Assembly (NCBI RefSeq): GCF_900090295.1
Contig: NZ_LT607753.1
Location: forward strand, 1,116,001 to 1,180,000
Direction: 5' to 3'
Origin: Micromonospora coxensis
GTDB taxonomy: Bacteria; Actinomycetota; Actinomycetes; Mycobacteriales; Micromonosporaceae
DNA length: 64,000 nt
A model generated the notes under the pieces. The model was not told the DNA's origin. It did no database searches and was given only the letters and a program-made list of their open reading frames with translations. Below are positions 1-64,000 of the stretch, piece by piece; the stretch's first letter is position 1, and each line of letters begins with the position of its first letter. A program made the position numbers and the translations under genes.

Positions 1-1
1 G

Positions 2-541
2 CTGCCGCTCGCCCCGGGCCGCATCTACTGGTACGCCGCGGTGACCGCCCCGCCCGGCGGGCGGGCGCCGGACGAGCTGGCCGCCGTGCGGGAGCGCTTC
101 GGCGACTGGCACGACCCGATCCCCGCGCTGCTCGCCGCCACCGCGCCGGAGCAGGTGCTGCGCCACGACCTGTACCACCTGGCCACCGGGTTGCCCTCCT
201 ACGTGCACGGCCGGGTGGCGCTGCTCGGCGACGCGGCGCACGCGATGACCCCGTACCTCGGTCAGGGCGCCGCCCAGGCGATCGAGGACGCGGTGACCCT
301 CGGCGCGGCGTGCGCCGGCGGGCCGGCCGACCTGGACGCCGCCCTGGCCCGGTACGACAGCCGGCGCCGCCCGCGCACCCAGGCGCTCGCCCGGGCCTCG
401 GCCCGCGCCGGCCGGTACGGGCAGCAACTGCGCCACCCGGTCGCGGTCGCCCTCCGCGACACCGCCATCCGGCTCACCCCGTCCCGGGTGGCGCTGCGCC
501 AGGCCGCCCGGTACGCCGACTGGCATCCGCCGCGCCCCTGA
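2..541 (+). CDS. FAD-dependent monooxygenase, C-terminal part (cut by window edge)
   Basis: The reading frame is open from the first bases, so the N-terminal half with the dinucleotide-binding GxGxxG fold lies outside the window. What remains carries the class A flavoprotein hydroxylase hallmark GDAAHAMTP followed by GQGAAQAIEDA, which in this family contacts the ribityl and pyrophosphate part of FAD. The preceding stretch (LPLAPGRIYWYAAVTAP) looks like the beta-sheet substrate domain. Such enzymes insert one oxygen atom into aromatic or related substrates using NAD(P)H. The substrate cannot be told from this part, and nothing downstream suggests a pathway. An in-frame ATG at 41 exists, but the homology continues upstream of it, so it is not the start. 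Confidence 0.88.
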   Translation: MPLAPGRIYWYAAVTAPPGGRAPDELAAVRERFGDWHDPIPALLAATAPEQVLRHDLYHLATGLPSYVHGRVALLGDAAHAMTPYLGQGAAQAIEDAVTLGAACAGGPADLDAALARYDSRRRPRTQALARASARAGRYGQQLRHPVAVALRDTAIRLTPSRVALRQAARYADWHPPRP

Positions 542-849
542 CCCAGCACCCGACAGGACGGCACGCCCACCGACGCATGCCAGCCCGAAGCGCCGGCCGG
601 GACCCGGGCGCGCCCCCGGCGCATTGACAGGAGCCAGCCGCAGGAGCCGGCCGCAGGGGCAGGCACCGGCACCGGCACCGGCACGATCGAAATCGGACCG
701 GAAATCGTCACCGGCCCAACCCTTCAGATTATCGACCGCGTACGTTTTTCCGGCTCCACCGAATGGGAGATCACGTCGGTAAGATCGGCGACACCGATCT
801 GACTGATCATTGACTGCTCACCGTGACCGCGATCACACACACTGCTGGC
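542..849. other. Intergenic stretch, no gene seen
   Basis: This 308-base gap follows the monooxygenase stop and precedes the lipoprotein. It holds a short GGCACC microsatellite at about 661-685. At 782-800 there is a perfect 7-bp inverted repeat (AGATCGG, 5-base loop, CCGATCT), followed by TTGACT at 810-815, which could be a -35 element for the lipoprotein gene. No convincing -10 box is visible. The stretch from about 720 to 850 looks less GC-rich than the surroundings, as expected of a promoter region. Confidence 0.4.
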
Positions 850-1683
850 ATGAATACGAGACTCACACGCGGCAGGGCATTCCGCGTCGCGGTGTGTCTC
901 GCCCTGGTGGCCACGCTCGCCGGATGCATGCAACTGCACGTCGGGCTCACCGTCCACGCCGACGACACGGTCGACGGGCAACTGCTCCTGACCGCCGAGA
1001 AGCGGTTGCTGACCACCAGGAACAGGACGGTCCAGGTCGGCTTCGCCGAGCTGCGGCAGAACATGCCCTCCCTGCCTCCCGGCGAGGAGAGCGTCTACGA
1101 GAACCCGACCCACTACGGTTCTCTGATCGATTATCGGCGCACTCCGCTGGCGGATTTCCGCAGCGACAGCCTGAATCTGGTGCGCGACGGCGACCTGCTC
1201 CGCTTCCACCTCTCGCTCGATCCGCGGAAATACGGCGGGAAGGTGGCCGAGCAGGATCCGCGCAACCAGGCCCTGTTCCTCCAGTCGGCGTCGTTCGAGA
1301 TTTCCGTGACCTTCCCCGGCCGGGTGATCGATTCCAACGGCGCGGTGACCGGCCGTTCGGTCACCTGGAAGGTCGGGCCGGGCCGCGACAAGCCGACCGA
1401 ACTACGGGCCGTTGCCGAGGCCCCGCCCCCGGCCACGCCGACGGCCGCCGGTCCGGGCGGCGCGGCCACCACCGACGACGACGGCGGCGTCCCGTGGCTC
1501 GTGGTCGGCGTCGGTCTCGGCGTCGTGCTGCTGCTGGCCGCGGTGGGCGTCGTCGTCCTGCTGCGCCGCCGCCGGGGCGCTGCCGCCCCGGCGACCCCGA
1601 CGGACACTCCCGTCGTCCCGAGCCCGTCGACCCCGACGGACACTCCCGCCGCCGCGGCGGCGGAGCATCCGGGGTCGGTCTGA
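850..1683 (+). CDS. LppM-like lipoprotein (DUF3153 type)
   Basis: The product is 277 residues. It begins with a basic n-region and a hydrophobic stretch ending in the lipobox LAGC with Cys26, so it should be lipidated and exported. The mature part opens with MQLHVGLTVHADDTVDGQLLL, the pattern of the LppM/DUF3153 family of actinobacterial membrane-associated lipoproteins (known there for a beta-rich lipid-binding-like domain). A second hydrophobic segment near residues 214-238 is followed by RRRR and a Pro/Thr/Ala-rich cytoplasmic tail, so the protein is anchored at both ends. I chose ATG 850 because it gives a normal signal peptide; the upstream ATG at 823 would add nine residues without benefit. 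The role is probably in the cell envelope, but no substrate is implied. Confidence 0.75.
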   Translation: MNTRLTRGRAFRVAVCLALVATLAGCMQLHVGLTVHADDTVDGQLLLTAEKRLLTTRNRTVQVGFAELRQNMPSLPPGEESVYENPTHYGSLIDYRRTPLADFRSDSLNLVRDGDLLRFHLSLDPRKYGGKVAEQDPRNQALFLQSASFEISVTFPGRVIDSNGAVTGRSVTWKVGPGRDKPTELRAVAEAPPPATPTAAGPGGAATTDDDGGVPWLVVGVGLGVVLLLAAVGVVVLLRRRRGAAAPATPTDTPVVPSPSTPTDTPAAAAAEHPGSV

Positions 1684-1793
1684 CCGACGCCGGTCCGACC
1701 GCCCCACCACCGTCACCCGGACGTCCGCCCGTCGGCCGTCGCACCTCCCCACCACCCCACCCGCTCCACCGCACCGTCCGAAGGGAGATCGCC

Positions 1794-2138
1794 GTGAACG
1801 ATCTCTTCACCTGGGCCGCCCTCGGCAGCCTCACCGGCGCCAGCGCCGCCACCCTGCTGACCGCCAACGTCGTCGGCGGGCTGATCGGCCCGAACGGCGA
1901 CAAGGCCCGCAAGTGGATCGCCCTGGGCGTCGCCCTCGCGCTCTCCTACGCCACCGCGGCGTTCGCCGCCGACGCCGGCGCCGAGAAGTGGATCATCGCG
2001 TTCTTCAACGGGCTGGTCATCTTCTCCGCCGCCCTCGGCGCCAACCAGCTGCCGCCGGGCAACCGACAGGCGACGCAGGCGTCGCCCACCCAGCTCGCGC
2101 AGGGCCGCGAGCCCCGCTTCATCCGCTCGTGGGTCTGA
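1794..2138 (+). CDS. Small holin-like membrane protein
   Basis: The 114-residue product starts at GTG 1794 behind a good ribosome binding site (AAGGGAG). It has three hydrophobic stretches, roughly residues 5-30, 41-60 and 66-85, with a short charged loop (GPNGDKARK) between the first two and a polar C-terminal tail. Size and topology resemble phage holins, but the family is not recognised with certainty. It lies 14 bases before the HEDVH membrane protein, whose stop overlaps the first CIS structural gene, so it is probably the first gene of the CIS transcript. A holin-like role in releasing or anchoring the particle is an inference from position and topology only. Confidence 0.6.
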   Translation: MNDLFTWAALGSLTGASAATLLTANVVGGLIGPNGDKARKWIALGVALALSYATAAFAADAGAEKWIIAFFNGLVIFSAALGANQLPPGNRQATQASPTQLAQGREPRFIRSWV

Positions 2139-2152
2139 GAGAGGTGAGTCCC

Positions 2153-2761
2153 ATGATCTTCGGAATCGTCAGCGCCGCCGTCCACGTCGTCCTCGGCGCG
2201 CTGCTCGGCGGCCTCGCCGGCGGGGTCCTCGGCACGGTGATCGGCGGCGTCGTCGGGCTCCTCGTCGGCGCCCCGTTCGGCTGGGCGGTCGCCTCGGCCC
2301 GGGTGTACGGCGCGGACGCCCGCGGCATCGCGCTCTTCGTCGTCGACCACACCTGGAGCCTGCCCAACACCGCCGCCGGCGCGCTCTTCCTCGCCGCGCA
2401 CCTGGTCTTCGGCCACCGGCTGGACCGGACCGTGTCGCAGCACAGCTGCCGGGTCAACGTCGTCGAGGGCGTGTCCCCCCGGTACGCGACCACGATCGGC
2501 ACGGTCTGCGCCGGTTCCAGCCCCGGCATCCAGCGCCACGAGGACGTGCACATCCTCCAGGGCCGGCTGCTCGGCCCGCTCTACCTGCCGCTGGTGGCGC
2601 TGAACTACGTGCTGTTCACCATCGCCCCGGTCTGGCTGCTCTGGCACGACCACACCAACGCGCCGATCAACCGCTTCACCCGGTACTTCGAGATCGGCGT
2701 CTACCCGCACGTCTGGAACGAGGCCATCGCGTACCGGATCCAGGGGACGCCGCCGCGATGA
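2153..2761 (+). CDS. Membrane protein with HEDVH metallopeptidase-like motif
   Basis: The 202-residue product has a long Gly/Ala/Val hydrophobic N-terminus (about residues 5-45, probably two membrane passes), another hydrophobic segment near 75-90 and one near 145-165. H129-E130-D-V-H133 fits the HExxH zinc motif, and E190 in WNEAIAY could be the third ligand, 57 residues later, as in gluzincin-type proteases. The motif is followed by LQGRLLGPLYLPL. No characterised family comes to mind. The TGA overlaps the ATG of the next gene (ATGA, 2758-2761), tying it translationally to the CIS array. It could process a CIS component or the membrane around it. The gene call is firm, the function is not. 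Confidence 0.72.
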   Translation: MIFGIVSAAVHVVLGALLGGLAGGVLGTVIGGVVGLLVGAPFGWAVASARVYGADARGIALFVVDHTWSLPNTAAGALFLAAHLVFGHRLDRTVSQHSCRVNVVEGVSPRYATTIGTVCAGSSPGIQRHEDVHILQGRLLGPLYLPLVALNYVLFTIAPVWLLWHDHTNAPINRFTRYFEIGVYPHVWNEAIAYRIQGTPPR

Positions 2762-3456
2762 CCGACGACGGGCGTGGACCGATCGAGGCGGCCACCGCCG
2801 ACCTGGCGGCGTGGCTGGCCGGGGCGGCCGGTGCGGCCGTCCCGGTCGGCCCGCCCGGCGACGGCGGGGCCGCCGACGGGCTGACCGTGTGGCCGCTGGA
2901 GCTGCGGCCCGCCCGGCAGACCCAGGGCAGCGCCGGCCGCCAGGCGTACCGGTTCCAGGTCCGACACCTGCTCGCGGCGGCCGGGCCGGCGGCGCTGCCC
3001 CGGCTGGACCGGGTGCTCGCCGCCGCCGTCACCGCCGGGGAGCCGGAGGTGCTGCTGGAGGCCGGCGACCCGGGGCTGTGGCGCGCGTTCGGGGTGCCGC
3101 CCCGGCCCGCGCTGCTGATCGACGTGCCGGCGCAGGTGGCCCGGCCGGCGTCCGTCGCCCCGCCGGTGCTGCGCCCGCTGCGGCTGCGGCAGGTCGGCAT
3201 GCGCCGGCTGGACGGCCGGGTCGTCGGCCCCGAGGAGCAGCCGCTGGCCGCCATGCGGGTCGAGCTGGCGGGCACCCCGTACGCCACGCACACCGACGCC
3301 GCCGGCCGGTTCCGGCTCGACGGCGTGCCGCACGACCCGGAGCAGCCCGGCCGGCCGGTCCGACTGCGCCTGGTCGGCCGCGGTCACACCCACACCGCCG
3401 AGGTGGACCCGGCCGACACCGACCTCGTCATCGTCTGCGCACCGCCGGCCCGCTGA
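2758..3456 (+). CDS. CIS cap/terminator-like protein (Pvc16/DUF4255-like) with carboxypeptidase-regulatory-like C-terminus
   Basis: The 232-residue product has an alpha/beta N-terminal part (to about residue 150) whose RFQVRHLL, LWRAFG and PPRPALLIDVP segments match what I remember of the DUF4255/Pvc16 group. Those proteins cap the inner tube and terminate sheath assembly in extracellular CIS. The C-terminal part, from about residue 155 (LDGRVVGPEEQPLAAMRVELAG through TDAAGRFRLDGVP), is a carboxypeptidase-regulatory-like beta-sandwich. It directly precedes the sheath gene, as cap proteins often do. The family assignment rests on pattern and position; a baseplate-associated adaptor is the alternative. 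Confidence 0.62.
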   Translation: MTDDGRGPIEAATADLAAWLAGAAGAAVPVGPPGDGGAADGLTVWPLELRPARQTQGSAGRQAYRFQVRHLLAAAGPAALPRLDRVLAAAVTAGEPEVLLEAGDPGLWRAFGVPPRPALLIDVPAQVARPASVAPPVLRPLRLRQVGMRRLDGRVVGPEEQPLAAMRVELAGTPYATHTDAAGRFRLDGVPHDPEQPGRPVRLRLVGRGHTHTAEVDPADTDLVIVCAPPAR

Positions 3457-3479
3457 CCCGAAGAGCACCAGGAGGACCG

Positions 3480-4691
3480 ATGCCCCACTACTTCTCCCCC
3501 GGCATCTACGTCGAGGAGGTGCCGGGCGGCGCCCACCCGATCGGGCCGGTCGGCACCAGCACCGCCGCGTTCGTCGGCGTCGCCCCGGACCGCGCCGCGC
3601 ACGTGGACCGGGCGATGCCGGTGAACAGCTGGTCGGAGTTCCTGCGGCTGTACGCCTCCGGTGAGCGTCCGGAGAGCACCCCGCTGGCCCGCGCGGTCTT
3701 CGGCTTCCTGGACAACGGCGGCACCCGCTGCTGGGTGGTCAACGTCGGCGAGGGCGGCCGGCTCACCGGCTCCGGCCAGCGGCGCACCGGCCTGCAACTG
3801 CTGGAGGCGGTCGACGAGGTCGCCATCCTCGCCGCGCCCGGCTTCCACGACCCGGTCTCGCACGAGGCGCTGCTCTCCACCGCCGAGCGGTTGCGCACCA
3901 TGGTCGCCATCTGCGACCCGCCGCCCGGCGTCGACGACGTCTCCGCGCTGACCCGGGTCGCCACCGCCCGGGACGGCAAGCCCGCCGGTGGCGCCGGCAA
4001 GCCCGACGACGACCAGACGCCGACGGCGTACCGGCCCCGGCAGTCGGACTTCGGCGCGTTCTACTTCCCCTGGCTGCGGGTGCGCGACCCGATCAGCGGC
4101 GAACTGGTGGCCACCCCGCCGAGCGGGCACATGGCCGGCATCTGGGCCCGCACCGACGCGCTGCGGGGGGTGCACAAGGCCCCGGCCAACGAGCCGGTAC
4201 GCGGCGCGGTCGACCTGGACTACCTGGTCACCCGCCCCGAGCACGACGTGCTCAACCCGAAGGGCGTCAACGTGATCCGCTACTTCGCCGGCGAGGGCAT
4301 CCGGGTGTGGGGCGCCCGTACGCTCGCCGCCGAGGCCAGCGAGTGGCGGTACCTCAACGTGCGGCGGCTGTCCATCTCCATCGAGCAGGCGATCGCCAAC
4401 GGCACCCGGTGGATGGTCTTCGAGCCGAACGACTTCTCGCTGTGGCGCTCGATCCGCCGGGACATCGGGGCGTTCCTGACCCGGGTGTGGCGCGACGGCG
4501 CGCTGCTGGGCCGTACGCCGGAGGAGGCGTTCTTCGTCAAGTGCGACGAGGAGACCAACCCGGCCGACGTCCGCGACGCCGGGATGGTGGTGGCGCACAT
4601 CGGCATCGCGGTGGTCAAGCCCGCCGAGTTCGTGGTGTTCAAGCTGAGCCAGTGGGCCGGCGGCGCCGAGACCGAGACGATCGGAGGCTGA
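3480..4691 (+). CDS. Contractile tail sheath protein
   Basis: The 403-residue product opens with the sheath signature PHYFSPGIYVEEVPGG and continues with IGPVGTSTAAFVG, typical of phage and CIS sheath subunits. The C-terminal domain (GEGIRVWGARTL, YLNVRRLSISIEQAI, WMVFEPND, and FFVKCDEETNP) is the conserved inner domain that wraps the tube and exchanges strands with neighbours. A charged, probably flexible insertion lies near residues 165-180. At about 400 residues it is compact, close to Afp2/Pvc2-type sheaths, and it is the only sheath gene here, whereas Afp/PVC loci carry several. The ATG at 3480 has a strong AGGAGG. The tube gene follows after two bases. Confidence 0.95.
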   Translation: MPHYFSPGIYVEEVPGGAHPIGPVGTSTAAFVGVAPDRAAHVDRAMPVNSWSEFLRLYASGERPESTPLARAVFGFLDNGGTRCWVVNVGEGGRLTGSGQRRTGLQLLEAVDEVAILAAPGFHDPVSHEALLSTAERLRTMVAICDPPPGVDDVSALTRVATARDGKPAGGAGKPDDDQTPTAYRPRQSDFGAFYFPWLRVRDPISGELVATPPSGHMAGIWARTDALRGVHKAPANEPVRGAVDLDYLVTRPEHDVLNPKGVNVIRYFAGEGIRVWGARTLAAEASEWRYLNVRRLSISIEQAIANGTRWMVFEPNDFSLWRSIRRDIGAFLTRVWRDGALLGRTPEEAFFVKCDEETNPADVRDAGMVVAHIGIAVVKPAEFVVFKLSQWAGGAETETIGG

Positions 4692-4693
4692 CC

Positions 4694-5176
4694 ATGACCA
4701 CCCCCGCCACGCCGCAGCCGGGCGCGCCGGTCGACCCGTACCGGGCCTACAACTTCAAGCTGCTCGTCAACGGCATCACCAACGGCCACTTCACCGAGGT
4801 CAGCGGACTGGAGGTGACCATCGGGCGGCGGGCGTACCGGGAGGCCGGCAACGACCGGATCCGGGCGATCCCCGGCCAGGTGGACTACGCCCCGGTGACC
4901 CTGCACTTCGGACTGACCTCGTCGCGGGAGCTGTGGGACTGGGTGCAGACCGCCGCCCGGGGCGCGGTGAGCCGGCGCAACGTCTCGGTGGTGCTGCTGG
5001 ACGCCGCCGGCACCACCGAGGTGCTGCGCTGGAACATGATCAACGCGTGGCCGATGCGGTGGCGCGGCGCGCACCTGCACACCCTGTCCCAGGAGATCGC
5101 CATCGAGGCGTTGACCCTGGCGTACGAGGGTCTGGAGCTGGAGGCGGGCAGTGCCGCCGCGCCCCGCACCGCGTAG
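4694..5176 (+). CDS. Contractile tail tube protein (gp19/Hcp-like)
   Basis: The 160-residue product matches the T4 gp19-like/CIS tube family: DPYRAYNFKLLVNG at the N-terminus, then FTEVSGLEVTIG, and LWDWVQTA with a following beta-rich half ending in LTLAYEGLELE. Tube subunits form stacked hexameric rings inside the sheath and are the conduit driven into the target. It starts two bases after the sheath stop. Its last 26 bases overlap the start of the next gene in another frame. Only one tube gene is present, while Afp/PVC clusters usually have more than one tube paralogue. Confidence 0.94.
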   Translation: MTTPATPQPGAPVDPYRAYNFKLLVNGITNGHFTEVSGLEVTIGRRAYREAGNDRIRAIPGQVDYAPVTLHFGLTSSRELWDWVQTAARGAVSRRNVSVVLLDAAGTTEVLRWNMINAWPMRWRGAHLHTLSQEIAIEALTLAYEGLELEAGSAAAPRTA

Positions 5177-6944
5177 CTGGCTCGCCCGCCGGCTGCGGGA
5201 CGCCGCCGACGCGGCCGAGCGCTGGGCCGCCGGATCCGGGCCGGCCGACGCCGACCCGCCGGTCGACGTGCCGCCACGCCGCCCGGGTCAGCCGCCGGAG
5301 CACTGGCTGCGGCTGGTCGCGGAGCACGCCCCGGGCCTGCTGCGCGACCTCGACCTGCCGCCCCACGCCTCGGACGCCGGGTCTGCGTGGTCCGCGCCCT
5401 CCGGGGTACCCGGGCAGGCCACCGCCCCGGGCCACGCGCCCGAGCCGCACCCGGCCGGTCGGGCCACCGCCGCCGCCCACCGGCCCGGCGCCGGCCTCGC
5501 CGGCCTCGCCGGCCCGGCCGCCGCACGACCGCACGACCACCGCCCCGACCGGTCCGGTACGCCCGGCGCCGCCCCTGCCGCCGTCCCACGCGCCGGCCTC
5601 GACCCGGTCGGCCTGCCCGCCGGAGCGGATGGTCAGTCCCTCCGGCGGGTCGTCGCGTCCGGCCGCCCCGCCGCCCCCGGGGACGGCGCGGACCACGCAG
5701 ACCCGGCGTCCGAGGCGTGGGCCGGCCCACCGGCCGGGTCGTGGGGGACCGCGTCGTCGACCGAACCGGGTGGCGTCGGCCCTGCGCAAGCGGGGTTCCC
5801 CGTACGCCTCCGCCCGGCGGTGCCCCCACCGGGCTGGCTGCCGCCGGGCAGCGCACCGGACTGGCTGCCGCCCGTCACCGGCAGCACGCCGGAGCGCGGA
5901 GGGCGGCCCGGCGCCGGACCGGACGCCGGGGCCACGTCGCCCGGGCTCCCGTTGCCGCACGCCCGCCCCGGCCCGGTGGACGCCGTCGCGCTCGGGCTGT
6001 CGGGTGGACCGCACGTCGCGACGGCGGCACACCCGCTCGGCTCCCGGTCCGCCGGTCCGGACGACGCCCCGTCCGCAGCAGGCCGGGGCAGCCCCGCACC
6101 GCACGCCTCGGCAGGCGGGGCCGACCGCTCCGGCGGTGTCGGGTTCGCCGGGATGCCCGCCCCGAACGGCCCCGACGGCACCGGGACCGGCCGCCCCGGG
6201 TTCTCCCCCGCCGACCCGACCGGCAGCGGACACGCCCCGCTCCCGACCGGCAGCGGACACGCCCCGCCCCCGGCCGTAACCGGGTACGGCCCGCCCTCCG
6301 CCGGAACCGGCTACGGCCCGGCCCCGACCGGAACCGGGTACGGCCCGGCCCCCGGACACGTCCCGGCCCGGTTCACCGGTGCCGAGCGGTTCCCGCCCCC
6401 GCCGAGCGGCCCCGGGTGGCCCTCGCTCCCGGACGGCGGGCCCCGGCGGGCGGCCACGGAGGGACGGCAGTCGCACCGGAACGACCCGACCGGCGGCGAG
6501 GCGCTCCTCTCCCGCGCCGCCGGCCCCGACGGCGTCCCGTCCCACCCTGACGGCCGCCGCGTCGGCGGGGCCCGTGTCGGCCGGCGGCCGGAGGGCGGTC
6601 CGCTCCCGGCCGGCACGCTGCCCGGCCACCCGGACGACCCGCGGGGCGCGCCGCCGGCCGGCCGGCCCGGTCCGGCTCGCCCACGCCACGACGGCCACCA
6701 CGGCGGCGACGACCCGGACGGGTGGTGGGCGCACCCCGGGGACCCGTGGCCGGCGCTGCCGGACGAGTCGCCCGGCCCGGGGCGGGACGCGGTGGTCGTA
6801 TCCCCGGGAAGGAGGACCACGACGGCCCGGTGGTGGCGTGACGACCCGTGGCCGGCGCTGCCGGACGACCGGGACCGGCGGCCGGCGGTGGACGCCGACG
6901 ACGCGCGGTGGCGTCGGCTCGACTCCGAACAGCGGGGCGCCTGA
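5151..6944 (+). CDS. Long Pro/Gly-rich, probably disordered protein in the CIS operon
   Basis: The 597-residue frame starts at GTG 5151 inside the tube gene and ends on TGATG with the next gene, so it sits fully in the translational chain. Only the first 70 residues look folded (RSWLARRLRDAADAAERWAAG, then EHWLRLVAEHAPGLLRDLDL, two amphipathic helices). The rest is Pro/Gly/Ala with short repeats: TGSGHAP twice, then several TGYGPAP-like units near residues 357-405. At the end DPWPALPD occurs twice and a related stretch near residue 525 reads WWAHPGDPWPALPDE. I do not recognise the family. The place between tube and Pvc7-like genes is unusual; it could be a scaffold, linker, length-control protein or cargo recruiter. 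Confidence 0.7.
   Translation: MPPRPAPRSWLARRLRDAADAAERWAAGSGPADADPPVDVPPRRPGQPPEHWLRLVAEHAPGLLRDLDLPPHASDAGSAWSAPSGVPGQATAPGHAPEPHPAGRATAAAHRPGAGLAGLAGPAAARPHDHRPDRSGTPGAAPAAVPRAGLDPVGLPAGADGQSLRRVVASGRPAAPGDGADHADPASEAWAGPPAGSWGTASSTEPGGVGPAQAGFPVRLRPAVPPPGWLPPGSAPDWLPPVTGSTPERGGRPGAGPDAGATSPGLPLPHARPGPVDAVALGLSGGPHVATAAHPLGSRSAGPDDAPSAAGRGSPAPHASAGGADRSGGVGFAGMPAPNGPDGTGTGRPGFSPADPTGSGHAPLPTGSGHAPPPAVTGYGPPSAGTGYGPAPTGTGYGPAPGHVPARFTGAERFPPPPSGPGWPSLPDGGPRRAATEGRQSHRNDPTGGEALLSRAAGPDGVPSHPDGRRVGGARVGRRPEGGPLPAGTLPGHPDDPRGAPPAGRPGPARPRHDGHHGGDDPDGWWAHPGDPWPALPDESPGPGRDAVVVSPGRRTTTARWWRDDPWPALPDDRDRRPAVDADDARWRRLDSEQRGA
6221..6267 (+). repeat. Direct repeat inside the disordered-protein gene
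   Basis: A 20-base sequence at 6221-6240 recurs exactly at 6248-6267, a 27-base period that codes for a repeated nine-residue unit (TGSGHAPLP / TGSGHAPPP). Further diverged units coding for TGYGPAP follow up to about 6360. Such in-frame repeats expand and contract readily, so the protein length probably varies between strains. Confidence 0.8.
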
Positions 6945-7702
6945 TGGAACGGGTGGCCTTCCTGGTGGACTCCTCGGGGCTGCGGGTCGACTGTCTGCTG
7001 AACCCGGAGACCGTGCAGGTGACCCGGCTGGCCGGGGTACGCCCGCGCGGCGTCGCCGACACCCGGCTCACCGGTGCCGGCCTGGCCGACGACCCGCTGG
7101 TCTTCACCGGCGGCGGACGCACCGAGCTGGTGCTGGACCTGCTCTTCGACACCGACCTGGTGGAGGGGCCGACCCGCCCGCCGGACGTCCGCGCCCTCAC
7201 CCGTCCGCTGTGGATGCTCGCCGAGAACTCGGCGGCCGAGCACGGCTGGCTGCGCCCGCCGCTGGTGCGGCTGGTGTGGGGCAAGACCTGGAACGTGCCC
7301 GGAGTGATCGTCGCGATCGCGGAACGGTTCGACGCGTTCGGCCTCACCGGCTCCCCCCGCCGGTCCTGGCTGCGGCTGAAGCTGGTCCGGGTGGCGGAGT
7401 CCGCCGACGAGGCGCAGGAGGGCTTCGCCGACGAACTCGCCGCCGCGAGCACCCCCACCGCCGCGCCCGGCTCGGCGGTGGTCGCCACCGGGGACGGCTC
7501 GGCGACGCCGGGGCACTCCGGGGTCCGCTTCGACCTGCTCGCCCACGACGCGCTCGGCTCGCCGCTGCGCTGGCGGCTGCTCGCCGAGCACAACCGGATC
7601 ACCGACCCGCTCGCCGTGCCGGCCGGCACCACGCTGGCCGTGCCGCCGCTGACCGCCGCGCCCCCGGCCGACGGCCCGACGTCGGGAGGGGGTCAGCCGT
7701 GA
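6944..7702 (+). CDS. CIS tube-baseplate adaptor, Pvc7/Afp7-like (LysM-type)
   Basis: The 252-residue product fits the 'contractile injection system tube protein' family: VDCLLNPETVQVTR near the start, LVLDLLFDTD, ALTRPLWMLAE, and the LVRLVWGKTWNVPGVIVAIAERFDAF-type core (given here in parts) followed by RRSWLRLKLVRV. The C-terminus (WRLLAEHNRITDPLAVPAGTTLAVPP) resembles a LysM domain, as in Afp7/Pvc7 and the T4 gp53/gp5 neighbourhood. These proteins connect the tube with the hub. A Ser/Ala/Thr-rich linker near residues 165-190 separates the parts. The start overlaps the previous stop by one base, and the stop overlaps the hub GTG (GTGA). Confidence 0.88.
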   Translation: MERVAFLVDSSGLRVDCLLNPETVQVTRLAGVRPRGVADTRLTGAGLADDPLVFTGGGRTELVLDLLFDTDLVEGPTRPPDVRALTRPLWMLAENSAAEHGWLRPPLVRLVWGKTWNVPGVIVAIAERFDAFGLTGSPRRSWLRLKLVRVAESADEAQEGFADELAAASTPTAAPGSAVVATGDGSATPGHSGVRFDLLAHDALGSPLRWRLLAEHNRITDPLAVPAGTTLAVPPLTAAPPADGPTSGGGQP

Positions 7703-9282
7703 GCCCGTGGCCGACCGTGCTGCTCGACGGCGTGCCGCTGGACGCCGCCGCCCGGCGGCTGCGCGTGGTGCGGGTCGCCGCCCGGCTGGACCAGCCCACC
7801 CAGTGCGAGCTCACGTACGCCGCGCATCCCGGCCCGGACGCCCTCGACCTCGGCGGCGGCGCGGCGGTGCCCACCGGGGCGGCGCTGGCGGTGCGGCTCG
7901 GCGACCGTCCGCTCTTCACCGGCGAGGTCACCTGCGTCGAGGTCGAATACGCCCCGGACGGCGCGGCCCTGCTGCGGCTGCGCGGGTACGACCGGCTGCA
8001 CCGGCTGCGCAAGCGGCAGCAGCTCCGGGTGTTCGAGTCGGTGACCGCCGCCGACCTGGCCCGCGACCTCTGCGCCGAGGTCGGGCTCGACGTCGACGCC
8101 GAGGCCGACGGGCCGCGCCTGGACCGGCTGCTCCAGCACCGGCACAGCGACCTCGACCTGCTGCGGGAGGTCGCCGGCCGAGCCGGGCTGCACCTGGCCG
8201 CCGCACCCGGGCGGCTGCGTCTGGTCAGCCTGGACGGGCACGGCGAGCCGGTGCCACTGACCCTCGGCCGGGGCCTGCACTCGGTGCGGGTCGCGGCCAA
8301 CCTGGACCGGGCCGCCGGTGGCAGCGCGGCGCTGGGCTGGCACCCGCAGCGGGCCGAGCCGATCAGCCAGCGCGTCGACACCGCCCGCACCGGCCGGCGC
8401 ATCCCCCTGGACCCGGATCCGGCCGCGGTCGGCGCGGACGGGGTGCGCACCGCCGTCGACCAGCCCGGCCGCAGCGACGACGAACTGGCCGCCCTGGCCC
8501 AGGCGGGCCTGGACGCCCGGGTGGCCGCGCTGGTCACCGCCGAGGGGGTCGCCGAGGGTGACCCGGAGCTGCTGCCCGGCCGCCGGATCGCCCTGGCCGG
8601 CGTCGCCGAGGACCTGGCCGGGGTGTACGTGCTGACCGAGGTGGTGCACACCGTCGACGGCGACGGGCACCTGGCCCGCTTCACCACCGCCCCGCCGCCC
8701 GCGCCGGGCCCCGTGCCGGCGCCCGGCGCGGTGGTGACCCTCGGCGCGGTCACCGACGTCGACGACCCCGACCGCCTCGGCCGGGTCCGCCTCACCCTGC
8801 CCGGGTACGGGGACCTGGACGCCGGCTGGCTCGCCGTGCTCTGCCCCGGGGCGGGGCGGGACAAGGGCATCGTCGCGCTGCCCGACCCGGGCGACACGGT
8901 GCTGGTGGCGCTGCCCGGCGGCGAGCCGGCCTCCGGGATCGTGCTCGGCTCGCTCTTCGGCGCGGTCGCGCCGTACGACGCCGGGATCACCGAGGGGCGG
9001 TCCCGGCGCTGGTCGGTGCGGACCGCCGGCGGGCAGAGCATCGTGGTCGACGACGCGGCGCGGACCCTGCGGCTGTCCACCGAGGCCGGCAGCTTCCTGG
9101 AGCTGACCCCGGAGCTGACCACCCTGCACGCCGCCACCGACCTGGTGCTCTCCGCCCCCGGCCGGGCGATGGTCGTCCGGGCGCGCAGCGTCGACTTCCT
9201 GCACGCCGACGCCGCCGAGGACCCGGCCACCGCCCGGGACCGGGCCGGCGCGCTCGCCCGCGACGCCTCGGGAGGTGGCTGA
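7699..9282 (+). CDS. Baseplate hub and spike protein, VgrG/Pvc8-like
   Basis: The 527-residue product has the gp27-like hub half (residues 1 to about 330: LRVVRVAARLDQPTQCELTY, then LFTGEVTCVEVEY, LRGYDRLHRLRK, DLDLLREVAGRAGLHL) followed by the OB-fold gp5-like segment (GAVTDVDDPDRLGRVRLTLPG, then WLAVLCPGAGRDKGIVALPDP) and a short beta-helical spike (GQSIVVDDAARTLRLS to LSAPGRAMVVRARSVDFL). This is the VgrG/Afp8/Pvc8 plan: a trimer at the centre of the baseplate that carries the tip. There is no extra catalytic domain at the C-terminus, so any effector is probably a separate protein. GTG 7699 overlaps the preceding stop. Confidence 0.92.
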   Translation: MSPWPTVLLDGVPLDAAARRLRVVRVAARLDQPTQCELTYAAHPGPDALDLGGGAAVPTGAALAVRLGDRPLFTGEVTCVEVEYAPDGAALLRLRGYDRLHRLRKRQQLRVFESVTAADLARDLCAEVGLDVDAEADGPRLDRLLQHRHSDLDLLREVAGRAGLHLAAAPGRLRLVSLDGHGEPVPLTLGRGLHSVRVAANLDRAAGGSAALGWHPQRAEPISQRVDTARTGRRIPLDPDPAAVGADGVRTAVDQPGRSDDELAALAQAGLDARVAALVTAEGVAEGDPELLPGRRIALAGVAEDLAGVYVLTEVVHTVDGDGHLARFTTAPPPAPGPVPAPGAVVTLGAVTDVDDPDRLGRVRLTLPGYGDLDAGWLAVLCPGAGRDKGIVALPDPGDTVLVALPGGEPASGIVLGSLFGAVAPYDAGITEGRSRRWSVRTAGGQSIVVDDAARTLRLSTEAGSFLELTPELTTLHAATDLVLSAPGRAMVVRARSVDFLHADAAEDPATARDRAGALARDASGGG

Positions 9283-9620
9283 TGCGCTGGCTGCACCTGC
9301 ACTCCGTGATCACCTGCGACCACGACGGCCGGGTGACGAACCGGGCCTCGCAGCGGTGGGTGACCGTCACCGGCGTGCCGGTGCTGGTCGACGACGACCC
9401 GGAGGGACGCCGCATCGTGGCCTGCCCCAACTACGGCCCGACGGTCAAACCGTGCGCGAAGACCCTGCCGGTGCGGGTCGGCTACAGCGACTGGCTGCGC
9501 GTCGACGGGCGCCGCATCGTGCTGTCGCACCTGGACGGGCTCACCGACGGCACCCCGCCGGCGCTGGTCCACCACACCGTCCGCGACCCGCGGCAGAACC
9601 TGGTGGAGGCGGACCGATGA
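9282..9620 (+). CDS. PAAR-like spike tip protein
   Basis: The 112-residue product lies right after the hub/spike gene, the usual place of the tip protein (Afp10/Pvc10). Its pattern HSVITCDHDGRV, SQRWVTVTGVPVLV, RIVACPNYGP and KPCAKTL, then DGRRIVLSHLDGLTDG, agrees with PAAR-like tip proteins of CIS. Three cysteines (in ITC, VAC and KPC) plus histidines could bind the metal that stabilises the pointed beta-cone. It starts on TGATG with the hub stop. There is no fused toxin domain. Confidence 0.78.
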   Translation: MRWLHLHSVITCDHDGRVTNRASQRWVTVTGVPVLVDDDPEGRRIVACPNYGPTVKPCAKTLPVRVGYSDWLRVDGRRIVLSHLDGLTDGTPPALVHHTVRDPRQNLVEADR

Positions 9621-10084
9621 GGGCGTTCCGGTTCGTCGGGGCCGGCTTCGACGCCGGCCGCACCGGTGGCCTGGCGTTGACCGCGGCCGGCGGGCTCGCC
9701 ATGACCGACGGCGACGAGACGGTACGCCAGGCGCTGTACCTGCTGCTGTCCACCACGCCCGGCGAGCGGCTGATGCGCCCCGGGTACGGCTCCCGGCTGC
9801 ACCGGCTGGTCTTCGCGCCGAACGACGACACCACCGCCGGGCTGGCCATCCACTACGTCCGGCAGGCGATCCGGCGGTGGGAGCCCCGGGTCGAGGTGCT
9901 CGACGTCGACGCCGGGCCGGACCCCGACGATCCGTGGCGGTTGGTGATCCGGCTCGACTACCGGGTACGGGCCAGCCTCACCCCCGGCCAGCTCGTGTTC
10001 TCCGTCGACCTGCAACCCGCCACCGCCGACGATCCGCCGGCCGGCGCGCCCGGCTCCGAGCCCGCCGAGGGGACCCCGTCATGA
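9617..10084 (+). CDS. Baseplate wedge protein, gp25/GPW family
   Basis: The 155-residue product contains the gp25-like core: residues near LAMTDGDETVRQALYLLLSTTPGERLMRPGYGSRL (shown as the motifs ETVRQAL, TTPGERLM and PGYGSRL), then IRRWEPRVEVLDVD and VIRLDYRVR. In T4 and CIS baseplates gp25 anchors the first sheath ring and triggers contraction. The ATG at 9617 overlaps the previous stop and its own stop overlaps the next ATG (ATGA). A short Pro/Ala-rich tail follows the domain. Confidence 0.93.
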   Translation: MRAFRFVGAGFDAGRTGGLALTAAGGLAMTDGDETVRQALYLLLSTTPGERLMRPGYGSRLHRLVFAPNDDTTAGLAIHYVRQAIRRWEPRVEVLDVDAGPDPDDPWRLVIRLDYRVRASLTPGQLVFSVDLQPATADDPPAGAPGSEPAEGTPS

Positions 10085-12678
10085 CGCTGCCCGTGCCGCA
10101 CCTGGACGACCGCACCTTCCTCGACCTGGTCACCGAGGCCAGGGAGCGGATCCGGCAGTCCTGCCCGGCCTGGACCGACCTCTCCGCGCACGACCCGGGC
10201 ATCGCCCTGGTCGAGGCGTTCGCGCACCTGACCGAGGTGATGATCTACCGGCTGAACCAGCTGCCGGAGAAGGCGTACGTGCAGTTCCTCAACCTGCTCG
10301 GGGTGAGCCGGCACGCGCCCAGCGCCGCCTGGGCGGACGTGCGGTTCAGCCGGACCGGCGCCGACGGCGGCGCGGTGCGGATCCCGGCCGGCACCCGGGT
10401 GGCCGCGGCCCGGGGCGCCGACCCGCGACCGGTCGTCTTCGTCACCACCGAGCCGGCGGTGCTGCCCGCCGGGCAGGGCGAGGTGACCGTCCGGATGCAC
10501 CACTGCGAGCCGGTGGAGGCGGAGCTGCTGGGCACCGGCACCGGGCAGCCGGGGCAGGTGCTGCGGGCGGCGCGGGCCCCGCTGGCGCGTACCGCCGAGC
10601 CGCTGGACCTGCTGCTCGGCGTGGAGGTGCCGGCCGGCTCGGTGGAACTCGGCGCGGCGGCCCGGGAGCACGACGGGCGCAGCTACGAGATCTGGCGGCC
10701 GGTGGACAGCTTCGCCGGCCTCGGCGGGCAGGCGAAGGTGTACCTGGTGGACCGCTGCTCCGGGGTGGTCACCTTCGCTCCCGCGCTGGACCTGCGCCCG
10801 CCGGCCGGCGCGCCGGGCGGCGGCGACCCGGTCACCGTGGCGGCGGTGCCGCCGGCCGGGGCGCAGATCCGGCTCTGGTACCGGGCCGGCGGCGGGCGCG
10901 CCGGCAACGTGGCCGCCGGCACGCTGACCGGCCTGCGCGACCCGCTGCCCGGGGTACGCGTGACGAACCCGGAGCCGGCCGGCGGTGGGCGGGACGTGGA
11001 GACGCTGGACTCGGCGCTGCTGCGCGGCCCGTACGAGTTCTTCGCCCAGCAGCGGGCGGTGACCGCCCGGGACTTCGAGATCCTGGCCGTCTCCGCCGGC
11101 CCGGTGGCGAGGGCGCGGGCCTTCACCCGGGCCGCCGTGTACAGCTTCGCCCGCCCCGGCGAGGTCGAGGTGGTGCTGGTGCCGGACGTGCCGGAGCAGG
11201 CCCGCCCGGGTGGGCGGCTGCCGGTGTCGGTGCTGCGCGCGCACGAGGTCGAGGAGACCCGCCGCCGGGTGGAGGCGGACCTGGACCGCCGCCGGGCCCT
11301 CGGCACCACCTGCCGGGCCGGCTGGGCACGCTACAAGGCGGTCTCGGTACGGGCCCGGGTGGTGGTGCGGCGGGAGGAGGACGTCGAGGCGGTGCGCCGG
11401 CGCATCCACGACCGGCTGCACCGGACGCTGAGCCCGCTGCCGACCGCGGTCAACCCGGCCGGCTGGGCGTTCGGCGAGCCGCTGCGGGCCTCCAACGTGT
11501 ACCGGCTGCTGGAGCACGCCGAGCCGGGCGTGCGCTACGTCGAGTCCGTCCGGTTCGTGGTGGACGAGGCGCCCGACGCGGCGGTCCGCGCGGTCGCCGT
11601 CGACCAGTACCAGGCGCGGACCTGGTACGCCGGCCGGGGCGAGGTGCTGTTCCGCTCCACCGACGCCGGAGCGGGCTGGGAGCCGGCCGGCCGGTTCCCG
11701 GGCGAGACCGTGGTCCGGGTGGCCCCCGCCCCCGCCCCGGTACGCCCCGGCGTCGTGCCCCGCCCCGGCTCGGTGGCGTGCGTGACGCTGGCCGACGGCG
11801 GTGGCTCCCGGGTGCACCTGAGCACCGACCTCGGCGAGACGTGGTCGCTGCTGACCGACCTCGGCTCCCGGATCACCGACGTCGCCTGGATCGACCGGGA
11901 CGGCGCCGGGGCGCTGCTGCTCGCCACCGACACCGGCCTGTACGAGGTGTCGCTGCTGCCCGGCTCGGTGCCGTTGCAGATCCTGGTCGACCCCGCCGAC
12001 GCCGACCGCGGCTTCTACGCCGTCCGGTCGTTCGTCTCCGAGCGGGGCGCGCCGGGCGTGGCGGTCGCCGCGCAGGCCGGCTTCGGGGTGTACCTCTCCA
12101 CGGCGGCGGGCCGCCCCGGCACCTTCGGCCACGTCGGTCTGGCCAACGTGGACAACCGGGTGCTCGCCGTCCAGTACGACGGGCCGGCCACCCTGCTCTG
12201 GGCGGGCGCGGGCGAACCGGACCCGAAGAAGCCCGGGCAGGGCTGCCACCGCACCCGGCTGTTCGAGTCCGACGTGAAGTGGCAGCAGGTGCAGGCCGGC
12301 TGGATCGGCGGCACCTGCCGGGACGTCGCCTTCGTCGGCGCCCTGGCGGTGGCCGCCACGCAGTCCGGCGGGGTGCTCCGGCTGGACACCCTCGCCCCGC
12401 AGCCGCAGTGGCAGCCGGTGATGGTCAACTGCGGGCTGCCGCTGCGGGACCGGTCCCGCTTCGTGCCGGTGGACGCGGTCGCCGCCACCGCCGGCCCGCA
12501 GCGGCTGATCCTGGCCGGTGGCGAGCGCGGGGTGTACCGCAGCGGCGACGCCGTCGACTGGACGGCCGGCGCCAACCAGGCCACCGCCGACGTGGTGACC
12601 GTTCCCGACACCTGGCTGCTCTGCTCCGGCGAGCACGACATCGAGGTGGTGCGGCAGGATGCGCCGAGCGTCGATTGA
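10081..12678 (+). CDS. Baseplate J (gp6-like) protein fused to a BNR/beta-propeller-like domain
   Basis: The 865-residue product starts as a CIS baseplate J protein (LDDRTFLDLVTEARERI, DPGIALVEAFAHLTEVMIYRLN, then KAYVQFLNLLG) and keeps the J core to about residue 500 (LLRGPYEFFAQQRAVTARDFE, SVRARVVVR, PLRASNVYRLLEHAEPGV). It then continues for about 350 residues as a repeated beta-sheet region with two clear Asp-boxes, RSTDAGAGW near 525 and LSTDLGETW near 581, and a degenerate third (RSGDAVDW near 820). Such BNR repeats are found in sialidase and Ycf48-like propellers. A propeller on the baseplate wedge could bind a surface ligand or replace a tail fibre. The stop overlaps the next start. 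Confidence 0.9.
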   Translation: MTLPVPHLDDRTFLDLVTEARERIRQSCPAWTDLSAHDPGIALVEAFAHLTEVMIYRLNQLPEKAYVQFLNLLGVSRHAPSAAWADVRFSRTGADGGAVRIPAGTRVAAARGADPRPVVFVTTEPAVLPAGQGEVTVRMHHCEPVEAELLGTGTGQPGQVLRAARAPLARTAEPLDLLLGVEVPAGSVELGAAAREHDGRSYEIWRPVDSFAGLGGQAKVYLVDRCSGVVTFAPALDLRPPAGAPGGGDPVTVAAVPPAGAQIRLWYRAGGGRAGNVAAGTLTGLRDPLPGVRVTNPEPAGGGRDVETLDSALLRGPYEFFAQQRAVTARDFEILAVSAGPVARARAFTRAAVYSFARPGEVEVVLVPDVPEQARPGGRLPVSVLRAHEVEETRRRVEADLDRRRALGTTCRAGWARYKAVSVRARVVVRREEDVEAVRRRIHDRLHRTLSPLPTAVNPAGWAFGEPLRASNVYRLLEHAEPGVRYVESVRFVVDEAPDAAVRAVAVDQYQARTWYAGRGEVLFRSTDAGAGWEPAGRFPGETVVRVAPAPAPVRPGVVPRPGSVACVTLADGGGSRVHLSTDLGETWSLLTDLGSRITDVAWIDRDGAGALLLATDTGLYEVSLLPGSVPLQILVDPADADRGFYAVRSFVSERGAPGVAVAAQAGFGVYLSTAAGRPGTFGHVGLANVDNRVLAVQYDGPATLLWAGAGEPDPKKPGQGCHRTRLFESDVKWQQVQAGWIGGTCRDVAFVGALAVAATQSGGVLRLDTLAPQPQWQPVMVNCGLPLRDRSRFVPVDAVAATAGPQRLILAGGERGVYRSGDAVDWTAGANQATADVVTVPDTWLLCSGEHDIEVVRQDAPSVD

Positions 12679-13417
12679 GCGGCTGTTGCCGGCGGCGTAC
12701 CAGCGGGCCGCCGTCGACGGCAGCGTGCTGGCCGCGCTGCTGGAGGTGATGGAGGCGCTGCACGCCCCCGACGAGGCGGTGCTCGCCGACGTCGACGCGC
12801 TCTTCGCCCCGTACCGGGCGCCGGACGCGCTGGTGGCGTACCTGACCCGGTGGGTGGCGATGGACCACGTGCTCGCCCCGCCCCGCCCGGACGCGCCGCT
12901 GCCGCTGCCGGTGGGGCGGCTGCGGGACCTGGTGGCGCACGGCGCGCACCTGGCCCGCTGGCGCGGCACCCCGTACGGGATGCGCACCGCGCTGGAACTG
13001 GCCACCGGCGTGACCGGGTTCGTGCTGGACGAGCCGGCCGAGCGCCCGTTCCACCTGGTCGTCCGGGTGCCGCCGGACGCCGCCGGCCTGCTCGCCGTCG
13101 TCACCCGCATCGTCGAGGCGGAGAAGCCGGCCGCGGTGACCGTCGAGGTGCTGCCGCTCGACGGCGTGCCCGCCGAGACGCCGTCGGGCGGCCCGTCCAC
13201 CGTGCCCACCGCCCCGGCCGTACCCACCGGGTCCACGGAGCCGGCCGTACCCACCGGGCCCGCCGGGCCCACGGAGCCCGCCGTGCCCGTGGAGCCGGCC
13301 GTGCCCGTGGAGCCGGCCGTGCCCGTGGAGCCGGTCGTGCCCACCGGGCCGGCGGTCGGCCGGGCCGCCGTCCCCCGTCACGCACCACCCGCACCGTCCG
13401 CAGAGGAGCCGTCATGA
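12659..13417 (+). CDS. Tail protein I-like baseplate component with Pro-rich tail
   Basis: The first 170 residues match the phage tail protein I-like / CIS Afp12-type domain ([47 protein letters not shown], then [18 protein letters not shown]). Such proteins follow baseplate J in nearly all contractile tails and complete the wedge. The remaining 80 residues are an unfolded Pro/Val/Glu tail. It includes three identical six-residue units (PVEPAV) encoded by an 18-base tandem repeat. The start lies 20 bases inside the baseplate J gene. Confidence 0.85.
13280..13333 (+). repeat. Three perfect 18-bp tandem repeats
   Basis: The unit GCCGTGCCCGTGGAGCCG occurs three times head to tail without mismatch and codes for the repeated Pro-Val-Glu-Pro-Ala-Val tail of the tail-I-like protein. 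It is a likely site of slippage. Confidence 0.9.
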
Positions 13418-14349
13418 CCACCGAATGGGCCGTCGTCGCCGCCGCCGAGCAGTTCAACCTCGACGCCGGCAACCGCGGTGAACTCACCTTCACCGTCACC
13501 AACCCGGGCGCCGCTCCGGACACCGTGGTCTTCGACATCGCCCCGGGCGAGGGCAGCCAGCGCTCCTGGTTCACCGTCGCCGAGCCTCAGCGGGTGGTGC
13601 CCGGGCAGGGGTCGGTCTCCTTCCTGGTCCGCCTCGCCGTGCCGCCGGGCACCGCGCCCCGGCGGTACGACATGACCGGCTTCGCGTACTCGGCGAACAC
13701 CGCGCCGGAGGAGAGCTCCCGGCCGAGCAACCGGGTGACGTACGAGGTCCGGGCCGTCGCCCCGCCCCGGCGCGCGCCCTGGCCGTGGATCGCCGCGGCG
13801 GTGGCGCTGGTGGTGCTGGTCGGCGCGGTGGTCGGCTGGCTGGTGACCCGCCCGGAGGACGCCCCCGCGCCGCCCGGCGAGCCGCAGGTGGTCACCCTGG
13901 AGGCGGAGAGCCTGGTCGCCACCGCGACCGTCGAGTCCCCCACCGGCGGGACGGTGGCGGTGGACGTCCAGCCCAACTGCTGCGGGGTGACCTGGTCGGA
14001 CGACAAGCAGCTCTTCTTCCAGGGACGCGCGCAGGGCGACCAGGTGACGATGACCGTCGACCTGCCGGTCTCGGCGGCCTGGCGGTTCTCCGCCGCGCGC
14101 ACCACCTCGTTCGACTACGCCAACACCATCTGGCAGATCGACGGGGCGCAGGTCGGCGGGACGTTCCTCGGCTTCAGCCGGGCGGTGGTCGCCCGCGACT
14201 TCGAGGACGTCGGCACCATCCGGCTCGACAAGGGCCGGCACACCCTCACCCTGATCGCGGTGGGCAAGACCCAGGGCTTCGACCGCTACTTCGCCGGCGT
14301 CGACCGGATCCGGTTCACCGAGGTCCGTGCGGCGGCGGCGCCGCGATGA
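13414..14349 (+). CDS. Membrane-anchored protein: Ig-like domain, one TM, carbohydrate-binding-like domain
   Basis: The 311-residue product has an N-terminal Ig-like beta-sandwich (to about residue 113: [33 protein letters not shown]) of the kind found in cell-surface and CIS-linked proteins. There is one clear transmembrane helix near 124-145 followed by an extracytoplasmic part. That part begins VVTLEAESL and has [27 protein letters not shown] and [13 protein letters not shown], patterns resembling CBM6/35-like jelly-roll domains that start with EAE. There is no signal peptide, so N-in/C-out topology is likely. It could tether the CIS to the membrane from inside and bind wall glycan outside. 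ATGA overlap with the preceding gene supports co-translation. Confidence 0.75.
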
Positions 14350-14801
14350 GCCGCCGCCGGGCCCTCCTGCTGGCGGGGCTGGCCGTCCTGCTGGTGGTGC
14401 TCTTCGCGGTGGCGACCGGCACCGGGCGCGGCGACCGGGGCGATCCGGGCGACGCCGGGGCGGTGCGCTGGCTGGGCCGGCTCGCCGGGGGCGGCGCCGT
14501 GGTGGACCCGGCCACGGTACGGGCCGACTGCGACCGGGAGGGCGACACGCTGCGGGTCGTCGGCGGCTGCGTGCTGCGGGTGGCCGACCCCGGCGGCCTG
14601 CGGACGCTGGTGCTGCGCGGCCCCGGCCGGTTCACCGTCACCGCCCCCGCCCCCGGCGACGCCGACCTCACCGTGCGCGACGAGGTGGAGCCGGGTGACG
14701 ACGGGCAGGCGGTGGCCCGGATCGCCGTCGACGCCGCGACGGAGATCGCCGTGAGCTGCCCGGGAGGTGCGCCGTGCGTGGTCACCATCGCCACCTCCTG
14801 A
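14346..14801 (+). CDS. Small membrane-anchored protein of the CIS operon, unknown
   Basis: The 151-residue product has an N-terminal signal-anchor ([21 protein letters not shown]) and about 125 extracytoplasmic residues rich in beta strands, with four cysteines ([20 protein letters not shown]) that could form disulfides. I do not recognise a family. It overlaps the stop of the carbohydrate-binding-like gene (ATGA). Together with that gene and the following polytopic protein it could form a membrane platform for the CIS. Confidence 0.65.
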
Positions 14802-14885
14802 CCCGCCCGACCGCACCGCCCGACCCGTTGCTCGCCGCGCCGGTCCACCACCGGGGGCGAATCCGCCCGGAGGAGGAGATCCGTC

Positions 14886-15641
14886 ATGGGTGAGCTGCGC
14901 AAGCCGTTGCTGTTGCTGGCGTTGCTGGCGATCGCGCTGGTGGTCGGGGTGGAGCTGGGCGCGTCGCTGCTCGTCGGCGGCGGGGACGCCGGCGGGGCGC
15001 TGCGGGCCAGCGCCGGGGACCTCGGTGTGGACGTCGGCGAGGTGGGGCGGATCAGCGAGCCGTCCGGGCGGGGCACCGGCCACCTGGCGCTGATCGACGT
15101 GGTGGCCCTCTGGACGACCGGGCTGTTCTGCCTGAGCCTGGTGCTGCCGGACCGGGTGCAGGGCCGGATCCAGGGCGTCGCGACGCTGGTCTTCGCGGTG
15201 CTGCTGATCCTGGCCGCGCTGGTGCTGCTGGTGACGGCCTTCGTGGAGCTGACCGTGATGGTCTCGCTCTTCCTGGCCCCGCCCTTCGGGACGCTGGCCT
15301 ACCTGGCGTTGTGGGGGTTCTTCCCGGTCGGGGAGGCCAGCCTGCTGCTGGGCCTGGTGCTGCTGCTCAAACTGGTCTGGGCGGGGCTGCTGATCGCCGC
15401 ACAGCCGCGTTTCCTGCAGAACAAGGGCCTGGTCCTGCTGGCGCTGACCACCCTGCTCTGCACCGTGCTGCTGGAGTTCCTGCACCGGCTGGCCCCGGTC
15501 GTGGTGACGAGCATCCTGGACGACGTGGGCGCGGTGGTCTTCGCCGTGGTCGCCCTGATCTGGGCCGTGGTCCTGCTGGTCGGCTCGATCCCGGCGATCG
15601 TGAAGGCCGTCCGCGTCACCGCCGCCCTCCCCACCCGCTGA
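14886..15641 (+). CDS. Polytopic membrane protein at the end of the CIS operon
   Basis: The 251-residue product begins behind a strong GGAGGAGGAG and has about six hydrophobic helices: near residues 6-30, 70-90, 98-122, 125-150, 152-175 and 210-235. The loop after the first helix (about 35-68) is acidic and probably outside. No catalytic motif is visible and I do not recognise the family. It lies 84 bases after the previous gene, longer than other gaps in the array, so it may have its own translation signal within the same transcript. It ends just before a strong hairpin. Confidence 0.68.
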   Translation: MGELRKPLLLLALLAIALVVGVELGASLLVGGGDAGGALRASAGDLGVDVGEVGRISEPSGRGTGHLALIDVVALWTTGLFCLSLVLPDRVQGRIQGVATLVFAVLLILAALVLLVTAFVELTVMVSLFLAPPFGTLAYLALWGFFPVGEASLLLGLVLLLKLVWAGLLIAAQPRFLQNKGLVLLALTTLLCTVLLEFLHRLAPVVVTSILDDVGAVVFAVVALIWAVVLLVGSIPAIVKAVRVTAALPTR

Positions 15642-15692
15642 CCCGGCTCCGGCGGGCCTATCCCGGTCCCCGGCCCCGGCCCCCACTCCGTC

Positions 15693-15747
15693 GATCATGA
15701 AGTTGTCGCCACGGGGAAGCGCGTTCCACGGCGACAACTTCATGATC
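15693..15747. terminator. Perfect 18-bp inverted repeat, GATCATGAAGTTGTCGCC type
   Basis: The arms are 15693-15710 (GATCATGAAGTTGTCGCC) and 15730-15747, its exact reverse complement, with a 19-base loop. It lies between the convergent ends of the CIS operon and the TIM-barrel gene, 22 bases from the latter stop, so a bidirectional terminator is likely. From memory, palindromes of this 'TTGATCATGAAGTTG' kind are dispersed in intergenic DNA of Micromonosporaceae, which would make it a family-specific repeat as well. Confidence 0.8.
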
Positions 15748-15768
15748 AACGAGCCCCGGGGGGTGGGA

Positions 15769-16611
15769 TCAACGGACGTGGGTGAGGTAGCTGTCGATCG
15801 TGGCGGCGAGGATGTCCGGGCCGGGGCGGGACCAGAGGTCGGCGTGGAAGACCTCCACCTCGACGGGACCGGAATAGCCGGAGGCGTCGACCGCCTCGCG
15901 CAGCCGGCGCAGCTCGACGGTGCCCTCGCCGGGCAGGCCCCGGCCGAGCAGCACCCCCTCGGGCAGCGGGGTGACCCAGTCCGCCACCTGGAAGGCGGCG
16001 ATCCGGGCGCCGGCCCGGGCGATCTGGTCGTAGACGGTGTCGTCCCACCAGACGTGGTACGTGTCGACCACCACCCCGACCACCTCCGGGGCGAACCGCT
16101 CGGCGATGTCGAGGGCCTGGCCGAGGGTGGCGACGACGCAGCGGTCGGCGCAGAACATCGGGTGCAGGGGCTCGATGGCCAGCCGTACGCCGGCGGCGGC
16201 GGCCTCCGGGGCGAGGTCGGCGATCGCGTCGGCGACCATCCGACGGGCGCCGTCGACGTCCCGGCTGCCCGGGGGGAGCCCGCCGGAGACCAGCACCAGT
16301 TCACGGGTGCCGAGGGTGGCGGCCTCCTCGATCGCCCGGCGGTTCTCGTCGCGCCACCCGGGGGTGGTGAGGAACCCGCCGCGACACAGCGAGGTGACCC
16401 GCAGCCCGGCGGCACGGACCAGCGCGGCGGCGCGGTCGAGCCCGTACTCGGCGACCGGCTCCCGCCACAGGCCGATGCCCGGCACGCCGGCCGCGACGCA
16501 CCCGGCGACGACCTCCTCCAGCGGCCAGTGCTTGGCGGTCGCCTGGTTGAACGAGAGGCGCTCCAGCCCGGCGGCCGGCGCCACCCGGGCGGCCGGGGCG
16601 GGCGCGCTCAC
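15769..16611 (-). CDS. Sugar phosphate isomerase/epimerase-like TIM-barrel protein
   Basis: The 280-residue product has the AP endonuclease-2/xylose-isomerase-like TIM-barrel pattern: LSFNQATAKHWPLEEVV, GIGLWREPVAEYG, LVLVSGGLPPG, LAIEPLHPM (metal-binding Glu), GVVVDTYHVWWD (Asp, His), AFQVADWVTPLP and PVEVEVFHADLW (Glu, His). Such enzymes (IolE, IolI, and relatives) isomerise or epimerise sugars and keto-inositols with a divalent metal. GTG 16611 overlaps the stop of the DUF993 gene (GTGA), so the two and the Gfo/Idh gene make one operon. The substrate is unknown. Confidence 0.85.
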   Translation of the reverse strand: MSAPAPAARVAPAAGLERLSFNQATAKHWPLEEVVAGCVAAGVPGIGLWREPVAEYGLDRAAALVRAAGLRVTSLCRGGFLTTPGWRDENRRAIEEAATLGTRELVLVSGGLPPGSRDVDGARRMVADAIADLAPEAAAAGVRLAIEPLHPMFCADRCVVATLGQALDIAERFAPEVVGVVVDTYHVWWDDTVYDQIARAGARIAAFQVADWVTPLPEGVLLGRGLPGEGTVELRRLREAVDASGYSGPVEVEVFHADLWSRPGPDILAATIDSYLTHVR

Positions 16612-17759
16612 TGCGCCACCCCCGCCACGGTGAAGTACGCCCGGGCCCGGGCGGCGGCCAGGTCGGCGTCGGGCAGCAGGCCGGCGGCGTCGGCGAGGAC
16701 CAGCAGCCGGGCCAGGTGCGCCGGCGATCGTCCCGCCTGCTGCCCGGCGAGCATGGTGAAGTGGTCCTGGTGGCCGGCGAGCCAGGCGAGGAAGACGATG
16801 CCGGTCTTGTAGTGCCAGGTGGGTGCGGCGAACAGGTGCCGGGCCAGCGGCAGGGTCGGGGCGAACACCTCGTCGTAGGTGGCGAGGTCGCCGGCGTCCA
16901 GGGCGGCGAGCGCGGTAGCGGCGGCCGGGGCGATGGCGGCGAAGACGCCGAGCAGCGCGTCGGAGTGCCCCTGGGCGTCGCCACGGATCAGTTCCGGGTA
17001 GTGGAAGTCGTCGCCGGTGTAGAGGCGCACCCCCTCGGGGAGCCGCCGTCGCAGGTCGACCTCGCGCTCGGCGTCGAGCAGGGACACCTTGATCCCGTCG
17101 ACCCGCCGCTGGTGGTCCTTGATCAGGTGCAGCACCGTCTCGGTGGCCTCGTCCAGGTCGGTCGAGCCCCAGTAGCCGGCCAGGGCCGGGTCGAACATGT
17201 CGCCGAGCCAGTGCAGCACGACGGGTTGGTCGGCGGCGGTGAGCAGCCGGTCGTACACCCGCAGGTAGTCCTCGGCGTGGGTGGCGGTGGCGGCGAGCTG
17301 CCGGCTGCACATCAGCACCGGCCGGGCCCCGGCGGCGGCCACCTCGGCGAGCTGTTCGGTGTACGCGTCCGCGATCAGGGTCAGCGAGGTCGGGCCGGGT
17401 GGGAGCTGGTCGGTGGCGACCCCGGCGACGATCCGCCCGCCGGTGGCGCGGGCCTCGGCGGCGCTGCGCCGGATCAGCTCCCGGGTGGCGGCGTGGTCCA
17501 GGCCCATGCCGCGCTGGGCGGTGTCCATCGCCTCGGCGACCCCGAGCCCGTACGACCAGAGGTGGCGCCGGAAGGCCAGGGTGCGGTCCCAGTCGACGGC
17601 GGCCGGGGCGCCCGGCACGTTCTCCGCCCCGGGGTCGGCGACGACGTGTGCCGCCGCGTACGCCACCCGGCTGGTCGACGGCCCGGCGGGACGCGGGTGG
17701 CCCGGCCCTCCGCGCAGCCGGTACGCCTCACCGCCGGGCAGGTGGACGGTGGCGCTCAC
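16608..17759 (-). CDS. DUF993 family, dihydrodipicolinate-synthase-like aldolase
   Basis: The 383-residue product fits the actinobacterial DUF993 family annotated as dihydrodipicolinate-synthase-like: LWSYGLGVAEAMDTAQRGMG near the N-terminus, then RIVAGVATDQL, VVLHWLGDMFDPAL, and VDGIKVSLLD, where the lysine is the candidate Schiff-base residue, and LYTGDDFHYPELI. A class I aldolase or dehydratase reaction on a keto sugar acid is therefore plausible. The order after it, an oxidoreductase upstream and a TIM-barrel isomerase downstream with overlapping codons, suggests a dedicated short pathway. No member of this family with a proven reaction is known to me. Confidence 0.82.
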   Translation of the reverse strand: MSATVHLPGGEAYRLRGGPGHPRPAGPSTSRVAYAAAHVVADPGAENVPGAPAAVDWDRTLAFRRHLWSYGLGVAEAMDTAQRGMGLDHAATRELIRRSAAEARATGGRIVAGVATDQLPPGPTSLTLIADAYTEQLAEVAAAGARPVLMCSRQLAATATHAEDYLRVYDRLLTAADQPVVLHWLGDMFDPALAGYWGSTDLDEATETVLHLIKDHQRRVDGIKVSLLDAEREVDLRRRLPEGVRLYTGDDFHYPELIRGDAQGHSDALLGVFAAIAPAAATALAALDAGDLATYDEVFAPTLPLARHLFAAPTWHYKTGIVFLAWLAGHQDHFTMLAGQQAGRSPAHLARLLVLADAAGLLPDADLAAARARAYFTVAGVAQ

Positions 17760-18907
17760 CGGGTCAGCTCCGGCACCTCGACGCGGCGCCCCTCGCGGGC
17801 CGAGCGCAGCCCCAGCTCGGCGAGCTGCACGCCGCGCGCCCCGGCGAGGAAGTCCCAGCCGAAGGGCGCACCGGCGACGACGTGCCGCAGGAACGCCTCC
17901 CACTGCACCTTGAAGCCGTTGTCGAACTCCTCGTTGTCGGGCACCTCGGTCCACTGGGCCCGGAAGTCCTCGGTGGCGGGCAGGTCCGGGTTCCAGACCG
18001 GCTTGGGGGTGACGGCGCGGTGCTGCACCCGGCAGCGGCGCAGCCCGGCGACGGCGCTGCCCTCGGTGCCGTCGACGTGGAACTCGACGAGTTCGTCGCG
18101 GTGCACCCGGGTGCACCAGGACGAGTTGAGCGCGGCGACGATCCCGCCGTCGAGTTCGAAGATGCCGTACGCGGCGTCGTCGGCGGTGGCCGGGTAGGGG
18201 CGGCCGGCCTCGTCGACCCGCTCGGGCACGTGGGTGGCGGCGAGGCAGGTGACCGCCCGCACCGGGGCGAAGAGTTCCTCCAGCACGTACTGCCAGTGCG
18301 GGAACATGTCCATGACGATGCCGCCGCCGTCCTCCACCCGGTAGTTCCAGGAGGGACGCTGGGCGGGCTGCCAGTCGCCCTCGAAGACCCAGTAGCCGAA
18401 CTCGCCGCGCACGGAGAGGATCCGGCCGAAGAAGCCGCCGTCGACGAGCCGCTTGAGCTTGCGCAGGCCGGGGAGGAAGAGCTTGTCCTGCACGACGCCG
18501 GTGCGGATGCCCGCCGCGTCGGCGGCCCGGACCAGTTCCATCGCGGCGGCGCTGGACTCGGCGAGCGGCTTCTCGGTGTAGATGTGCTTGCCGGCGTCGA
18601 TCGCCTGCCGGATGGCCTTCTCCCGCTGCTGGGTGACCTGCGCGTCGAAGTAGATCTCCGCGTCGTCGCGGGCGAGCGCGGCGGCGAGGTCGGTGGTCCA
18701 GTCGGTGAGCCCGTGCCGCTCGGCCACCGCGCGCAGCCGGCCCTCGTCGCGCCCGACGAGGATCGGCTCCGGCCAGATCCGGGTGCCGTCGGGCAGCGCC
18801 AGGCCGCCCTGTTCGCGGATGGCCAGCAGCGACCGGACGAGGTGCTGGCGGTATCCCATCCGGCCGGTGACGCCGTTGACGATGATGCCGATCGACCTTC
18901 GGGACAT
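17756..18907 (-). CDS. Gfo/Idh/MocA family oxidoreductase (DUF993 operon)
   Basis: The 383-residue product has a Rossmann start (IGIIVNGVTGRMGYRQHL, with a GxxGxxG), DAEIYFDAQV, and the family lysine motif TEKPLAE. The C-terminal alpha/beta domain includes FGYWVFEGDWQPAQRPSWNY and GGIVMDMFPHWQYVLEEL. These enzymes oxidise or reduce cyclic sugars, inositols or amino sugars with NAD(P). It is the first gene of the minus-strand trio and starts at ATG 18907 behind AAGGAC. The operator-like sites just upstream imply control by the divergent LacI regulator. Confidence 0.9.
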   Translation of the reverse strand: MSRRSIGIIVNGVTGRMGYRQHLVRSLLAIREQGGLALPDGTRIWPEPILVGRDEGRLRAVAERHGLTDWTTDLAAALARDDAEIYFDAQVTQQREKAIRQAIDAGKHIYTEKPLAESSAAAMELVRAADAAGIRTGVVQDKLFLPGLRKLKRLVDGGFFGRILSVRGEFGYWVFEGDWQPAQRPSWNYRVEDGGGIVMDMFPHWQYVLEELFAPVRAVTCLAATHVPERVDEAGRPYPATADDAAYGIFELDGGIVAALNSSWCTRVHRDELVEFHVDGTEGSAVAGLRRCRVQHRAVTPKPVWNPDLPATEDFRAQWTEVPDNEEFDNGFKVQWEAFLRHVVAGAPFGWDFLAGARGVQLAELGLRSAREGRRVEVPELTR

Positions 18908-18936
18908 GGTCGTCCTTCCCTGGGAGACAACGCAGG

Positions 18937-18993
18937 TAAGCGCTTTCCTGGCAGCGTAGGGGGCGGGAGCCGGAGCGGGCAAGGGCTTTCCTG
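18937..18993. promoter_or_regulatory. Two LacI-type operator-like sites between divergent genes
   Basis: TAAGCGCTTTCCTG at 18937-18950 and CAAGGGCTTTCCTG at 18980-18993 share 12 of 14 bases. The first contains AAGCGCTT, the palindromic centre with the CG step bound by LacI/CcpA/PurR-type helices. They are spaced 43 bp apart (about four helical turns), between the divergent Gfo/Idh gene (minus) and the LacI gene at 19063 (plus). The most likely reading is a pair of operators for that regulator. Confidence 0.6.
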
Positions 18994-19062
18994 ATGATCT
19001 TGCGGTAGCCTGTCCGCGACCCGCGCGGCACGCGGGACCGGGCAGGCACGGGGGGTGACTCG

Positions 19063-20079
19063 TTGGCGACGCTGGCCGACGTGGCACGCCGCGCGGGCGT
19101 CTCCCCCGCCACGGCGTCCCGGGTGATCAACGGCAGCAGCAAACCCGTCGCCGACGAGCTGCGCGAGCGGGTGCTGCGCGCCGTCGCCGAGCTGCGGTAC
19201 GTCCCCAACGCGCACGCCCAGCTGCTGGCCCGGCCGCAGCGCAGCGTCGTCGGCGTGGTGGTGCACGACGTCTCCGACCCGTACTTCGCCGAGGTGACCC
19301 GGGGCCTGCAACGGGTGGCCACCGACCGGGGCCGGCTGGTCATCATCTGCAACAGCTACCGCGACCCCGAGCGCGAGCTGGAGTACGTCGAGATGCTGCG
19401 CGGCCAGCAGGTCGCCGCGATCGTGCTGGCCGGCTCCGGCTACCACGACGCCGACTTCACCGCCCGGCTCACCGAGAAGCTGGCCGCGTACGAGGCGACC
19501 GGCGGCCGGGTGGCGGTGATCGGCCGCCACGAACACCCGGGCGACGCGGTGATGCCCGCCAACGACGTCGGCGGCCGGCTGCTCGGCGAGGAACTGCTCC
19601 GCCAGGGCCACCGGCAGATCGGCGTGATCGCCGGTCCCCGGGTGCTCACCACCATCACCGACCGGTTGCGCGGGCTGCGGGCCGCGCTGGCCGAGGGCGG
19701 CGTCACCCTCGCCGACGACCACGTCCGGTACGCCGACTTCGACCGCGACGGCGGCGCCCGCGCCGCGGCCGAACTGCTCGACACCGTCGACGGGTTGACC
19801 GCGCTGGTCGCCCTCAACGACTCGATGGCGGTGGGCGCGCTGGCCCTGCTGCGCCAGCGGGGTGTCCGGGTGCCCGAGCAGGTGTCGGTGGCCGGTTTCG
19901 ACGACATGCCCGTCGCCGCCGACGTCACCCCGGCGCTGACCACCGTCCGGCTGCCCCTGGTCGAGCTGGGCGCCCGGGCGATGACGCTCGCCCTGGACCC
20001 GGCGGCCGACCGCTCCCGGGTCGAGGTGCTCCCCGCCGAACTGGTCCGCCGGGAGAGCCTGGGCCCCGCCCCGCGCTGA
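19063..20079 (+). CDS. LacI family transcriptional regulator (DUF993 operon)
   Basis: The 338-residue product has the LacI HTH and hinge (LADVARRAGVSPATASRVING, then LRYVPNAHAQLLARPQ) and a periplasmic-binding-like effector domain (VGVVVHDVSDPYFAEV, IGVIAGP, ALNDSMAVGAL, VSVAGFDDMPVAADVTPALTTV). I use TTG 19063 because the HTH begins directly there and the nearby GTG at 19055 is out of frame. It is divergent from the Gfo/Idh-DUF993-TIM trio and most likely its local repressor, with the effector being the sugar acid they consume. It ends three bases before the KDPG aldolase stop on the other strand. Confidence 0.92.
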   Translation: MATLADVARRAGVSPATASRVINGSSKPVADELRERVLRAVAELRYVPNAHAQLLARPQRSVVGVVVHDVSDPYFAEVTRGLQRVATDRGRLVIICNSYRDPERELEYVEMLRGQQVAAIVLAGSGYHDADFTARLTEKLAAYEATGGRVAVIGRHEHPGDAVMPANDVGGRLLGEELLRQGHRQIGVIAGPRVLTTITDRLRGLRAALAEGGVTLADDHVRYADFDRDGGARAAAELLDTVDGLTALVALNDSMAVGALALLRQRGVRVPEQVSVAGFDDMPVAADVTPALTTVRLPLVELGARAMTLALDPAADRSRVEVLPAELVRRESLGPAPR

Positions 20080-20082
20080 GCC

Positions 20083-20679
20083 TCAGATCAGCGCCGCCAG
20101 CCGGGGGATCTGCCTTGGGTCGGACAGCGCCGAGCCGACCGCCACCACCTCGACGCCCGCCGCGAGGAAGTCCGCCGCGTTGTCCGCGTCGATCCCGCCG
20201 GTGGCCACGAAGCGCAGCTCCGGCAGCGGCCCGCTGATCGCCTTGAACCACTGCGGCCCGAGGCTCACCGCCGGGAACGCCTTCAGCCAGACCAGCCCGT
20301 GGTCGAGGGCGCGCTGCGCCTCGGTCGGGGTGGCGACCCCCGGCAGGTGCGGGATGCCGTAGGTGACCGCCGCGTCGGCGACCGCCAGGTCGAGCCCGGG
20401 CGCGACGGTGAACGCCGCGCCCGCGCTGGCGGCCTGGCGTACCTGGGCCGGGGTGCGGACCGTGCCGGCCCCGACCCGCTTGCCCCGCTCCCGTCCGGCC
20501 TGCACCGCGGCCCGCAGGGACAGCACCGCGTCGGCGGTGCGGATCGGCACCTCCACCACGTCGATGCCCAGCTCCCACGCCTGCTCGGCGAGGCGGACGG
20601 TCTCCGTCGGCGGCAGGTCGCGCAGGATCACCATCACCCGCGCGTCGGCGAAGATCGGCGCGAAGTCGTGCGACGTCAT
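20083..20679 (-). CDS. eda: KDPG/KHG aldolase (Entner-Doudoroff aldolase)
   Basis: The 198-residue product matches class I KDPG aldolase: VMVILRD, VVEVPIRT (the catalytic Glu region), KRVGAGTVRT, FTVAPGLD, and VWLKAFPA with the Schiff-base lysine, then LRFVATGGID. It splits 2-keto-3-deoxy-6-phosphogluconate into pyruvate and glyceraldehyde-3-phosphate. It is the last gene of the long minus-strand uronate operon, and its start overlaps the stop of the KDG kinase gene, giving kinase then aldolase in order of the reactions. The length is normal for the family. Confidence 0.92.
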   Translation of the reverse strand: MTSHDFAPIFADARVMVILRDLPPTETVRLAEQAWELGIDVVEVPIRTADAVLSLRAAVQAGRERGKRVGAGTVRTPAQVRQAASAGAAFTVAPGLDLAVADAAVTYGIPHLPGVATPTEAQRALDHGLVWLKAFPAVSLGPQWFKAISGPLPELRFVATGGIDADNAADFLAAGVEVVAVGSALSDPRQIPRLAALI

Positions 20680-21737
20680 CCGTCGCTCCTTCCCTGTTCG
20701 GTGCGGTTCGCGGGACGGACGAGCCCCACCGCCACCGGGTCCAGCGCGGCCCATCCGGCGTCCGGCAGGGCCAGCAGACGGTCGACCAGGTCCCGATCCG
20801 CCGGCGGCGCGGTGTCCCCGGCCACGGTGAGGGTGGGCGCGGCGCAGAGGTGCCCGAGCCGCAGGCAGTCGCGCGGGGCGAGCCCGCGCAGCAGCCCGGA
20901 GAGGAACCCGGCGGCGAAGGCGTCGCCCGCGCCGACCGGTTCGCGGACCGGCACCGGCAGCGCCGGCACGAAGACGGGCGCGCCGGCACGGGGCAGCGTG
21001 GTCGCGCCGACCGCCGCGTCCTTGACCACCACCAGCTCCGGGTCGGGCAGCAGCGCCCGCACCGCTTCCGGATCCGGGGTGTCCCAGAGCGTCCGCGCCT
21101 CGTCGAGGCCGACCAGGACCACGTCGGCGTGCCCGGCGAGTCGCCGCAGCACCGGGGCGGCGGTGGCGGCGGGCCAGAGCCGGGCCCGGTGGTTGACGTC
21201 GAAGCTGACCCGGGCGCCGGGCAGCGGTCGCTCCACCAGCGCCCGCTGCGTCAGCGCCGCGCAGGACGGCGAGAGCGCGGCGGTCACCCCGGACAGGTGC
21301 AGCAGCCGGACCCCGGCCAACCGCCGGTCGTCCAGCGCCTCCGGCCCGAGTCGGGAGGCCGCCGAGCCGGCCCGGTAGTAGTGCACGGCCGTACCCTCGG
21401 GGGCCGGGTCCTTGAGGTAGACGCCGGTGGGCGCGGCCGGGTCGACCTCGACCAGCGCGGTGTCCACCCCGGCAGCGGCGACCTGCCGCACCACCCGACG
21501 CCCGAACGGGTCGTCGCCGACCCGGCTCACCCAGCTGACCCGGTGGCCGAGCGCGGCCAGCCCCACCGCCACGTTGGACTCCGCGCCGCCGATCGAGACC
21601 CCGAGCCGGTCGGCCCGCTCCAACGGCCCCGCCGGATCGGGGCCGAGCACCACCATCGTCTCGCCGACGGTGGCCACCTCCGGGCCGGCCGCCGACGCCC
21701 CGTGGCCGTCGTCGGCGGGGCCGCTGCGCGCGCTCAT
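20676..21737 (-). CDS. kdgK: 2-keto-3-deoxygluconate kinase (PfkB family)
   Basis: The 353-residue product has both PfkB signatures: GGAESNVAVGLAALG near the N-terminus and VGAGDAFAAGFLSGLL with the catalytic Asp near the C-terminus. SFDVNHRARLWP and VVVKDAAVGAT are also typical of KdgK. The linkage to the KDPG aldolase (overlapping codons) and to uronate genes makes KDG the natural substrate. It would phosphorylate KDG from both the pectin/uronate branch and any aldonate dehydratase. The start at ATG 21737 overlaps the DUF6807 stop. Confidence 0.88.
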   Translation of the reverse strand: MSARSGPADDGHGASAAGPEVATVGETMVVLGPDPAGPLERADRLGVSIGGAESNVAVGLAALGHRVSWVSRVGDDPFGRRVVRQVAAAGVDTALVEVDPAAPTGVYLKDPAPEGTAVHYYRAGSAASRLGPEALDDRRLAGVRLLHLSGVTAALSPSCAALTQRALVERPLPGARVSFDVNHRARLWPAATAAPVLRRLAGHADVVLVGLDEARTLWDTPDPEAVRALLPDPELVVVKDAAVGATTLPRAGAPVFVPALPVPVREPVGAGDAFAAGFLSGLLRGLAPRDCLRLGHLCAAPTLTVAGDTAPPADRDLVDRLLALPDAGWAALDPVAVGLVRPANRTEQGRSDG

Positions 21738-22582
21738 CCGGCGGCCCCGGCGGCGAGCAGCGCGGCGATCCGCGCCCGGTCGAGCGTCCCGTCGGCGACC
21801 AGCACCGCGTGCCGGCCGTGCCGGTCACCGCCGGCCGGCACCAGGGCCGGCCGGTCGAAGGCGAAGGCCACGCAGACACCCGGGTACATGGCGGTCCGCA
21901 CGAACCACCGGTCGCCGGGGCCGAGGCCCGTGAAGACCAGGGTGTACGCCCCGCCGCCCGGCCCGACACCGGTCAACGCGACCCACGCCTCGGCGCTGCC
22001 GTTGACCGACTCCTCCCCGTCCGCGCCGGCGCTGAAGGCCCGGGGCTCGCCCTCGGCGACGGCCCGCCAGAAGAAGCCGCCGTAGCCGGCCCCGCCGGGG
22101 CGGCCGTTGGTGGCGGGGCTGCCCAGCCGCACGTCCCGCCCGGCGGGGGCGGTGAGGGTGTAGTCGACCGCCAGCCGCCACACGTCCGCCGCCACCGGGG
22201 CCGCGGCGAGCCGGCGGCGCTCGGTGAGCAGCACCCCGTCGTCGCGGTCGCGCCACTCCAGTCGGTGCTCCAGCCGGTCGGCGCCCCGCTCGACCCAGCC
22301 GGTGTGGGCGATCACGCCGTGGTCGTCGCGCCAGGTGTAGCCGGTGTCCCGGACGTAGGTCCGGCCGCCCCAGAGGTTGGTCCCGTCCACGTCCTGCACC
22401 GCCAGGGACGCCCCGAGGTGCCAGACGTGGTCGGCCGGCAGGGTGTCGGTGACCGGCGTGCCGGCGAGCGTACGGACCGGGTGCAGGTACGGCCGGGGGC
22501 CGTGCCGGCGGTCCAGGTCGGGCTGGAGCACGTAGCGGGCCACCTCGACCTCACCCACCCGCAGCCGGGGCTCGTCGCTCAC
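21734..22582 (-). CDS. DUF6807 (PmoA-family) protein
   Basis: The 282-residue product matches proteins annotated as DUF6807 or 'PmoA family': RPYLHPVRTLAGTPVTD, ADHVWHLGASLAVQDV, NLWGG, LSEWR-type strands, YGGFFWRAV and WVALTGVG. The fold is a beta-sandwich; no reaction has been settled to my knowledge, and the methane-oxygenase name is historical. Members are common beside sugar ABC transporters and glycan-degrading genes, as here. GTG 22582 overlaps the YesL-like stop (GTGA), so it is translated with the transporter genes. A role as a sugar-binding or modifying enzyme is an inference. Confidence 0.8.
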   Translation of the reverse strand: MSDEPRLRVGEVEVARYVLQPDLDRRHGPRPYLHPVRTLAGTPVTDTLPADHVWHLGASLAVQDVDGTNLWGGRTYVRDTGYTWRDDHGVIAHTGWVERGADRLEHRLEWRDRDDGVLLTERRRLAAAPVAADVWRLAVDYTLTAPAGRDVRLGSPATNGRPGGAGYGGFFWRAVAEGEPRAFSAGADGEESVNGSAEAWVALTGVGPGGGAYTLVFTGLGPGDRWFVRTAMYPGVCVAFAFDRPALVPAGGDRHGRHAVLVADGTLDRARIAALLAAGAAG

Positions 22583-23187
22583 GACGCCTCCGTCCGGGCG
22601 ACCGGCCGGCGGGCGGCGACGGCGTGCAGGGCGGCCAGGGCGTACCCGGCGAGGATCGGCGCCGCCACCGGGGTGACCAGCACGCCGAGCAGCCCGGCGA
22701 CGGCGCACACCCCGCTCGTGGCGGCCCAGGTGCCCGGCTGCCGCGTCGCGGTGCGCGCCGCCGCCCGGGCCGCCTCCCGCCAGCCCCGTCCGCCGGCCCG
22801 CCCGACCTCGACCACGACCAGCCCGGCGTACCCGGTCAGGGCGGCCGTGACCACGACGGTGAGGGCCAGCGCGGGCGCGCCCCCGGGGACCCGCCCGGCG
22901 GCGAGCGCGGCCAGGTCGGCGCCGAGCGCGGCGGCGACCGCCAGCGCGGCGAGGCTGACCGCCAGGCCGGCCGGCAGCGCCCGGCCGAACCGGGACAGCG
23001 TGGTACGCGGGGCGGGCCAGCCGCCCCGCGTCGCCCGGTCGTGCACCGCGGCGCTGGCGGCGGCCACCGCCGGAGCCAGGGTGAGCAGCGGCAGCGCGGC
23101 CAGCACCAGGGCGAAGCCGAGCAGCGCCAGGTCGGTGGCGTCGCGCAGGGTGTCCCGCCAGTCGCGGCGGGGCCGCTCGTCGCTCAT
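22579..23187 (-). CDS. YesL-like membrane protein (DUF624)
   Basis: The 202-residue product has four to five hydrophobic helices (about 18-45, 73-95, 105-125, 155-190) with RDATDLALLGFALVLAALPLLTL-like N-terminal helix content (only the pattern is noted). DUF624/YesL proteins occur in polysaccharide-utilisation operons, the type member being in the Bacillus pectin/rhamnogalacturonan yes cluster, and are thought to help carbohydrate uptake or the permease complex. The gene overlaps the permease stop on one side and the DUF6807 start on the other, which fits. Confidence 0.78.
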   Translation of the reverse strand: MSDERPRRDWRDTLRDATDLALLGFALVLAALPLLTLAPAVAAASAAVHDRATRGGWPAPRTTLSRFGRALPAGLAVSLAALAVAAALGADLAALAAGRVPGGAPALALTVVVTAALTGYAGLVVVEVGRAGGRGWREAARAAARTATRQPGTWAATSGVCAVAGLLGVLVTPVAAPILAGYALAALHAVAARRPVARTEAS

Positions 23188-24065
23188 CCCTTGAGCCCGC
23201 TGGTGTTGATGCCCTCCACCAGCATCCGCTGGAAGGCGAGGAAGAACAGGAAGACCGGCAGCAGCGACAGCACCGACATGGCGAACATCGGCCCGACCGC
23301 GCTCTGGCTGGTGGAGTCGATGAACAGGGTCAGCGCCACCGGCACCGTGTAGTCCTCCAGGTTGGACAGGAAGACCAGCTGCCGGAAGAAGTCGTTCCAG
23401 GTCCAGATGAACGAGAAGATCGCGGTGGTGACCAGCGCCGGGCGGCTCAGCGGCAGGATCACGTGCCGGAAGATGCCGAACGGGCTGGCCCCGTCGATCT
23501 TGGCGGCCTCGTCCAGCTCGCGCGGGATGCCCCGCATGAACTGCACCATCAGGAACACGAAGAACGCCTCGGTGGCCAGGAACTGCGGGATCAGCAGCGG
23601 CAGGTACGGCCACTCCCCGCCGACCAGGCCGAGGCTGCGGAACAGGATGTACTGCGGCACGATCAGCACGTGCCCGGGCAGCAGCAGGGTGCCGATCATG
23701 ACGGCGAACCAGACCCCGCGCAGCCGGAAGCGCAGCCGGGCGAAGGCGTACGCGGCCAGCAGGCAGGAGACCGCGTTGCCGACCACGGTGAGCAGGCTGA
23801 CCATGGCGCTGTTGAGGAAGAACGCGCCGAAGCTGAAGTCGAAGTTGTTCCACCCGTCGGTGTAGTTGCCCGGGGTGAACGTCTCCGGCAGCAGGCCGAT
23901 GTTGTTGACGATCTCCTCCTGGGACTTCACCGACGTCCCGAGCATCCACACCAGCGGGTAGAGCACGACCGCGACGATCGCGATCAGGACGACCAGGCGT
24001 ACGGCCTGCCGTCCGCTCGGCTTGCGGGCGCCCTGCACGGGCGCCGTCGAGGTCACCGCCGTCAT
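23184..24065 (-). CDS. Sugar ABC transporter permease (MalG-like, CUT1)
   Basis: The 293-residue product has six predicted membrane helices and the EAA loop ELDEAAKIDGASPFGIFRHV followed by LPLSRPAL, where the ATPase docks. FSFIWTWNDFFRQLVFL and the C-terminal GLKG are classic for MalG/CUT1 second permeases. It pairs with the MalF-like permease immediately upstream (one-base overlap ATGA). No ATPase gene is present; CUT1 transporters of actinomycetes commonly share a multitask ATPase (MsiK-like) encoded elsewhere. Confidence 0.95.
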   Translation of the reverse strand: MTAVTSTAPVQGARKPSGRQAVRLVVLIAIVAVVLYPLVWMLGTSVKSQEEIVNNIGLLPETFTPGNYTDGWNNFDFSFGAFFLNSAMVSLLTVVGNAVSCLLAAYAFARLRFRLRGVWFAVMIGTLLLPGHVLIVPQYILFRSLGLVGGEWPYLPLLIPQFLATEAFFVFLMVQFMRGIPRELDEAAKIDGASPFGIFRHVILPLSRPALVTTAIFSFIWTWNDFFRQLVFLSNLEDYTVPVALTLFIDSTSQSAVGPMFAMSVLSLLPVFLFFLAFQRMLVEGINTSGLKG

Positions 24066-25042
24066 CACCGCTCCCCGTCGGAGTAGTGCACCCAGAACCG
24101 TCCGGTGCTGAAGAAGACCGTGGTGATCAGCCCGATCGCGATCAGGAAGACCCAGGCCATCGCCGAGGCGTAGCCCATCTCCAGGTCGGTGAAGCCGGAG
24201 ATGTACAGCTTCAGCGTGTACATCAGGGTCGAGTCGACCGGGCCGCCGGTGCCGTTGCTGAGCACGAAGGCCGCGGTGAAGCCCTGGAATCCGTTGATCG
24301 TCTCCAGCACCAGGTTGAAGAAGATCACCGGGGAGAGCATCGGCAGGGTGACGTGCCAGAACTGCCGGAACCGGTTCGCCCCGTCGACCGAGGCGGCCTC
24401 GTACAACTCGGTGGGGACCTGCTTGAGCCCGGCCAGGAAGATCACCATCGGGGCGCCGAACTGCCAGATCGCCAGCAGCATCAGCGTCTCCAGGGCCCAG
24501 TCCGGGTCGTTGACCCAGGGCAGCCCCTCGATGCCGAAGATCGCCAGGAACGAGTTGAACGCGCCGTCGCGGTTGAACATGTTGACCCAGACGATGGCCA
24601 GCGCGACGCTGCCGCCGAGCAGCGACGGCAGGTAGAACAGGCTGCGGAACAGCCCCACCCCGCGCCAGGCCTTGTTGAGCAGCACCGCGACGCCGAGCGC
24701 GGCGGCGAGCTTGAGCGGTACGGCCACCAGCGCGAAGGTGAGGGTGACCTGGACGGCGTGCCAGTACGACGGGTCCTGGGTGAACATCCGCTCGTAGTTG
24801 GCCAGCCCCACCCACTCCACCTCGGACAGCGGGGTGAGGATGTCGTAGTTGGTGAAGCTGAGGTAGAGCGAGAGCAGCATGGGGATCGCCGTGACGCCCA
24901 TCAGTCCGATGAGCCAGGGCGAGAGGAATACGTAGCCCGCCAGACCTTCGCCGTGCCGGTCCCGGCCGGCCCCACGCCGGGTGGCGTGGGGCCGGGGGGA
25001 ACCGGTGCGGGTGGTCCGGCCGGGGGCCGTGGTGAGGGCCAC
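24065..25042 (-). CDS. Sugar ABC transporter permease (MalF-like, CUT1)
   Basis: The 325-residue product has a cytoplasmic basic N-terminus, then helices from about residue 34 (LAGYVFLSPWLIGLMGVTAIPML), and the EAA motif ELYEAASVDGANRFRQFWHV before LPMLSPVI. It forms the membrane channel together with the MalG-like partner and receives substrate from the binding protein encoded 30 bases upstream. The operon context predicts oligogalacturonides or another pectin-derived sugar acid oligomer as substrate, but the sequence cannot tell the sugar. Confidence 0.95.
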   Translation of the reverse strand: MALTTAPGRTTRTGSPRPHATRRGAGRDRHGEGLAGYVFLSPWLIGLMGVTAIPMLLSLYLSFTNYDILTPLSEVEWVGLANYERMFTQDPSYWHAVQVTLTFALVAVPLKLAAALGVAVLLNKAWRGVGLFRSLFYLPSLLGGSVALAIVWVNMFNRDGAFNSFLAIFGIEGLPWVNDPDWALETLMLLAIWQFGAPMVIFLAGLKQVPTELYEAASVDGANRFRQFWHVTLPMLSPVIFFNLVLETINGFQGFTAAFVLSNGTGGPVDSTLMYTLKLYISGFTDLEMGYASAMAWVFLIAIGLITTVFFSTGRFWVHYSDGER

Positions 25043-25072
25043 GGGGCCGGCTCCTTTCCGTCGACCGCGAGG

Positions 25073-26416
25073 TCAGGCGATGGCGGACTTGCAGGCCGCG
25101 ACGTACTGCGCCGCCGCCTCGGCCGGCGTGGCCCGGCCGTACTGGACGTTCTCGGCGGCCTTGACCAGCTCGGACTTGACCTTGCTGTGGCCCTTGATCG
25201 GCACCTGCGCCGCCTGGCCGAACTTCTGCGCCAGCTCCGTCTCGACCTGGATGGACTGCTTCATCGCCGGGTCGGTCGCCGTCTCGCTGACCTTGGCCCG
25301 CAGGTCGAGGTTGGAGGGCAGACCGCGGTCGGTGCCGAGCAGCGCGACCGCCTCCGGGTCGTTGGCCAGGAAGTTGATCACGTCGACCGCGACGTCCCGG
25401 TGCTTGCTGCCCTTGAACACCGACCAGTACATCGCGGCCCGGGCCCACTGCCCGCTCGGGTCACCCGGGTAGGCGACCACGCCCAGCTCGTCCTTGGTGT
25501 TCTTCTTCAGGTCGGGCATCTGGTTGACCCAGACCCAGCTCGTGGCGGCCTTGCCGGTGACCACGAGCTGCTTGGTGACGTCGCTGGCGTTGCCCTCGTG
25601 GATCACGTCCGGGGTCGGGGTGGCGCCCCGCTCGCGGGCCCCCTTCCACAGCTCGAACCACCTGGTCACGTCCGCCTCGTCGAAGCCGAGTTCCTTGCCC
25701 TTGTAAAGGTCCTTGCCCTGCTGGCGCAGCCACACCCAGAACGCCTTGTAGTCGGCGCTCGGGTCCTGGGTGCCGGGGACCTTGGTCTTCTTCGTCACCT
25801 GCTCGGCCCAGGCGATGTGCTCCTCCCAGCTCATGCCGGTGGTCGGCTCCGGGAGGCCGTTGCTGGTCAGCAGGGTCTTGTTGTAGACCAGGCCCTGGGT
25901 GTTCTCGCCGGAGGCCACCCCGGCGAGCTTGCCGTCGACGACGCCGTACTCCAGCAGGCTCTTGGGGAACTTCGACACGTCGAGCTTGCCGGAGTCCTTG
26001 TAGCTGTTGAGGTCCAGCACCGTGCTGCGCTCGGCGTACTCGGACAGGTAGTTGTCGTCGATCTGGAAGATGTCCGGCGGGTTGCCGCCGGCGGTGAGCG
26101 TGGCCAGCTTGTCGAAGTAGCCCTGGTTGGCCTGCCAGGTCTTCTCGAACGTCACGTTCGGGTGCTTCTTGGTGTAGAGGGCCAGGGCGTCCTCGGTGAG
26201 CTTGGCCCGGTTCTCGCCGCCCCACCAGAAGATGGAGAGCTTGACCGTGCCGTCGCCGGCCTCGGAGCTGTCGTCGCCGCAGGCCGCGGCGCCGAAGATC
26301 AGCGGCGCGGCCACCACGGCGGCGACCAGGCCACGCAGGAATCGACGGCGGGGTGCGAGGGTACGGTGAGTGGGTTCGGCCGGCGTGCCGGCGGTGGGGG
26401 ACGTTGCGGGGTGCAT
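25073..26416 (-). CDS. Extracellular sugar-binding lipoprotein of ABC transporter (CUT1)
   Basis: The 447-residue product has an RRRFLRG-containing n-region, a hydrophobic stretch and the lipobox AAAC with Cys46, so it is an exported, membrane-tethered solute-binding protein of the family-1 type. Further hallmarks are LSIFWWGGENRAKLTEDALALY-like sugar-binding start (WWGGE), NPPDIFQIDDNYLSEYA, GLVYNKTLL and GQWARAAMYWSV. The RRRFLRG could also be a Tat signal. It lies 19 bases after the LacI gene and 30 before the first permease, so regulator and transporter may share one transcript. Confidence 0.94.
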   Translation of the reverse strand: MHPATSPTAGTPAEPTHRTLAPRRRFLRGLVAAVVAAPLIFGAAACGDDSSEAGDGTVKLSIFWWGGENRAKLTEDALALYTKKHPNVTFEKTWQANQGYFDKLATLTAGGNPPDIFQIDDNYLSEYAERSTVLDLNSYKDSGKLDVSKFPKSLLEYGVVDGKLAGVASGENTQGLVYNKTLLTSNGLPEPTTGMSWEEHIAWAEQVTKKTKVPGTQDPSADYKAFWVWLRQQGKDLYKGKELGFDEADVTRWFELWKGARERGATPTPDVIHEGNASDVTKQLVVTGKAATSWVWVNQMPDLKKNTKDELGVVAYPGDPSGQWARAAMYWSVFKGSKHRDVAVDVINFLANDPEAVALLGTDRGLPSNLDLRAKVSETATDPAMKQSIQVETELAQKFGQAAQVPIKGHSKVKSELVKAAENVQYGRATPAEAAAQYVAACKSAIA

Positions 26417-26435
26417 CTGCGCTCACTCCTCGGCG

Positions 26436-27560
26436 TTAGGAGGCGACGACGCCACCGGTGGTCCTGGCCGGGCCGCCCGGGTCCGCAAGGCGATGCGGAC
26501 CCGGGCCCTCCGGGGTACCTCCGGGGCGGGTTCGACCGGTTTCCGGTACGGGTCCGGTCGAGTCGCGGATGACCAGTTCGGTCTGGAGCATTACCTGTGC
26601 GGTGGTGCGACGGTCGCCGACGGCCGCCGTCCGGCCCCCGCCACGCGGGCGGGGCTCGGAGTCGTGTTGCAGCAGCATGTCGACGGCCGTCCGGCCGGCG
26701 GCCGCGGTCGGTGTGGCCACCGTCGTCAACTTGGGGCGGGTGAGCCGGCTCAGCGCGATGTCGTCGACCCCGACGACGCTGACGTCCTGCGGCACCCGCA
26801 GGCCGAGCTGGTCGAGCCCTTCGATCAGCCCGATCGCCATCAGGTCGTTGTAGGCGAGCACGGCGGTGACGCCGCTGCGGCGCACCTGCTCGGCCTGCGC
26901 GCCGCCACCGGTCTCGGTGGGCGGGTTGGGGCCGAGCAGGGTCAGCTCGGCGCCGCCGGCGCGGGCGGCGGCCCCGGCCGCCCGCCGGATCTCGCGGTTG
27001 GTCCAGGACCCGCGCGGGCCGCCGAGCAGGGCGATCCGCCGGTGGCCGAGGCCGAGCAGGTGCTCGACCGCGGACCGGGCGCCCTGGCCGACGTCCATCA
27101 TCACGCAGGGCAGCCCGGCCACCTGGCGGTTTATCACCACCACCGGGACCTCTCTGCTGACCTGCTCGATGAGGCTGTTGCTCATCCGGGGGCTGCACAG
27201 CAGCACCCCGTCCACCTGCTTGGCCAGGGCGTGGACCAGCTCCTCCTCGGCCGCCGGGTCCTCGTTGGTGTCGGCCACGAAGACGTGGTAGTCGCGGTGC
27301 CGGGCCTGCCCCTCGGCCGCCTTGATCAGCGGCGGGAAGAACGGGTTGGCGATGTCGGCGATGATCAGGCCGATGTTGTGCGTACGGCCGGTGATCAGCG
27401 CCCGGGCGGCCCGGTTCGGCCGGTAGCCCAGTTCCTCGGCGCTGGCCAGCACCCGTACCCGGGTCTCGGGGTTGACCAGGTGCGGCGCCGAGAAGGTGCG
27501 GGACACCGTGGAGATGTGCACGCCGGAGGCCCGCGCGACGTCGCGGATGGTGGCTGGCAC
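26436..27560 (-). CDS. LacI family transcriptional regulator (pectin/uronate operons)
   Basis: The 374-residue product has the LacI HTH (IRDVARASGVHISTVSRTFS), the hinge YRPNRAARALITGRT, and an effector domain (IGLIIADIANPFFPPLI, VVVINRQVAGL, YNDLMAIGLIEGLDQLGL, VSVVGVDDI). The C-terminal 45 residues beyond the usual end are Pro/Gly/Arg-rich and probably disordered. It sits between the transporter operon (same strand, downstream) and the divergent uronate operon, with operators at 27617-27630 and 27768-27781. Autoregulation is likely because the first operator lies inside its own promoter. KDG or a uronate is the expected inducer, which is an inference. Confidence 0.92.
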   Translation of the reverse strand: MPATIRDVARASGVHISTVSRTFSAPHLVNPETRVRVLASAEELGYRPNRAARALITGRTHNIGLIIADIANPFFPPLIKAAEGQARHRDYHVFVADTNEDPAAEEELVHALAKQVDGVLLCSPRMSNSLIEQVSREVPVVVINRQVAGLPCVMMDVGQGARSAVEHLLGLGHRRIALLGGPRGSWTNREIRRAAGAAARAGGAELTLLGPNPPTETGGGAQAEQVRRSGVTAVLAYNDLMAIGLIEGLDQLGLRVPQDVSVVGVDDIALSRLTRPKLTTVATPTAAAGRTAVDMLLQHDSEPRPRGGGRTAAVGDRRTTAQVMLQTELVIRDSTGPVPETGRTRPGGTPEGPGPHRLADPGGPARTTGGVVAS

Positions 27561-27611
27561 GGGCGGGCCCCCTCGTCAGGTGTTGTGGCTGCGGTCACAT
27601 GGGTGCCGCCA

Positions 27612-27640
27612 ATTAATGCAAACGGTTGCTCCAGTGTCAA
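27612..27640 (-). promoter_or_regulatory. Promoter of the LacI/transporter operon with an operator in its spacer
   Basis: On the minus strand TTGACA (27640-27635) is followed by a 17-bp spacer and ATTAAT (27617-27612), a good sigma-70-like promoter 52 bases upstream of the LacI start. The operator-like sequence AGCAACCGTTTGCA (27630-27617) fills the spacer, so a bound repressor would exclude RNA polymerase. Confidence 0.65.
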
Positions 27641-27765
27641 CGGGCGATTGTTACGGCTCGATTGCGACCGCGCTCCCAGCCGACCATCAAGTCGGCACTA
27701 ATCGGGACGAATGCCACGGGATTGGCATCCATCGTTGACGCCGTCTTCATCGACATGGTTTCTTC

Positions 27766-27783
27766 GCTGCAAACCTTTGCAGC
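27766..27783. promoter_or_regulatory. LacI operator, perfect palindrome upstream of the uronate operon
   Basis: GCTGCAAACCTTTGCAGC is a perfect 8-bp inverted repeat around CC. It lies 20 bases before ATG 27804 of the Gfo/Idh gene. Its core TGCAAA matches the operator at 27617-27630 (TGCAAACGGTTGCT), centre-to-centre distance 151 bp, so one regulator could bind both and loop the DNA. TTGACG at 27735-27740 is a possible -35 element of the plus-strand promoter, placing the operator at its -10 or start region. Confidence 0.72.
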
Positions 27784-27803
27784 ACGAGCGGGAGGTCCAC
27801 CGC

Positions 27804-29132
27804 ATGTCACCACCACCCGGGCGGCGGCGCCGCCACGCCCTCGTCGGCACCGGGGCCCGGGCGGAGATGTTCGTCCGCGCCCTGGTCGGCGAGCACGCCG
27901 CGCACGCGGAGCTGGTCGCCTTCGCCGACGTCAACCAGGCACGGATGGACGCCCACAACCGGTGGCTGGTCGAGCTGGGTCACCCGGCGGTGCCGACGTA
28001 CCGGGCCGGGGACTTCGTCGCCATGCTCGAGAAGGAACGCGTCGACGTGGTCCTGGTGACCACCGTCGACTCCACCCACGACGAGTACATCGTCGCCGCG
28101 CTGCGCGCCGGCTGCGACGTGATCACCGAGAAGCCGATGACCGTCGACGCCCCGCGCTGCCGGCGCATCCTGGACGCCGTCGCCGAGACCGGACGGCAGG
28201 TCACCGTCGCCTTCAACTACCGCTACAACCCGCTGCACGAGCAGCTGCGCCGGCTGCTCGCCGACGGGGCGGTCGGCGAGATCGGGTCGGTGCACTTCGA
28301 GTGGCTGCTCGACGTCCGGCACGGCGCCGACTACTTCCGCCGCTGGCACCGCGACAAGGCGTCCTCCGGCGGGCTGATGGTGCACAAGGCCAGCCACCAC
28401 TTCGACCTGGTCAACTGGTGGCTCGACGCCGAGCCGGTCGAGGTGTACGCCGCCGGCCGGCTCTTCTTCTACGGCGACGAGGGCCGCCGGCACGGGTACG
28501 CCCGCGACTACGACCGGGCGCACGACGCCCCCGCCGCCGCCGACGACCCGTTCGCGCTGCGCCTGGCCGAGCACCCCCGGCTGCGCGAGCTGTACCTCGA
28601 CGCGGAGGCCGAGGACGGCTACCGGCGCGACCGCAACGTGTTCGCCCCCGGCGTCACCATCGAGGACGACATGGCGGTGCTGGCCCGCTACAGCAGCGGC
28701 GCGACGATGACCTACCACCTCACCGCGTACGCCCCCTGGGAGGGCTACCGGGTGATGGTCAACGGCAGCCGGGGCCGGCTGGAGCTGGAGGTCGTCGAGA
28801 GCGACTTCGTCAGCCCGGCGGCGGCCGGCGCGCTCAAGGGCGCGGCCCTGCACGGCGACGAGGCCGCCGCCGAGTCCGGCGGCGCCACCCTCACCCTGCG
28901 CCCGTTCTGGGAACCGCCCACCGTCATCCCGGTCGAGGGTCACACCCGGCAGGGCCACGGCGGGGCGGACGCCCGGATGACCCGGGTGCTCTTCGGCGGG
29001 GCGGCCGACCCGCTGCACCGGGCCGCCACCGCCCGCGACGGCGCGCTCGCCCTGCTGACCGGCCTGGCGGCCAACCGCTGCATGGAGACCGGTGACCCGG
29101 TCCGGGTCGCCGACCTGCTCCCCCTGCCCTGA
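27804..29132 (+). CDS. Gfo/Idh/MocA family oxidoreductase, first gene of the uronate operon
   Basis: The 442-residue product has RRHALVGTGARAEMFVRAL at the N-terminus, VDVVLVTTVDSTHDEYIV, and the family motif TEKPMTVD, with FNYRYNPLHEQLRRLL, then WHRDKASSGGLMVHKASHHFDLVNWWL (seen as KASSGG and HKASHHFD). It is longer than typical family members by an inserted segment about residues 220-275. Substrate could be an unsaturated or methylated uronate. ATG 27804 has GGGAGG seven bases upstream. It is separated by 17 bases from uxaC and so shares its transcript. Confidence 0.9.
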   Translation: MSPPPGRRRRHALVGTGARAEMFVRALVGEHAAHAELVAFADVNQARMDAHNRWLVELGHPAVPTYRAGDFVAMLEKERVDVVLVTTVDSTHDEYIVAALRAGCDVITEKPMTVDAPRCRRILDAVAETGRQVTVAFNYRYNPLHEQLRRLLADGAVGEIGSVHFEWLLDVRHGADYFRRWHRDKASSGGLMVHKASHHFDLVNWWLDAEPVEVYAAGRLFFYGDEGRRHGYARDYDRAHDAPAAADDPFALRLAEHPRLRELYLDAEAEDGYRRDRNVFAPGVTIEDDMAVLARYSSGATMTYHLTAYAPWEGYRVMVNGSRGRLELEVVESDFVSPAAAGALKGAALHGDEAAAESGGATLTLRPFWEPPTVIPVEGHTRQGHGGADARMTRVLFGGAADPLHRAATARDGALALLTGLAANRCMETGDPVRVADLLPLP

Positions 29133-29149
29133 CCCTGCGAGGAGTCCCC

Positions 29150-30571
29150 GTGCCAACCCCTGACCTGCTCCTCCCCGCGGACCCGGGCGTCCGCGGGCTC
29201 GCCCGGGAGCTGTACGCCCTGGCCGCGCCGCAGCCGATCATCTCGCCGCACGGGCACGTGGACCCGGCGATCCTCGCCGAGGACCGCCCGTTCCCCGACC
29301 CGGCCCGGCTGCTCATCGTGCCCGACCACTACCTCACCCGGATGCTGCTCAGCCAGGGCGTCCCCCCGGCGCGGCTCGGTGTGCCGACGGTGGACGGCAG
29401 CCCGGTGGAGCCCGACGGACGGACGATCTGGCGGCTCTTCGCCGCGCACTGGCACCTGTTCCGCGGCACTCCGTCCCGGCTCTGGCTGGAACGGACCTTC
29501 GCCGACGTGTTCGGGGTGACCACCCCGCTCTCCCCCGCCACCGCCGACGCCGTCTACGACGAGCTGGCCGCCCGGCTCGCCGAGCCGCAGTTCCGTCCCC
29601 GGGCGCTGTTCGAGCGGTTCGGCATCGAGGTGCTGGCCACCACCGAGTCGCCGCTGGACGACCTCGGCCCGCACGCCAAGCTCGCCGCGGACGGCTGGGG
29701 CGGGCCGGGTGGCCGGGTGGTCACCACCTTCCGTCCGGACAACGTGGTCGACATGGAGTTCGACGGCTGGCGGACCAACGTCGCCCGGCTCGGGGAGATC
29801 GCCGGCGAGGACACCGCCACGTACCCCGGCTACCTGGCCGCGCTGCGGGCCCGCCGGGCGGCGTTCGTGGCCGCCGGGGCGACCTCCTCCGACCACGGCC
29901 ACCCGACCGCCCGTACCCTGGCGCTCTCCCCCGGCGAGGCCGCCGCGCTGTACGACAAGGGGCTGCGCGGCGAGGCCGACGCGACCGACGCCGAGGCGTT
30001 CCGGGCGCACATGCTGCTGGAGTTCGCCCGGATGTCGCTGGACGACGGGCTGGTGCTGCAACTGCACCCCGGCGCGGCGCGCAACCACAACCGCTGGCTG
30101 TACGCCACCCACGGCCGCGACGTCGGCGGCGACGTGCCGCAGGCCACCGAGTACGTCAACGCCCTCGCCCCGCTGCTCGACGCCCACGGCAACGACCCCC
30201 GGCTGCGGGTGGTCGTCTACACCCTGGACGAGTACACGTTCAGTCGGGAGCTGGCCCCGCTCGCCGGCGGGTACGCCGCGCTCTACCTCGGCGCGCCCTG
30301 GTGGTTCCTGGACTCCCCGGAGGTGCTGCGGCGCTTCCGGGAGGCGGTCACCGAGTCGGCCGGCTTCTACAACACCGCCGGGTTCGTCGACGACACCCGC
30401 GCGTTCTGCTCCATCCCGGTACGCCACGACGTGGCCCGCCGCATCGACGCCGGCTTCCTCGCCCGGCTGGTCGCCGAGCACCGGCTGGCCGAGGACGAGG
30501 CCGCCGAGACCATCGTCGACCTCGCGTACCGGCTGCCCAAGAAGGTCTTCAAGTTCGGGGAGTCGTCATGA
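29150..30571 (+). CDS. uxaC: Uronate isomerase
   Basis: The 473-residue product matches UxaC across its length: IISPHGHVDPAILAEDRPF (metal-binding His pair), LLIVPDHYLTRML, SRLWLERTFADVFGV, VLATTESPLDDL, FRPDNVVDME, LQLHPGAARNHN, YLGAPWWFLDSPEVLRRFRE-like segments (APWWFLDSP) and FVDDTRAFCSIPVRHD. It converts galacturonate to tagaturonate and glucuronate to fructuronate. GTG 29150 stands behind GCGAGGAG. The next gene overlaps its stop (ATGA). Its product feeds the reductase encoded two genes downstream. Confidence 0.95.
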   Translation: MPTPDLLLPADPGVRGLARELYALAAPQPIISPHGHVDPAILAEDRPFPDPARLLIVPDHYLTRMLLSQGVPPARLGVPTVDGSPVEPDGRTIWRLFAAHWHLFRGTPSRLWLERTFADVFGVTTPLSPATADAVYDELAARLAEPQFRPRALFERFGIEVLATTESPLDDLGPHAKLAADGWGGPGGRVVTTFRPDNVVDMEFDGWRTNVARLGEIAGEDTATYPGYLAALRARRAAFVAAGATSSDHGHPTARTLALSPGEAAALYDKGLRGEADATDAEAFRAHMLLEFARMSLDDGLVLQLHPGAARNHNRWLYATHGRDVGGDVPQATEYVNALAPLLDAHGNDPRLRVVVYTLDEYTFSRELAPLAGGYAALYLGAPWWFLDSPEVLRRFREAVTESAGFYNTAGFVDDTRAFCSIPVRHDVARRIDAGFLARLVAEHRLAEDEAAETIVDLAYRLPKKVFKFGESS

Positions 30572-31872
30572 GTGTCAGGATCACCGACGTCGAGGTGCAC
30601 GACGTGCGCTTCCCCACCGCGGCGGCCGGCGACGGCTCCGACGCGATCAACCGGGGCGACTACTCGGCCACCTACGTCGAGCTGCGCACCGACGGCGGCC
30701 CGACCGGCGCCGGGTTCACCTTCACCAACGGCCGGGGCAACGAGATCACCTGTGCCGCCGTCCGCGCCCTGGCCCACCACGTGCGGGGGCGCACCGTCGC
30801 CGAGATCGAGGCCGACCCGGTGGCGTTCTGGCGCTCGCTCGTCGCCGACGTGCAGCTGCGCTGGCTGGGGCCGGAGAAGGGGGTCATCCACATGGCCACC
30901 GGCGCGCTGGTCAACGCGGTCTGGGACCTGCGCGCCAAGCTGGCCGGCAAGCCGATGTGGCGCTACCTGGCCGAGCTGCCCACCGACGAGCTGGTCGCCA
31001 ACGTCGACTTCCACCACATCACCGACGCGCTGACCCCGGACGAGGCCGCCGCCATCCTGGACAAGGGCCGTGACGGGCTCACCGACCGGCTCGCCGAGCT
31101 GGAGCGTGACGGGCTGCCGTCGTACACCACCTCGGTCGGCTGGCTGGGCTACCCGGACGACAAGGTCCGGGCGCTGACCCGCGAGGCGTACGCCCAGGGG
31201 TGGCGGGCGATGAAGATGAAGGTCGGCGGGCCGCCGGAGGACGACCTGCGCCGGGCCCGGATCATCCGGGCCGAGATCGGCCCGGACGCGCTGCTGATGA
31301 TGGACGCCAACCAGGTCTGGGACGTCGACGAGGCGATCGTCACCATGACCGCGCTGGCCGAGGTGGACCCGTACTGGATCGAGGAGCCGACGCACGCCGA
31401 CGACATCCTCGGTCACGCCCGGATCGCCCGGGCGGTGACCGAGCTGACCGGCGGCCGGTGCCGCGTCGCCACCGGCGAGGTCGCCGCCAACCGGGTGATC
31501 TTCAAGCAGCTGCTCCAGGCCGAGGCGATCGGCGTGATGCAGGTCGACGCCTGCCGGGTCGGCGGGGTCAACGAGGTCCTCGCCGAACTGCTGATGGCGG
31601 CGAAGTTCGGGGTGCCGGTCTGCCCGCACGCCGGCGGGGTGGGCCTCTGCGAGTACGTGCAGCACCTGACCGCGTTCGACTTCCTGCGGGTCGGCACCAG
31701 CCTCGACGGGCGGATGGTGGAGTACGTCGACCACCTGCACGAACACTTCGTCGACCCGGTCCGCACCCGTGGCGGCCGGTACGTGCTGCCGACCGCCCCC
31801 GGCTACAGCACCAGCATGAGGCCGGCGTCGATCGCCGAGTTCCGTTTCCCGGACGGCCCGGCGTGGCGGTGA
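30568..31872 (+). CDS. Enolase-superfamily sugar acid dehydratase, L-fuconate dehydratase-like
   Basis: The 434-residue product resembles L-fuconate dehydratase over its whole length: DVEVHDVRFPTAAAGDGSDA, GFTFTNGRGNE, LRWLGPEKGVIHMATGALVNAVWDL-type core (LGPEKGV), SVGWLGYPDDK, MKMKVGG (base Lys), MDANQVWD (metal Asp), WIEEPT (metal Glu), ATGE (metal Glu) and PHAGGVGLCE (base His). It would remove water from an aldonate to give a 2-keto-3-deoxy acid. Neighbouring uxaC, UxuB-like, kdgK and eda genes suggest altronate or mannonate as the real substrate, since no uxaA/uxuA gene is present. In place of the GEH I remember in the Xanthomonas enzyme it has GEV. Confidence 0.85.
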   Translation: MSVRITDVEVHDVRFPTAAAGDGSDAINRGDYSATYVELRTDGGPTGAGFTFTNGRGNEITCAAVRALAHHVRGRTVAEIEADPVAFWRSLVADVQLRWLGPEKGVIHMATGALVNAVWDLRAKLAGKPMWRYLAELPTDELVANVDFHHITDALTPDEAAAILDKGRDGLTDRLAELERDGLPSYTTSVGWLGYPDDKVRALTREAYAQGWRAMKMKVGGPPEDDLRRARIIRAEIGPDALLMMDANQVWDVDEAIVTMTALAEVDPYWIEEPTHADDILGHARIARAVTELTGGRCRVATGEVAANRVIFKQLLQAEAIGVMQVDACRVGGVNEVLAELLMAAKFGVPVCPHAGGVGLCEYVQHLTAFDFLRVGTSLDGRMVEYVDHLHEHFVDPVRTRGGRYVLPTAPGYSTSMRPASIAEFRFPDGPAWR

Positions 31873-33353
31873 GCGTGGGCACGGAGCGGCTCGGCCTGGC
31901 GACCCTGCGCCGGGTGCCCGCCGAGTGCCGGCCGCTGCTGCGTCCGGGCACGGTGCCGGCCGGCGTGGTGCACCTGGGGCTGGGCGCGTTCCACCGGGCC
32001 CACCAGGCGGTCTACACCGAGGCGGCGGTCGGCGCGGCCGGCGGGGACTGGGGCATCGTCGGGGTCGCGCCGCGCAGCACCGCGCTGGTCGAGGCCCTGG
32101 CCGCGCAGGACAACCTGTTCAGCGTCACCACGCTCTCCGCCGAGGGCGCGGCTGTCCGGGTGGTCGGGGCCCTGGCCGGGGTACGCCACGCCGCCGGTGA
32201 CCCGACGGCGGTGGTGCGCCTGCTCGCCGACCCGGCGATCCGGGTGGTGACGCTGACCGTGACGGAGAAGGCGTACCAGCTCGACCCGGTCAGCGGAGTG
32301 CTGCGCGCCGACGCGGAGCTGACCGGTGACCTGACCACCGACCGGCCGCCGGTCACCGTGCCCGGGCTGCTGGTACGCGGGCTGCTCGCCCGGGCCGCCG
32401 CCGAGGCCGGCCCGATCGCGCTGGTCAGCTGCGACAACCTGCCGGCCAACGGCCATCGACTGCGCGGGCTGGTGCGGCAGTCGCTGGCCCTGGCCGGCAC
32501 GCCGGACGCGACGCTGGACCGGATCGCCGGGCAGGTCAGCTTCCCCTCGACGATGGTGGACCGGATCGTCCCGGCCAGCACCGGGGAGACCCTGGCCACC
32601 GCCCGGGCGCGGCTCGGGGTGGCGGACCTGGCGGCGGTGGCGGCCGAGCCGTACACCCAGTGGGTGGTCGAGGACGACTTCCCCGGCGGCCGGCCGGCCT
32701 GGGAGCGGGCCGGCGCGGTGCTGACCGACGACGCCGGCCCGTGGGAGCGACTCAAGCTGCGCGGGCTCAACGGGGTGCACTCGGCGGTGGCGTACCTGGG
32801 CGCGCTGGCCGGCTGCGAGACGATCGCGGACGCGCTCGCGCTGCCCGGCCTGACCGGGGTGCTGCGCCGCTTCGTCGCCGAGGACGTGGCCGCCAGCTTC
32901 ACCCCGCCGGACGGGGTCCGGGTGACCGACTACGGCGAGCAGGTGCTGGCCCGCTTCGCCAACCCGGCGATCCGGCACCGCACCCTCCAGGTGGCGATGG
33001 ACGGCTCGCAGAAACTGCCGCAGCGGGTGCTGCACACCATCGCCGACCTGCGCGCCCAGGGCCGGCCGGCGCACTGGGGCACCCTGGTGGTGGCGGCCTG
33101 GCTGCGCTTCGTGGCCGGGCGGGCCGACGACGGCCGGCACCTGCCGCTGGACGACCCGCTCGCCGACCGGATCCGGGCCGCGCTGGCCGCCGCCCCGGAC
33201 ACCCCGGCCGGCACGGTGGACGCGCTCTTCGCCCTGCGCGAGGTGTTCCCGGCGACGCTGGCCGAGGATGACGAGGTGCGCGACGAGGTGACCGGCTGGC
33301 TGACCGCCCTGCGCCGCCACGGCGTGGCGGCGACCCTGGCGGGTGCGGCATGA
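31869..33353 (+). CDS. Mannitol-dehydrogenase family reductase (fructuronate/tagaturonate reductase-like)
   Basis: The 494-residue product matches the polyol dehydrogenase family of UxuB, UxaB and MtlD: HLGLGAFHRAHQAVYTE with the Rossmann start, NLFSVTTLSAEG, TVTEKAYQ, SCDNLPANG, FPSTMVDRIVPA, YTQWVVEDDFP and the signature KLRGLNGVHSAVAYLG (K-N-H catalytic set), then MDGSQKLPQR. It would reduce fructuronate to mannonate or tagaturonate to altronate using NADH, the step after UxaC. GTG 31869 overlaps the dehydratase stop (GTGA); GTG 31863 is the alternative start. Its stop runs into a duplicated intergenic element. Confidence 0.92.
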   Translation: MSVGTERLGLATLRRVPAECRPLLRPGTVPAGVVHLGLGAFHRAHQAVYTEAAVGAAGGDWGIVGVAPRSTALVEALAAQDNLFSVTTLSAEGAAVRVVGALAGVRHAAGDPTAVVRLLADPAIRVVTLTVTEKAYQLDPVSGVLRADAELTGDLTTDRPPVTVPGLLVRGLLARAAAEAGPIALVSCDNLPANGHRLRGLVRQSLALAGTPDATLDRIAGQVSFPSTMVDRIVPASTGETLATARARLGVADLAAVAAEPYTQWVVEDDFPGGRPAWERAGAVLTDDAGPWERLKLRGLNGVHSAVAYLGALAGCETIADALALPGLTGVLRRFVAEDVAASFTPPDGVRVTDYGEQVLARFANPAIRHRTLQVAMDGSQKLPQRVLHTIADLRAQGRPAHWGTLVVAAWLRFVAGRADDGRHLPLDDPLADRIRAALAAAPDTPAGTVDALFALREVFPATLAEDDEVRDEVTGWLTALRRHGVAATLAGAA

Positions 33354-33465
33354 GCGCGGTGCCGCGTCTGCGAGCGCCGCAGTCGCGAAACCGAGGTGAC
33401 GCCGTGAGCGCGAGGAGTGGGCCGGGTCTGCGAGCCCCGCAGTCACGAGCGGAGGTGGCACGGTG
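33351..33465 (+). repeat. Duplicated intergenic element carrying start signals
   Basis: The spacer between the reductase and the next Gfo/Idh gene contains the same element twice. TGAGCGCGGTGCCG at 33351-33364 returns at 33464-33477, with a related TGAGCGCG at 33405-33412. TCTGCGAGC[G/C]CCGCAGTC occurs at 33366-33383 and 33426-33443, each followed by an Arg/Ser-poor GAGGTG motif that can serve as a ribosome binding site. The last copy supplies the start of the downstream gene. From memory, units with 'GCGAGCCCCGCAGTCGCGAA' are dispersed in Micromonospora genomes. Confidence 0.75.
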
Positions 33466-34725
33466 AGCGCGGTGCCGCCCGCCGCCGCCGGCGGGCTGGC
33501 GGCGTACGGCGCGCCGGGCGGTCGGGCCGGCGGGCGCCGTACGCCGGTGGCTCCGCCGCGGGTGGCGATCATCGGGGCGAACGGGCACGGCCGCTGGCAC
33601 CGCCGGGTCCTCGCCCCGCTGCACGAGGCCGGCCGGGTACGGCTGGTGGCGCTGGTCGACGTCCGCCCGATCGAGGAGGAGGCGGCCGCGCCGGTGCCGC
33701 CGGAGGCCACGGTGCACACCGACCACCGGGTGATGCTCGCCGCCGCCCGGCCGGACGTGGTGATCGTCTGCACCCCGCCGCACACCCACCTGCCGATCGC
33801 CCTGGACGTCCTGGCCGCCGGCGCGGACCTGCTGCTGGAGAAGCCGCCGGTGCTCTCCACCGCCGAGCACCGGACGCTGTCGCGGGCGCTGGCCGACACC
33901 GGCCGGGTCTGCCAGGTGGGCTTCCAGGCGCTCGGCTCGGCCGCCCTGGCCGAGTTGACCGGCGCGGTGCGGCAGGGCCGGCTCGGCACGGTCACCGGCA
34001 TCGCCACCGTCGCGGCCTGGCAGCGCTCGGACGGCTACTACGCCCGCTCCCCCTGGGCCGGCCGGCGCACCCTCGACGGGCGGCCGGTGCTGGACGGGGC
34101 GTTGGCCAATCCGCTGGCGCACGCCGTGATGCAGTGTCTGGCGGTGGCCGAGGCGGTGGCCGGCGCGCCCGTGCGCCCGGCGGCCGTCGAGCTGGAGCGG
34201 TACCGGGCCCGCCCGATCGAGGTGGACGACACGGCGACCCTGCGGGTGCTGTCGCGCGGCGGGCCGCCGATCGTGGCCGCGGTGACCCTGGCCGGTGAGG
34301 ACTTCGTCGCCGGTGAGGTGATCGTGACCGGCACGGCGGGCCGGGCGGTGCTGGAGTACCCGACCGACCGGCTGCTGCTGCCCGGCGACGACGCGCCCCG
34401 GGAGGTGCCCGGGCGGCGTGGCCTGCTGGAGAACCTGGTGGCGCACCGGGCCGACCCCGCCGGGGTGCCGCTGATCGCGCCGCTGGCGCGTACCGCGCCG
34501 TTCACCGCGGTGCTGGAGGTGGTCCAGGCCGCGCCCGAGCCGGCGCTGCTCGGCGGCGAGCTGGTGAGCGTGACCGGGGAGGGGCCGCAGCGGGTGGTGA
34601 CGGTACGTGGGGTGAACGACGCCCTGCGCCGGGCCACTGAGCAGGGGGCGCTGCTGTCGGAGCTGGCGGTGCCATGGGCGGTGCCGCCGGTACGCAGGGA
34701 ACTCACGGACGAGGGGGACGGCTGA
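33463..34725 (+). CDS. Gfo/Idh/MocA family oxidoreductase, last gene of the uronate operon
   Basis: The 420-residue product has a disordered N-terminal 30 residues, then VAIIGANGHGRWHRRVL (Rossmann GxxGxGxxH-like), VVIVCTPPHTHLPIAL, LLLEKPPVLS (family lysine) and GFQALGSAALAEL. The C-terminal domain includes DGALANPLAHAVMQCLAVAEA. It is distinct from the other two family members here. The start GTG 33463 lies in the duplicated element; the folded domain begins only near residue 32, so a start further in is possible. It may act on a pectin-derived sugar, for instance a methylated or branched residue, which is only context-based. Confidence 0.85.
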   Translation: MSAVPPAAAGGLAAYGAPGGRAGGRRTPVAPPRVAIIGANGHGRWHRRVLAPLHEAGRVRLVALVDVRPIEEEAAAPVPPEATVHTDHRVMLAAARPDVVIVCTPPHTHLPIALDVLAAGADLLLEKPPVLSTAEHRTLSRALADTGRVCQVGFQALGSAALAELTGAVRQGRLGTVTGIATVAAWQRSDGYYARSPWAGRRTLDGRPVLDGALANPLAHAVMQCLAVAEAVAGAPVRPAAVELERYRARPIEVDDTATLRVLSRGGPPIVAAVTLAGEDFVAGEVIVTGTAGRAVLEYPTDRLLLPGDDAPREVPGRRGLLENLVAHRADPAGVPLIAPLARTAPFTAVLEVVQAAPEPALLGGELVSVTGEGPQRVVTVRGVNDALRRATEQGALLSELAVPWAVPPVRRELTDEGDG

Positions 34726-34854
34726 CCGCGGGCCCGGGGAGGGGCCACGGAAAACGCACTGCAAACGCCGGACGACCCGGCCGTCGGCAAATAGGGCGCA
34801 ACAGCCGCAATCTCGACCGCGACCGGCCGAGTGAATGCCGCTTGTCACGATTCA

Positions 34855-34911
34855 ATGCAAAATAGCTGCATATTGATTTCATTGACTGTCTTGTGTGACT
34901 TTCCTTACCGT
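34855..34911 (+). promoter_or_regulatory. Operator-like palindrome and promoter of the pectate lyase gene
   Basis: The 254-base spacer 34726-34979 has an AT-rich part before the lyase. TTGACT (34882-34887), an 18-bp spacer and TACCGT (34906-34911) form a plausible promoter. Just upstream ATGCA (34855-34859) and TGCAT (34867-34871) form an inverted repeat whose TGCAAA half equals the core of the two LacI operators near 27.6-27.8 kb, though its spacing is one base longer. This suggests, without proving it, joint control by the same regulator. Confidence 0.5.
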
Positions 34912-34979
34912 CAGTCGTATCGGCATTTCGTACCCGTCACGGAATCCGCCGCACCGACCGGACACTTCGGAGAGCTCAC

Positions 34980-36341
34980 ATGCGTCCACCACTTCTCGGG
35001 GCGACCCTGGTCGCCTTCTCCCTGATCCTCGTGCCGGGCGCGGCGATCGCCGCGCCCGGCCCCACCGCCACCGACACCGCCGGCGTCCCCCGGGCCGTCG
35101 AGGCGCTGGCCCGCCAGACGCTGCCGGCCGGCGACGGCTGGGCCGCCGACGGGGTCGGCACCACCGGCGGCGCGGCGGCCGGGACCGACCAGGTGCACCT
35201 GGTCCGCACCCGCGCCGAGCTGGTCCGCGCCCTGGGCGGCGACAACGCCACCAACAGGGCCAACGCCACCCCCAAGGTGATCGTCGTCGACGGGGTCGTC
35301 GACGGCTTCGAGGCCGACGACGGCACCCTGCGCAGCTGCGCCGATCTGGCCGACCCGGCGTACTCGCTGCCGGAGTACCTGGCCGCCTACGACCCGGCGG
35401 TCTGGGGCAGGGTGGCGCCCACCGGGGCGCTGGAGGCGGCCCGGGTGCGCTCGGTGGCGAACCAGACCCGGCAGACGCAGATCAACGTCGGCCCGAACAC
35501 CACGATCGTCGGGCTGCGCGGGGCGACGCTGACCGGCCTGACCCTGATGATCGACGGGGCCAGCAACGTCATCGTGCGGAACCTGACCTTCGACGACGCC
35601 CGGGACTGCTTCCCGGCCTGGTCCCCCACCGACGGCGACGCCGGCAACTGGAACTCCCAGTACGACCAGATCTCGGTGCGCCGCAGCGAACACGTCTGGA
35701 TCGACCACAACACCTTCACCGACGGCGACAACCCGGACAGCGCCCAACCGACCTACTTCGGCCGGCCGTACCAGGTGCACGACGGGTCGCTGGACGTCAC
35801 CCACACCGCCAGCCTGGTCACCGCCTCCTGGAACCGGTTCACCGGGCGGGACAAGCTGATGCTCATCGGCTCGTCCAACACGGTCGGCCCGGACGTCGGC
35901 CGGCTGAAGGTGACCCTGCACCACAACCTGTTCGACCGGGTGCTCCAGCGGCTGCCCCGGGTCCGCTTCGGCCAGGTCGACGTCTACAACAACTGGTACC
36001 GGCTCGCCGACCCGGGCTTCGACTACGCCATCGGGGTCGGAGTGCAGTCCGCGGTGCACGCCGAGAACAACTACTTCTCCCTGGGCGCCGGCATCGCCGC
36101 CGAGGACCTGCTGCACGACTGGGGCGGCACCGCGATCACCACCCGGGGCAACTGGGTCCGCGCCGACGGTGACCGGCCGCGCCCGGTAGACCTGGTCGCC
36201 GCGTACAACGCCGGCCACGACCCGGACCTGGGCGTCGACGCCGGCTGGACGCCGACCCTGCGCGCCGGTCGGGTGCTGCCCGCGCCGGTGCTCCCGATCG
36301 TGGTCGGGGCGCTCGCCGGGGCGGACCGGCTGCCGCTGTAG
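34980..36341 (+). CDS. Secreted pectate lyase (PL1-like)
   Basis: The 453-residue product has a signal peptide (LLGATLVAFSLILVPGAAIAA, cleavage near residue 25) and the pectate lyase beta-helix: VIVVDGVVDGF, NTTIVGLRGATLTG, VIVRNLTFDD, WNSQYDQISVRRSEHVWIDHNTF-type ladder (seen as DQISV and HVWIDHNTFTDG, the vWiDH calcium-site signature), KLMLIGSSN, VTLHHNLFDRVLQRLPRVRFG with the catalytic Arg, and VDVYNNWY. It cleaves polygalacturonate by beta-elimination outside the cell, providing oligomers for the transporter. It is the only secreted polysaccharide-degrading enzyme of the cluster in this window. Confidence 0.95.
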   Translation: MRPPLLGATLVAFSLILVPGAAIAAPGPTATDTAGVPRAVEALARQTLPAGDGWAADGVGTTGGAAAGTDQVHLVRTRAELVRALGGDNATNRANATPKVIVVDGVVDGFEADDGTLRSCADLADPAYSLPEYLAAYDPAVWGRVAPTGALEAARVRSVANQTRQTQINVGPNTTIVGLRGATLTGLTLMIDGASNVIVRNLTFDDARDCFPAWSPTDGDAGNWNSQYDQISVRRSEHVWIDHNTFTDGDNPDSAQPTYFGRPYQVHDGSLDVTHTASLVTASWNRFTGRDKLMLIGSSNTVGPDVGRLKVTLHHNLFDRVLQRLPRVRFGQVDVYNNWYRLADPGFDYAIGVGVQSAVHAENNYFSLGAGIAAEDLLHDWGGTAITTRGNWVRADGDRPRPVDLVAAYNAGHDPDLGVDAGWTPTLRAGRVLPAPVLPIVVGALAGADRLPL

Positions 36342-36385
36342 GCCCGCGGGCGCGTCGCGTGTTCCGCGCGGCGCGCCGGCAGGAC

Positions 36386-36423
36386 GTGGGCCGCCGCGTC
36401 CGGCGCTCAGCGCGGCGGCCCAC
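36386..36423. terminator. Perfect 13-bp hairpin downstream of the pectate lyase
   Basis: GTGGGCCGCCGCG (36386-36398) is exactly complementary to 36411-36423, with a 12-base loop. It begins 45 bases after the lyase stop. There is no T-tract, as is usual for hairpin terminators in high-GC actinomycetes. Confidence 0.65.
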
Positions 36424-36526
36424 CCACACCCCACCACCCGATCCCCTACCCGTACACCGTCGACCCCGTCGGCGGGGTGGAGGCGGCCGTCACCGCCGGC
36501 GCCGGCCACCTCGCACGGTGAGTCCC

Positions 36527-36562
36527 GGGTCCCGGCGCGGGCGTCCCACCGCGCCGGGACCC
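36527..36562. terminator. Perfect 14-bp hairpin before the sensor kinase
   Basis: GGGTCCCGGCGCGG (36527-36540) pairs exactly with 36549-36562 across an 8-base loop. It is a second strong hairpin in the same gap, about 140 bases before the kinase start, and may be a backup terminator or part of a leader structure. Confidence 0.6.
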
Positions 36563-36700
36563 ACCCCGCCGCCCGGATGGCCCGGCCCCCGCCCCCGGGC
36601 AGGTTGCTGCCGGGTCGACGTTCGAAGTCACCCCCCGCCGGGGACAATGGGGGCCGCGGGGCGACCGGACCCGGGCGACGAGGGGCGGGAGGTGGCCGCG

Positions 36701-39700
36701 GTGGGGACGTACGGATCGGCGTACGACGCCGCGGCGCGGGTCTTCCCCGGCGACGACCCCACCAGCGTGGCGCACCGGCACACCGACTGGGCGGCCACCC
36801 CGCTCGGCCCCGTGACGTCCTGGCCGGCCGAGCTGCGGGCGGCGGTGCGTACGGTGCTTCCCTCCACCATCCCGATGCTGCTGTGGTGGGGCCCCGAGCT
36901 GGTGCAGATCTTCAACGACGCGTACACGCCGATCATGGGCGACAAGTACCCGGCCGGCATCGGGCAGGCCGCCGCCGAGTGCTGGCCGGACGTGTGGGAC
37001 GCGATGGGACCGCTGGCCGAGGGCGTCCTCGCCGGCCGGGGCGCCGCGCACGGCGAGAACACCATGCTCTACATGTACCGGCACGGGTACTGGGAGGAGA
37101 CGTACTGGACGTTCTCCTACAGCCCGATCTGCGACGACCGGGGCGGGGTGGCCGGGATCTTCGTGGCCACCTCCGACGTGACCCGGCGGGTGGTCGGCGA
37201 CCGGCGCCTCTCCCTCCTGCGTGACCTGGGCGAACTCTCCATCGCCGAGGCGGACACCGCCGCCGACGCCGTCCGCGCCGCCGTCGCGGTGCTCGCCCGC
37301 GGCCATGCCGACCTGCCACTGGGCCAGGTCTACCTGCGCGAGCGCTTCGACGCGCCCGACGCCGACACGGCGCAGCAGGACACCCTGACCCTGGCCGCCT
37401 CCTTCGGCGAGGCTCCACCCGGGCGGCTGGCCACCGCCGGGCAACTGCCCGAGGTGACGCAGGTGCTGCGCACCGGACACCCGGCCCGGATCACCGACCT
37501 CGGCGAGCTGCTGCCCGAGTCCCACCGGCCCGACCTGCACCCGGGCACGGCCCCGGTCGTGGAGGCGGTGGCGCTGCCGCTGCTGGCCACCGGGCGCAGC
37601 CGGCCGGTCGGGGTGCTGGTGCTCGGGGTCAGCCCGTTCCTCGCCCTCGACGAGCCGTACCGGCACTTCATGGACCTCGTCGCCAGTCGGGTGTCGACCG
37701 CGCTGACCGACGTGCTGGCGTACGAGGCGCAGCGCCGCCGGGCCTCGGCCCTGGTCGAGCTGGACCGGGCCAAGACCGAGTTCTTCACCGACGTCAGCCA
37801 CGAGCTGCGCACCCCGCTGACCCTGATCGCCGCGCCGGTGCAGGAGAGCCTGGCCGACCGGCGCGAGCCCCTGCCGCCGGCGCAGCGGGAACGGCTGGAA
37901 CTGGTGCACCGCAACGTCGGCCGGCTGCGCAAACTGGTCAACGACATGCTCGACGTGGCCCGCATCGAGAGCGGGCGGACCGACCCGGACCGGGCGCCCA
38001 CCGACCTCGCCGCGCTCACCACCGGCGTCGCCGAGTCGTTCGCGCACGCCATGCGCCGCGCCGGGCTCACCTACACCGTCGACGTCGCGCCGCTGCCGCG
38101 CACCGCGTACGTCGACCGCGACATGTGGGAGAAGGTGGTGGTCAACCTCCTCTCCAACGCGCTCAAGTACACCCCGGCCGGCCGGGTCGAGGTGCGCCTG
38201 CGCGGCGACGACACCCACGCCACGCTCGCCGTCGGCGACACCGGCGTCGGCGTGCCCGCCGAGGAGCTGCCGCTGGTGTTCCGGCGCTTCCACCGGGCGC
38301 ACGGCGCCGGGCACACCGAGGGCACCGGGATCGGGTTGGCCCTGGTCCGCGAACTGGTCCACCTGCACGGCGGCGACATCGAGGTCGAGTCCGTCGAGGG
38401 CGCCGGCTCCACGTTCACCGTCCGGCTGCCGTACGGGACGGCGGCAGCGGCGGCGCAGCCGCCGGAGATCGGCGGGCCCGCGTACCCCCGGGAGGCCCTG
38501 AGCTGGACCGCGGCGAGGAGCACGGCGCCGGCCCCGGCGCCCGCGCCGGCCCGCCCCGCCGCGGCCCCGTCGGTGCTGGTGGTGGAGGACAACGCCGAAC
38601 TGCGCGCGTTCCTGGCCGGGCTGCTCGCGCCGCACTACCGGGTGGTGACCGCGGTGGACGGCCGCGACGCGCTCGAGCAGGCCCGCGCCCGGCCACCCGA
38701 CCTGGTCCTCACCGACCTGATGATGCCCCGGCTCGACGGCGTCGGGCTGCTGCGTGAGCTGCGCGCCGACCGGCGCACCGCCACCGTGCCGGTGATCGTG
38801 CTCTCCGCCCGCGCCGGGGAGGAGGCGGCCGTCGAGGGGCTGCGCGCCGGCGCCGACGACTACCTGGCCAAGCCGTTCTCCTCGGAGGAGCTGCGGGCCC
38901 GGGTCCGCGCCCACCTGGAGCTGTCCCGGCTGCGCAACCACGAGGCGACCTGGCGGGCCGCGCTGATCGACTCGTTGCAGGACGCGTTCGTGGTCATCGA
39001 ACCGGACAGCACGATCGTCGAGGCCAACGAGGCGTTCGGCCGGCTGGTCGGGATCGCGCGGCTGGAGCTGCCGCTGCGCCCGCCGTTCGCCTGGTGGCCG
39101 GAGGACCAGCTGGAGCCGGAGCAGCAGGCTCGCATCACCGGGGCGCTGGCCGCGGCGGCGCGCGACGGCCGGGGCCGGGTGACGCTGCCGGCGTGGCACG
39201 CCGACGGCCACCGGATCTGGGTGGAGGCCGTCTACAACTGCGTACGCGAACCGGGCACCGCCCGCCTGCTCTACGTGGCCACCCTGCGCGACGTGACGAC
39301 CGAGGTGGGAGCGGCGGCCCGCAGCGCGACCCTGGCCGCGCTGGCCTCCCGGCTGGCCGGGGCGACCGACATCGGCGAGGTGCTCGACGCGGGCCTGCGG
39401 GAACTCTGTGGGCTGGTCGGCGGCGCGCGCGGGATCGCGGTGGCGCTCGACGGCGCCGGCGCGCCGGTGGTGGTCGGCGCGGGTGTCGAGTTCACCGAAC
39501 CGGTCCGGCGGGTCCTCGCCGAGCTGCGGCCGGACGGCGAGCCCCAGCTGACCCGCGACGACGCCGGCCGGGTGACCGGGATCGGCGCCCGGATCGAGCC
39601 GGGGCACGCCGAGGGTGGCATCTGGGTGGAGCTGGACCGGCCGCGCCCGCTGCCGGCGCTGGACCTGCCGCTGGTCCGGCAGCTCGGCGGCGCGCTCGCC

Positions 39701-40822
39701 CAGGCGCTGGTCCGGGCCCGCGCCTTCCAGACGCAGCGCACGGTGGCCCTGGCCATGCAGCGGGCGCTGCTCGGCCCGGTCGAGCTGCCCGGCGGGTTCG
39801 CCGTGCGCTACGAGCCGGCGGTGCGTCCGCTGGAGGTCGGCGGCGACTGGTACGACGTGGTCCCGCTCCCCGACGACCTGGTCGGTGTGGTGGTCGGGGA
39901 CTGCGTGGGCCGGGGGCTGTCCGCGGCCACCGTGATGGGGCAGCTGCGCAACGCCTGCCGCGCCCTGCTGTTGCAGGCCAAGAGCCCGGCGGAGGTGCTG
40001 GCCGCGCTGGACGACTTCGCCCGGCTCGTCCCCGGCGGGGGCAACACCACCGTCTTCTGCGCCATCGTCGACCGGGCGCTCGGAGTGCTGCGGTACTCGT
40101 CGGCCGGGCACCCGCCCGCGATCCTCACCCACCCGGACGCCACCTCCGAACTGCTGGACCGGGCCGGTTCGGTGCCGCTGGCGAGCGTGACGGTCAGCGG
40201 CCGGCCCGAGGCCGAGGTGCGGCTGCGTCCCGGCTCCACCCTGCTGCTCTACACCGACGGCCTGGTGGAACGGCGGCGGGAGCTGATCGACGCGGGCATC
40301 GCCCGGGCGGTCGCCATCCTCACCGAGGGTCGTCAACTGCTCGAGGGTGAGCTGGCCGACCGGCTGGTGCGCGACCTGCTGCCCGACGTCCGCGACGACG
40401 ACGTCGCGGTGCTCGTCTACCGGCACCGGGAGCCGGCCCTCTTCCACGCGACGCTCGCCGCCGACCCGGCGCAACTGCGGCCCACCCGGGAGTCGCTGCG
40501 GGCCTGGCTGGTCGGGCTCGGGGTGGGCGAGTCGGACGTCGAGGCCGCGCTGATCGCCGTCGACGAGGCGTGCGCCAACGCCATCGAGCACGGCTACCGG
40601 TTCGCCCCCGGCGCCACCGTGACGGTCCGGGGACACCTGCGCGCCGACCGGCTGGAGGTCGAGGTCGCCGACACCGGCGGGTGGCGGGAGGCCGGCGCGG
40701 AGGGGTCGGAGCGGGGGCGAGGGCGATTGATCATGGCGCGGCTGATGGACGAGGCGGTCATCGACGGCACTCCGCGGGGGACGGTCGTGCGGCTGGTCAA
40801 GCGGCTGTCCGGCACCGCCTGA
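36701..40822 (+). CDS. Hybrid PAS/GAF histidine kinase - receiver - PP2C phosphatase - anti-sigma-like kinase
   Basis: The 1373-residue product joins several signalling modules. A PAS-like domain (to about 150; WWGPELVQIFNDAY) is followed by a GAF-like domain (165-340), HisKA with His367 in SHELRTPL, and HATPase (NLLSNALKYT, VGDTGVGVP, GTGIGLAL). A receiver follows with Asp672 in LTDLMMPRLDG and KPFSSEE, then a second PAS (about 755-870), a GAF-like part (880-1010), a SpoIIE-type PP2C phosphatase (GGDWYDVV near 1047, VVGDCVGRG, SAGHPPAIL, YTDGLVERR), and an RsbW-like HATPase (DEACANAIEHGY near 1288). It can therefore link two-component phosphotransfer to partner switching. No cognate regulator is adjacent. 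GTG 36701 has GGGAGG eight bases upstream; GTG 36692 and ATG 36647 are alternatives. Confidence 0.93.
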   Translation: MGTYGSAYDAAARVFPGDDPTSVAHRHTDWAATPLGPVTSWPAELRAAVRTVLPSTIPMLLWWGPELVQIFNDAYTPIMGDKYPAGIGQAAAECWPDVWDAMGPLAEGVLAGRGAAHGENTMLYMYRHGYWEETYWTFSYSPICDDRGGVAGIFVATSDVTRRVVGDRRLSLLRDLGELSIAEADTAADAVRAAVAVLARGHADLPLGQVYLRERFDAPDADTAQQDTLTLAASFGEAPPGRLATAGQLPEVTQVLRTGHPARITDLGELLPESHRPDLHPGTAPVVEAVALPLLATGRSRPVGVLVLGVSPFLALDEPYRHFMDLVASRVSTALTDVLAYEAQRRRASALVELDRAKTEFFTDVSHELRTPLTLIAAPVQESLADRREPLPPAQRERLELVHRNVGRLRKLVNDMLDVARIESGRTDPDRAPTDLAALTTGVAESFAHAMRRAGLTYTVDVAPLPRTAYVDRDMWEKVVVNLLSNALKYTPAGRVEVRLRGDDTHATLAVGDTGVGVPAEELPLVFRRFHRAHGAGHTEGTGIGLALVRELVHLHGGDIEVESVEGAGSTFTVRLPYGTAAAAAQPPEIGGPAYPREALSWTAARSTAPAPAPAPARPAAAPSVLVVEDNAELRAFLAGLLAPHYRVVTAVDGRDALEQARARPPDLVLTDLMMPRLDGVGLLRELRADRRTATVPVIVLSARAGEEAAVEGLRAGADDYLAKPFSSEELRARVRAHLELSRLRNHEATWRAALIDSLQDAFVVIEPDSTIVEANEAFGRLVGIARLELPLRPPFAWWPEDQLEPEQQARITGALAAAARDGRGRVTLPAWHADGHRIWVEAVYNCVREPGTARLLYVATLRDVTTEVGAAARSATLAALASRLAGATDIGEVLDAGLRELCGLVGGARGIAVALDGAGAPVVVGAGVEFTEPVRRVLAELRPDGEPQLTRDDAGRVTGIGARIEPGHAEGGIWVELDRPRPLPALDLPLVRQLGGALAQALVRARAFQTQRTVALAMQRALLGPVELPGGFAVRYEPAVRPLEVGGDWYDVVPLPDDLVGVVVGDCVGRGLSAATVMGQLRNACRALLLQAKSPAEVLAALDDFARLVPGGGNTTVFCAIVDRALGVLRYSSAGHPPAILTHPDATSELLDRAGSVPLASVTVSGRPEAEVRLRPGSTLLLYTDGLVERRRELIDAGIARAVAILTEGRQLLEGELADRLVRDLLPDVRDDDVAVLVYRHREPALFHATLAADPAQLRPTRESLRAWLVGLGVGESDVEAALIAVDEACANAIEHGYRFAPGATVTVRGHLRADRLEVEVADTGGWREAGAEGSERGRGRLIMARLMDEAVIDGTPRGTVVRLVKRLSGTA

Positions 40823-40869
40823 CCCGTCGCCCATCCGACGGCCGTCACCATCGGTGAGTGATGATCGGC

Positions 40870-40884
40870 TATAAGTAGGGGATG
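40870..40884 (+). promoter_or_regulatory. Possible -10 element giving a leaderless HD-protein mRNA
   Basis: TATAAG (40870-40875) is followed by six bases and then ATG 40882, so transcription could begin on the start codon itself. The GTAGGGG directly abutting the ATG is too close to serve as a ribosome binding site. No good -35 is seen. Confidence 0.45.
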
Positions 40885-41598
40885 GAGCTCCCGCCGTACC
40901 TCGCGACCATGCCGATGCACGCGATCACCGAGATCCACGGTGAGCGTGGCCTGCTGGAGCGGTTCCGGCTGGAGATCCGAACCTTCGACCCGGCGGCCCG
41001 CGAGCGCCTCACCGAGGCCCTCGACCTCGCCGCCGACCTGCACCGTGACGACCGGCGGGTACGCGAGCCGTACCTCAACCACCTGCTGCGGGTGGCGATC
41101 CGGATGATGCACCACTACCAGGTGCGTGACGTCGACGTCATCGTCGCCGGCCTGCTGCACGACGCGGTGGAGGACCACCCCGACGAGCTGGCCGGTCCGG
41201 GCGCCGCCGACCCGACAGCGGCGGCGCTGGCCGCGCTCGCCGACCGTTTCGGCCCGCGCGTCGCCCGCCTGGTCGGCGCGGTCACCAATCCGGCGTACGA
41301 CCCGGGCCGCGACCGGCACGTCCAGTACCGCGAGCACGTGGCGGCCAGCCTGGACCGGGAGCCGTGGGCCCGGGTCATCAAGATCTCCGACTTCACCGAC
41401 AACGGGCTGGGCGTGGTCTACACCATCGGTCCGAAGGTGGCCCGCTCGGCGGCGAAGTACCGCCCGCTGGTGCCGGTGTTCCGGGACCTGATCTCCCGGC
41501 CGGACACACCGCTGTCCGCGCCGGTGAAACGGCACATCTTCGCCCAGCTCGACCTGGCCGAGGAGCGGTTCAGCGCGATCCTCGACCAGCCGAACTAG
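40882..41598 (+). CDS. HD-domain phosphohydrolase, RelA/SpoT hydrolase-like
   Basis: The 238-residue product carries an HD fold of the SpoT type: REPYLNHLLRVAIRMMHHY (first metal His), VAGLLHDAVEDHPDEL (the HD pair and the ED motif of (p)ppGpp hydrolases), FGPRVARLVGAVTNP and ARVIKISDFTDN (the last metal Asp). Only the hydrolase-like part is present; there is no synthetase domain. It could be a small alarmone hydrolase or act on another nucleotide. It stands alone between the sensor and a small membrane protein. A leaderless start is suggested by TATAAG six bases upstream. Confidence 0.82.
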   Translation: MELPPYLATMPMHAITEIHGERGLLERFRLEIRTFDPAARERLTEALDLAADLHRDDRRVREPYLNHLLRVAIRMMHHYQVRDVDVIVAGLLHDAVEDHPDELAGPGAADPTAAALAALADRFGPRVARLVGAVTNPAYDPGRDRHVQYREHVAASLDREPWARVIKISDFTDNGLGVVYTIGPKVARSAAKYRPLVPVFRDLISRPDTPLSAPVKRHIFAQLDLAEERFSAILDQPN

Positions 41599-41636
41599 CC
41601 CCCGGCGATCATGACCGCTTCCGGGTGGATGGCACG

Positions 41637-42167
41637 ATGTCCACCATGGACTGGATGCCGTTGCTGAGCACGGGAGCGGGCGCCCTCATCGCGCTCTCCG
41701 GCAGCCTCCTGGTCGACCTGCGCCGGGAGCGCGACACCCGCTCCCGTGACCGCGACCTGGACCGCTGGCGCACCTGCGTGGACTTCGCCCTCGCCCTGGA
41801 CGCGGCGCACACCGCGCTGCGGACCGTCCCCGCCGGCGACCGGCAGGCGGCCGGCGTCGCGATGACCGAGGCCGGGGCGTACCAGGCGCGTGAGCGGCTG
41901 CTGATGTCCGGCACGCCGGACCTGGTGGTGGCCGGCGAGGCCGCCTTCCACCGCCTGGTGGCGATGCGCAAGCTGATCGGCGCGGGCTCGGACCTGCGCT
42001 CGCCCGCCGGACACGAGTCGTACCACGAGTTCGCCGAGACGCTGTGGACGTTCCGGATGGCGGTCCGCAAGCACTTCGGGCACCGGGCGATCCAGCCGGG
42101 GGCGCTGGAACGCAGGGACTGGTCGGAGCGGCACGAGTGCGCGTACTGCGTGACGGCGACCGACTGA
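41637..42167 (+). CDS. Small protein with N-terminal membrane segment, unknown
   Basis: The 176-residue product begins with one hydrophobic helix (LLSTGAGALIALSGSLLV) followed by a basic/acidic amphipathic segment (DLRRERDTRSRDRDLDRWR), suggesting a membrane-bound protein with a cytoplasmic helical domain. No family is recognised; similar proteins are annotated as hypothetical in actinomycetes. The start is uncertain: ATG 41637, ATG 41646 and GTG 41625 are all in frame. It converges with the giant NTPase gene with 15 bases between the stops. Confidence 0.65.
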   Translation: MSTMDWMPLLSTGAGALIALSGSLLVDLRRERDTRSRDRDLDRWRTCVDFALALDAAHTALRTVPAGDRQAAGVAMTEAGAYQARERLLMSGTPDLVVAGEAAFHRLVAMRKLIGAGSDLRSPAGHESYHEFAETLWTFRMAVRKHFGHRAIQPGALERRDWSERHECAYCVTATD

Positions 42168-42182
42168 CCGGTCCCCCGCCCG

Positions 42183-45100
42183 TCAACCGGCCTGCGGCGT
42201 GTTCGCGGGCACCCTGGCGTACCACTGGCGGACGTCCCGGGCGTGCACGCTGAGCCGTCCCTCCGGCACGGTGGTGGTCCGCACCACCGCCTCCCGATGC
42301 GCGACCAGCAGGTCACGCAGCCCCGCATGCCTCATGGACATCGCCTGCAGCGCGCGTATCCGGGTGAAGGAGACCTGGGGCAGCAGTTCCGCCACCTGGT
42401 CCTCGTCGGGCAGGACGCGGTCCAGTGGCACGTCCTGGGCGGACGCGGCCGCGAGGCTGAAGAACAGCTCGGTCGGAGTGGCCGGGCGCCGGGCACTCAC
42501 CGCGTCGATGCTCTGCCGTTGGCCGGTACGCACCCACGGCACGTCCGCCGGGAGGTGGGCCATCGCCCAGGCGGCGTGATGCGGCACGGTGAGATTCACG
42601 GTCAGCGTCTGCTTCCGGGGCAGCGCCAGCTCCACCCCGCGCGCTCGCGCCAGCCAACCGACCCACCCGATGGTCGTCCACCGACGCTGCTCGTCGAGGA
42701 CCATGGTGCGCGCCAGTTCGCCGGGCAGGTCCCGTACCGATGCCTCCGCGAGGTCCCAGGCCAGATCGGGGTCGTGCCGGTCGACCGCCGTCACCAGGTC
42801 GTAGGAGACGTCCAGGCCGGTGGCCGCGACGACGTCCGCCGGCGTGAGGCGGCCGACCGCGTCGACGACCTCCGCCGCGTCGTCGCCGTGGTCGGCGAGG
42901 TCGAACGCGTTGATCAGGCGCGGCACCGCCACCAGGTCGTCCCGCCGCCCGTAGCCGAGTCGCCCGGCGAGCCGGTCGACCGAGATCTCGCCGGCGATGG
43001 CGCGGCTCCAGTCGTCCCGGCCCCACAGCAGGAACACCCGGAGCAGATCGGCGACCCGACGCGGCCCGGCGATCAGGTGCGCCGTCTTCGACCAGCGGGA
43101 GAAGACCTTCTCGGTCCAACTGCTGTACGTCCGCCCCGGCAGCAGGCCCACCCGGGCCAGGTGCCGCACGGCGGCGAACAGGCTGGCCGGGTCCTGGAGG
43201 TGTTCGAGTTCGGTGGTGAAGACCCGCCAGCGGTGCGAATGGCCGCTCACCGTCTCGAGCAGTCGGCGCCCCGCGTCCGGGCTCACCCGCTCGACCGCCG
43301 CCATCAGGTCGGCCGCGTCGAGCTGGTGGTTGAACATCGCGAATCCGACCTGGCGTTCCAGCGGGGTGTTCCGTCTCCCGCTGCGGTCCGTGACCGGCCG
43401 ACTGACCTCGTCGAGCACGGCCTTCGCGCGTTCGGGGTGCAGACGCTCCAGAACGCGGAGCACGGACGCCGTCTGGCCCGGGGTGGCGCTGCGCCGCAGG
43501 CGCTTGCCCCAGCCGACGCCGCCCATCCGCCCTTCGACGGCGTCGAGCACCTGATGACCGGCGTCGGAGAGACCGGCCAGGGTGAGCGTCTGCGCGGTGG
43601 CCAGGCACCACTGCACCGTGGCGTCCGGTGAGAAGGACAGCAGGCGCGAGTGGAGGTTCCCGGGGTCGAAGTGCCGCAGGTACTCGCCCGCGATGCCCGG
43701 GTACAGGGCCCGACCCAACCGGTGGAAGTGCACCTGCGCGTCCGGCGTCGGGGCGTTGCGCATGGCGTGCAGCAGCCGCTGGTGGGAAACCCGGGCGGAC
43801 AGCTCCCGCATGGCCACCTCACCCAGCTCACGGTCCTCGCCGAGCATGACCGCCAGTTGCGGCCCCCAGGAGCGCAGCGACTTGTTGATCTCGTTGGCGA
43901 CGGCCTCGACGGCCGCCTCCATGATCTCTTCCCGGTAGTCGATGCCGGCCTGCCAGACGCCCTTGATCAGGTAGTACTTCGTCGAGGTGCGGGGATCGTT
44001 GGCCACCTGGTCGAGCACCCACTGCCGGCCGAGGAAGCCGGCCAGGAGATGGGCGAAGGACGCCCCGGTGAAGCGGTATTGGTCGTCGATCGCCTGGGTC
44101 ACCGAGAGCAGCATCCCGGCGCCCTTGCCGTCGCGCGCCTGGGTCACCCGGGACGCCAGGTGCTGGGCGAGGGTCTTGTGCGCGGTGGAGTCCCGGTCGG
44201 TGGTGATGACCCGGAACGCCGTCATGCCGTGGATCCGCAGGACCGTGTTGAGCAGGTCGGCCGCCTCCGTCGGCAGCGCGTCGACCAGCAGCAGGTTCCG
44301 TACCGCCGAGTCGAAGTGCCGGAACTCGTTGAGCAGCATGGTGCAGAACTGCGGGTTGTAGTCGTACAGCTCGCCGAGGGCGAGCCGGAGTTCCCGGGCC
44401 TTGCTGGACCGCATGGACTTGCGGATGCGTTCCTCGTGCGTCCTGATCACCGCACGCCAGTCGGTGTCCTCCCGGCCGAAGTGCATCCGCAGGGTCAGCC
44501 ACGCGAGTTGCAGAGCCACGCCACGGTTCGCCGGCGGGACGCTGTCCAGCAGGTCCTGCACGTCGGGCTCGTTGTCCACCGGAGCGGCCCACACGCCATC
44601 GCCGGTGGCCTGCCGGATCAGCTTGTCCACCCGGCGCACCGTGATGTAGTCCAGCACCCGGTTGCGGGACAGCCCGCGCAGGATCTCGCTGCCCCGCTCC
44701 CGCAGGACCGTGTTCGTCACGTCGTGGTGCAGTCGCACCATCCGGTACTCGATGCGGAAGAGGTCGGTCCGGTTGCGCGGGCCGATCGCCCGGTCGAGCT
44801 GCGCGGCGAAGGCTTCGGCCACCCACTCGGCGCAGCGGTCGAACGCCGCGTCCTCGATCAGGTCCCGACGTCGGGCCAGCACGTAGAGGACATCGGCCAG
44901 ACCGGCCGGGGTCATGGCGCGGGAGCTGTCCGGCAGGGTGTCCGCGAACTGCTTCAGCAGTCGCGGCAGCAGGTCGTCACCGAGCGCGCCGTCGACGAGT
45001 CGGAGCAGCGCGGCGCGTTCTGCGACGTCGACGTTGGACATCCAGGTGGCGAAGCCGTCCACCCGCTTGGCGGCGGCGATGATGCCGTCGCACACCGCCT

Positions 45101-47180
45101 CGGAGCCGAGCCGGGCACCGCGCAGCAGGGACAGGACGTCACGCTGGGACGGGTCGGCCACCCGCAGGGCGTTGACCAGCTCCCGGCCGCCCAGCTCGAT
45201 CAGGACCGGGTCGATGGACTGGTCCGGGTGTGCCCCCGGCTGGTCGTCACGCCCGTACTCCCGCAGGACCTGCCGACACCGCTGGTAGCTGCTGAAGCGC
45301 CAGTGTCCCCGCCGGTATCCCCGCTCCGCGCCCAGCGCGATCAGCTCCTGCGGGGTGAGACCCTGCAGGTGTCGCTCATGGGTCTCACTGCGCAGCAGCG
45401 ACCGTGCCGCCATGCCCGCCACCTGGTCCCGGCCACCGTCACCGAGGCGACCGAACAGGTTGCGGAACTCCGCCTCGGCCTGCTGCACGCTGCGACCGCC
45501 GGCCGCGTCCGCGAGGGCTGCGGTGAGGGCCCGGGCGTCGTTGGGGTACCGCTCGGCCAGGCTGCGTACGGTCGCCGAGTCGACGCCGGCCAGTTCCGGC
45601 GTCTGGGCGACCAGGGTGAGGGCGAAGAGGCGGCTCGCCTCCACCCCACCGGGCGCGGTGACCACCGCCACCGTGTCGGTCTCCCAGTCCCTCAGGCTGT
45701 GCGGCTCGTAGCGCAGCACCGCGAGGACCGAGGCGTCGAGCTGCTCGGCCACCTCGGGCAGGATCCGGTCGACGTCGCCCTCACCCACCGGCAGCAGGTC
45801 GTCGAGGATCAGCAGCCGGGGGCCGGCGCCGGCCTCGGCCAGTGCCAACGCGTGCCGGCCCAGCGCCACCAGTTCGTCGGTCTCCGGCAACCACGTGGCG
45901 TTCACGCTCATCATGGCGACCGTCCACCGCGGGGCCGGTGCGTCGGGGGCGGCGAGCCGGCGGGCCACCTGGCCGGCGATCACGGTCTTGCCGCTGGACG
46001 CCGGCCCGCCCAGGACGACAGTGGCCACCGGCCGGTTGCGCAGCACGCTCAGGATCTCGTCGACCTGCCCCATGGGGGCCTCGGGCACCGGCTCCCGGAC
46101 CGGCCGGCTCCAGTCCCGCAGATAGCAGTCCCGCCGCTCCAGCAGGGCGCGGCGGCAGCGGCCGGCCCAATTCTCCCAGTCATCCCCCCACAGCACGCGC
46201 GCCGCGCCGTCGACGTCGCGCCGGTCGTCCGGGAGCGACTCGCCGCCGCCGTCGACCCGCAGCAGCCGCCATCCTCCGCCGGCCGGCACGAGCAGGGCGT
46301 CGTGGCGACCGTCGACACGCAGCGCGGCCAGCCGGGAGGCGGCCTCGTCCTCGTCCATCGGCACGAACTGCCCGCCCTCCCACGCCCCGGCCGCCACCAC
46401 CCGGCGCCGGGGCATTCCGACCAGCTCGCCCAGGAGCCACAGGGCCGCCGGCAGGGCCAGGGTCGCGTCCTCGATCGTGGTCGGCGGCAGGCAGCCCGGC
46501 ACCCCGTACCGGGTCGGCGCCGGACGGGTGGCGAACTCCAACTCCTCGAGGAGCAGGCCGACGGCCTCGGCGGCTGCGGACAGGGCCGACCGGGACGTCG
46601 CGGTCAGCGGCTGCCAGCCCTGCTGAGGGCCGTGGCCCCGACCGGGGGACGACCTCTGCACCGGTGCGTTCGTGTCGGGGGCCGGCCCGCCCTCGCCGTT
46701 CGTCGTGGCTGTCGCCGTCGGGACCGGCGACAGCCCCAGCAGCAGGTGACCGTTGCGGGCCGGACGGGCGACGGTGACCTCCAGTCGCCGCTCGCGTCGA
46801 CGCAGGTCGTCCCGGTACGCGGCGTCGCCGGCGCCGTCGACCCACGGCCGGGGGCCGCCGTCCAGCACCTCGACGAGCGCGCAGAGCCGGTCGAAGGCGG
46901 GGACGTCCAGCACCTCGGCCAGCCCCGGGTCCACATCGGTGGAGGTGACGGCGTCACAGAGCCACTTCACCGCGTCCAGGTCGTCGGCGGTGAAGCCGTA
47001 TCCGAGGTTCGCCGCGCCATCGTGTGCCACGCTGCGGACCAGCGTGTCGACGACGTCGGCGTCGAGCTGCCCGAGCACCGCACCGATCCGGTGCGGGTCC
47101 CCGCCGCCGCGCCGGATCTGGTCGAGCGCCAGCAGAGCGCCGACGACAAGCTCCCGCGGTCCTGGCTCCGGCATGGACAC
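42183..47180 (-). CDS. Giant P-loop NTPase with long alpha-helical C-terminus (conflict-system type)
   Basis: The 1665-residue product has no recognised N-terminal domain in the first 200 residues. The P-loop domain follows: Walker A GGPASSGKT (to 399) and Walker B LLILDDL (456-461), about 60 residues apart as in STAND/NACHT-like NTPases. After about residue 560 it continues for 1100 residues as helical repeats without similarity I can name, ending in a helix-rich sensor-like region. No nuclease or TIR domain is visible. It is third in line behind the alpha/beta hydrolase and caspase-like genes (128-base gap). A sensor or amplifier of a defence/programmed-death system is the best guess. I start at GTG 47180, placed behind GGGGGAG; ATG 47174 is the alternative. 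Confidence 0.8.
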   Translation of the reverse strand: MSMPEPGPRELVVGALLALDQIRRGGGDPHRIGAVLGQLDADVVDTLVRSVAHDGAANLGYGFTADDLDAVKWLCDAVTSTDVDPGLAEVLDVPAFDRLCALVEVLDGGPRPWVDGAGDAAYRDDLRRRERRLEVTVARPARNGHLLLGLSPVPTATATTNGEGGPAPDTNAPVQRSSPGRGHGPQQGWQPLTATSRSALSAAAEAVGLLLEELEFATRPAPTRYGVPGCLPPTTIEDATLALPAALWLLGELVGMPRRRVVAAGAWEGGQFVPMDEDEAASRLAALRVDGRHDALLVPAGGGWRLLRVDGGGESLPDDRRDVDGAARVLWGDDWENWAGRCRRALLERRDCYLRDWSRPVREPVPEAPMGQVDEILSVLRNRPVATVVLGGPASSGKTVIAGQVARRLAAPDAPAPRWTVAMMSVNATWLPETDELVALGRHALALAEAGAGPRLLILDDLLPVGEGDVDRILPEVAEQLDASVLAVLRYEPHSLRDWETDTVAVVTAPGGVEASRLFALTLVAQTPELAGVDSATVRSLAERYPNDARALTAALADAAGGRSVQQAEAEFRNLFGRLGDGGRDQVAGMAARSLLRSETHERHLQGLTPQELIALGAERGYRRGHWRFSSYQRCRQVLREYGRDDQPGAHPDQSIDPVLIELGGRELVNALRVADPSQRDVLSLLRGARLGSEAVCDGIIAAAKRVDGFATWMSNVDVAERAALLRLVDGALGDDLLPRLLKQFADTLPDSSRAMTPAGLADVLYVLARRRDLIEDAAFDRCAEWVAEAFAAQLDRAIGPRNRTDLFRIEYRMVRLHHDVTNTVLRERGSEILRGLSRNRVLDYITVRRVDKLIRQATGDGVWAAPVDNEPDVQDLLDSVPPANRGVALQLAWLTLRMHFGREDTDWRAVIRTHEERIRKSMRSSKARELRLALGELYDYNPQFCTMLLNEFRHFDSAVRNLLLVDALPTEAADLLNTVLRIHGMTAFRVITTDRDSTAHKTLAQHLASRVTQARDGKGAGMLLSVTQAIDDQYRFTGASFAHLLAGFLGRQWVLDQVANDPRTSTKYYLIKGVWQAGIDYREEIMEAAVEAVANEINKSLRSWGPQLAVMLGEDRELGEVAMRELSARVSHQRLLHAMRNAPTPDAQVHFHRLGRALYPGIAGEYLRHFDPGNLHSRLLSFSPDATVQWCLATAQTLTLAGLSDAGHQVLDAVEGRMGGVGWGKRLRRSATPGQTASVLRVLERLHPERAKAVLDEVSRPVTDRSGRRNTPLERQVGFAMFNHQLDAADLMAAVERVSPDAGRRLLETVSGHSHRWRVFTTELEHLQDPASLFAAVRHLARVGLLPGRTYSSWTEKVFSRWSKTAHLIAGPRRVADLLRVFLLWGRDDWSRAIAGEISVDRLAGRLGYGRRDDLVAVPRLINAFDLADHGDDAAEVVDAVGRLTPADVVAATGLDVSYDLVTAVDRHDPDLAWDLAEASVRDLPGELARTMVLDEQRRWTTIGWVGWLARARGVELALPRKQTLTVNLTVPHHAAWAMAHLPADVPWVRTGQRQSIDAVSARRPATPTELFFSLAAASAQDVPLDRVLPDEDQVAELLPQVSFTRIRALQAMSMRHAGLRDLLVAHREAVVRTTTVPEGRLSVHARDVRQWYARVPANTPQAG

Positions 47181-47308
47181 GGCGCATCTCCCCCTCGGAG
47201 GACGCACCCTCGACCGGACGAGAGACCACCCGACAGGCATGGCGTCCATACTCGACGCTGGTGATCGTGAGCCGTCAGCCTAATCGTCGATCCGTCGTCA
47301 GATCGCCT

Positions 47309-50300
47309 TCATCGGATATGCGACAGCACGGTCAACGTCGAGGCCGACTGCACGACGAGCAGGTCCCCGACGGCCCCCACGCCGGTCGGGGCGTCGTCCC
47401 AGGGCAGCTCCGTCACCTCGCCCAGATCCACGTCGTACACCCGCAGCCACCGGTCGCCGGCGATCGCGACGAACCGGTCGGCGGCGGCGACGCTCATCGC
47501 CGGGGTACGGCTCGGCAGCCCGACGGTGGCACGTAGCCGGTGCACCGCCACGTCACCCCGAGCGCCGATCCAGGCGACGACCGTCCCGGCGGGGGACATC
47601 GACAGCGCGTGCACCGTGCCGGAGAGGATCGGGGTGCCCGCCCGAACCGGGGCGCCGTCCGGGCTGACGTCCACCACCTGGATGCGTCCCCGCACGGTCG
47701 CGACGGCCGCCCGTCCGCCACTCATCCGCACCGCGCGGGTGGGTCCCCCGCCGAGCGGGTGGGGGCGGACGTCACCCTCGACCGGGTCCAGCACCGTCCA
47801 GCCGCTGTCGGCGGGCAGCACGATCCGGCCGTCGCCGGTCCAGGAGACGCTGTCCAGCACCCTTCCGTCCGGTGGTCGTACCTGATCCACCCGCCCCTCG
47901 GTGGGATCCCAGACGTCGACGCCACCGTCGGATCGGGCGATCGCCACGACCGGCGTCCCCCGCCGTACCGTGAGGGCCAGGGCGGACGGCACCGCCCGGT
48001 CCGCCGGCGCGGGCAGCTCGCCCACCGGCGCCAGGTCCGGCACCCGCCAGAGCCGCACCACACCGTCGTCGTGGGCGGTCGCCGCCAGGCCGTCGGTCAC
48101 GCTCACCCGGTACATCGGGGCGCCTTCCACGGTGCGTGCCGCGTCGGGCCGCCACCGCGCCTCGGGTGACGTGTCCTCGACGAGTTCGGCCACACCGTGT
48201 CGCCGGGCGAGCAGGGACAGCAGGAAACCTCTGTTCCCCGTCACCCTCGGCCGGGCGCGCAGGGCCGCGCAGACGGCGCGCAACCCCTCCGCCACGTCGT
48301 GGATGTCGGCGGCGGCGAGCGCCGGATCCGTCGGCGCGGGCAGGGCGGCGAGCAGGAAACCGTGGTTCAGCAGATAGGGCCGGACCGTGCCGGCGCGGGG
48401 TAGGCATCGCAGGACGGCGCGGACCAGGAACGGGTCGGCCGTCGACCAGTCCGGCCCCTCCGGCGTGGCGGGGACGAGGTCGCGCAGGACCGCGACGACC
48501 CGTTCGACCGGCACCCGGGCCGGCGACGCCGGCGGCGACACCGGAAGACGCCAGGCCGACGTGCCCGTCTCCGAGCCGGTGCGGGTCAGCAGGCCGGCCA
48601 CCGCGTCGACCGCGTCCGCCACGTCCTGCGCGGTCCGGTCCCTGCCCGCGAGACCGCTGGCCAACGACGGCCAGAACGCCTCCGGCACCGGCTCGTCGGG
48701 CAACGCGTCCAGCGGGGCCACCAGATCCGCCGCCCAGCGGTCGTCGCGCCGCAGGTCCCGCAGGGTGTGCAGGAGGTCGCTGTGCAGGACGGCGGCGATC
48801 GCCGTCCGCGCCCCGGACAGCGTGCCACCGCCGCACAGTTCCCGAGCGGCGCGGGCCGCCGCCCGGAAGCTCGTCCGACACAGGGGGGCGAGCTGGTGGG
48901 CGAGGTTCTCGGCCTCCCGCCGGCCGTCCGGCCCCTGCGCGTACGGCGACCCGGGGGCACGGACGAGCCGCTGCCGCAGATAGACGCGGAGGTCCGTCGA
49001 CGTGTCCGGCAACTGGTCCAGCCGCAGCAGCACCGCGTCCGGCCGGACGCCGAACGGGTCGCCGCCGCGCACGGCCGCCACCAGGCGCACCGAGGGCAGC
49101 TTCGCCAGGTCGGCCAGCAGTCCCCCGAGTTCGTGGGCATCGGCCGCCGACTCGTGGGTGAGGTCGACGAGGATGCCGTGGCACCCGGGATCGTCCGCCA
49201 GGCGGGCGATCAGCTCGGCGGGGGCGAGGCGCAGGCCGCCGTAGAGCTGTGCGCTGATCTCCCGGGCGGCGTCGGCGACCGGGTGGTGGTACCGGATCCG
49301 CAGCGCGGCGGAGACCAGGCCCGGCGCGACGCCGACGGACCTGCGCAGCGGCCGGGGCAGACGCTCCCGCATCCGCCGGTCGCCGGTGACCGCGGCCCAG
49401 CCGAGCAGGGCGGACTTGCCACAGCCGCGAGGCCCGGTGACCACCATCGGCCCGCCGTGGGGACCGCTCAGGTGCGCGGTCAGCAGCGCCATGGCCGACC
49501 GGCGGCCGGTGAAGAACCAGCCCTTCTCGTCCCGGTCCTCGACCCCGCGCGCGACCCCGCGCCAGGACGCGTCCAGCCAGAGCGGCGCGTCCAGTGGCAG
49601 GTGACGGGGATTCGGCAACATCCGGCTGGGCACCACCCGCTGGGTGATCGGCCGCGCCTCCTGCCCCGCCGGCAGGCGGAGGTTGACCGCCGCCATCAGG
49701 TCCTCCACGACGAGGTACTCGTCGGTCTGCCGACCGTCCCCGACGACGTGGGCGAACGCGTCGGCGAAGGCGAGCTGCTTCGCGACCTCGTTACGGGATG
49801 CGGCCGAGACCACGCAGAAGTTCACCCGGGTCGCCTCGCGTTGGGTGACATCGCTCAGCTTGCCGACCGCCTCCGTCACCCCGTGCTGGGCGTAGCAGGC
49901 GTCGAGGATGAGGACGAACTCGTCGAGCACGGGAAACGTCAGGGCCGGCATCAGGAGATCGGCGGCAGGGACCATCGTCCTGGCGACGTGCAGGGGGTTG
50001 CCCTCCCTGCCGGGCAGGTGCCAGGTGTCGTCGATGGTGCGGACGTACCCGTGCCCGGTGTAGTAGACCAGCAGGCGCAACGGTGGCGGCTGTTCCTCGC
50101 CGTCGCGCTCCCGCTTCCGCGCGGCCAGCCACTCGTTGAGTGTCCAGCGCAGCCAGTCGCTGTCCCTGTCGTCGTCCGGCACGTCCGGGAACAGCTCCGT
50201 CAGGCCGAGGCCGGTGAGCGTACGCCGCATCACCCGGAGCTCGTCGGGCACGTGGACGAGTTCGGCGAACTCCCCGCCCTCCGGGTACGACTTCGTCCCG

Positions 50301-50350
50301 GCCAGCAGGAAGTACCGCTCCGGCTCAGTCGAGGGCGGCGGCGAGGACAT
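47309..50350 (-). CDS. Caspase-like protease - P-loop NTPase - WD40-like beta-propeller protein
   Basis: The 1013-residue product has an N-terminal caspase/metacaspase p20-like domain: RYFLLAGTKSYPEG, LVYYTGHGYV with His100, and FVLILDACYAQHG with Cys152, the expected His-Cys dyad. A P-loop domain comes next (GPRGCGKS with Lys312, FFTGRRSAM before it, LVDLTHESAAD and VRLVAAVRGG as Walker-B-like region). From about residue 745 repeated beta motifs (DGVVRLWRVPD, DGGVDVWDP, RIQVVDVSPDG, LRVYDVD) form a WD40-like propeller. This is the layout of bacterial caspase-STAND proteins implicated in regulated death. The start lies inside the hydrolase stop (26-base overlap), so both are translated together. 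Confidence 0.88.
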   Translation of the reverse strand: MSSPPPSTEPERYFLLAGTKSYPEGGEFAELVHVPDELRVMRRTLTGLGLTELFPDVPDDDRDSDWLRWTLNEWLAARKRERDGEEQPPPLRLLVYYTGHGYVRTIDDTWHLPGREGNPLHVARTMVPAADLLMPALTFPVLDEFVLILDACYAQHGVTEAVGKLSDVTQREATRVNFCVVSAASRNEVAKQLAFADAFAHVVGDGRQTDEYLVVEDLMAAVNLRLPAGQEARPITQRVVPSRMLPNPRHLPLDAPLWLDASWRGVARGVEDRDEKGWFFTGRRSAMALLTAHLSGPHGGPMVVTGPRGCGKSALLGWAAVTGDRRMRERLPRPLRRSVGVAPGLVSAALRIRYHHPVADAAREISAQLYGGLRLAPAELIARLADDPGCHGILVDLTHESAADAHELGGLLADLAKLPSVRLVAAVRGGDPFGVRPDAVLLRLDQLPDTSTDLRVYLRQRLVRAPGSPYAQGPDGRREAENLAHQLAPLCRTSFRAAARAARELCGGGTLSGARTAIAAVLHSDLLHTLRDLRRDDRWAADLVAPLDALPDEPVPEAFWPSLASGLAGRDRTAQDVADAVDAVAGLLTRTGSETGTSAWRLPVSPPASPARVPVERVVAVLRDLVPATPEGPDWSTADPFLVRAVLRCLPRAGTVRPYLLNHGFLLAALPAPTDPALAAADIHDVAEGLRAVCAALRARPRVTGNRGFLLSLLARRHGVAELVEDTSPEARWRPDAARTVEGAPMYRVSVTDGLAATAHDDGVVRLWRVPDLAPVGELPAPADRAVPSALALTVRRGTPVVAIARSDGGVDVWDPTEGRVDQVRPPDGRVLDSVSWTGDGRIVLPADSGWTVLDPVEGDVRPHPLGGGPTRAVRMSGGRAAVATVRGRIQVVDVSPDGAPVRAGTPILSGTVHALSMSPAGTVVAWIGARGDVAVHRLRATVGLPSRTPAMSVAAADRFVAIAGDRWLRVYDVDLGEVTELPWDDAPTGVGAVGDLLVVQSASTLTVLSHIR

Positions 50351-51152
50351 CGGCGCAGTGCGCGTTCTTCAGGTACCAGGTCACGTCGTGCGCTCGCAGC
50401 CGCGGATTCGCGCACAGCCGGTCGTCGACGCGGTGGTCGTACACCTCGGAGAGCGTCTTGACCATCGCCACCGCGTCCTGCCGGGCGGCGATGTTCACCC
50501 AGCCGGCGACGCTGCCCGGCCAGCCGTCACCGGGTCCGACGGGCGGCACCAGCCGGTCGACGACGGCCCTCAGCCCCAGCGGCGAGCCGAGGGTGACCAG
50601 TGTCCGCACCGGCCAGTCCGGATTGTTCCGCAGCGCCTCGTAGGCCACGATGCTGCCCAGCGAGTGGCCGACCAGGACCCTGGTGTCCTCGTCGACGGCG
50701 GCGGCCACCTCCTGCTGGACCCGCCACCGCAGGTCGGTGTCGTCGAGGTAGCGGTGGACCTGTTTGACGAAGCGGACGATGAGGCTGGTGGTCGCCGTGC
50801 CGAAGAAGGTCGTCCGTTGCAGCACCGCCAGGGCGGCCTGGACGCCCTGCGGCAGGTAGACCTTCGTCGGTTCGGTCGCCTCCGTCTGCTCGGCCGCCAC
50901 CGCGTCGTGCAGCGCCCAGAACAGCTCGGTCTCGAAGCCGTCGTCGAGGTCGTCGAGGTGGTACTGCGGCCCGGCGCCCTTGCCGTCGTTGTAGAGATCG
51001 CCGTAGAAGGCCGGAGCGAAGGCGACCTCGGCCGCCCGGGGGTGTCGTCGATTGTGCAGGCCGCTGCGGATCGCCGCGCCCCACAGCTCGGACATCTGTG
51101 CCCGGGACTGCCAGTTCCACATGATGCCGTGCACACCCACGATCTCCGCCAC
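50325..51152 (-). CDS. Alpha/beta hydrolase (lipase/esterase-like) of the caspase operon
   Basis: The 275-residue product starts with IVGVHGIMWNW (oxyanion-loop HG) and has the nucleophile elbow GHSLGS with Ser164, followed by LVTLGSPLGL. His265 in KNAHCADVL near the C-terminus is the likely third catalytic residue. No signal peptide is present, so it is a cytoplasmic enzyme, possibly acting on lipids, peptides or modified proteins. It is the first gene of the unit with the caspase-like and giant NTPase genes. Short alpha/beta hydrolases of this 'VHGI' kind are frequent effectors or helpers in NTP-dependent conflict systems of actinomycetes. Confidence 0.85.
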   Translation of the reverse strand: MAEIVGVHGIMWNWQSRAQMSELWGAAIRSGLHNRRHPRAAEVAFAPAFYGDLYNDGKGAGPQYHLDDLDDGFETELFWALHDAVAAEQTEATEPTKVYLPQGVQAALAVLQRTTFFGTATTSLIVRFVKQVHRYLDDTDLRWRVQQEVAAAVDEDTRVLVGHSLGSIVAYEALRNNPDWPVRTLVTLGSPLGLRAVVDRLVPPVGPGDGWPGSVAGWVNIAARQDAVAMVKTLSEVYDHRVDDRLCANPRLRAHDVTWYLKNAHCADVLAAALD

Positions 51153-51269
51153 GGGTCCAGAGTAGGCAGTGCGGCGATGCTCCGAGTGACGGGAACCGGA
51201 CGGAGCAGCGCGTCCGACGGTGCGGCGGTGACCGGTCTGTCCGCACCCGTCCGACCGGCCGGGGCCGGG

Positions 51270-51635
51270 TCAGCGGGTCGACTCGACGGTGTAGTGGATG
51301 GTCTGCGCGACGATCCAGCCGTCCTCGATGACGAAGGAGTCGGCGCCGTCGCGGACCCGGGCGCCATCGGCCTCGGCGGTCCATTCCAGGAACGCGATGC
51401 GGTCCTCGACGATCCGGGTGCGGTACGTGAAGCGCGCCGCCGGCAGCTCCTCGCCGAGCCAGCGCGCCAGCAACGTCACCCCTTCGTGGCCCCGGAACAC
51501 GCCACGTCGATCCAGCACGAGGCAGGTCGGTGAGACGTTGCGATCGATGTCCTCGGCGAAGCGGCCCTCCGCGGCCAGCCGCAGGTGTTCGTCGAAGACG
51601 TCCGCGGCCGACCGTGCCCGCAGCTGCGCTGTCAT
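51270..51635 (-). CDS. SnoaL-like/NTF2-fold protein
   Basis: The 121-residue product has the cone-shaped NTF2/SnoaL pattern: VFDEHLRLAAEGRFAEDIDRNVS, FRGHEGV, WLGEELP, FLEWTAEADGARVRDGADSFVIEDGWIV (as EWTAE and DSFVIEDG) and TIHYTVE. Members are polyketide cyclases, isomerases or ligand-binding proteins; no reaction can be assigned. It starts at ATG 51635 and has no co-transcribed partner: the hydrolase operon begins 117 bases downstream on the same strand, the HNH gene ends 65 bases upstream. Confidence 0.85.
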   Translation of the reverse strand: MTAQLRARSAADVFDEHLRLAAEGRFAEDIDRNVSPTCLVLDRRGVFRGHEGVTLLARWLGEELPAARFTYRTRIVEDRIAFLEWTAEADGARVRDGADSFVIEDGWIVAQTIHYTVESTR

Positions 51636-51700
51636 GACCCGATCGCCCCTCGCCGTCGACGCCCTCACCTGACCTGCAGAAACGATAGTCGGTGGACCGG

Positions 51701-52633
51701 TCAGGCCGCTTTGAAAACCGTGTCGAGGTGCCATTCGAGGAATTCGGCGTGGGGTCGATCCGCGCGGCGCGCCGGCACCGCGATCGGCGTACCGGCCCTG
51801 GCGTAGAACTGGTCGCCGTTTCCGAACTCGCTTCGCAACCGCGGACTGACCAGCAGACGGTATTTCGGGTCGACGCCCAGATAACCCCGGTCGAACAGGA
51901 TGTGCACGTCCGACTTCAACAGCAAGCCATTGTCGAGTCGGTGCTCTCCACCCTCGGGCAACGGTCGGATATGCGCAGCCTGGAGCACCGGTCGCACCTT
52001 GTTCCCGGTGATGGCGCACCGTCGACCGTAGGCACCGAGCACGACGGCCTTGAAGGACTGCTGGCCGAGACGCTGCGGCACCAGGCGTGGGTCGCCGTAG
52101 ACCGGACCAGGGCGATGCCACGGCTCGCTGAGGTCGATCTCGACGGTGGCGCCGATCAGTCGGTGCAACAGCAGTTCGAAGTACCGGGTGACGGCCGGGT
52201 CGGCCAGGTCGTAGGTCTTGCCCTGCACCACGTTGGACGCGAAGCCGGGAGGTGGGTCGACGGTCGACTCGTCCGGGAAGAACACCGTGTCCCGGACGAA
52301 GATGCAGCCGATCACGGGATCCTCATCGGGCCCGATCGGCGCGCGACGGTACCGCCCGACGCTGTCGCGCATCGCCGCGAGGCTGGCGACGCCGTTCGCC
52401 TCGCCGAACAACTCCCAGGCCTCGGAGATCCGCAGCTGGGTGAAGCCGCTGAAGAAGCCTCCACCGACCACCCGATTCAGCGGGTGGTGGGCCTTGAAGA
52501 GGAAGGGTTCACCGGGCGTCAGGGCGCGGAAACCGCCGCCGGACGGGCGCCAGAAGTTGACCTCTGTCAGGTCCGGGCGGGCGGCGAGGAACCGGTACCA
52601 CTTCTCGTCGGTGACCCCGACAAAAGCCTTCAC
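51701..52633 (-). CDS. HNH endonuclease with a possible PUA/EVE-like N-terminal reader domain
   Basis: The 310-residue product ends with an HNH nuclease: CAITGNKVRPVLQAAHIRPL, then NGLLLKSDVHILFDRGYLGVD (first Cys, HI-R, N, H-IFD), near residues 200-255. The N-terminal 95 residues (KAFVGVTDEKWYRFLA, then FLFKAHHPLNRVVGGGFFSG and ISEAWELFGEANG) have the beta-barrel look of PUA/EVE/ASCH modified-base readers, which in modification-dependent restriction enzymes are joined to HNH. This is a plausible type IV restriction enzyme without a methylase nearby. The gene looks less GC-rich than its neighbours, a sign of transfer. Confidence 0.8.
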   Translation of the reverse strand: MKAFVGVTDEKWYRFLAARPDLTEVNFWRPSGGGFRALTPGEPFLFKAHHPLNRVVGGGFFSGFTQLRISEAWELFGEANGVASLAAMRDSVGRYRRAPIGPDEDPVIGCIFVRDTVFFPDESTVDPPPGFASNVVQGKTYDLADPAVTRYFELLLHRLIGATVEIDLSEPWHRPGPVYGDPRLVPQRLGQQSFKAVVLGAYGRRCAITGNKVRPVLQAAHIRPLPEGGEHRLDNGLLLKSDVHILFDRGYLGVDPKYRLLVSPRLRSEFGNGDQFYARAGTPIAVPARRADRPHAEFLEWHLDTVFKAA

Positions 52634-52685
52634 ATCGGCCAGCCTGCACCAGAGGTGATCACCACGGCACCACCGAACGGACGGT

Positions 52686-52925
52686 TCAGGGCTCGCGCAT
52701 CCAGAGCTTCGGATCGTTGACGAAGATGCCCTTGCCTTGATGACGCCAGATCACCCGGAGCGCTTCGAGGCGCACGTAGGTCTGCTTCACGGTCGACGGG
52801 CTGACCTTGTGCGTCGCGGCCAACTGGGCGATCGAGGGCAGCTTGTCGCCCGGCTTGAGCCTCTTGGCTCTGATGTCGGCGACGATCTCGTCGGCGATAC
52901 GGATGTAGTCGGCGGTGATCGGCAT
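52686..52925 (-). CDS. Minimal GntR-family DNA-binding protein
   Basis: The 79-residue product is little more than a winged helix: ITADYIRIADEIVADIRAKRLKPGDKLPS then IAQLAATHKVSPSTVKQTYVRLEALRVI and the wing WRHQGKGIFV. There is no effector domain, so it is an autonomous wHTH, common near plasmid-like or defence loci. ATG 52925 stands behind GGGGGAG. It lies 52 bases upstream of the HNH gene on the same strand and may control it. The imperfectly AT-rich spacer upstream has an inverted repeat (52990-53014) that could be its operator. Confidence 0.85.
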   Translation of the reverse strand: MPITADYIRIADEIVADIRAKRLKPGDKLPSIAQLAATHKVSPSTVKQTYVRLEALRVIWRHQGKGIFVNDPKLWMREP

Positions 52926-52989
52926 GACTCCCCCTGCGTGGCATGCCAATTCGATCACGCAAGGAGACCCGTCAACAACTCTATGTTTG

Positions 52990-53014
52990 ACTTAGCCCAC
53001 TGAGACAGCTAAGT
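52990..53014. promoter_or_regulatory. Inverted repeat in the divergent spacer
   Basis: ACTTAGC (52990-52996) and GCTAAGT (53008-53014) are exact inverted repeats with an 11-base loop, in the divergent region between the mini-GntR and DivIVA-like genes. It is a possible operator of the wHTH. The rest of 52926-53216 shows no gene. Confidence 0.4.
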
Positions 53015-53216
53015 TTCTTCCTGCCCCTCCCCTTGCGTGGCAACAAGGAGCAGAGGCGTCCCCCTGGTCGGGGCGGGTGCGCGTGCCCGTCCCGACCCAC
53101 CGGACCGCTCCGCTGTCGTACCGCTGATCCCAGGCTGCGGCGGTGGGGCCGGCGGGTCGCGCGCGGCCCGCCTTCCAGGCAGCGCACGGCACACCGACGC
53201 TCAGGAGAGGACCGAC

Positions 53217-53495
53217 GTGGCTCAGGTGTATCGCTCAGGCCGGCTCTACGGGACCGGCCGCCCGGCCCGGACGACCCCGCACGAGGTACGCACCCGCACG
53301 TTCGCGCCGCGCTGGCGCGGCGTCGACCCCGACCAGGTACGCCAGTTCCAGGCACAGGTCGCCGACGAGCTGGCCGACCTGCACCGGCAGGTACGCGAAC
53401 TCGCCCAGGAGAACGGCCGGACCAAGCAGGCCCTGCGCGACTGGCGGCCCCTGCACGCCCGCGAGTGCCGCGCACCGAACTCCGGGCACTGGTGA
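53217..53495 (+). CDS. DivIVA-domain-containing small protein
   Basis: The 92-residue product matches the N-terminal DivIVA/Wag31 fold: RTRTFAPRWRGVDPDQVRQFQAQVADELADLHRQVREL in outline (TFAPRWRGVD and VRQFQAQV), followed by a short coiled coil QENGRTKQALRDW. It would bind curved membrane through its N-terminal residues. It is much shorter than Wag31 and lacks the long C-terminal coiled coil, so it may be a regulator or local adaptor. GTG 53217 has AGGAGAGG. GTGA at 53492-53495 suggests that a partner gene starts on its stop. Confidence 0.8.
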   Translation: MAQVYRSGRLYGTGRPARTTPHEVRTRTFAPRWRGVDPDQVRQFQAQVADELADLHRQVRELAQENGRTKQALRDWRPLHARECRAPNSGHW

Positions 53496-53721
53496 ACGAG
53501 CGGCCCTCCCCGGCGACCTGCTGATCGTGGACGGGGCGGCCTCGGTGCAGTTCGCCGGGAACCGGGCGCTGCGGCTGCGGGTGGTGTCGGTCGGCGCGGA
53601 CGAGCCGTACCCGGGCTGGCTCTGGCTGACCGGGTACGTGCTCGACCGGCGGGACCGGGCGATCGCCAAGCGGGAGATCTACGTTCGCCATGCAGGTCTG
53701 CGTACCACTGCGGCGCCGTGA
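53492..53721 (+). pseudogene. Small conserved protein with apparent 5' frameshift
   Basis: GTG 53492 overlaps the DivIVA-like stop (GTGA), but its frame ends after ten codons at 53524. The protein-like part is one frame off: ALPGDLLIVDGAASVQFAGN, then LRLRVVSVGAD and YPGWLWLTGYVL, a pattern of small actinobacterial proteins that usually start just before GDLL. No start codon lies upstream in that frame near the right place; GTG 53536 would give 61 residues and cut into the conserved start. A one-base change in CGGCCCTCCCC (about 53503-53513) would join the two frames, so a real frameshift or sequencing error is likely. Confidence 0.6.
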
Positions 53722-53722
53722 T

Positions 53723-56422
53723 TCAGGGGCGGAGCCGCTCCTCAGGCTGAGGCGGTCGTTCGATGTCTATCGGAAAACGCTGGAGATGCTCCGCCACCCG
53801 CTGCCACTCAGACGCCCGGACCGTGCAGAGATCATGAAGTTCCCGCAGGCTCGGCAGGATCCCGCGATGGTCCCGACTCTGCGCCCTTGCCGTCCCGACC
53901 CGTCCCATCGAGGCCGCCCGCTCGGCGAGGTATCCGACCAGACACTGGAGCATTTGGTCGATGACGAAAGCGGTGGTGTCGGACAGGTCAGTCGGTGACG
54001 CGGAGGCTGTCGCCTCCGCCGTCCCCGACCCGTCGAGCGACAGGTTCACCTCCTCATAGCGCGGATACGGCGGGGGGAAGCCGGCGCCGGCCACCGCCAT
54101 CGGGTCGACGGTGTCCTGCACCAGCCGGATGAACCTGGCACGGTCCCGCCAGTACCAGGCGCGATCGTCCGTGATCTGGTGCAACGCCTCCCACAGGTCC
54201 ACGTCTCCGCGGAGCCACTCGGCGATGTCGTGGACGTCCCCGCCGCGACTCCAGTTCTCGTGCCACTGCTGTTCGAGCAGCTGTGCCGCGTCCAGGATCA
54301 ACTGCCGGGCATAGGCGCGACTGCACACATGAAAGGAGACGGCGGGACGGGCGGGTACCGGGCCGGGACGGGGGAACAGGTCGCGTTCGAAGTGCTGGAA
54401 CTCAGGGCAGGATCGGAGCTCGGTAAGGTCCAGGTCCCCGGCCAGCACCCAGTCCCTCACTCGCGCGGCCACGCCACTCTCCACCGAGGCCAGCGCTGCT
54501 CGGAGATGCCAAACTGCCTTCCGGGCCAGTTGGGTGCGGCTTTCCGAGCCCTGGGGACTCCATTTCAACGCAATGCTGTACGCACAGGCCGCGTGGTAAT
54601 GGTCCGCGTATGTCATCGGTGCCAGCAACTGGCGGACACGGCCACCCGACGCTTGGTTGATCGCCGCGTCGATCATTTCGGGCCTCCACGAAATCTCGAG
54701 TTGGAGCACCTCACCAAGGACCGACGGCGTCCAAGGTGTCGCGACCTGCGGACCACAGCCGAGCAACCCCGATATCAAGCGTTGCGCCACCTGGGGCGGT
54801 ACGGACGAACGCTCGACAGGAGCCGCCAGATATCGACTCAGCGCCTCACTCACCCGCAGCGGCGCCCACACGTCCCGCAAGATGAGCAGCGACCGACCGG
54901 TCAACTCGCCACCCCTGCTCCTTCCCAGACGACGAACGCGCTTCCCGACCGGCAGCTCGTCGAAGAGATCCTGGAGCTCACGCATCGCCATCAGCCTGAA
55001 GAGCACCTCCAACAGCCGTTTGTCCCTCTCGCTCCGACCGTCGAGCGCCGAAGCGAAGTCCCGGTCGATCGACTCCCCGTTCGGCAACTGGACGTAGTGC
55101 GTGAAGCGCTCGGCAAGGCTTGCCCGCAGACGCTCCTTCATCTGCTCACGGACCTCGGCTCGCTCCCCCTTGGCATCGTCGACGAGCCACTCGTGGGCGC
55201 TCCATTCCGTAGCCGCCAGCGTGTTCGCGTAGCGGTAGCGCAGCTTCAGGCCTGGTCGTTCATTCCATCGGTGCCAAATCCGGTTCGAGAACCTCTCCAG
55301 CTTCTCCCGGAACCACCCCCTAGACGTCGTCGCACATCCCCCGCGTCCCTCGTCAATGCAGTGTCGCGCCCCGCTGTAGATGTCGAGCGCCTCGAGGTAC
55401 AGGCCAAGTTGTTCGAGCACGTCTGCGACCAACAAGCGCACCTCGATGTTGTACGGGTCCGCCCGGAGCACCTCCCCGTACTGCCACAGCGCCAGGTCGA
55501 ACTGGCGCTCATCATGGTGGCGCCGGCCCTCGTTGTACGCCTGAAAGAGTCCCCACGGCAGGACGCGACCACGCCACAGACGCCATGGTGGAAGCCGTAC
55601 CTGCCTGGTCACGGGCAGGATGGCCGCCATCACCCAGTAGCCGACATGACACGTGACGTCCTCCCAGCTCCGCCCCCACAGCGTCGTCATCGCACTGCGA
55701 CCACCCAGCGCGAGCGAGGTCACTGTCACCGTCATCCCGAACTCGGGCCGCTGGTCTCGCTTGAGTACTGTCACGTTGACCCGGTAGGCAGCTTGCGGCC
55801 AACTGTTCATTGCCAAGCCGAGGGCAGTGGAGACAGCGCTCATCCAGTTCGTCGGGGCCGCCTGTCCCGCTGCCACATCCAGAAAAACCGTAGGGTTCGC
55901 CGGCGCCCGACCGGTGGACGGCGGGTACAGCCGAGTCTCCGAGAGCTGCTTGGCGAGCAGGCTACGTAGTGCGACCCTCGGGGCGTCCACCGCGCTGCCG
56001 CCGTCCTCGAAGTCGCACACGTCGACCGGGCCCGGCGCAGCCGCGACACAGGCGCGGCACCAGCTACGGCAGGTGAAGAACAACAGCACGAACAGCGACA
56101 GCACCGTAAGCCGAGCCGGCAGCCCGGCGCCCTTCCCGGTCGTCACCACGGCGGACAGCCCGGTCATGAGCCGGTATGGCAGCCATGCCAGTAACGATTG
56201 GTCGAAGGCCGCAATCCGTTGCGGCGGCTCACCCAGCGTCCAGAGGCAGAACAGCAGCACAACCGCGACCGCTGTCGTGATCAAGGCCCACCGAAGCCGA
56301 TGAGGCACCGGCAACAGCGCCGGATCCATGGGGACCCTGCGCCCCCGCAGGAAGGAAAAGCCGTTCAACGTCGGTTCGGCCCACTGACGGGTCGCACGCC
56401 TACCCTGTGCAGCCTCCCACAT
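53723..56422 (-). CDS. Membrane-anchored TPR-like protein, unknown
   Basis: The 899-residue product has two membrane helices (about 44-64 and 95-115), a Cys-rich turn (CRSWCRAC) and a large soluble part. A domain at about 130-280 resembles a mixed alpha/beta region (VTVLKRDQRPEFGMTV). Near 297-365 a TPR-like repeat is visible (FQAYNEGRRHHDERQFDLAL, LRADPYNIEVRLLVADVLEQLG). The rest is helical without a catalytic motif I know. Some stretches look less GC-rich than flanking genes. ATG 56422 has GGAAG upstream; ATG 56329 directly before the first helix is the alternative. It lies tail to tail with the frameshifted gene (one base apart). Confidence 0.72.
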   Translation of the reverse strand: MWEAAQGRRATRQWAEPTLNGFSFLRGRRVPMDPALLPVPHRLRWALITTAVAVVLLFCLWTLGEPPQRIAAFDQSLLAWLPYRLMTGLSAVVTTGKGAGLPARLTVLSLFVLLFFTCRSWCRACVAAAPGPVDVCDFEDGGSAVDAPRVALRSLLAKQLSETRLYPPSTGRAPANPTVFLDVAAGQAAPTNWMSAVSTALGLAMNSWPQAAYRVNVTVLKRDQRPEFGMTVTVTSLALGGRSAMTTLWGRSWEDVTCHVGYWVMAAILPVTRQVRLPPWRLWRGRVLPWGLFQAYNEGRRHHDERQFDLALWQYGEVLRADPYNIEVRLLVADVLEQLGLYLEALDIYSGARHCIDEGRGGCATTSRGWFREKLERFSNRIWHRWNERPGLKLRYRYANTLAATEWSAHEWLVDDAKGERAEVREQMKERLRASLAERFTHYVQLPNGESIDRDFASALDGRSERDKRLLEVLFRLMAMRELQDLFDELPVGKRVRRLGRSRGGELTGRSLLILRDVWAPLRVSEALSRYLAAPVERSSVPPQVAQRLISGLLGCGPQVATPWTPSVLGEVLQLEISWRPEMIDAAINQASGGRVRQLLAPMTYADHYHAACAYSIALKWSPQGSESRTQLARKAVWHLRAALASVESGVAARVRDWVLAGDLDLTELRSCPEFQHFERDLFPRPGPVPARPAVSFHVCSRAYARQLILDAAQLLEQQWHENWSRGGDVHDIAEWLRGDVDLWEALHQITDDRAWYWRDRARFIRLVQDTVDPMAVAGAGFPPPYPRYEEVNLSLDGSGTAEATASASPTDLSDTTAFVIDQMLQCLVGYLAERAASMGRVGTARAQSRDHRGILPSLRELHDLCTVRASEWQRVAEHLQRFPIDIERPPQPEERLRP

Positions 56423-56550
56423 TCCGTCTTCCGATCGCACACCGACACCGCCCACGCCTCGACAGGCGCAGCTCTGTCTCTCGTTGAGAACCAACTTATG
56501 GAGCCATTAGCGGCCTCACAGCATTTGGGCCGACTGATCCCCCGTACCGG

Positions 56551-57876
56551 TTACCGCGCAGGACGATTCGCCGGATGCGTCACCCCACCAGTCACCGCCT
56601 CTGCGGTGGTTGCACCACAGGTCTCCCACACCGATCCGTCACAACCGGCCAGGGAGGCGAGGCGGCTGTGAAGGTACGCCTGCTCGGCGGGGTTGGCCGT
56701 ACGCCTCACGGCGGTGCCGTAGGCCGCAGCCGCCTCCTCGGTGCGCCCCAGCCGGCGCAGCAGGTCGGCGCGGACGGCGTGGAAGACGTGGTAGCCGTCC
56801 AGGTCGAGGGCGTCGACGAGGGCGAGCGCCACGGCGGGCCCGTGCACCTCGGCCACGGCGACGGCCCGGTTCAGCGCCACGACCGGGCCGGGGGCGAGCG
56901 CGTGCAGGTGGTCGTACAGTGCCAGGATCTGGGCCCAGTCGGTGTCGGCGGCCGTCGCGGCGTCGCTGTGCACGGCGTTGATCGCGGCCTGGATCTGGTA
57001 CGGGCCGGGACGTCCGCGGCGCAGGCAGCGGCGGACGAGCGCCTGTCCCTCGGCGATCAGCGCGTGGTCCCAGCGGCTGCGGTCCTGGACGGCCAGCGGC
57101 ACGAATCCGTCGGCGGTGACCCGGGCGGGGCGGCGGGCTTCGGTGAGCAGCATCAGCGCGAGCAGGCCCAGCGCCTCCGGCTCGTCGGGCATCAGCTCGA
57201 CCAGCAGCCGGCCGAGCCGGACCGCCTCGGCGCACAGCTCGGCGCGGACCGGTTGGGGTCCACTGCTCGCGGTGTGTCCCTCGGTGAAGATCAGGTAGAC
57301 CACGGCGAGCACGGCACGGAGCCGGTCGGGCAGGTCGGCGTCGCGCGGCACCCGGTACGGGATGCCGGCGTGGCGGATCTTGGCCTTGGCGCGGACCAGC
57401 CGCTGCGCCATGGTCGGCTCGGCGACCAGGAAGGCGCGGGCGATCTCGGCGGTGCTGAGCCCGCCGAGCAGGCGCAGGGTGAGCGCGACCCGGGCGGCCG
57501 GGGCGAGGGCCGGGTGACAGCAGGTGAAGATCAGGCGGAGCCGGTCGTCGCGCACGGGTCCCTCCTCGGCGGGCGGCTCCTGGGCGCCGCACCCGGACCC
57601 CATCCCGGCTCCCGCGTGCAGCAGGGCGGCCTGGGCGTGCCGGTCGGCCCGGGACGCCTCGCGGCGCAGCCGGTCGATGGCGCGGTTGCGGGCGGTGGTG
57701 ATGATCCAGCCGGCCGGGGCCGGCGGTGACCCGTCGACCGGCCAGCGTCGGACGGCCTCGGTGAACGCGTCCTGGACGGCCTCCTCGGCGAGGTCGATGT
57801 CGCCGAGGAGGCGGACCAGGACGGCGACCGCGCGGCCGTACTCCGCGCGGAACACCCGCTCGACCGGGTCGGTCAC
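56551..57876 (-). CDS. ECF sigma factor of the ECF42 type (with C-terminal TPR-like extension)
   Basis: The 441-residue product has sigma region 2 ([52 protein letters not shown]) and region 4 ([36 protein letters not shown] in part), followed by a 220-residue helical extension with [26 protein letters not shown] and [19 protein letters not shown] TPR-like repeats. That extension and the adjoining YCII protein mark ECF42, a group without an anti-sigma factor. GTG 57876 overlaps the YCII stop (GTGA), so translation is coupled. Confidence 0.92.
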
Positions 57877-58220
57877 CCCTCGCCCTGGAAGGGTCGGACC
57901 TCGATGGGCAGGGTGGTGGCGCGGGCGTAGCGGCGGCCCCAGTGCAGGGCGGCGTCCAGGTCGGGGGCCCGCAGGATGGTGAAGCCGCCCAGGTGCTCCT
58001 TGCCCTCGACGAACGGTCCGTCGGTGACGAGGACGTCGTCGCCCTGGGCGCGCAGCACGGTGGCGGTCTCCGGGCCGTGCAGGCCCTGCCCGAAGACCCA
58101 GCAGCCGGCGGCCTCCAGTTCGTCGCGGATCGCGCCCAGCTCGCGCATCACCCCGGCCAGGAACTCCGGGTCGGGCGTGCCGCCGTCGGGCTGGTAGATG
58201 CTCAACAGGTACTGCTTCAC
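57873..58220 (-). CDS. YCII-related (DGPF-type) protein
   Basis: The 115-residue product matches the YCII/DGPF domain: [53 protein letters not shown] (DGPF motif), and LPIEVRPF. In ECF42 operons such proteins are always linked to the sigma factor and are thought to influence its activity, though the mechanism is unsettled. GTG 58220 has AGGAGG nine bases upstream. The pair diverges from the amine oxidase. Confidence 0.9.
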
Positions 58221-58323
58221 GTGACGCCTCCTGGTGGATGTGGTCGGCTTCCACCTTCCACACGATCGGCGGCCCGGCGAATCGACACTCCGGCGCCGGG
58301 AACCTCGCCACCGGCGGCCAGGT

Positions 58324-59673
58324 GTGCCCGACGGTGGCACGGGTATCCGGCCGCCCGTGCGGGTCGTGGTGGTGGGCGCGGGGTTCTCCGGGCTGGCCGC
58401 CGCGTCCGTGTTGGCCGGGGCCGGCGCGCAGGTGGCGGTGCTGGAGGCCCGGGACCGGGTGGGCGGCCGGGTGCTCACCCGCCGGCTGGCCGACGGCACC
58501 GCGCTGGACCTGGGCGCGCAGTGGATCGGCCCGACCCAGGACCGGATGGCGGCGCTGGTGGCCGAGCACGCGCTGACGACCTTCCCGTCGGCGTCCGTCG
58601 GTGCGGCCACGGTGCTCTGGGACGGCCGGCGGCGGGACGCGCCGCCGGACTCGGCGCACCGGCTGGTCGCCCTGCTGGACGCGGACGCCGCCGAGGTGGA
58701 TCCGGCGGCGCCGTGGCGGGCCGCGCGGGCGGCCGAGTGGGACCGTACGACGCTGGGTGGCTGGCTGGCCGAGGTGGCGGCGGACCCGGTGTCGGCCCGG
58801 TACGTCGGACGCCTGCTCGCCGGCGGCCTGCTCGCCGCCGACCCGGCGGAGGTGTCGCTGTTGCAGCTGCTGTTCTACCTGCGCAGCGGGGGTGGCAGTG
58901 GGTTGCTGCTGGCGATGGCGGGTGGGGCGCAGCAGGACCGGATCGTCGGTGGGCCGGCGGCGCTGGCGGAGCGGATGGCCGCCGCGCTGCCGCCGGGGAG
59001 CGTCGTCACGGGCACGCCGGTGCGCGCGATCGGCCACGACGACGCCGGTGTGGTGGCGTACACCGACGGAGGCCTGCACCGGGCGGACGCGGCGGTGGTC
59101 GCGCTGGCCCCGGCGTTGGCCGGCCGGATCGGGTACGACCCGCCGTTGCCCGCGCTGCGCGACGGGCTGACCCAGCGGATGCCGATGGGTGCGGCGCTGA
59201 AGGTGCACGCGGTCTACCCGGAGCCGTTCTGGCGGGCCGACGGTCTCTCCGGGGTGTCGACCGCCGCCGAGGGGCCGGTGACCGAGACGGTGGACAACGG
59301 CGTGCCGGGCTCGTCGCGCGGGGTGCTGACCGCGTTCGCGTACGGCGGTGAGGCCCGCGAGTTGCGGCGGATGTCGCCGCAGCGACGGCGGGCGGCGCTG
59401 GTGGACGCGCTGGTGGCGATCGTCGGCCCGGCCGCCGCGCGCCCCGACGAGGTCGTCGAGTACGACTGGTCGGCCGACGAGTGGACCCGGGGCTGCTTCT
59501 GCGGCGCGCTGACCCCCGGCTCGTGGGCCGGGTACGGCCCGGAGCTGCGTCGCCCGACCGGCCGGGTGCACTGGGCGGGCACCGAGACGGCGACGCGGTG
59601 GGCCGGTTACCTGGAGGGCGCGGTGCTGGCCGGCGAGCGGGCGGCGGCCGAGGTGCTGGCCGCACACGCCTGA
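58324..59673 (+). CDS. Flavin monoamine oxidase family protein
   Basis: The 449-residue product has the dinucleotide fold [19 protein letters not shown] with [10 protein letters not shown], the GG doublet [28 protein letters not shown], and the C-terminal FAD motif [30 protein letters not shown] (HWAGTETA). Such enzymes oxidise amines or amino acids to imines with release of hydrogen peroxide. The substrate is unknown. GTG 58324 or GTG 58357 may be the start; the second gives a tighter fit to the family. No ribosome binding site decides. It is not clustered with related genes. Confidence 0.9.
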
Positions 59674-59788
59674 CTGAATGGACAATCTTGATTGAAGCTA
59701 TTGAAACCTATCTACGTCTCGTGCCCTAATACTGACAGTTCCTTTCGCCACTCCCCGCCGCCCGCGCGGCATTCCCCCGGGAGGAAAG

Positions 59789-60523
59789 ATGAACCGTCTG
59801 CGCGCGAGCGCGGCGGCCCTGCTGGCGACCGTCATGGTGCTCGCCGGCGTCGCCGCCCTCCGCCCCACCTCCGCCGACGCCGCCCCGGCCGGGCTGCCCG
59901 GCCTGGACGTCTCCAGCTACCAGGGCAACGTCAACTGGTCGGCCGCCTGGAGCAACGGCGCCCGCTTCGCGTACGTCAAGGCGACCGAGGGCACCACCTA
60001 CACCAATCCGTACTTCGCCCAGCAGTACAACGGCTCCTACACCGTCGGGATGATCCGGGGCGCGTACCACCTCGCGCTGCCCGACCGGTCCAGCGGCGCC
60101 ACCCAGGCCAACTGGTTCGTCGACCACGGCGGTGGCTGGTCGCGGGACGGCCGGACGCTGCCCGGGGCGCTCGACATCGAGTACAACCCGTACGGCGCGA
60201 CCTGCTACGGGCTGAGCCAGAGCGGCATGCGCAGCTGGATCACCTCCTTCGTCAACCAGTACCGCGCCCGCACCGGCCGCTGGGCGACGATCTACACGAC
60301 CACCGACTGGTGGAGCACCTGCACCGGCAACTACGGCGGGTTCGCCGCCACCAACCCGCTCTGGATCGCCCGGTACGCCGGCGCCGTCGGCACGCTGCCG
60401 GCGGGCTGGCCGACGTACTCCTTCTGGCAGTGGTCGTCCTCGGGAGTGCTGCCGGGCGGCCAGAACGTCTGGAACGGCTCGCTCGACCGGCTCAAGGTGC
60501 TCGCCTGCGACGGACCCTGCTGA
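59789..60523 (+). CDS. Secreted GH25 lysozyme (Chalaropsis type)
   Basis: The 244-residue product has a signal peptide (LRASAAALLATVMVLAGVAALRP, cleavage near 31-32) and the GH25 barrel: GLDVSSYQGNVNW (Asp in DVS), RFAYVKATEGTTYTN, IRGAYHLALP, GALDIEYNPYG (DIE catalytic pair), WATIYTTTDWWSTC, PLWIARYAG and SFWQWSSSG. It cleaves the glycan of peptidoglycan between N-acetylmuramic acid and N-acetylglucosamine. It precedes a PGRP-type amidase by 22 bases, so both wall enzymes are probably co-expressed. The AT-rich spacer 59674-59788 upstream is likely to hold the promoter. Confidence 0.94.
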   Translation: MNRLRASAAALLATVMVLAGVAALRPTSADAAPAGLPGLDVSSYQGNVNWSAAWSNGARFAYVKATEGTTYTNPYFAQQYNGSYTVGMIRGAYHLALPDRSSGATQANWFVDHGGGWSRDGRTLPGALDIEYNPYGATCYGLSQSGMRSWITSFVNQYRARTGRWATIYTTTDWWSTCTGNYGGFAATNPLWIARYAGAVGTLPAGWPTYSFWQWSSSGVLPGGQNVWNGSLDRLKVLACDGPC

Positions 60524-60545
60524 CCCCGGACCGAGGAGGACGAGA

Positions 60546-61217
60546 ATGTCCGTACCCGTCTCCCGCCGCACCGCGCTGCGCGGCGCGGTCCTGCTCGGCG
60601 CCGCCGCCGGCGTCTCCGGGCTGGCCCAGCTCGGCGGCGACCGGGGCGTACGCGCCGCCGCCACCCGCGTCGACCAGCCGATCATCGCCAACTGCGCCAC
60701 CTGGGGCGCCCGGCCGCCGGCCTCCCGGGTCAGCGTGGTGCAGAGCCGCCCCAACAAGATCATCGTGCATCACACGGCGTTCCCGAACTCGACCGACTAC
60801 AGCCTGGCCCACGCGTACGCGAACTCCCGCGACATCCAGGACCTGCACATGGACACCAACGGCTGGCTCGACTCCGGGCAGCACTTCACCAACAGCCGCG
60901 GCGGCCACCTCACCGAGGGCCGGCACGGCAGCCTGTACGCGTTGCTGCACGGGCAGACCATGGTGCAGGGGGCGCACTGCGTCGGGCAGAACAGCCAGGC
61001 GATCGGCATCGAGAACGAGGGCATCTACCTGGACGTGCAGCCGCCCCAGGCGCTCTGGGACAGCCTGGTCCGGTTCTGCGCCTTCACCTGCCAGCAGTAC
61101 GCCATCCCGGCCAGCGAGATCTACGGCCACAAGGACTTCAACGCCACCCAGTGTCCGGGGCTGCTGCACGGCCGGCTGCCCGAGCTGCGCGCCGCCGTCG
61201 CCGCCCGCCTCGGCTAA
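60546..61217 (+). CDS. Secreted N-acetylmuramoyl-L-alanine amidase, PGRP/amidase_2 type
   Basis: The 223-residue product has a Tat-type signal (SRRTALRGAVLLGAAAGVSG) and a PGRP-like amidase domain: CATWGARPPASRV, NKIIVHHTAFPN (zinc His), GWLDSGQHFTNSRGGHLTEGR-type loop (GGHLTEGR), CVGQNSQAIGIENEG, and YGHKDFNATQCPG with the second His and Cys ligands. It would cut the amide bond between muramic acid and the stem peptide. It lies 22 bases after the GH25 gene; together they degrade both glycan and peptide parts of the wall. Confidence 0.93.
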   Translation: MSVPVSRRTALRGAVLLGAAAGVSGLAQLGGDRGVRAAATRVDQPIIANCATWGARPPASRVSVVQSRPNKIIVHHTAFPNSTDYSLAHAYANSRDIQDLHMDTNGWLDSGQHFTNSRGGHLTEGRHGSLYALLHGQTMVQGAHCVGQNSQAIGIENEGIYLDVQPPQALWDSLVRFCAFTCQQYAIPASEIYGHKDFNATQCPGLLHGRLPELRAAVAARLG

Positions 61218-61224
61218 GTTGTTG

Positions 61225-61234
61225 CTTATATAAG
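61225..61234. promoter_or_regulatory. Palindrome CTTATATAAG at the ArsR promoter
   Basis: CTTATATAAG is perfectly palindromic and contains TATAAG/TATATA, a likely -10 element 22 bases before GTG 61256 (and six before TTG 61241). The overlap of a symmetric site with the -10 box suggests an operator for the ArsR protein itself. Confidence 0.5.
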
Positions 61235-61255
61235 TCGGTCTTGATAGAAAGGGCT

Positions 61256-61624
61256 GTGCACGCCTTCGACGTCCTCGGCGACCCGGTACGCCGCCGCATC
61301 CTGGAGCTGCTGGCCCAGGGTGAGCGGAGCGCCGGTGAGGTCTGCGCGGCGATCCAGGAGGAGTTCGGCATCTCCCAGCCCGCCGTCTCGCAGCACCTGC
61401 GGGTGCTGCGGGACAACGGCTTCGCCACGGTGCGCCCGCAGGGCACCCGCCGCCTCTACGCGGTGGACCCGCGACCGCTGCGGGAGGTCGACGAGTGGCT
61501 GGCCGGCTTCCGTGGGTTCTGGGGCCCGAAGCTCGACGCCCTGGGCACCGAACTGGCCCGCGGCCGGCGCGAACGGCGGATGCGCCAGGAGCAACAGACC
61601 GACGAGGAAGAGAGACCACGATGA
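61256..61624 (+). CDS. ArsR family transcriptional regulator
   Basis: The 122-residue product is a winged helix of the ArsR/SdpR kind: HAFDVLGDPVRRRILELLAQGERSAGEVCAAI, then ISQPAVSQHLRVLRDNGFATVRPQGTRRLYAV (recognition helix SQPAVSQHLRVL), ending WGPKLDALGTELARGRRERR. No metal-binding cysteine set is present, so it is the SRPBCC-linked type rather than a metal sensor. Its stop overlaps the start of the SRPBCC gene (ATGA). GTG 61256 is chosen because the homology begins there; TTG 61241 is the alternative. Confidence 0.9.
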   Translation: MHAFDVLGDPVRRRILELLAQGERSAGEVCAAIQEEFGISQPAVSQHLRVLRDNGFATVRPQGTRRLYAVDPRPLREVDEWLAGFRGFWGPKLDALGTELARGRRERRMRQEQQTDEEERPR

Positions 61625-62259
61625 GCGACGTCACCCACCAGATCGCCGCCGTACGACGCACCGTCGGCACCCGGACGCTGGAGGCCGGCGAGGCCCGCGT
61701 GCTGACCATCAGCCAGACGTACGACGCGCCGCTGGAGGACGTCTGGGACGCCTGCACCAGCGCCGAACGGATCCCCCGCTGGTTCCTGCCCATCACCGGC
61801 GAGCTGCGGTTGCACGGCCGCTACCAGTTCGAGGGCAACGCCGGCGGCGTGATCCAGCGCTGCGACCCGCCCAAGAGCTTCTCGGCCACCTGGGAGTACG
61901 GCGACGAGGTCTCCTGGATCGAGGTCCGGCTCACCCCCGAGGGCGACGGGCGCACCCGGTTCGAACTGGAGCACGTCGCCCACGTCGACGACGAGCGCTG
62001 GCTGCAGTTCGGCCCGGGCGCGGTCGGTATCGGCTGGGACTCCGGCCTGCTCGGCCTCGCCTCCCACCTGGCCGCCGACGGCAGCGGGATCACTCCCGAC
62101 CAGGCCGCCGCCTGGATGGCCTCCGAGGAGGGACGACAGTTCTTCACGCTCTCCGGCGAGCGCTGGTGCGAGGCCGACATCGCCGGCGGCACCGACCCGG
62201 AGGCCGCGCGGGCAGCCGCCGCGCGCACCATCGCCGCCTACACCGGCGCGCCGGCCTGA
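61621..62259 (+). CDS. SRPBCC (AHSA1-like) domain protein
   Basis: The 212-residue product has the START/AHSA1-like pattern ARVLTISQTYDAPLEDVWDACTSAERIPRWF (as VWDACTSAERIPRWF), then LPITGELRLHGRYQFEGNAGG, and RFELEHVAHVDDE, WLQFGPGAVGIGWDSGLLGL. These proteins bind hydrophobic ligands and are often translated with an ArsR regulator, as here, in place of a known target. The physiological ligand is unknown. Confidence 0.9.
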   Translation: MSDVTHQIAAVRRTVGTRTLEAGEARVLTISQTYDAPLEDVWDACTSAERIPRWFLPITGELRLHGRYQFEGNAGGVIQRCDPPKSFSATWEYGDEVSWIEVRLTPEGDGRTRFELEHVAHVDDERWLQFGPGAVGIGWDSGLLGLASHLAADGSGITPDQAAAWMASEEGRQFFTLSGERWCEADIAGGTDPEAARAAAARTIAAYTGAPA

Positions 62260-62309
62260 CGGCCACGCGACGGCGCCGGGTCGCGCCTGCACGCGGCCCG
62301 ATCGGGGGT

Positions 62310-62342
62310 ACGCCGGGCCACGCGACAGCCGTGGCCCGGCGT
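62310..62342. terminator. Perfect 13-bp hairpin between convergent genes
   Basis: ACGCCGGGCCACG (62310-62322) is exactly complementary to 62330-62342 with a 7-base loop. It sits between the SRPBCC stop (62259) and the stop of the minus-strand small protein (62348) and can terminate both. Confidence 0.75.
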
Positions 62343-62347
62343 CACCC

Positions 62348-62710
62348 TCAGCCGCCGTCGGCTCCGGCGCCGAAGGTGTGCACCACCTCGATCCGGCCGA
62401 CGATGTGCCGGTTGAACTCGGCCAACTCCTCGGCCGGCACCCACAGCTCCAGGATGTCCCGGCCGCCGACCTGCCGGACCGGGTACCGGGCGGCGAACTC
62501 CCGGTCCACCTCGAACCGGGTGACGAAGCCGACGCCGGAGGCGGGCACGTTCCAGTCCCGGGCGATCATGACGGCGTACGCCTCGGAGAGCACCGGGTAG
62601 AAGATCGGCTGGTCGGGCAGGCGCGGCGGCCACGCCGTCCAGCCCGACGCCTCGACCAGCGCCAACTCCTGCGGACCGGTCGGCCGCCACAGCGTCATCG
62701 TCGCGTCCAT
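62348..62710 (-). CDS. Small conserved actinobacterial protein (often named ADP-ribosylation/crystallin J1)
   Basis: The 120-residue product is a well-conserved small protein: LWRPTGPQELALVEASGWTAWPPRLP in outline, then QPIFYPVL, YAVMIARDWNVPASG, FVTRFEVD and LWVPAEELAEFNRHIVG. Databases often call it 'ADP-ribosylation/crystallin J1', but it has no J1 active site, so I treat function as unknown. It has a strong GGAGGGGAGCG before ATG 62710. It converges on the SRPBCC gene and diverges from the NADAR gene. Confidence 0.8.
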   Translation of the reverse strand: MDATMTLWRPTGPQELALVEASGWTAWPPRLPDQPIFYPVLSEAYAVMIARDWNVPASGVGFVTRFEVDREFAARYPVRQVGGRDILELWVPAEELAEFNRHIVGRIEVVHTFGAGADGG

Positions 62711-62833
62711 CGCTCCCCTCCCCCGCCGTGCGTGCCGCCGGACGTTACCGGTCGACCGCCGGTGCGACGAGGCGGTTTCCGGGCGCGGAAAACGGAGGGC
62801 GGACTGTCGGTGGTCCCGGGGAGACTGTCCGGC

Positions 62834-63391
62834 ATGTCGTCACCGCGTACCGCCGAGGACCTCGCCGCGCTCGCCCGCGAGGGCCGGCGGCTGACGTACC
62901 TCTGCTTCTGGGGGCACCGGCCACGGCCGGACGGCACGGTCGGCGCCGGTTGCCTGAGCCAGTGGTGGCCGGCGGCGTTCGAGGTGGACGGTCGGCGCTT
63001 CGCCACGGCCGAGCACTGGATGATGTGGCACAAGGCGGTGCTCTTCGGCGACGGGGAGACCGGTGAGCGGATCCTCGCCGCCGGGCACCCGCACCGGGCC
63101 AAGGCGCTCGGCCGTCAGGTGCGCGGCTTCGACGAGGCCGTCTGGCGGTCCCGGCGCTACGACATCGTGGTCGCCGGCAGCCTCGCCAAGTTCGGCCAGC
63201 ACGACGACCTGCGGGCGTACCTGCTGGGCAGCGGTGACCGGGTGCTGGTCGAGGCGAGCCCGGTCGACCGGGTGTGGGGCGTCGGCCTGTCCGCCGACGA
63301 CCCGCGCGCCGAGGACCCGAGCCGCTGGCGAGGGCTGAACCTGCTCGGGTTCGCGCTGATGGAGGCGCGGGAGACGCTGCGGGCGGCGTGA
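62834..63391 (+). CDS. NADAR-family protein (YbiA-like)
   Basis: The 185-residue product has the NADAR pattern: LTYLCFWGH, LSQWWPAAFEVDGRRFATAEHWMMWHKA in outline (AEHWMMWHKA), RRYDIVVAGSLAKFGQH and VLVEASPVDRVWGVGLS. Related proteins hydrolyse N-glycosidic bonds in reactive riboflavin intermediates or remove ADP-ribose from guanine in DNA. Which activity this one has is not decided by sequence. There is no DarT-like ADP-ribosyltransferase beside it, so I favour the housekeeping type. Confidence 0.88.
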   Translation: MSSPRTAEDLAALAREGRRLTYLCFWGHRPRPDGTVGAGCLSQWWPAAFEVDGRRFATAEHWMMWHKAVLFGDGETGERILAAGHPHRAKALGRQVRGFDEAVWRSRRYDIVVAGSLAKFGQHDDLRAYLLGSGDRVLVEASPVDRVWGVGLSADDPRAEDPSRWRGLNLLGFALMEARETLRAA

Positions 63392-63432
63392 CGCGAGCGG
63401 GGTGGCGCACCCGGGCGGTAACGTGCGGCGGC

Positions 63433-63942
63433 ATGACCGGCGTACCGTACTCGCACTGCTCCTTCTGCGGCGTCGCCTATCCGGCGGACGTGGCCTGGCC
63501 CCGGGTCTGCGCGGCCTGCGGCGAGACGGTCTGGCGCAATCCGCTGCCGGTCGCGGTGGCGCTGCTGCCGGTGCGCACCGACGCCGGGCTCGGCCTGGTG
63601 GTGGTCCGCCGGGACATCGAGCCGGCGCGCGGGCTGCTCGCCCTGCCCGGCGGCTTCATCGAGTACGGCGAGGAGTGGTCGCAGGCGCTGGTACGCGAGT
63701 TGTGGGAGGAGACCGGCCTGGTCGGTGACGCCGGTCAGGCGCGGCTGTTCGCGGTGCACGGCGCCCCGGCCGGCGGCACCATCATGATCTTCGGTGAGCT
63801 GCCGGAGCGGCCGGCGGCCGAGCTGCCCCCGTCGGCGCCCACCGAGGAGGCCACCGAGTGGCTGGTCCTCACCGAGCCGGTCGAGCTGGCCTTCTCCACC
63901 CACACCCGCGCGATGGCCGACTTCTTCGCCCGCCACCGCTGA
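63433..63942 (+). CDS. NUDIX hydrolase with N-terminal zinc ribbon
   Basis: The 169-residue product opens with a four-cysteine ribbon (HCSFCGVAYP then RVCAACGETVW), followed by the NUDIX box GGFIEYGEEWSQALVREL continuing to WEETGL, matching GX5EX7REUXEEXGU. Similar zinc-ribbon NUDIX proteins resemble NudC-like NADH pyrophosphatases but lack the long N-terminal domain. It hydrolyses nucleoside diphosphate derivatives. It lies 41 bases after the NADAR gene and may be co-transcribed; both could handle NAD- or ADP-ribose-type compounds. Confidence 0.9.
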   Translation: MTGVPYSHCSFCGVAYPADVAWPRVCAACGETVWRNPLPVAVALLPVRTDAGLGLVVVRRDIEPARGLLALPGGFIEYGEEWSQALVRELWEETGLVGDAGQARLFAVHGAPAGGTIMIFGELPERPAAELPPSAPTEEATEWLVLTEPVELAFSTHTRAMADFFARHR

Positions 63943-63975
63943 CGGTGAGCGTGGCCGGGGCGGGCATGACGTCGG

Positions 63976-64000
63976 CGGCACGACACGCCGTGTCGTGCCG
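63976..64000. terminator. Perfect 12-bp inverted repeat at the right edge
   Basis: CGGCACGACACG (63976-63987) and its exact complement 63989-64000 are separated by one base. It begins 34 bases after the NUDIX stop and would form a strong hairpin with a small loop. The window ends on its last base, so it could be longer. Confidence 0.65.

Follow-up and report, generated by a model that had tools for sequence, protein, structure and literature searches.

Three consecutive minus-strand genes in the window, the 64,000-nucleotide stretch of Micromonospora coxensis DNA analyzed here, encode an alpha/beta-hydrolase, a caspase-NTPase-propeller protein (gene 2) and a giant protein (gene 3). The three genes form a conserved unit, and this cassette probably acts as a bacterial immune circuit of the self-sacrifice type, with parts resembling the animal cell-death machinery. 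That function is suggested by two observations taken together: the genes are again found together in distant relatives, and the site they occupy carries defense genes in sister strains. The arrangement described in an earlier note on this DNA, three same-strand genes with a 26-base overlap between the first and the second, was confirmed. The cassette comprises the following parts (positions are those of the window).

50325..51152, minus strand: gene 1, alpha/beta-hydrolase of 275 aa (Pfam Hydrolase_4 and PGAP1, both below cut-offs)
50841..50900, minus strand: hydrolase loop, residues 85-104, of hypervariable length and with Lys97 close to its end; may be where the caspase cuts
50325..50350, minus strand: 26-base overlap of genes 1 and 2
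47309..50350, minus strand: gene 2, one protein of 1013 aa that combines a caspase with a STAND-like NTPase, a helical region and a propeller
49565..50323, minus strand: caspase domain, approximately residues 10-262, with His100, Cys152 and a DAC motif (NCBIfam caspase_w_EACC1)
48491..49564, minus strand: NTPase and helical region, approximately residues 263-620, with Walker A Lys312 (AAA_16)
47312..48166, minus strand: C-terminal propeller, residues 729-1013
42183..47174, minus strand: gene 3, giant STAND protein of 1663 aa (the longest ORF extends upstream to 47249)
44979..46163, minus strand: STAND module of the giant, approximately residues 338-732
45984..46007, minus strand: Walker A of the giant, GPASSGKT, residues 390-397 (Lys in 14/14 loci)
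42888..44978, minus strand: modeled part of the giant's alpha-solenoid, residues ~733-1429 (mean pLDDT 85.1)

With the giant as seed, 10/10 relatives proved to carry the full trio, identically ordered and on one strand. All three were likewise present in every genome (9/9) in which a hydrolase-seeded search scored above 300 bits (G000, G015, G254, G436, G371, G307, G990, G1196 and G1122). The genes flanking the cassette varied among the ten first relatives, and the hydrolase and caspase genes were spaced by -26 to +4 bases in 8/10, the remaining two hinging on an uncertain choice of start. When 150 genomes of the order were searched with the giant, one further genome of the same genus was identified (G015, ~30% identity), where a gene 2 relative lies directly upstream of the giant relative. 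No matches were produced when a single giant sequence was used in the first scan of genome contigs; with the giant alignment as query, 84,980 species genomes yielded nine more loci in a profile scan, eight from Streptomyces and one from Micromonospora rosaria, and a second protein search with this alignment added just one relative. Together with the window this gave 17 distinct cassette loci, so the conserved neighborhood on which the earlier note had made its proposal depend does exist. Pairwise distances of the three proteins across 14 loci were correlated (r 0.979-0.991, permutation p 0.0001), although these values are inflated by sequence relatedness.

Sequence-library matches of all three window proteins were sparse and mostly sub-threshold (Pfam, NCBIfam and PADLOC). 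For the giant, Pfam returned nSTAND_NTPase5 below threshold and a PDB sequence search yielded P-loop noise only. Structure prediction, which the earlier note had recommended for this protein, resolved it into a STAND-type NTPase by fold and a long alpha-solenoid. In fold alignments, the predicted module matched SAMD9 (14.4), 8bob (13.4), 6mfv (12.6), Apaf-1 (11.5) and NLRs (~11), as well as CED-4. Its P-loop lies inside an NBD-helical-winged-helix module, which identifies the giant as a STAND NTPase.

The caspase-like His100/Cys152 dyad noted earlier in gene 2 proved to be invariant, together with D150, across 14 aligned rows, and its position within a caspase-type domain assigns the protein to the caspases (clan CD, C14). 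NCBIfam caspase_w_EACC1 matched 11/11 gene 2 family members, the window protein scoring below the cut-off of the model (47.7 bits, cut-off 140), and Pfam Peptidase_C14 matched 1/11. In the neighboring NTPase region, AAA_16 was detected at E<=0.05 in 11/11 members, NACHT in 3/11 and nSTAND1 in 2/11, again with the window protein below cut-offs; the Walker Lys was kept in 13/14 loci and was replaced by Arg in one (L012). Apaf-1 and the apoptosome ranked first among PDB matches of the gene 2 model (Foldseek), with structural alignment rows (VIA-align) that cover the propeller only and neither the caspase nor the NTPase. A PDB sequence search with gene 2 similarly retrieved propellers only. Pfam scans reported no adaptor domains (EAD, Death-like) in genes 2 and 3.

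Gene 1 contains a nucleophile elbow with a Ser-acid-His arrangement, placing it in the alpha/beta-hydrolase superfamily, and a sequence search found no relative in the PDB. Ser164, Asp226 and His255, the codons of which were verified in the window DNA, are conserved without exception among cassettes (17/17) and top relatives (120/120). The earlier note had named Ser164 and His265; as the catalytic histidine, His265 was rejected in favor of the conserved His255.

Of 7997 scored candidates, 6301 pass E 0.001, which makes the hydrolase family a large one. Where the hydrolase scored 180-240 bits, a caspase-NTPase neighbor was found at 12/12 loci and a giant at 0/12. These two-gene loci, hydrolase plus caspase-NTPase(-WD40), resemble the cassette in hydrolase family and in the first two domains of gene 2 (12/12), and differ from it by the missing giant, a longer gene 2 and the residue at the hydrolase loop, for which counts are given below. 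Their gene 2 is a single frame of 1409-1934 aa in 11/12 (L143 has a 952-aa gene 2 and another frame of 869 aa), with propeller-type repeats detected by profile in 10/12 and extensive WD40 arrays recognized by Pfam in several. In the hydrolase tree, pairs and cassettes fell on opposite sides of a 99/98 branch, and the cassette branch was supported at 96/88. At still lower scores of 150-171 bits (five of nine loci, L149-L153), a caspase-profile neighbor was present in 4/5, with none in L149, and the giant in 0/5. Hydrolase relatives also occur on plasmids (54 of 72,556 records) with an adjoining caspase-profile match in 7/9 fetched; plasmids of cyanobacteria and rhizobia are among those with such neighbors. 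As none of the 12 pairs at 180-240 bits has a giant, this protein would be a later addition or split. The simplest reading of the sequences is that an older two-gene module either gained the giant or had its sensing function split off, and that the propeller shrank meanwhile.

In the window, the cassette lies in a variable genomic site with the following borders, both outside the cassette.

40882..41598, plus strand: HD-domain gene, left border (Pfam HD_4)
52686..52958, minus strand: GntR-family gene, right border (Pfam GntR)

The HD gene has an orthologue-level match in 29/31 genomes of the genus (two of them split), G886 and G888 having weak matches only. The left border was present in 8/8 fetched sister-strain stretches and the right border also in 6/8, where the GntR gene is collinear; it is absent from the fetched stretch of L123 and L130. 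No profile match to the cassette was found at E<=1e-4 in any of these stretches (0/8). Instead, the cargo of the site differs among the sister strains, and a PADLOC scan of chosen genes from the eight relatives detected BREX, AbiEi-like or candidate defense genes in 4/8. These were BREX in L130, which has the left border only (BrxHI 1069.7, PglZ 869.4 and BrxC 1225.7 bits), an AbiEi-like gene in L127 (45 bits), PDC-M28B (89 bits) and TIR-type matches in L126, and PDC-M09A in L129 (56 bits). From L123 there was a single match of 19.8 bits, and none came from L125 or L128. L124 and the window have an HNH gene in common. The site context thus provides moderate, guilt-by-association support for a defense role. 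The earlier suggestion of a conflict system is partly supported, by the conserved neighborhood, the STAND fold of the giant, the Apaf-1 ranking of gene 2, the lack of PADLOC matches and this variable site; its novelty is smaller than had been thought, the caspase-hydrolase pairing being known from VMAP systems and two-gene loci being common.

How the cassette may kill or arrest an invaded cell can be proposed in four steps, and we hold this STAND/caspase immune reading with moderate confidence. Judging by its fold, the giant with its long solenoid would serve as invader sensor and first switch. Once activated, it would engage the second, STAND-like protein encoded by gene 2, whose propeller may restrain the protein or dock the signal, as in Apaf-1, and assembly of gene 2 would then join the fused caspase domains. 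The caspase, with an acidic residue two before Cys (DAC), would cut after Lys/Arg, and the hydrolase would be its dedicated partner, which it cleaves or frees at the basic residue closing the hypervariable loop. Finally, the Ser-Asp-His hydrolase, which has lipase/PGAP1-like features, would attack a membrane lipid or another ester and so stop the cell. A more specific version, which we put forward tentatively and regard as doubtful in its entirety, is a sensor-helper NLR relay, where the giant triggers an Apaf-1-like caspase-bearing STAND protein and the caspase fires a dedicated lipase-type executioner through the cut in the loop, a segment resembling an activation loop. It includes descent from a one-switch ancestor (hydrolase plus caspase-NTPase-WD40) that would have passed sensing to a separate giant, a course paralleled by plant NLRs that pair a sensor with a helper and by the animal apoptosome and its caspases.

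The hydrolase loop is flanked by two conserved helices and varies strongly in both length and sequence, and yet a Lys near its end was found in 17/17 cassettes and 120/120 best relatives. Among two-gene pairs, the loop has K or R in 15/17 (Lys in just 2/17), compared to a basic residue at this place in 1/8 outgroup hydrolases. The pair set comprised the 12 genome loci and 5/9 fetched plasmid loci, with L135, L137, L139 and L140 excluded for having no caspase-profile match or a lower score. An NTPase-type or weak caspase-type neighbor is present at two of the eight outgroup loci (L061 and L064); of the other six, L063 alone has a basic residue at this place. In the caspase, Asp150 of the DAC motif occupies the position two before the catalytic Cys, where Asp211 of TbMCA2 sits as well. 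This TbMCA2 residue is among those proposed to form the substrate pocket (PMC4357240), and orthocaspases are described as cleaving after positively charged residues (PMC6426788). On these grounds, the basic residue of the loop is our proposed site for cleavage or release of the hydrolase by the caspase. The Lys pattern was spotted post hoc, and the residue may have a structural role. Accepting such a role leads to a different possibility within the same immune cassette, in which the target of the caspase is the giant, the caspase itself or some protein of host or phage, and the hydrolase works alongside it as an effector or serves as a brake. The opposite-strand placement of hydrolase and caspase genes in 4/5 loci at 150-171 bits (L150-L153) favors it, as tight hydrolase-caspase coupling is therefore not universal, and so does the scarcity of loop Lys in two-gene pairs. 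Conversely, the basic loop end shared by all cassettes, all best relatives and most pairs, and rare in the outgroup, speaks for cleavage of the hydrolase. Weighing both, a target elsewhere appears possible but is not what we would expect.

Other explanations concern the purpose of the cassette. All 17 cassettes fall in the window's class, several of them in Streptomyces, and STAND proteins also include transcription regulators such as that of the maltose system (8bob, the second fold match of the giant), which would suit a cell-death module that mycelial actinomycetes use in development or under stress and not against invaders. Such a role is unlikely given how rare and patchy the cassette is (2/150 genomes of the order and 3/396 genomes; most of the 82/396 matches to the giant profile are short P-loop stretches and were excluded from the count), the mere 28-45% identity of the same-genus copy, and the variable site with its defense genes. 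In a sample from the order of G243, the hydrolase was found at E<=1e-40 in 0/35. An invader other than phage is conceivable, since hydrolase relatives with adjoining caspase matches reside on plasmids; an anti-plasmid or anti-conjugation system is nevertheless quite improbable in our view, with the giant unmatched in the plasmid collection (72,556 records). The giant also had no match in viral contigs, and phages yielded two weak hydrolase matches (26%). A chance neighborhood of three unrelated genes was rejected, with a probability we consider negligible, because co-occurrence is reciprocal from the giant seed and the hydrolase seed (10/10 and 9/9) with differing neighbors.

If the immune reading is right, a single operon would contain an entire NLR-caspase-executioner pathway in minimal form, its two STAND proteins encoded separately; to our knowledge this is unusual in bacteria. 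The cassette would make the passing of a signal from a STAND sensor to a second STAND protein directly testable, and the conserved loop residue of the hydrolase offers a one-residue test. The two-gene and three-gene forms would provide a natural record of sensing and execution separating into distinct proteins. The cassette also bears on what bacterial caspases partnered with alpha/beta-hydrolases cut, a question that the 2020 description of this pairing leaves open (PMC7159879).

The trio itself matched no PADLOC 2.0 family at E<=0.01 (0 families for hydrolase, gene 2 and giant alike), and no describing paper was found in a library of openly licensed PMC papers. The earlier statement that no named system has exactly these three parts stands to this extent, with the qualification that the caspase-hydrolase pairing has been reported before. 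According to Kaur 2020 (PMC7159879), a caspase with a neighboring alpha/beta-hydrolase occurs in the VMAP (vWA-MoxR) ternary systems, which the cassettes resemble in this respect (17/17). In contrast to VMAP systems, the caspase of the cassette is fused to an NTPase and a propeller, an additional giant STAND protein is present and VMAP-C is missing. VMAP-C (PF20028) had no match in the cassette's own genome (15/118 sampled genomes have one), and no MoxR or vWA was found among the window neighbors scanned with Pfam. Across 19 VMAP regions, the caspase profile of the cassette matched 0/19 and the hydrolase profile 2/19, both weakly (31 and 37 bits), and the link to VMAP, judged from these profiles, is therefore real but distant. 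At L119, a VMAP-M18 plus Peptidase_C14 protein stands beside a hydrolase matched at 37.4 bits; the VMAP-C match that led to this locus was missing from a later Pfam scan of the protein.

The nearest curated caspase model, caspase_w_EACC1, belongs to the EACC1-caspase two-gene system (PMC7159879), from which the cassette differs in its score of 47.7 vs 140 bits and in having a hydrolase as its 5' gene. Membership in VMAP, EACC1 or PADLOC systems was accordingly rejected (VMAP-C absent, score below cut-off and 0 families, respectively). The Apaf-1 apoptosome and CED-4 are similar to gene 2 in their NTPase-helical-propeller layout, and the giant module aligns with them too; the cassette differs by a caspase fused in cis, a giant STAND protein beside the STAND-like one and a hydrolase partner, at ~12% identity. 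Antiviral STAND (Avs) and bacterial NACHT proteins combine a STAND NTPase, a C-terminal helical sensor and an effector in the same protein. The cassette shares with these systems (PMC10907252) the STAND NTPase and a C-terminal helical part as putative sensor; it differs from their fused-effector layout and has no PADLOC match. Overall, the individual parts and the caspase-hydrolase pairing are known, and what is new to the sources searched is that they occur together with a giant STAND protein, additional to the STAND-like gene 2, and with a shrunken propeller.

The cassette, comprising the hydrolase, the caspase-NTPase-propeller gene and the giant STAND protein, is accompanied in the window by the following features:

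9877-12678, + strand: protein of 933 aa that matches Baseplate_J at 58 bits
36359-40822, + strand: 1487-aa hybrid protein with histidine kinase, receiver, PAS/GAF, SpoIIE phosphatase and anti-sigma-type ATPase domains
51701-52633, - strand: HNH endonuclease-type gene (PADLOC HNH, 70.9 bits)
53723-56494, - strand: 923-aa open frame with codon bias

One of the sister-strain stretches lacking the cassette (L124) carries a relative of the HNH gene adjoining the same GntR-family gene, with 79% DNA identity across the HNH-GntR stretch. Because HNH and GntR genes occur there without the cassette, the HNH gene was assigned to the variable site and not to the trio. The 923-aa frame to the right of the cassette had no match in Pfam or PADLOC and is only a possible gene. 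To the left, the Baseplate_J match suggests that the opening part of the window contains a contractile-injection cluster.

Among relatives of the cassette, the giant of L131 (G264:C32, about 6605-8043) was found only as short pieces in separate frames and is a decayed copy. In the two-gene locus L143 (G993, 6604-11719, - strand), the caspase-NTPase and propeller are held by two overlapping frames, reflecting either a natural split or a frameshift. At L150-L153, a caspase-profile protein is encoded on the strand opposite to a more distant hydrolase, and the two gene starts apparently point away from each other; these loci represent the same hydrolase-caspase pair in divergent arrangement. Finally, the two-gene relative borne on the Rhodococcus ruber megaplasmid pmega_1 (L133) adjoins PIN, helicase, integrase and SIR2 genes, surroundings that look like a defence island.
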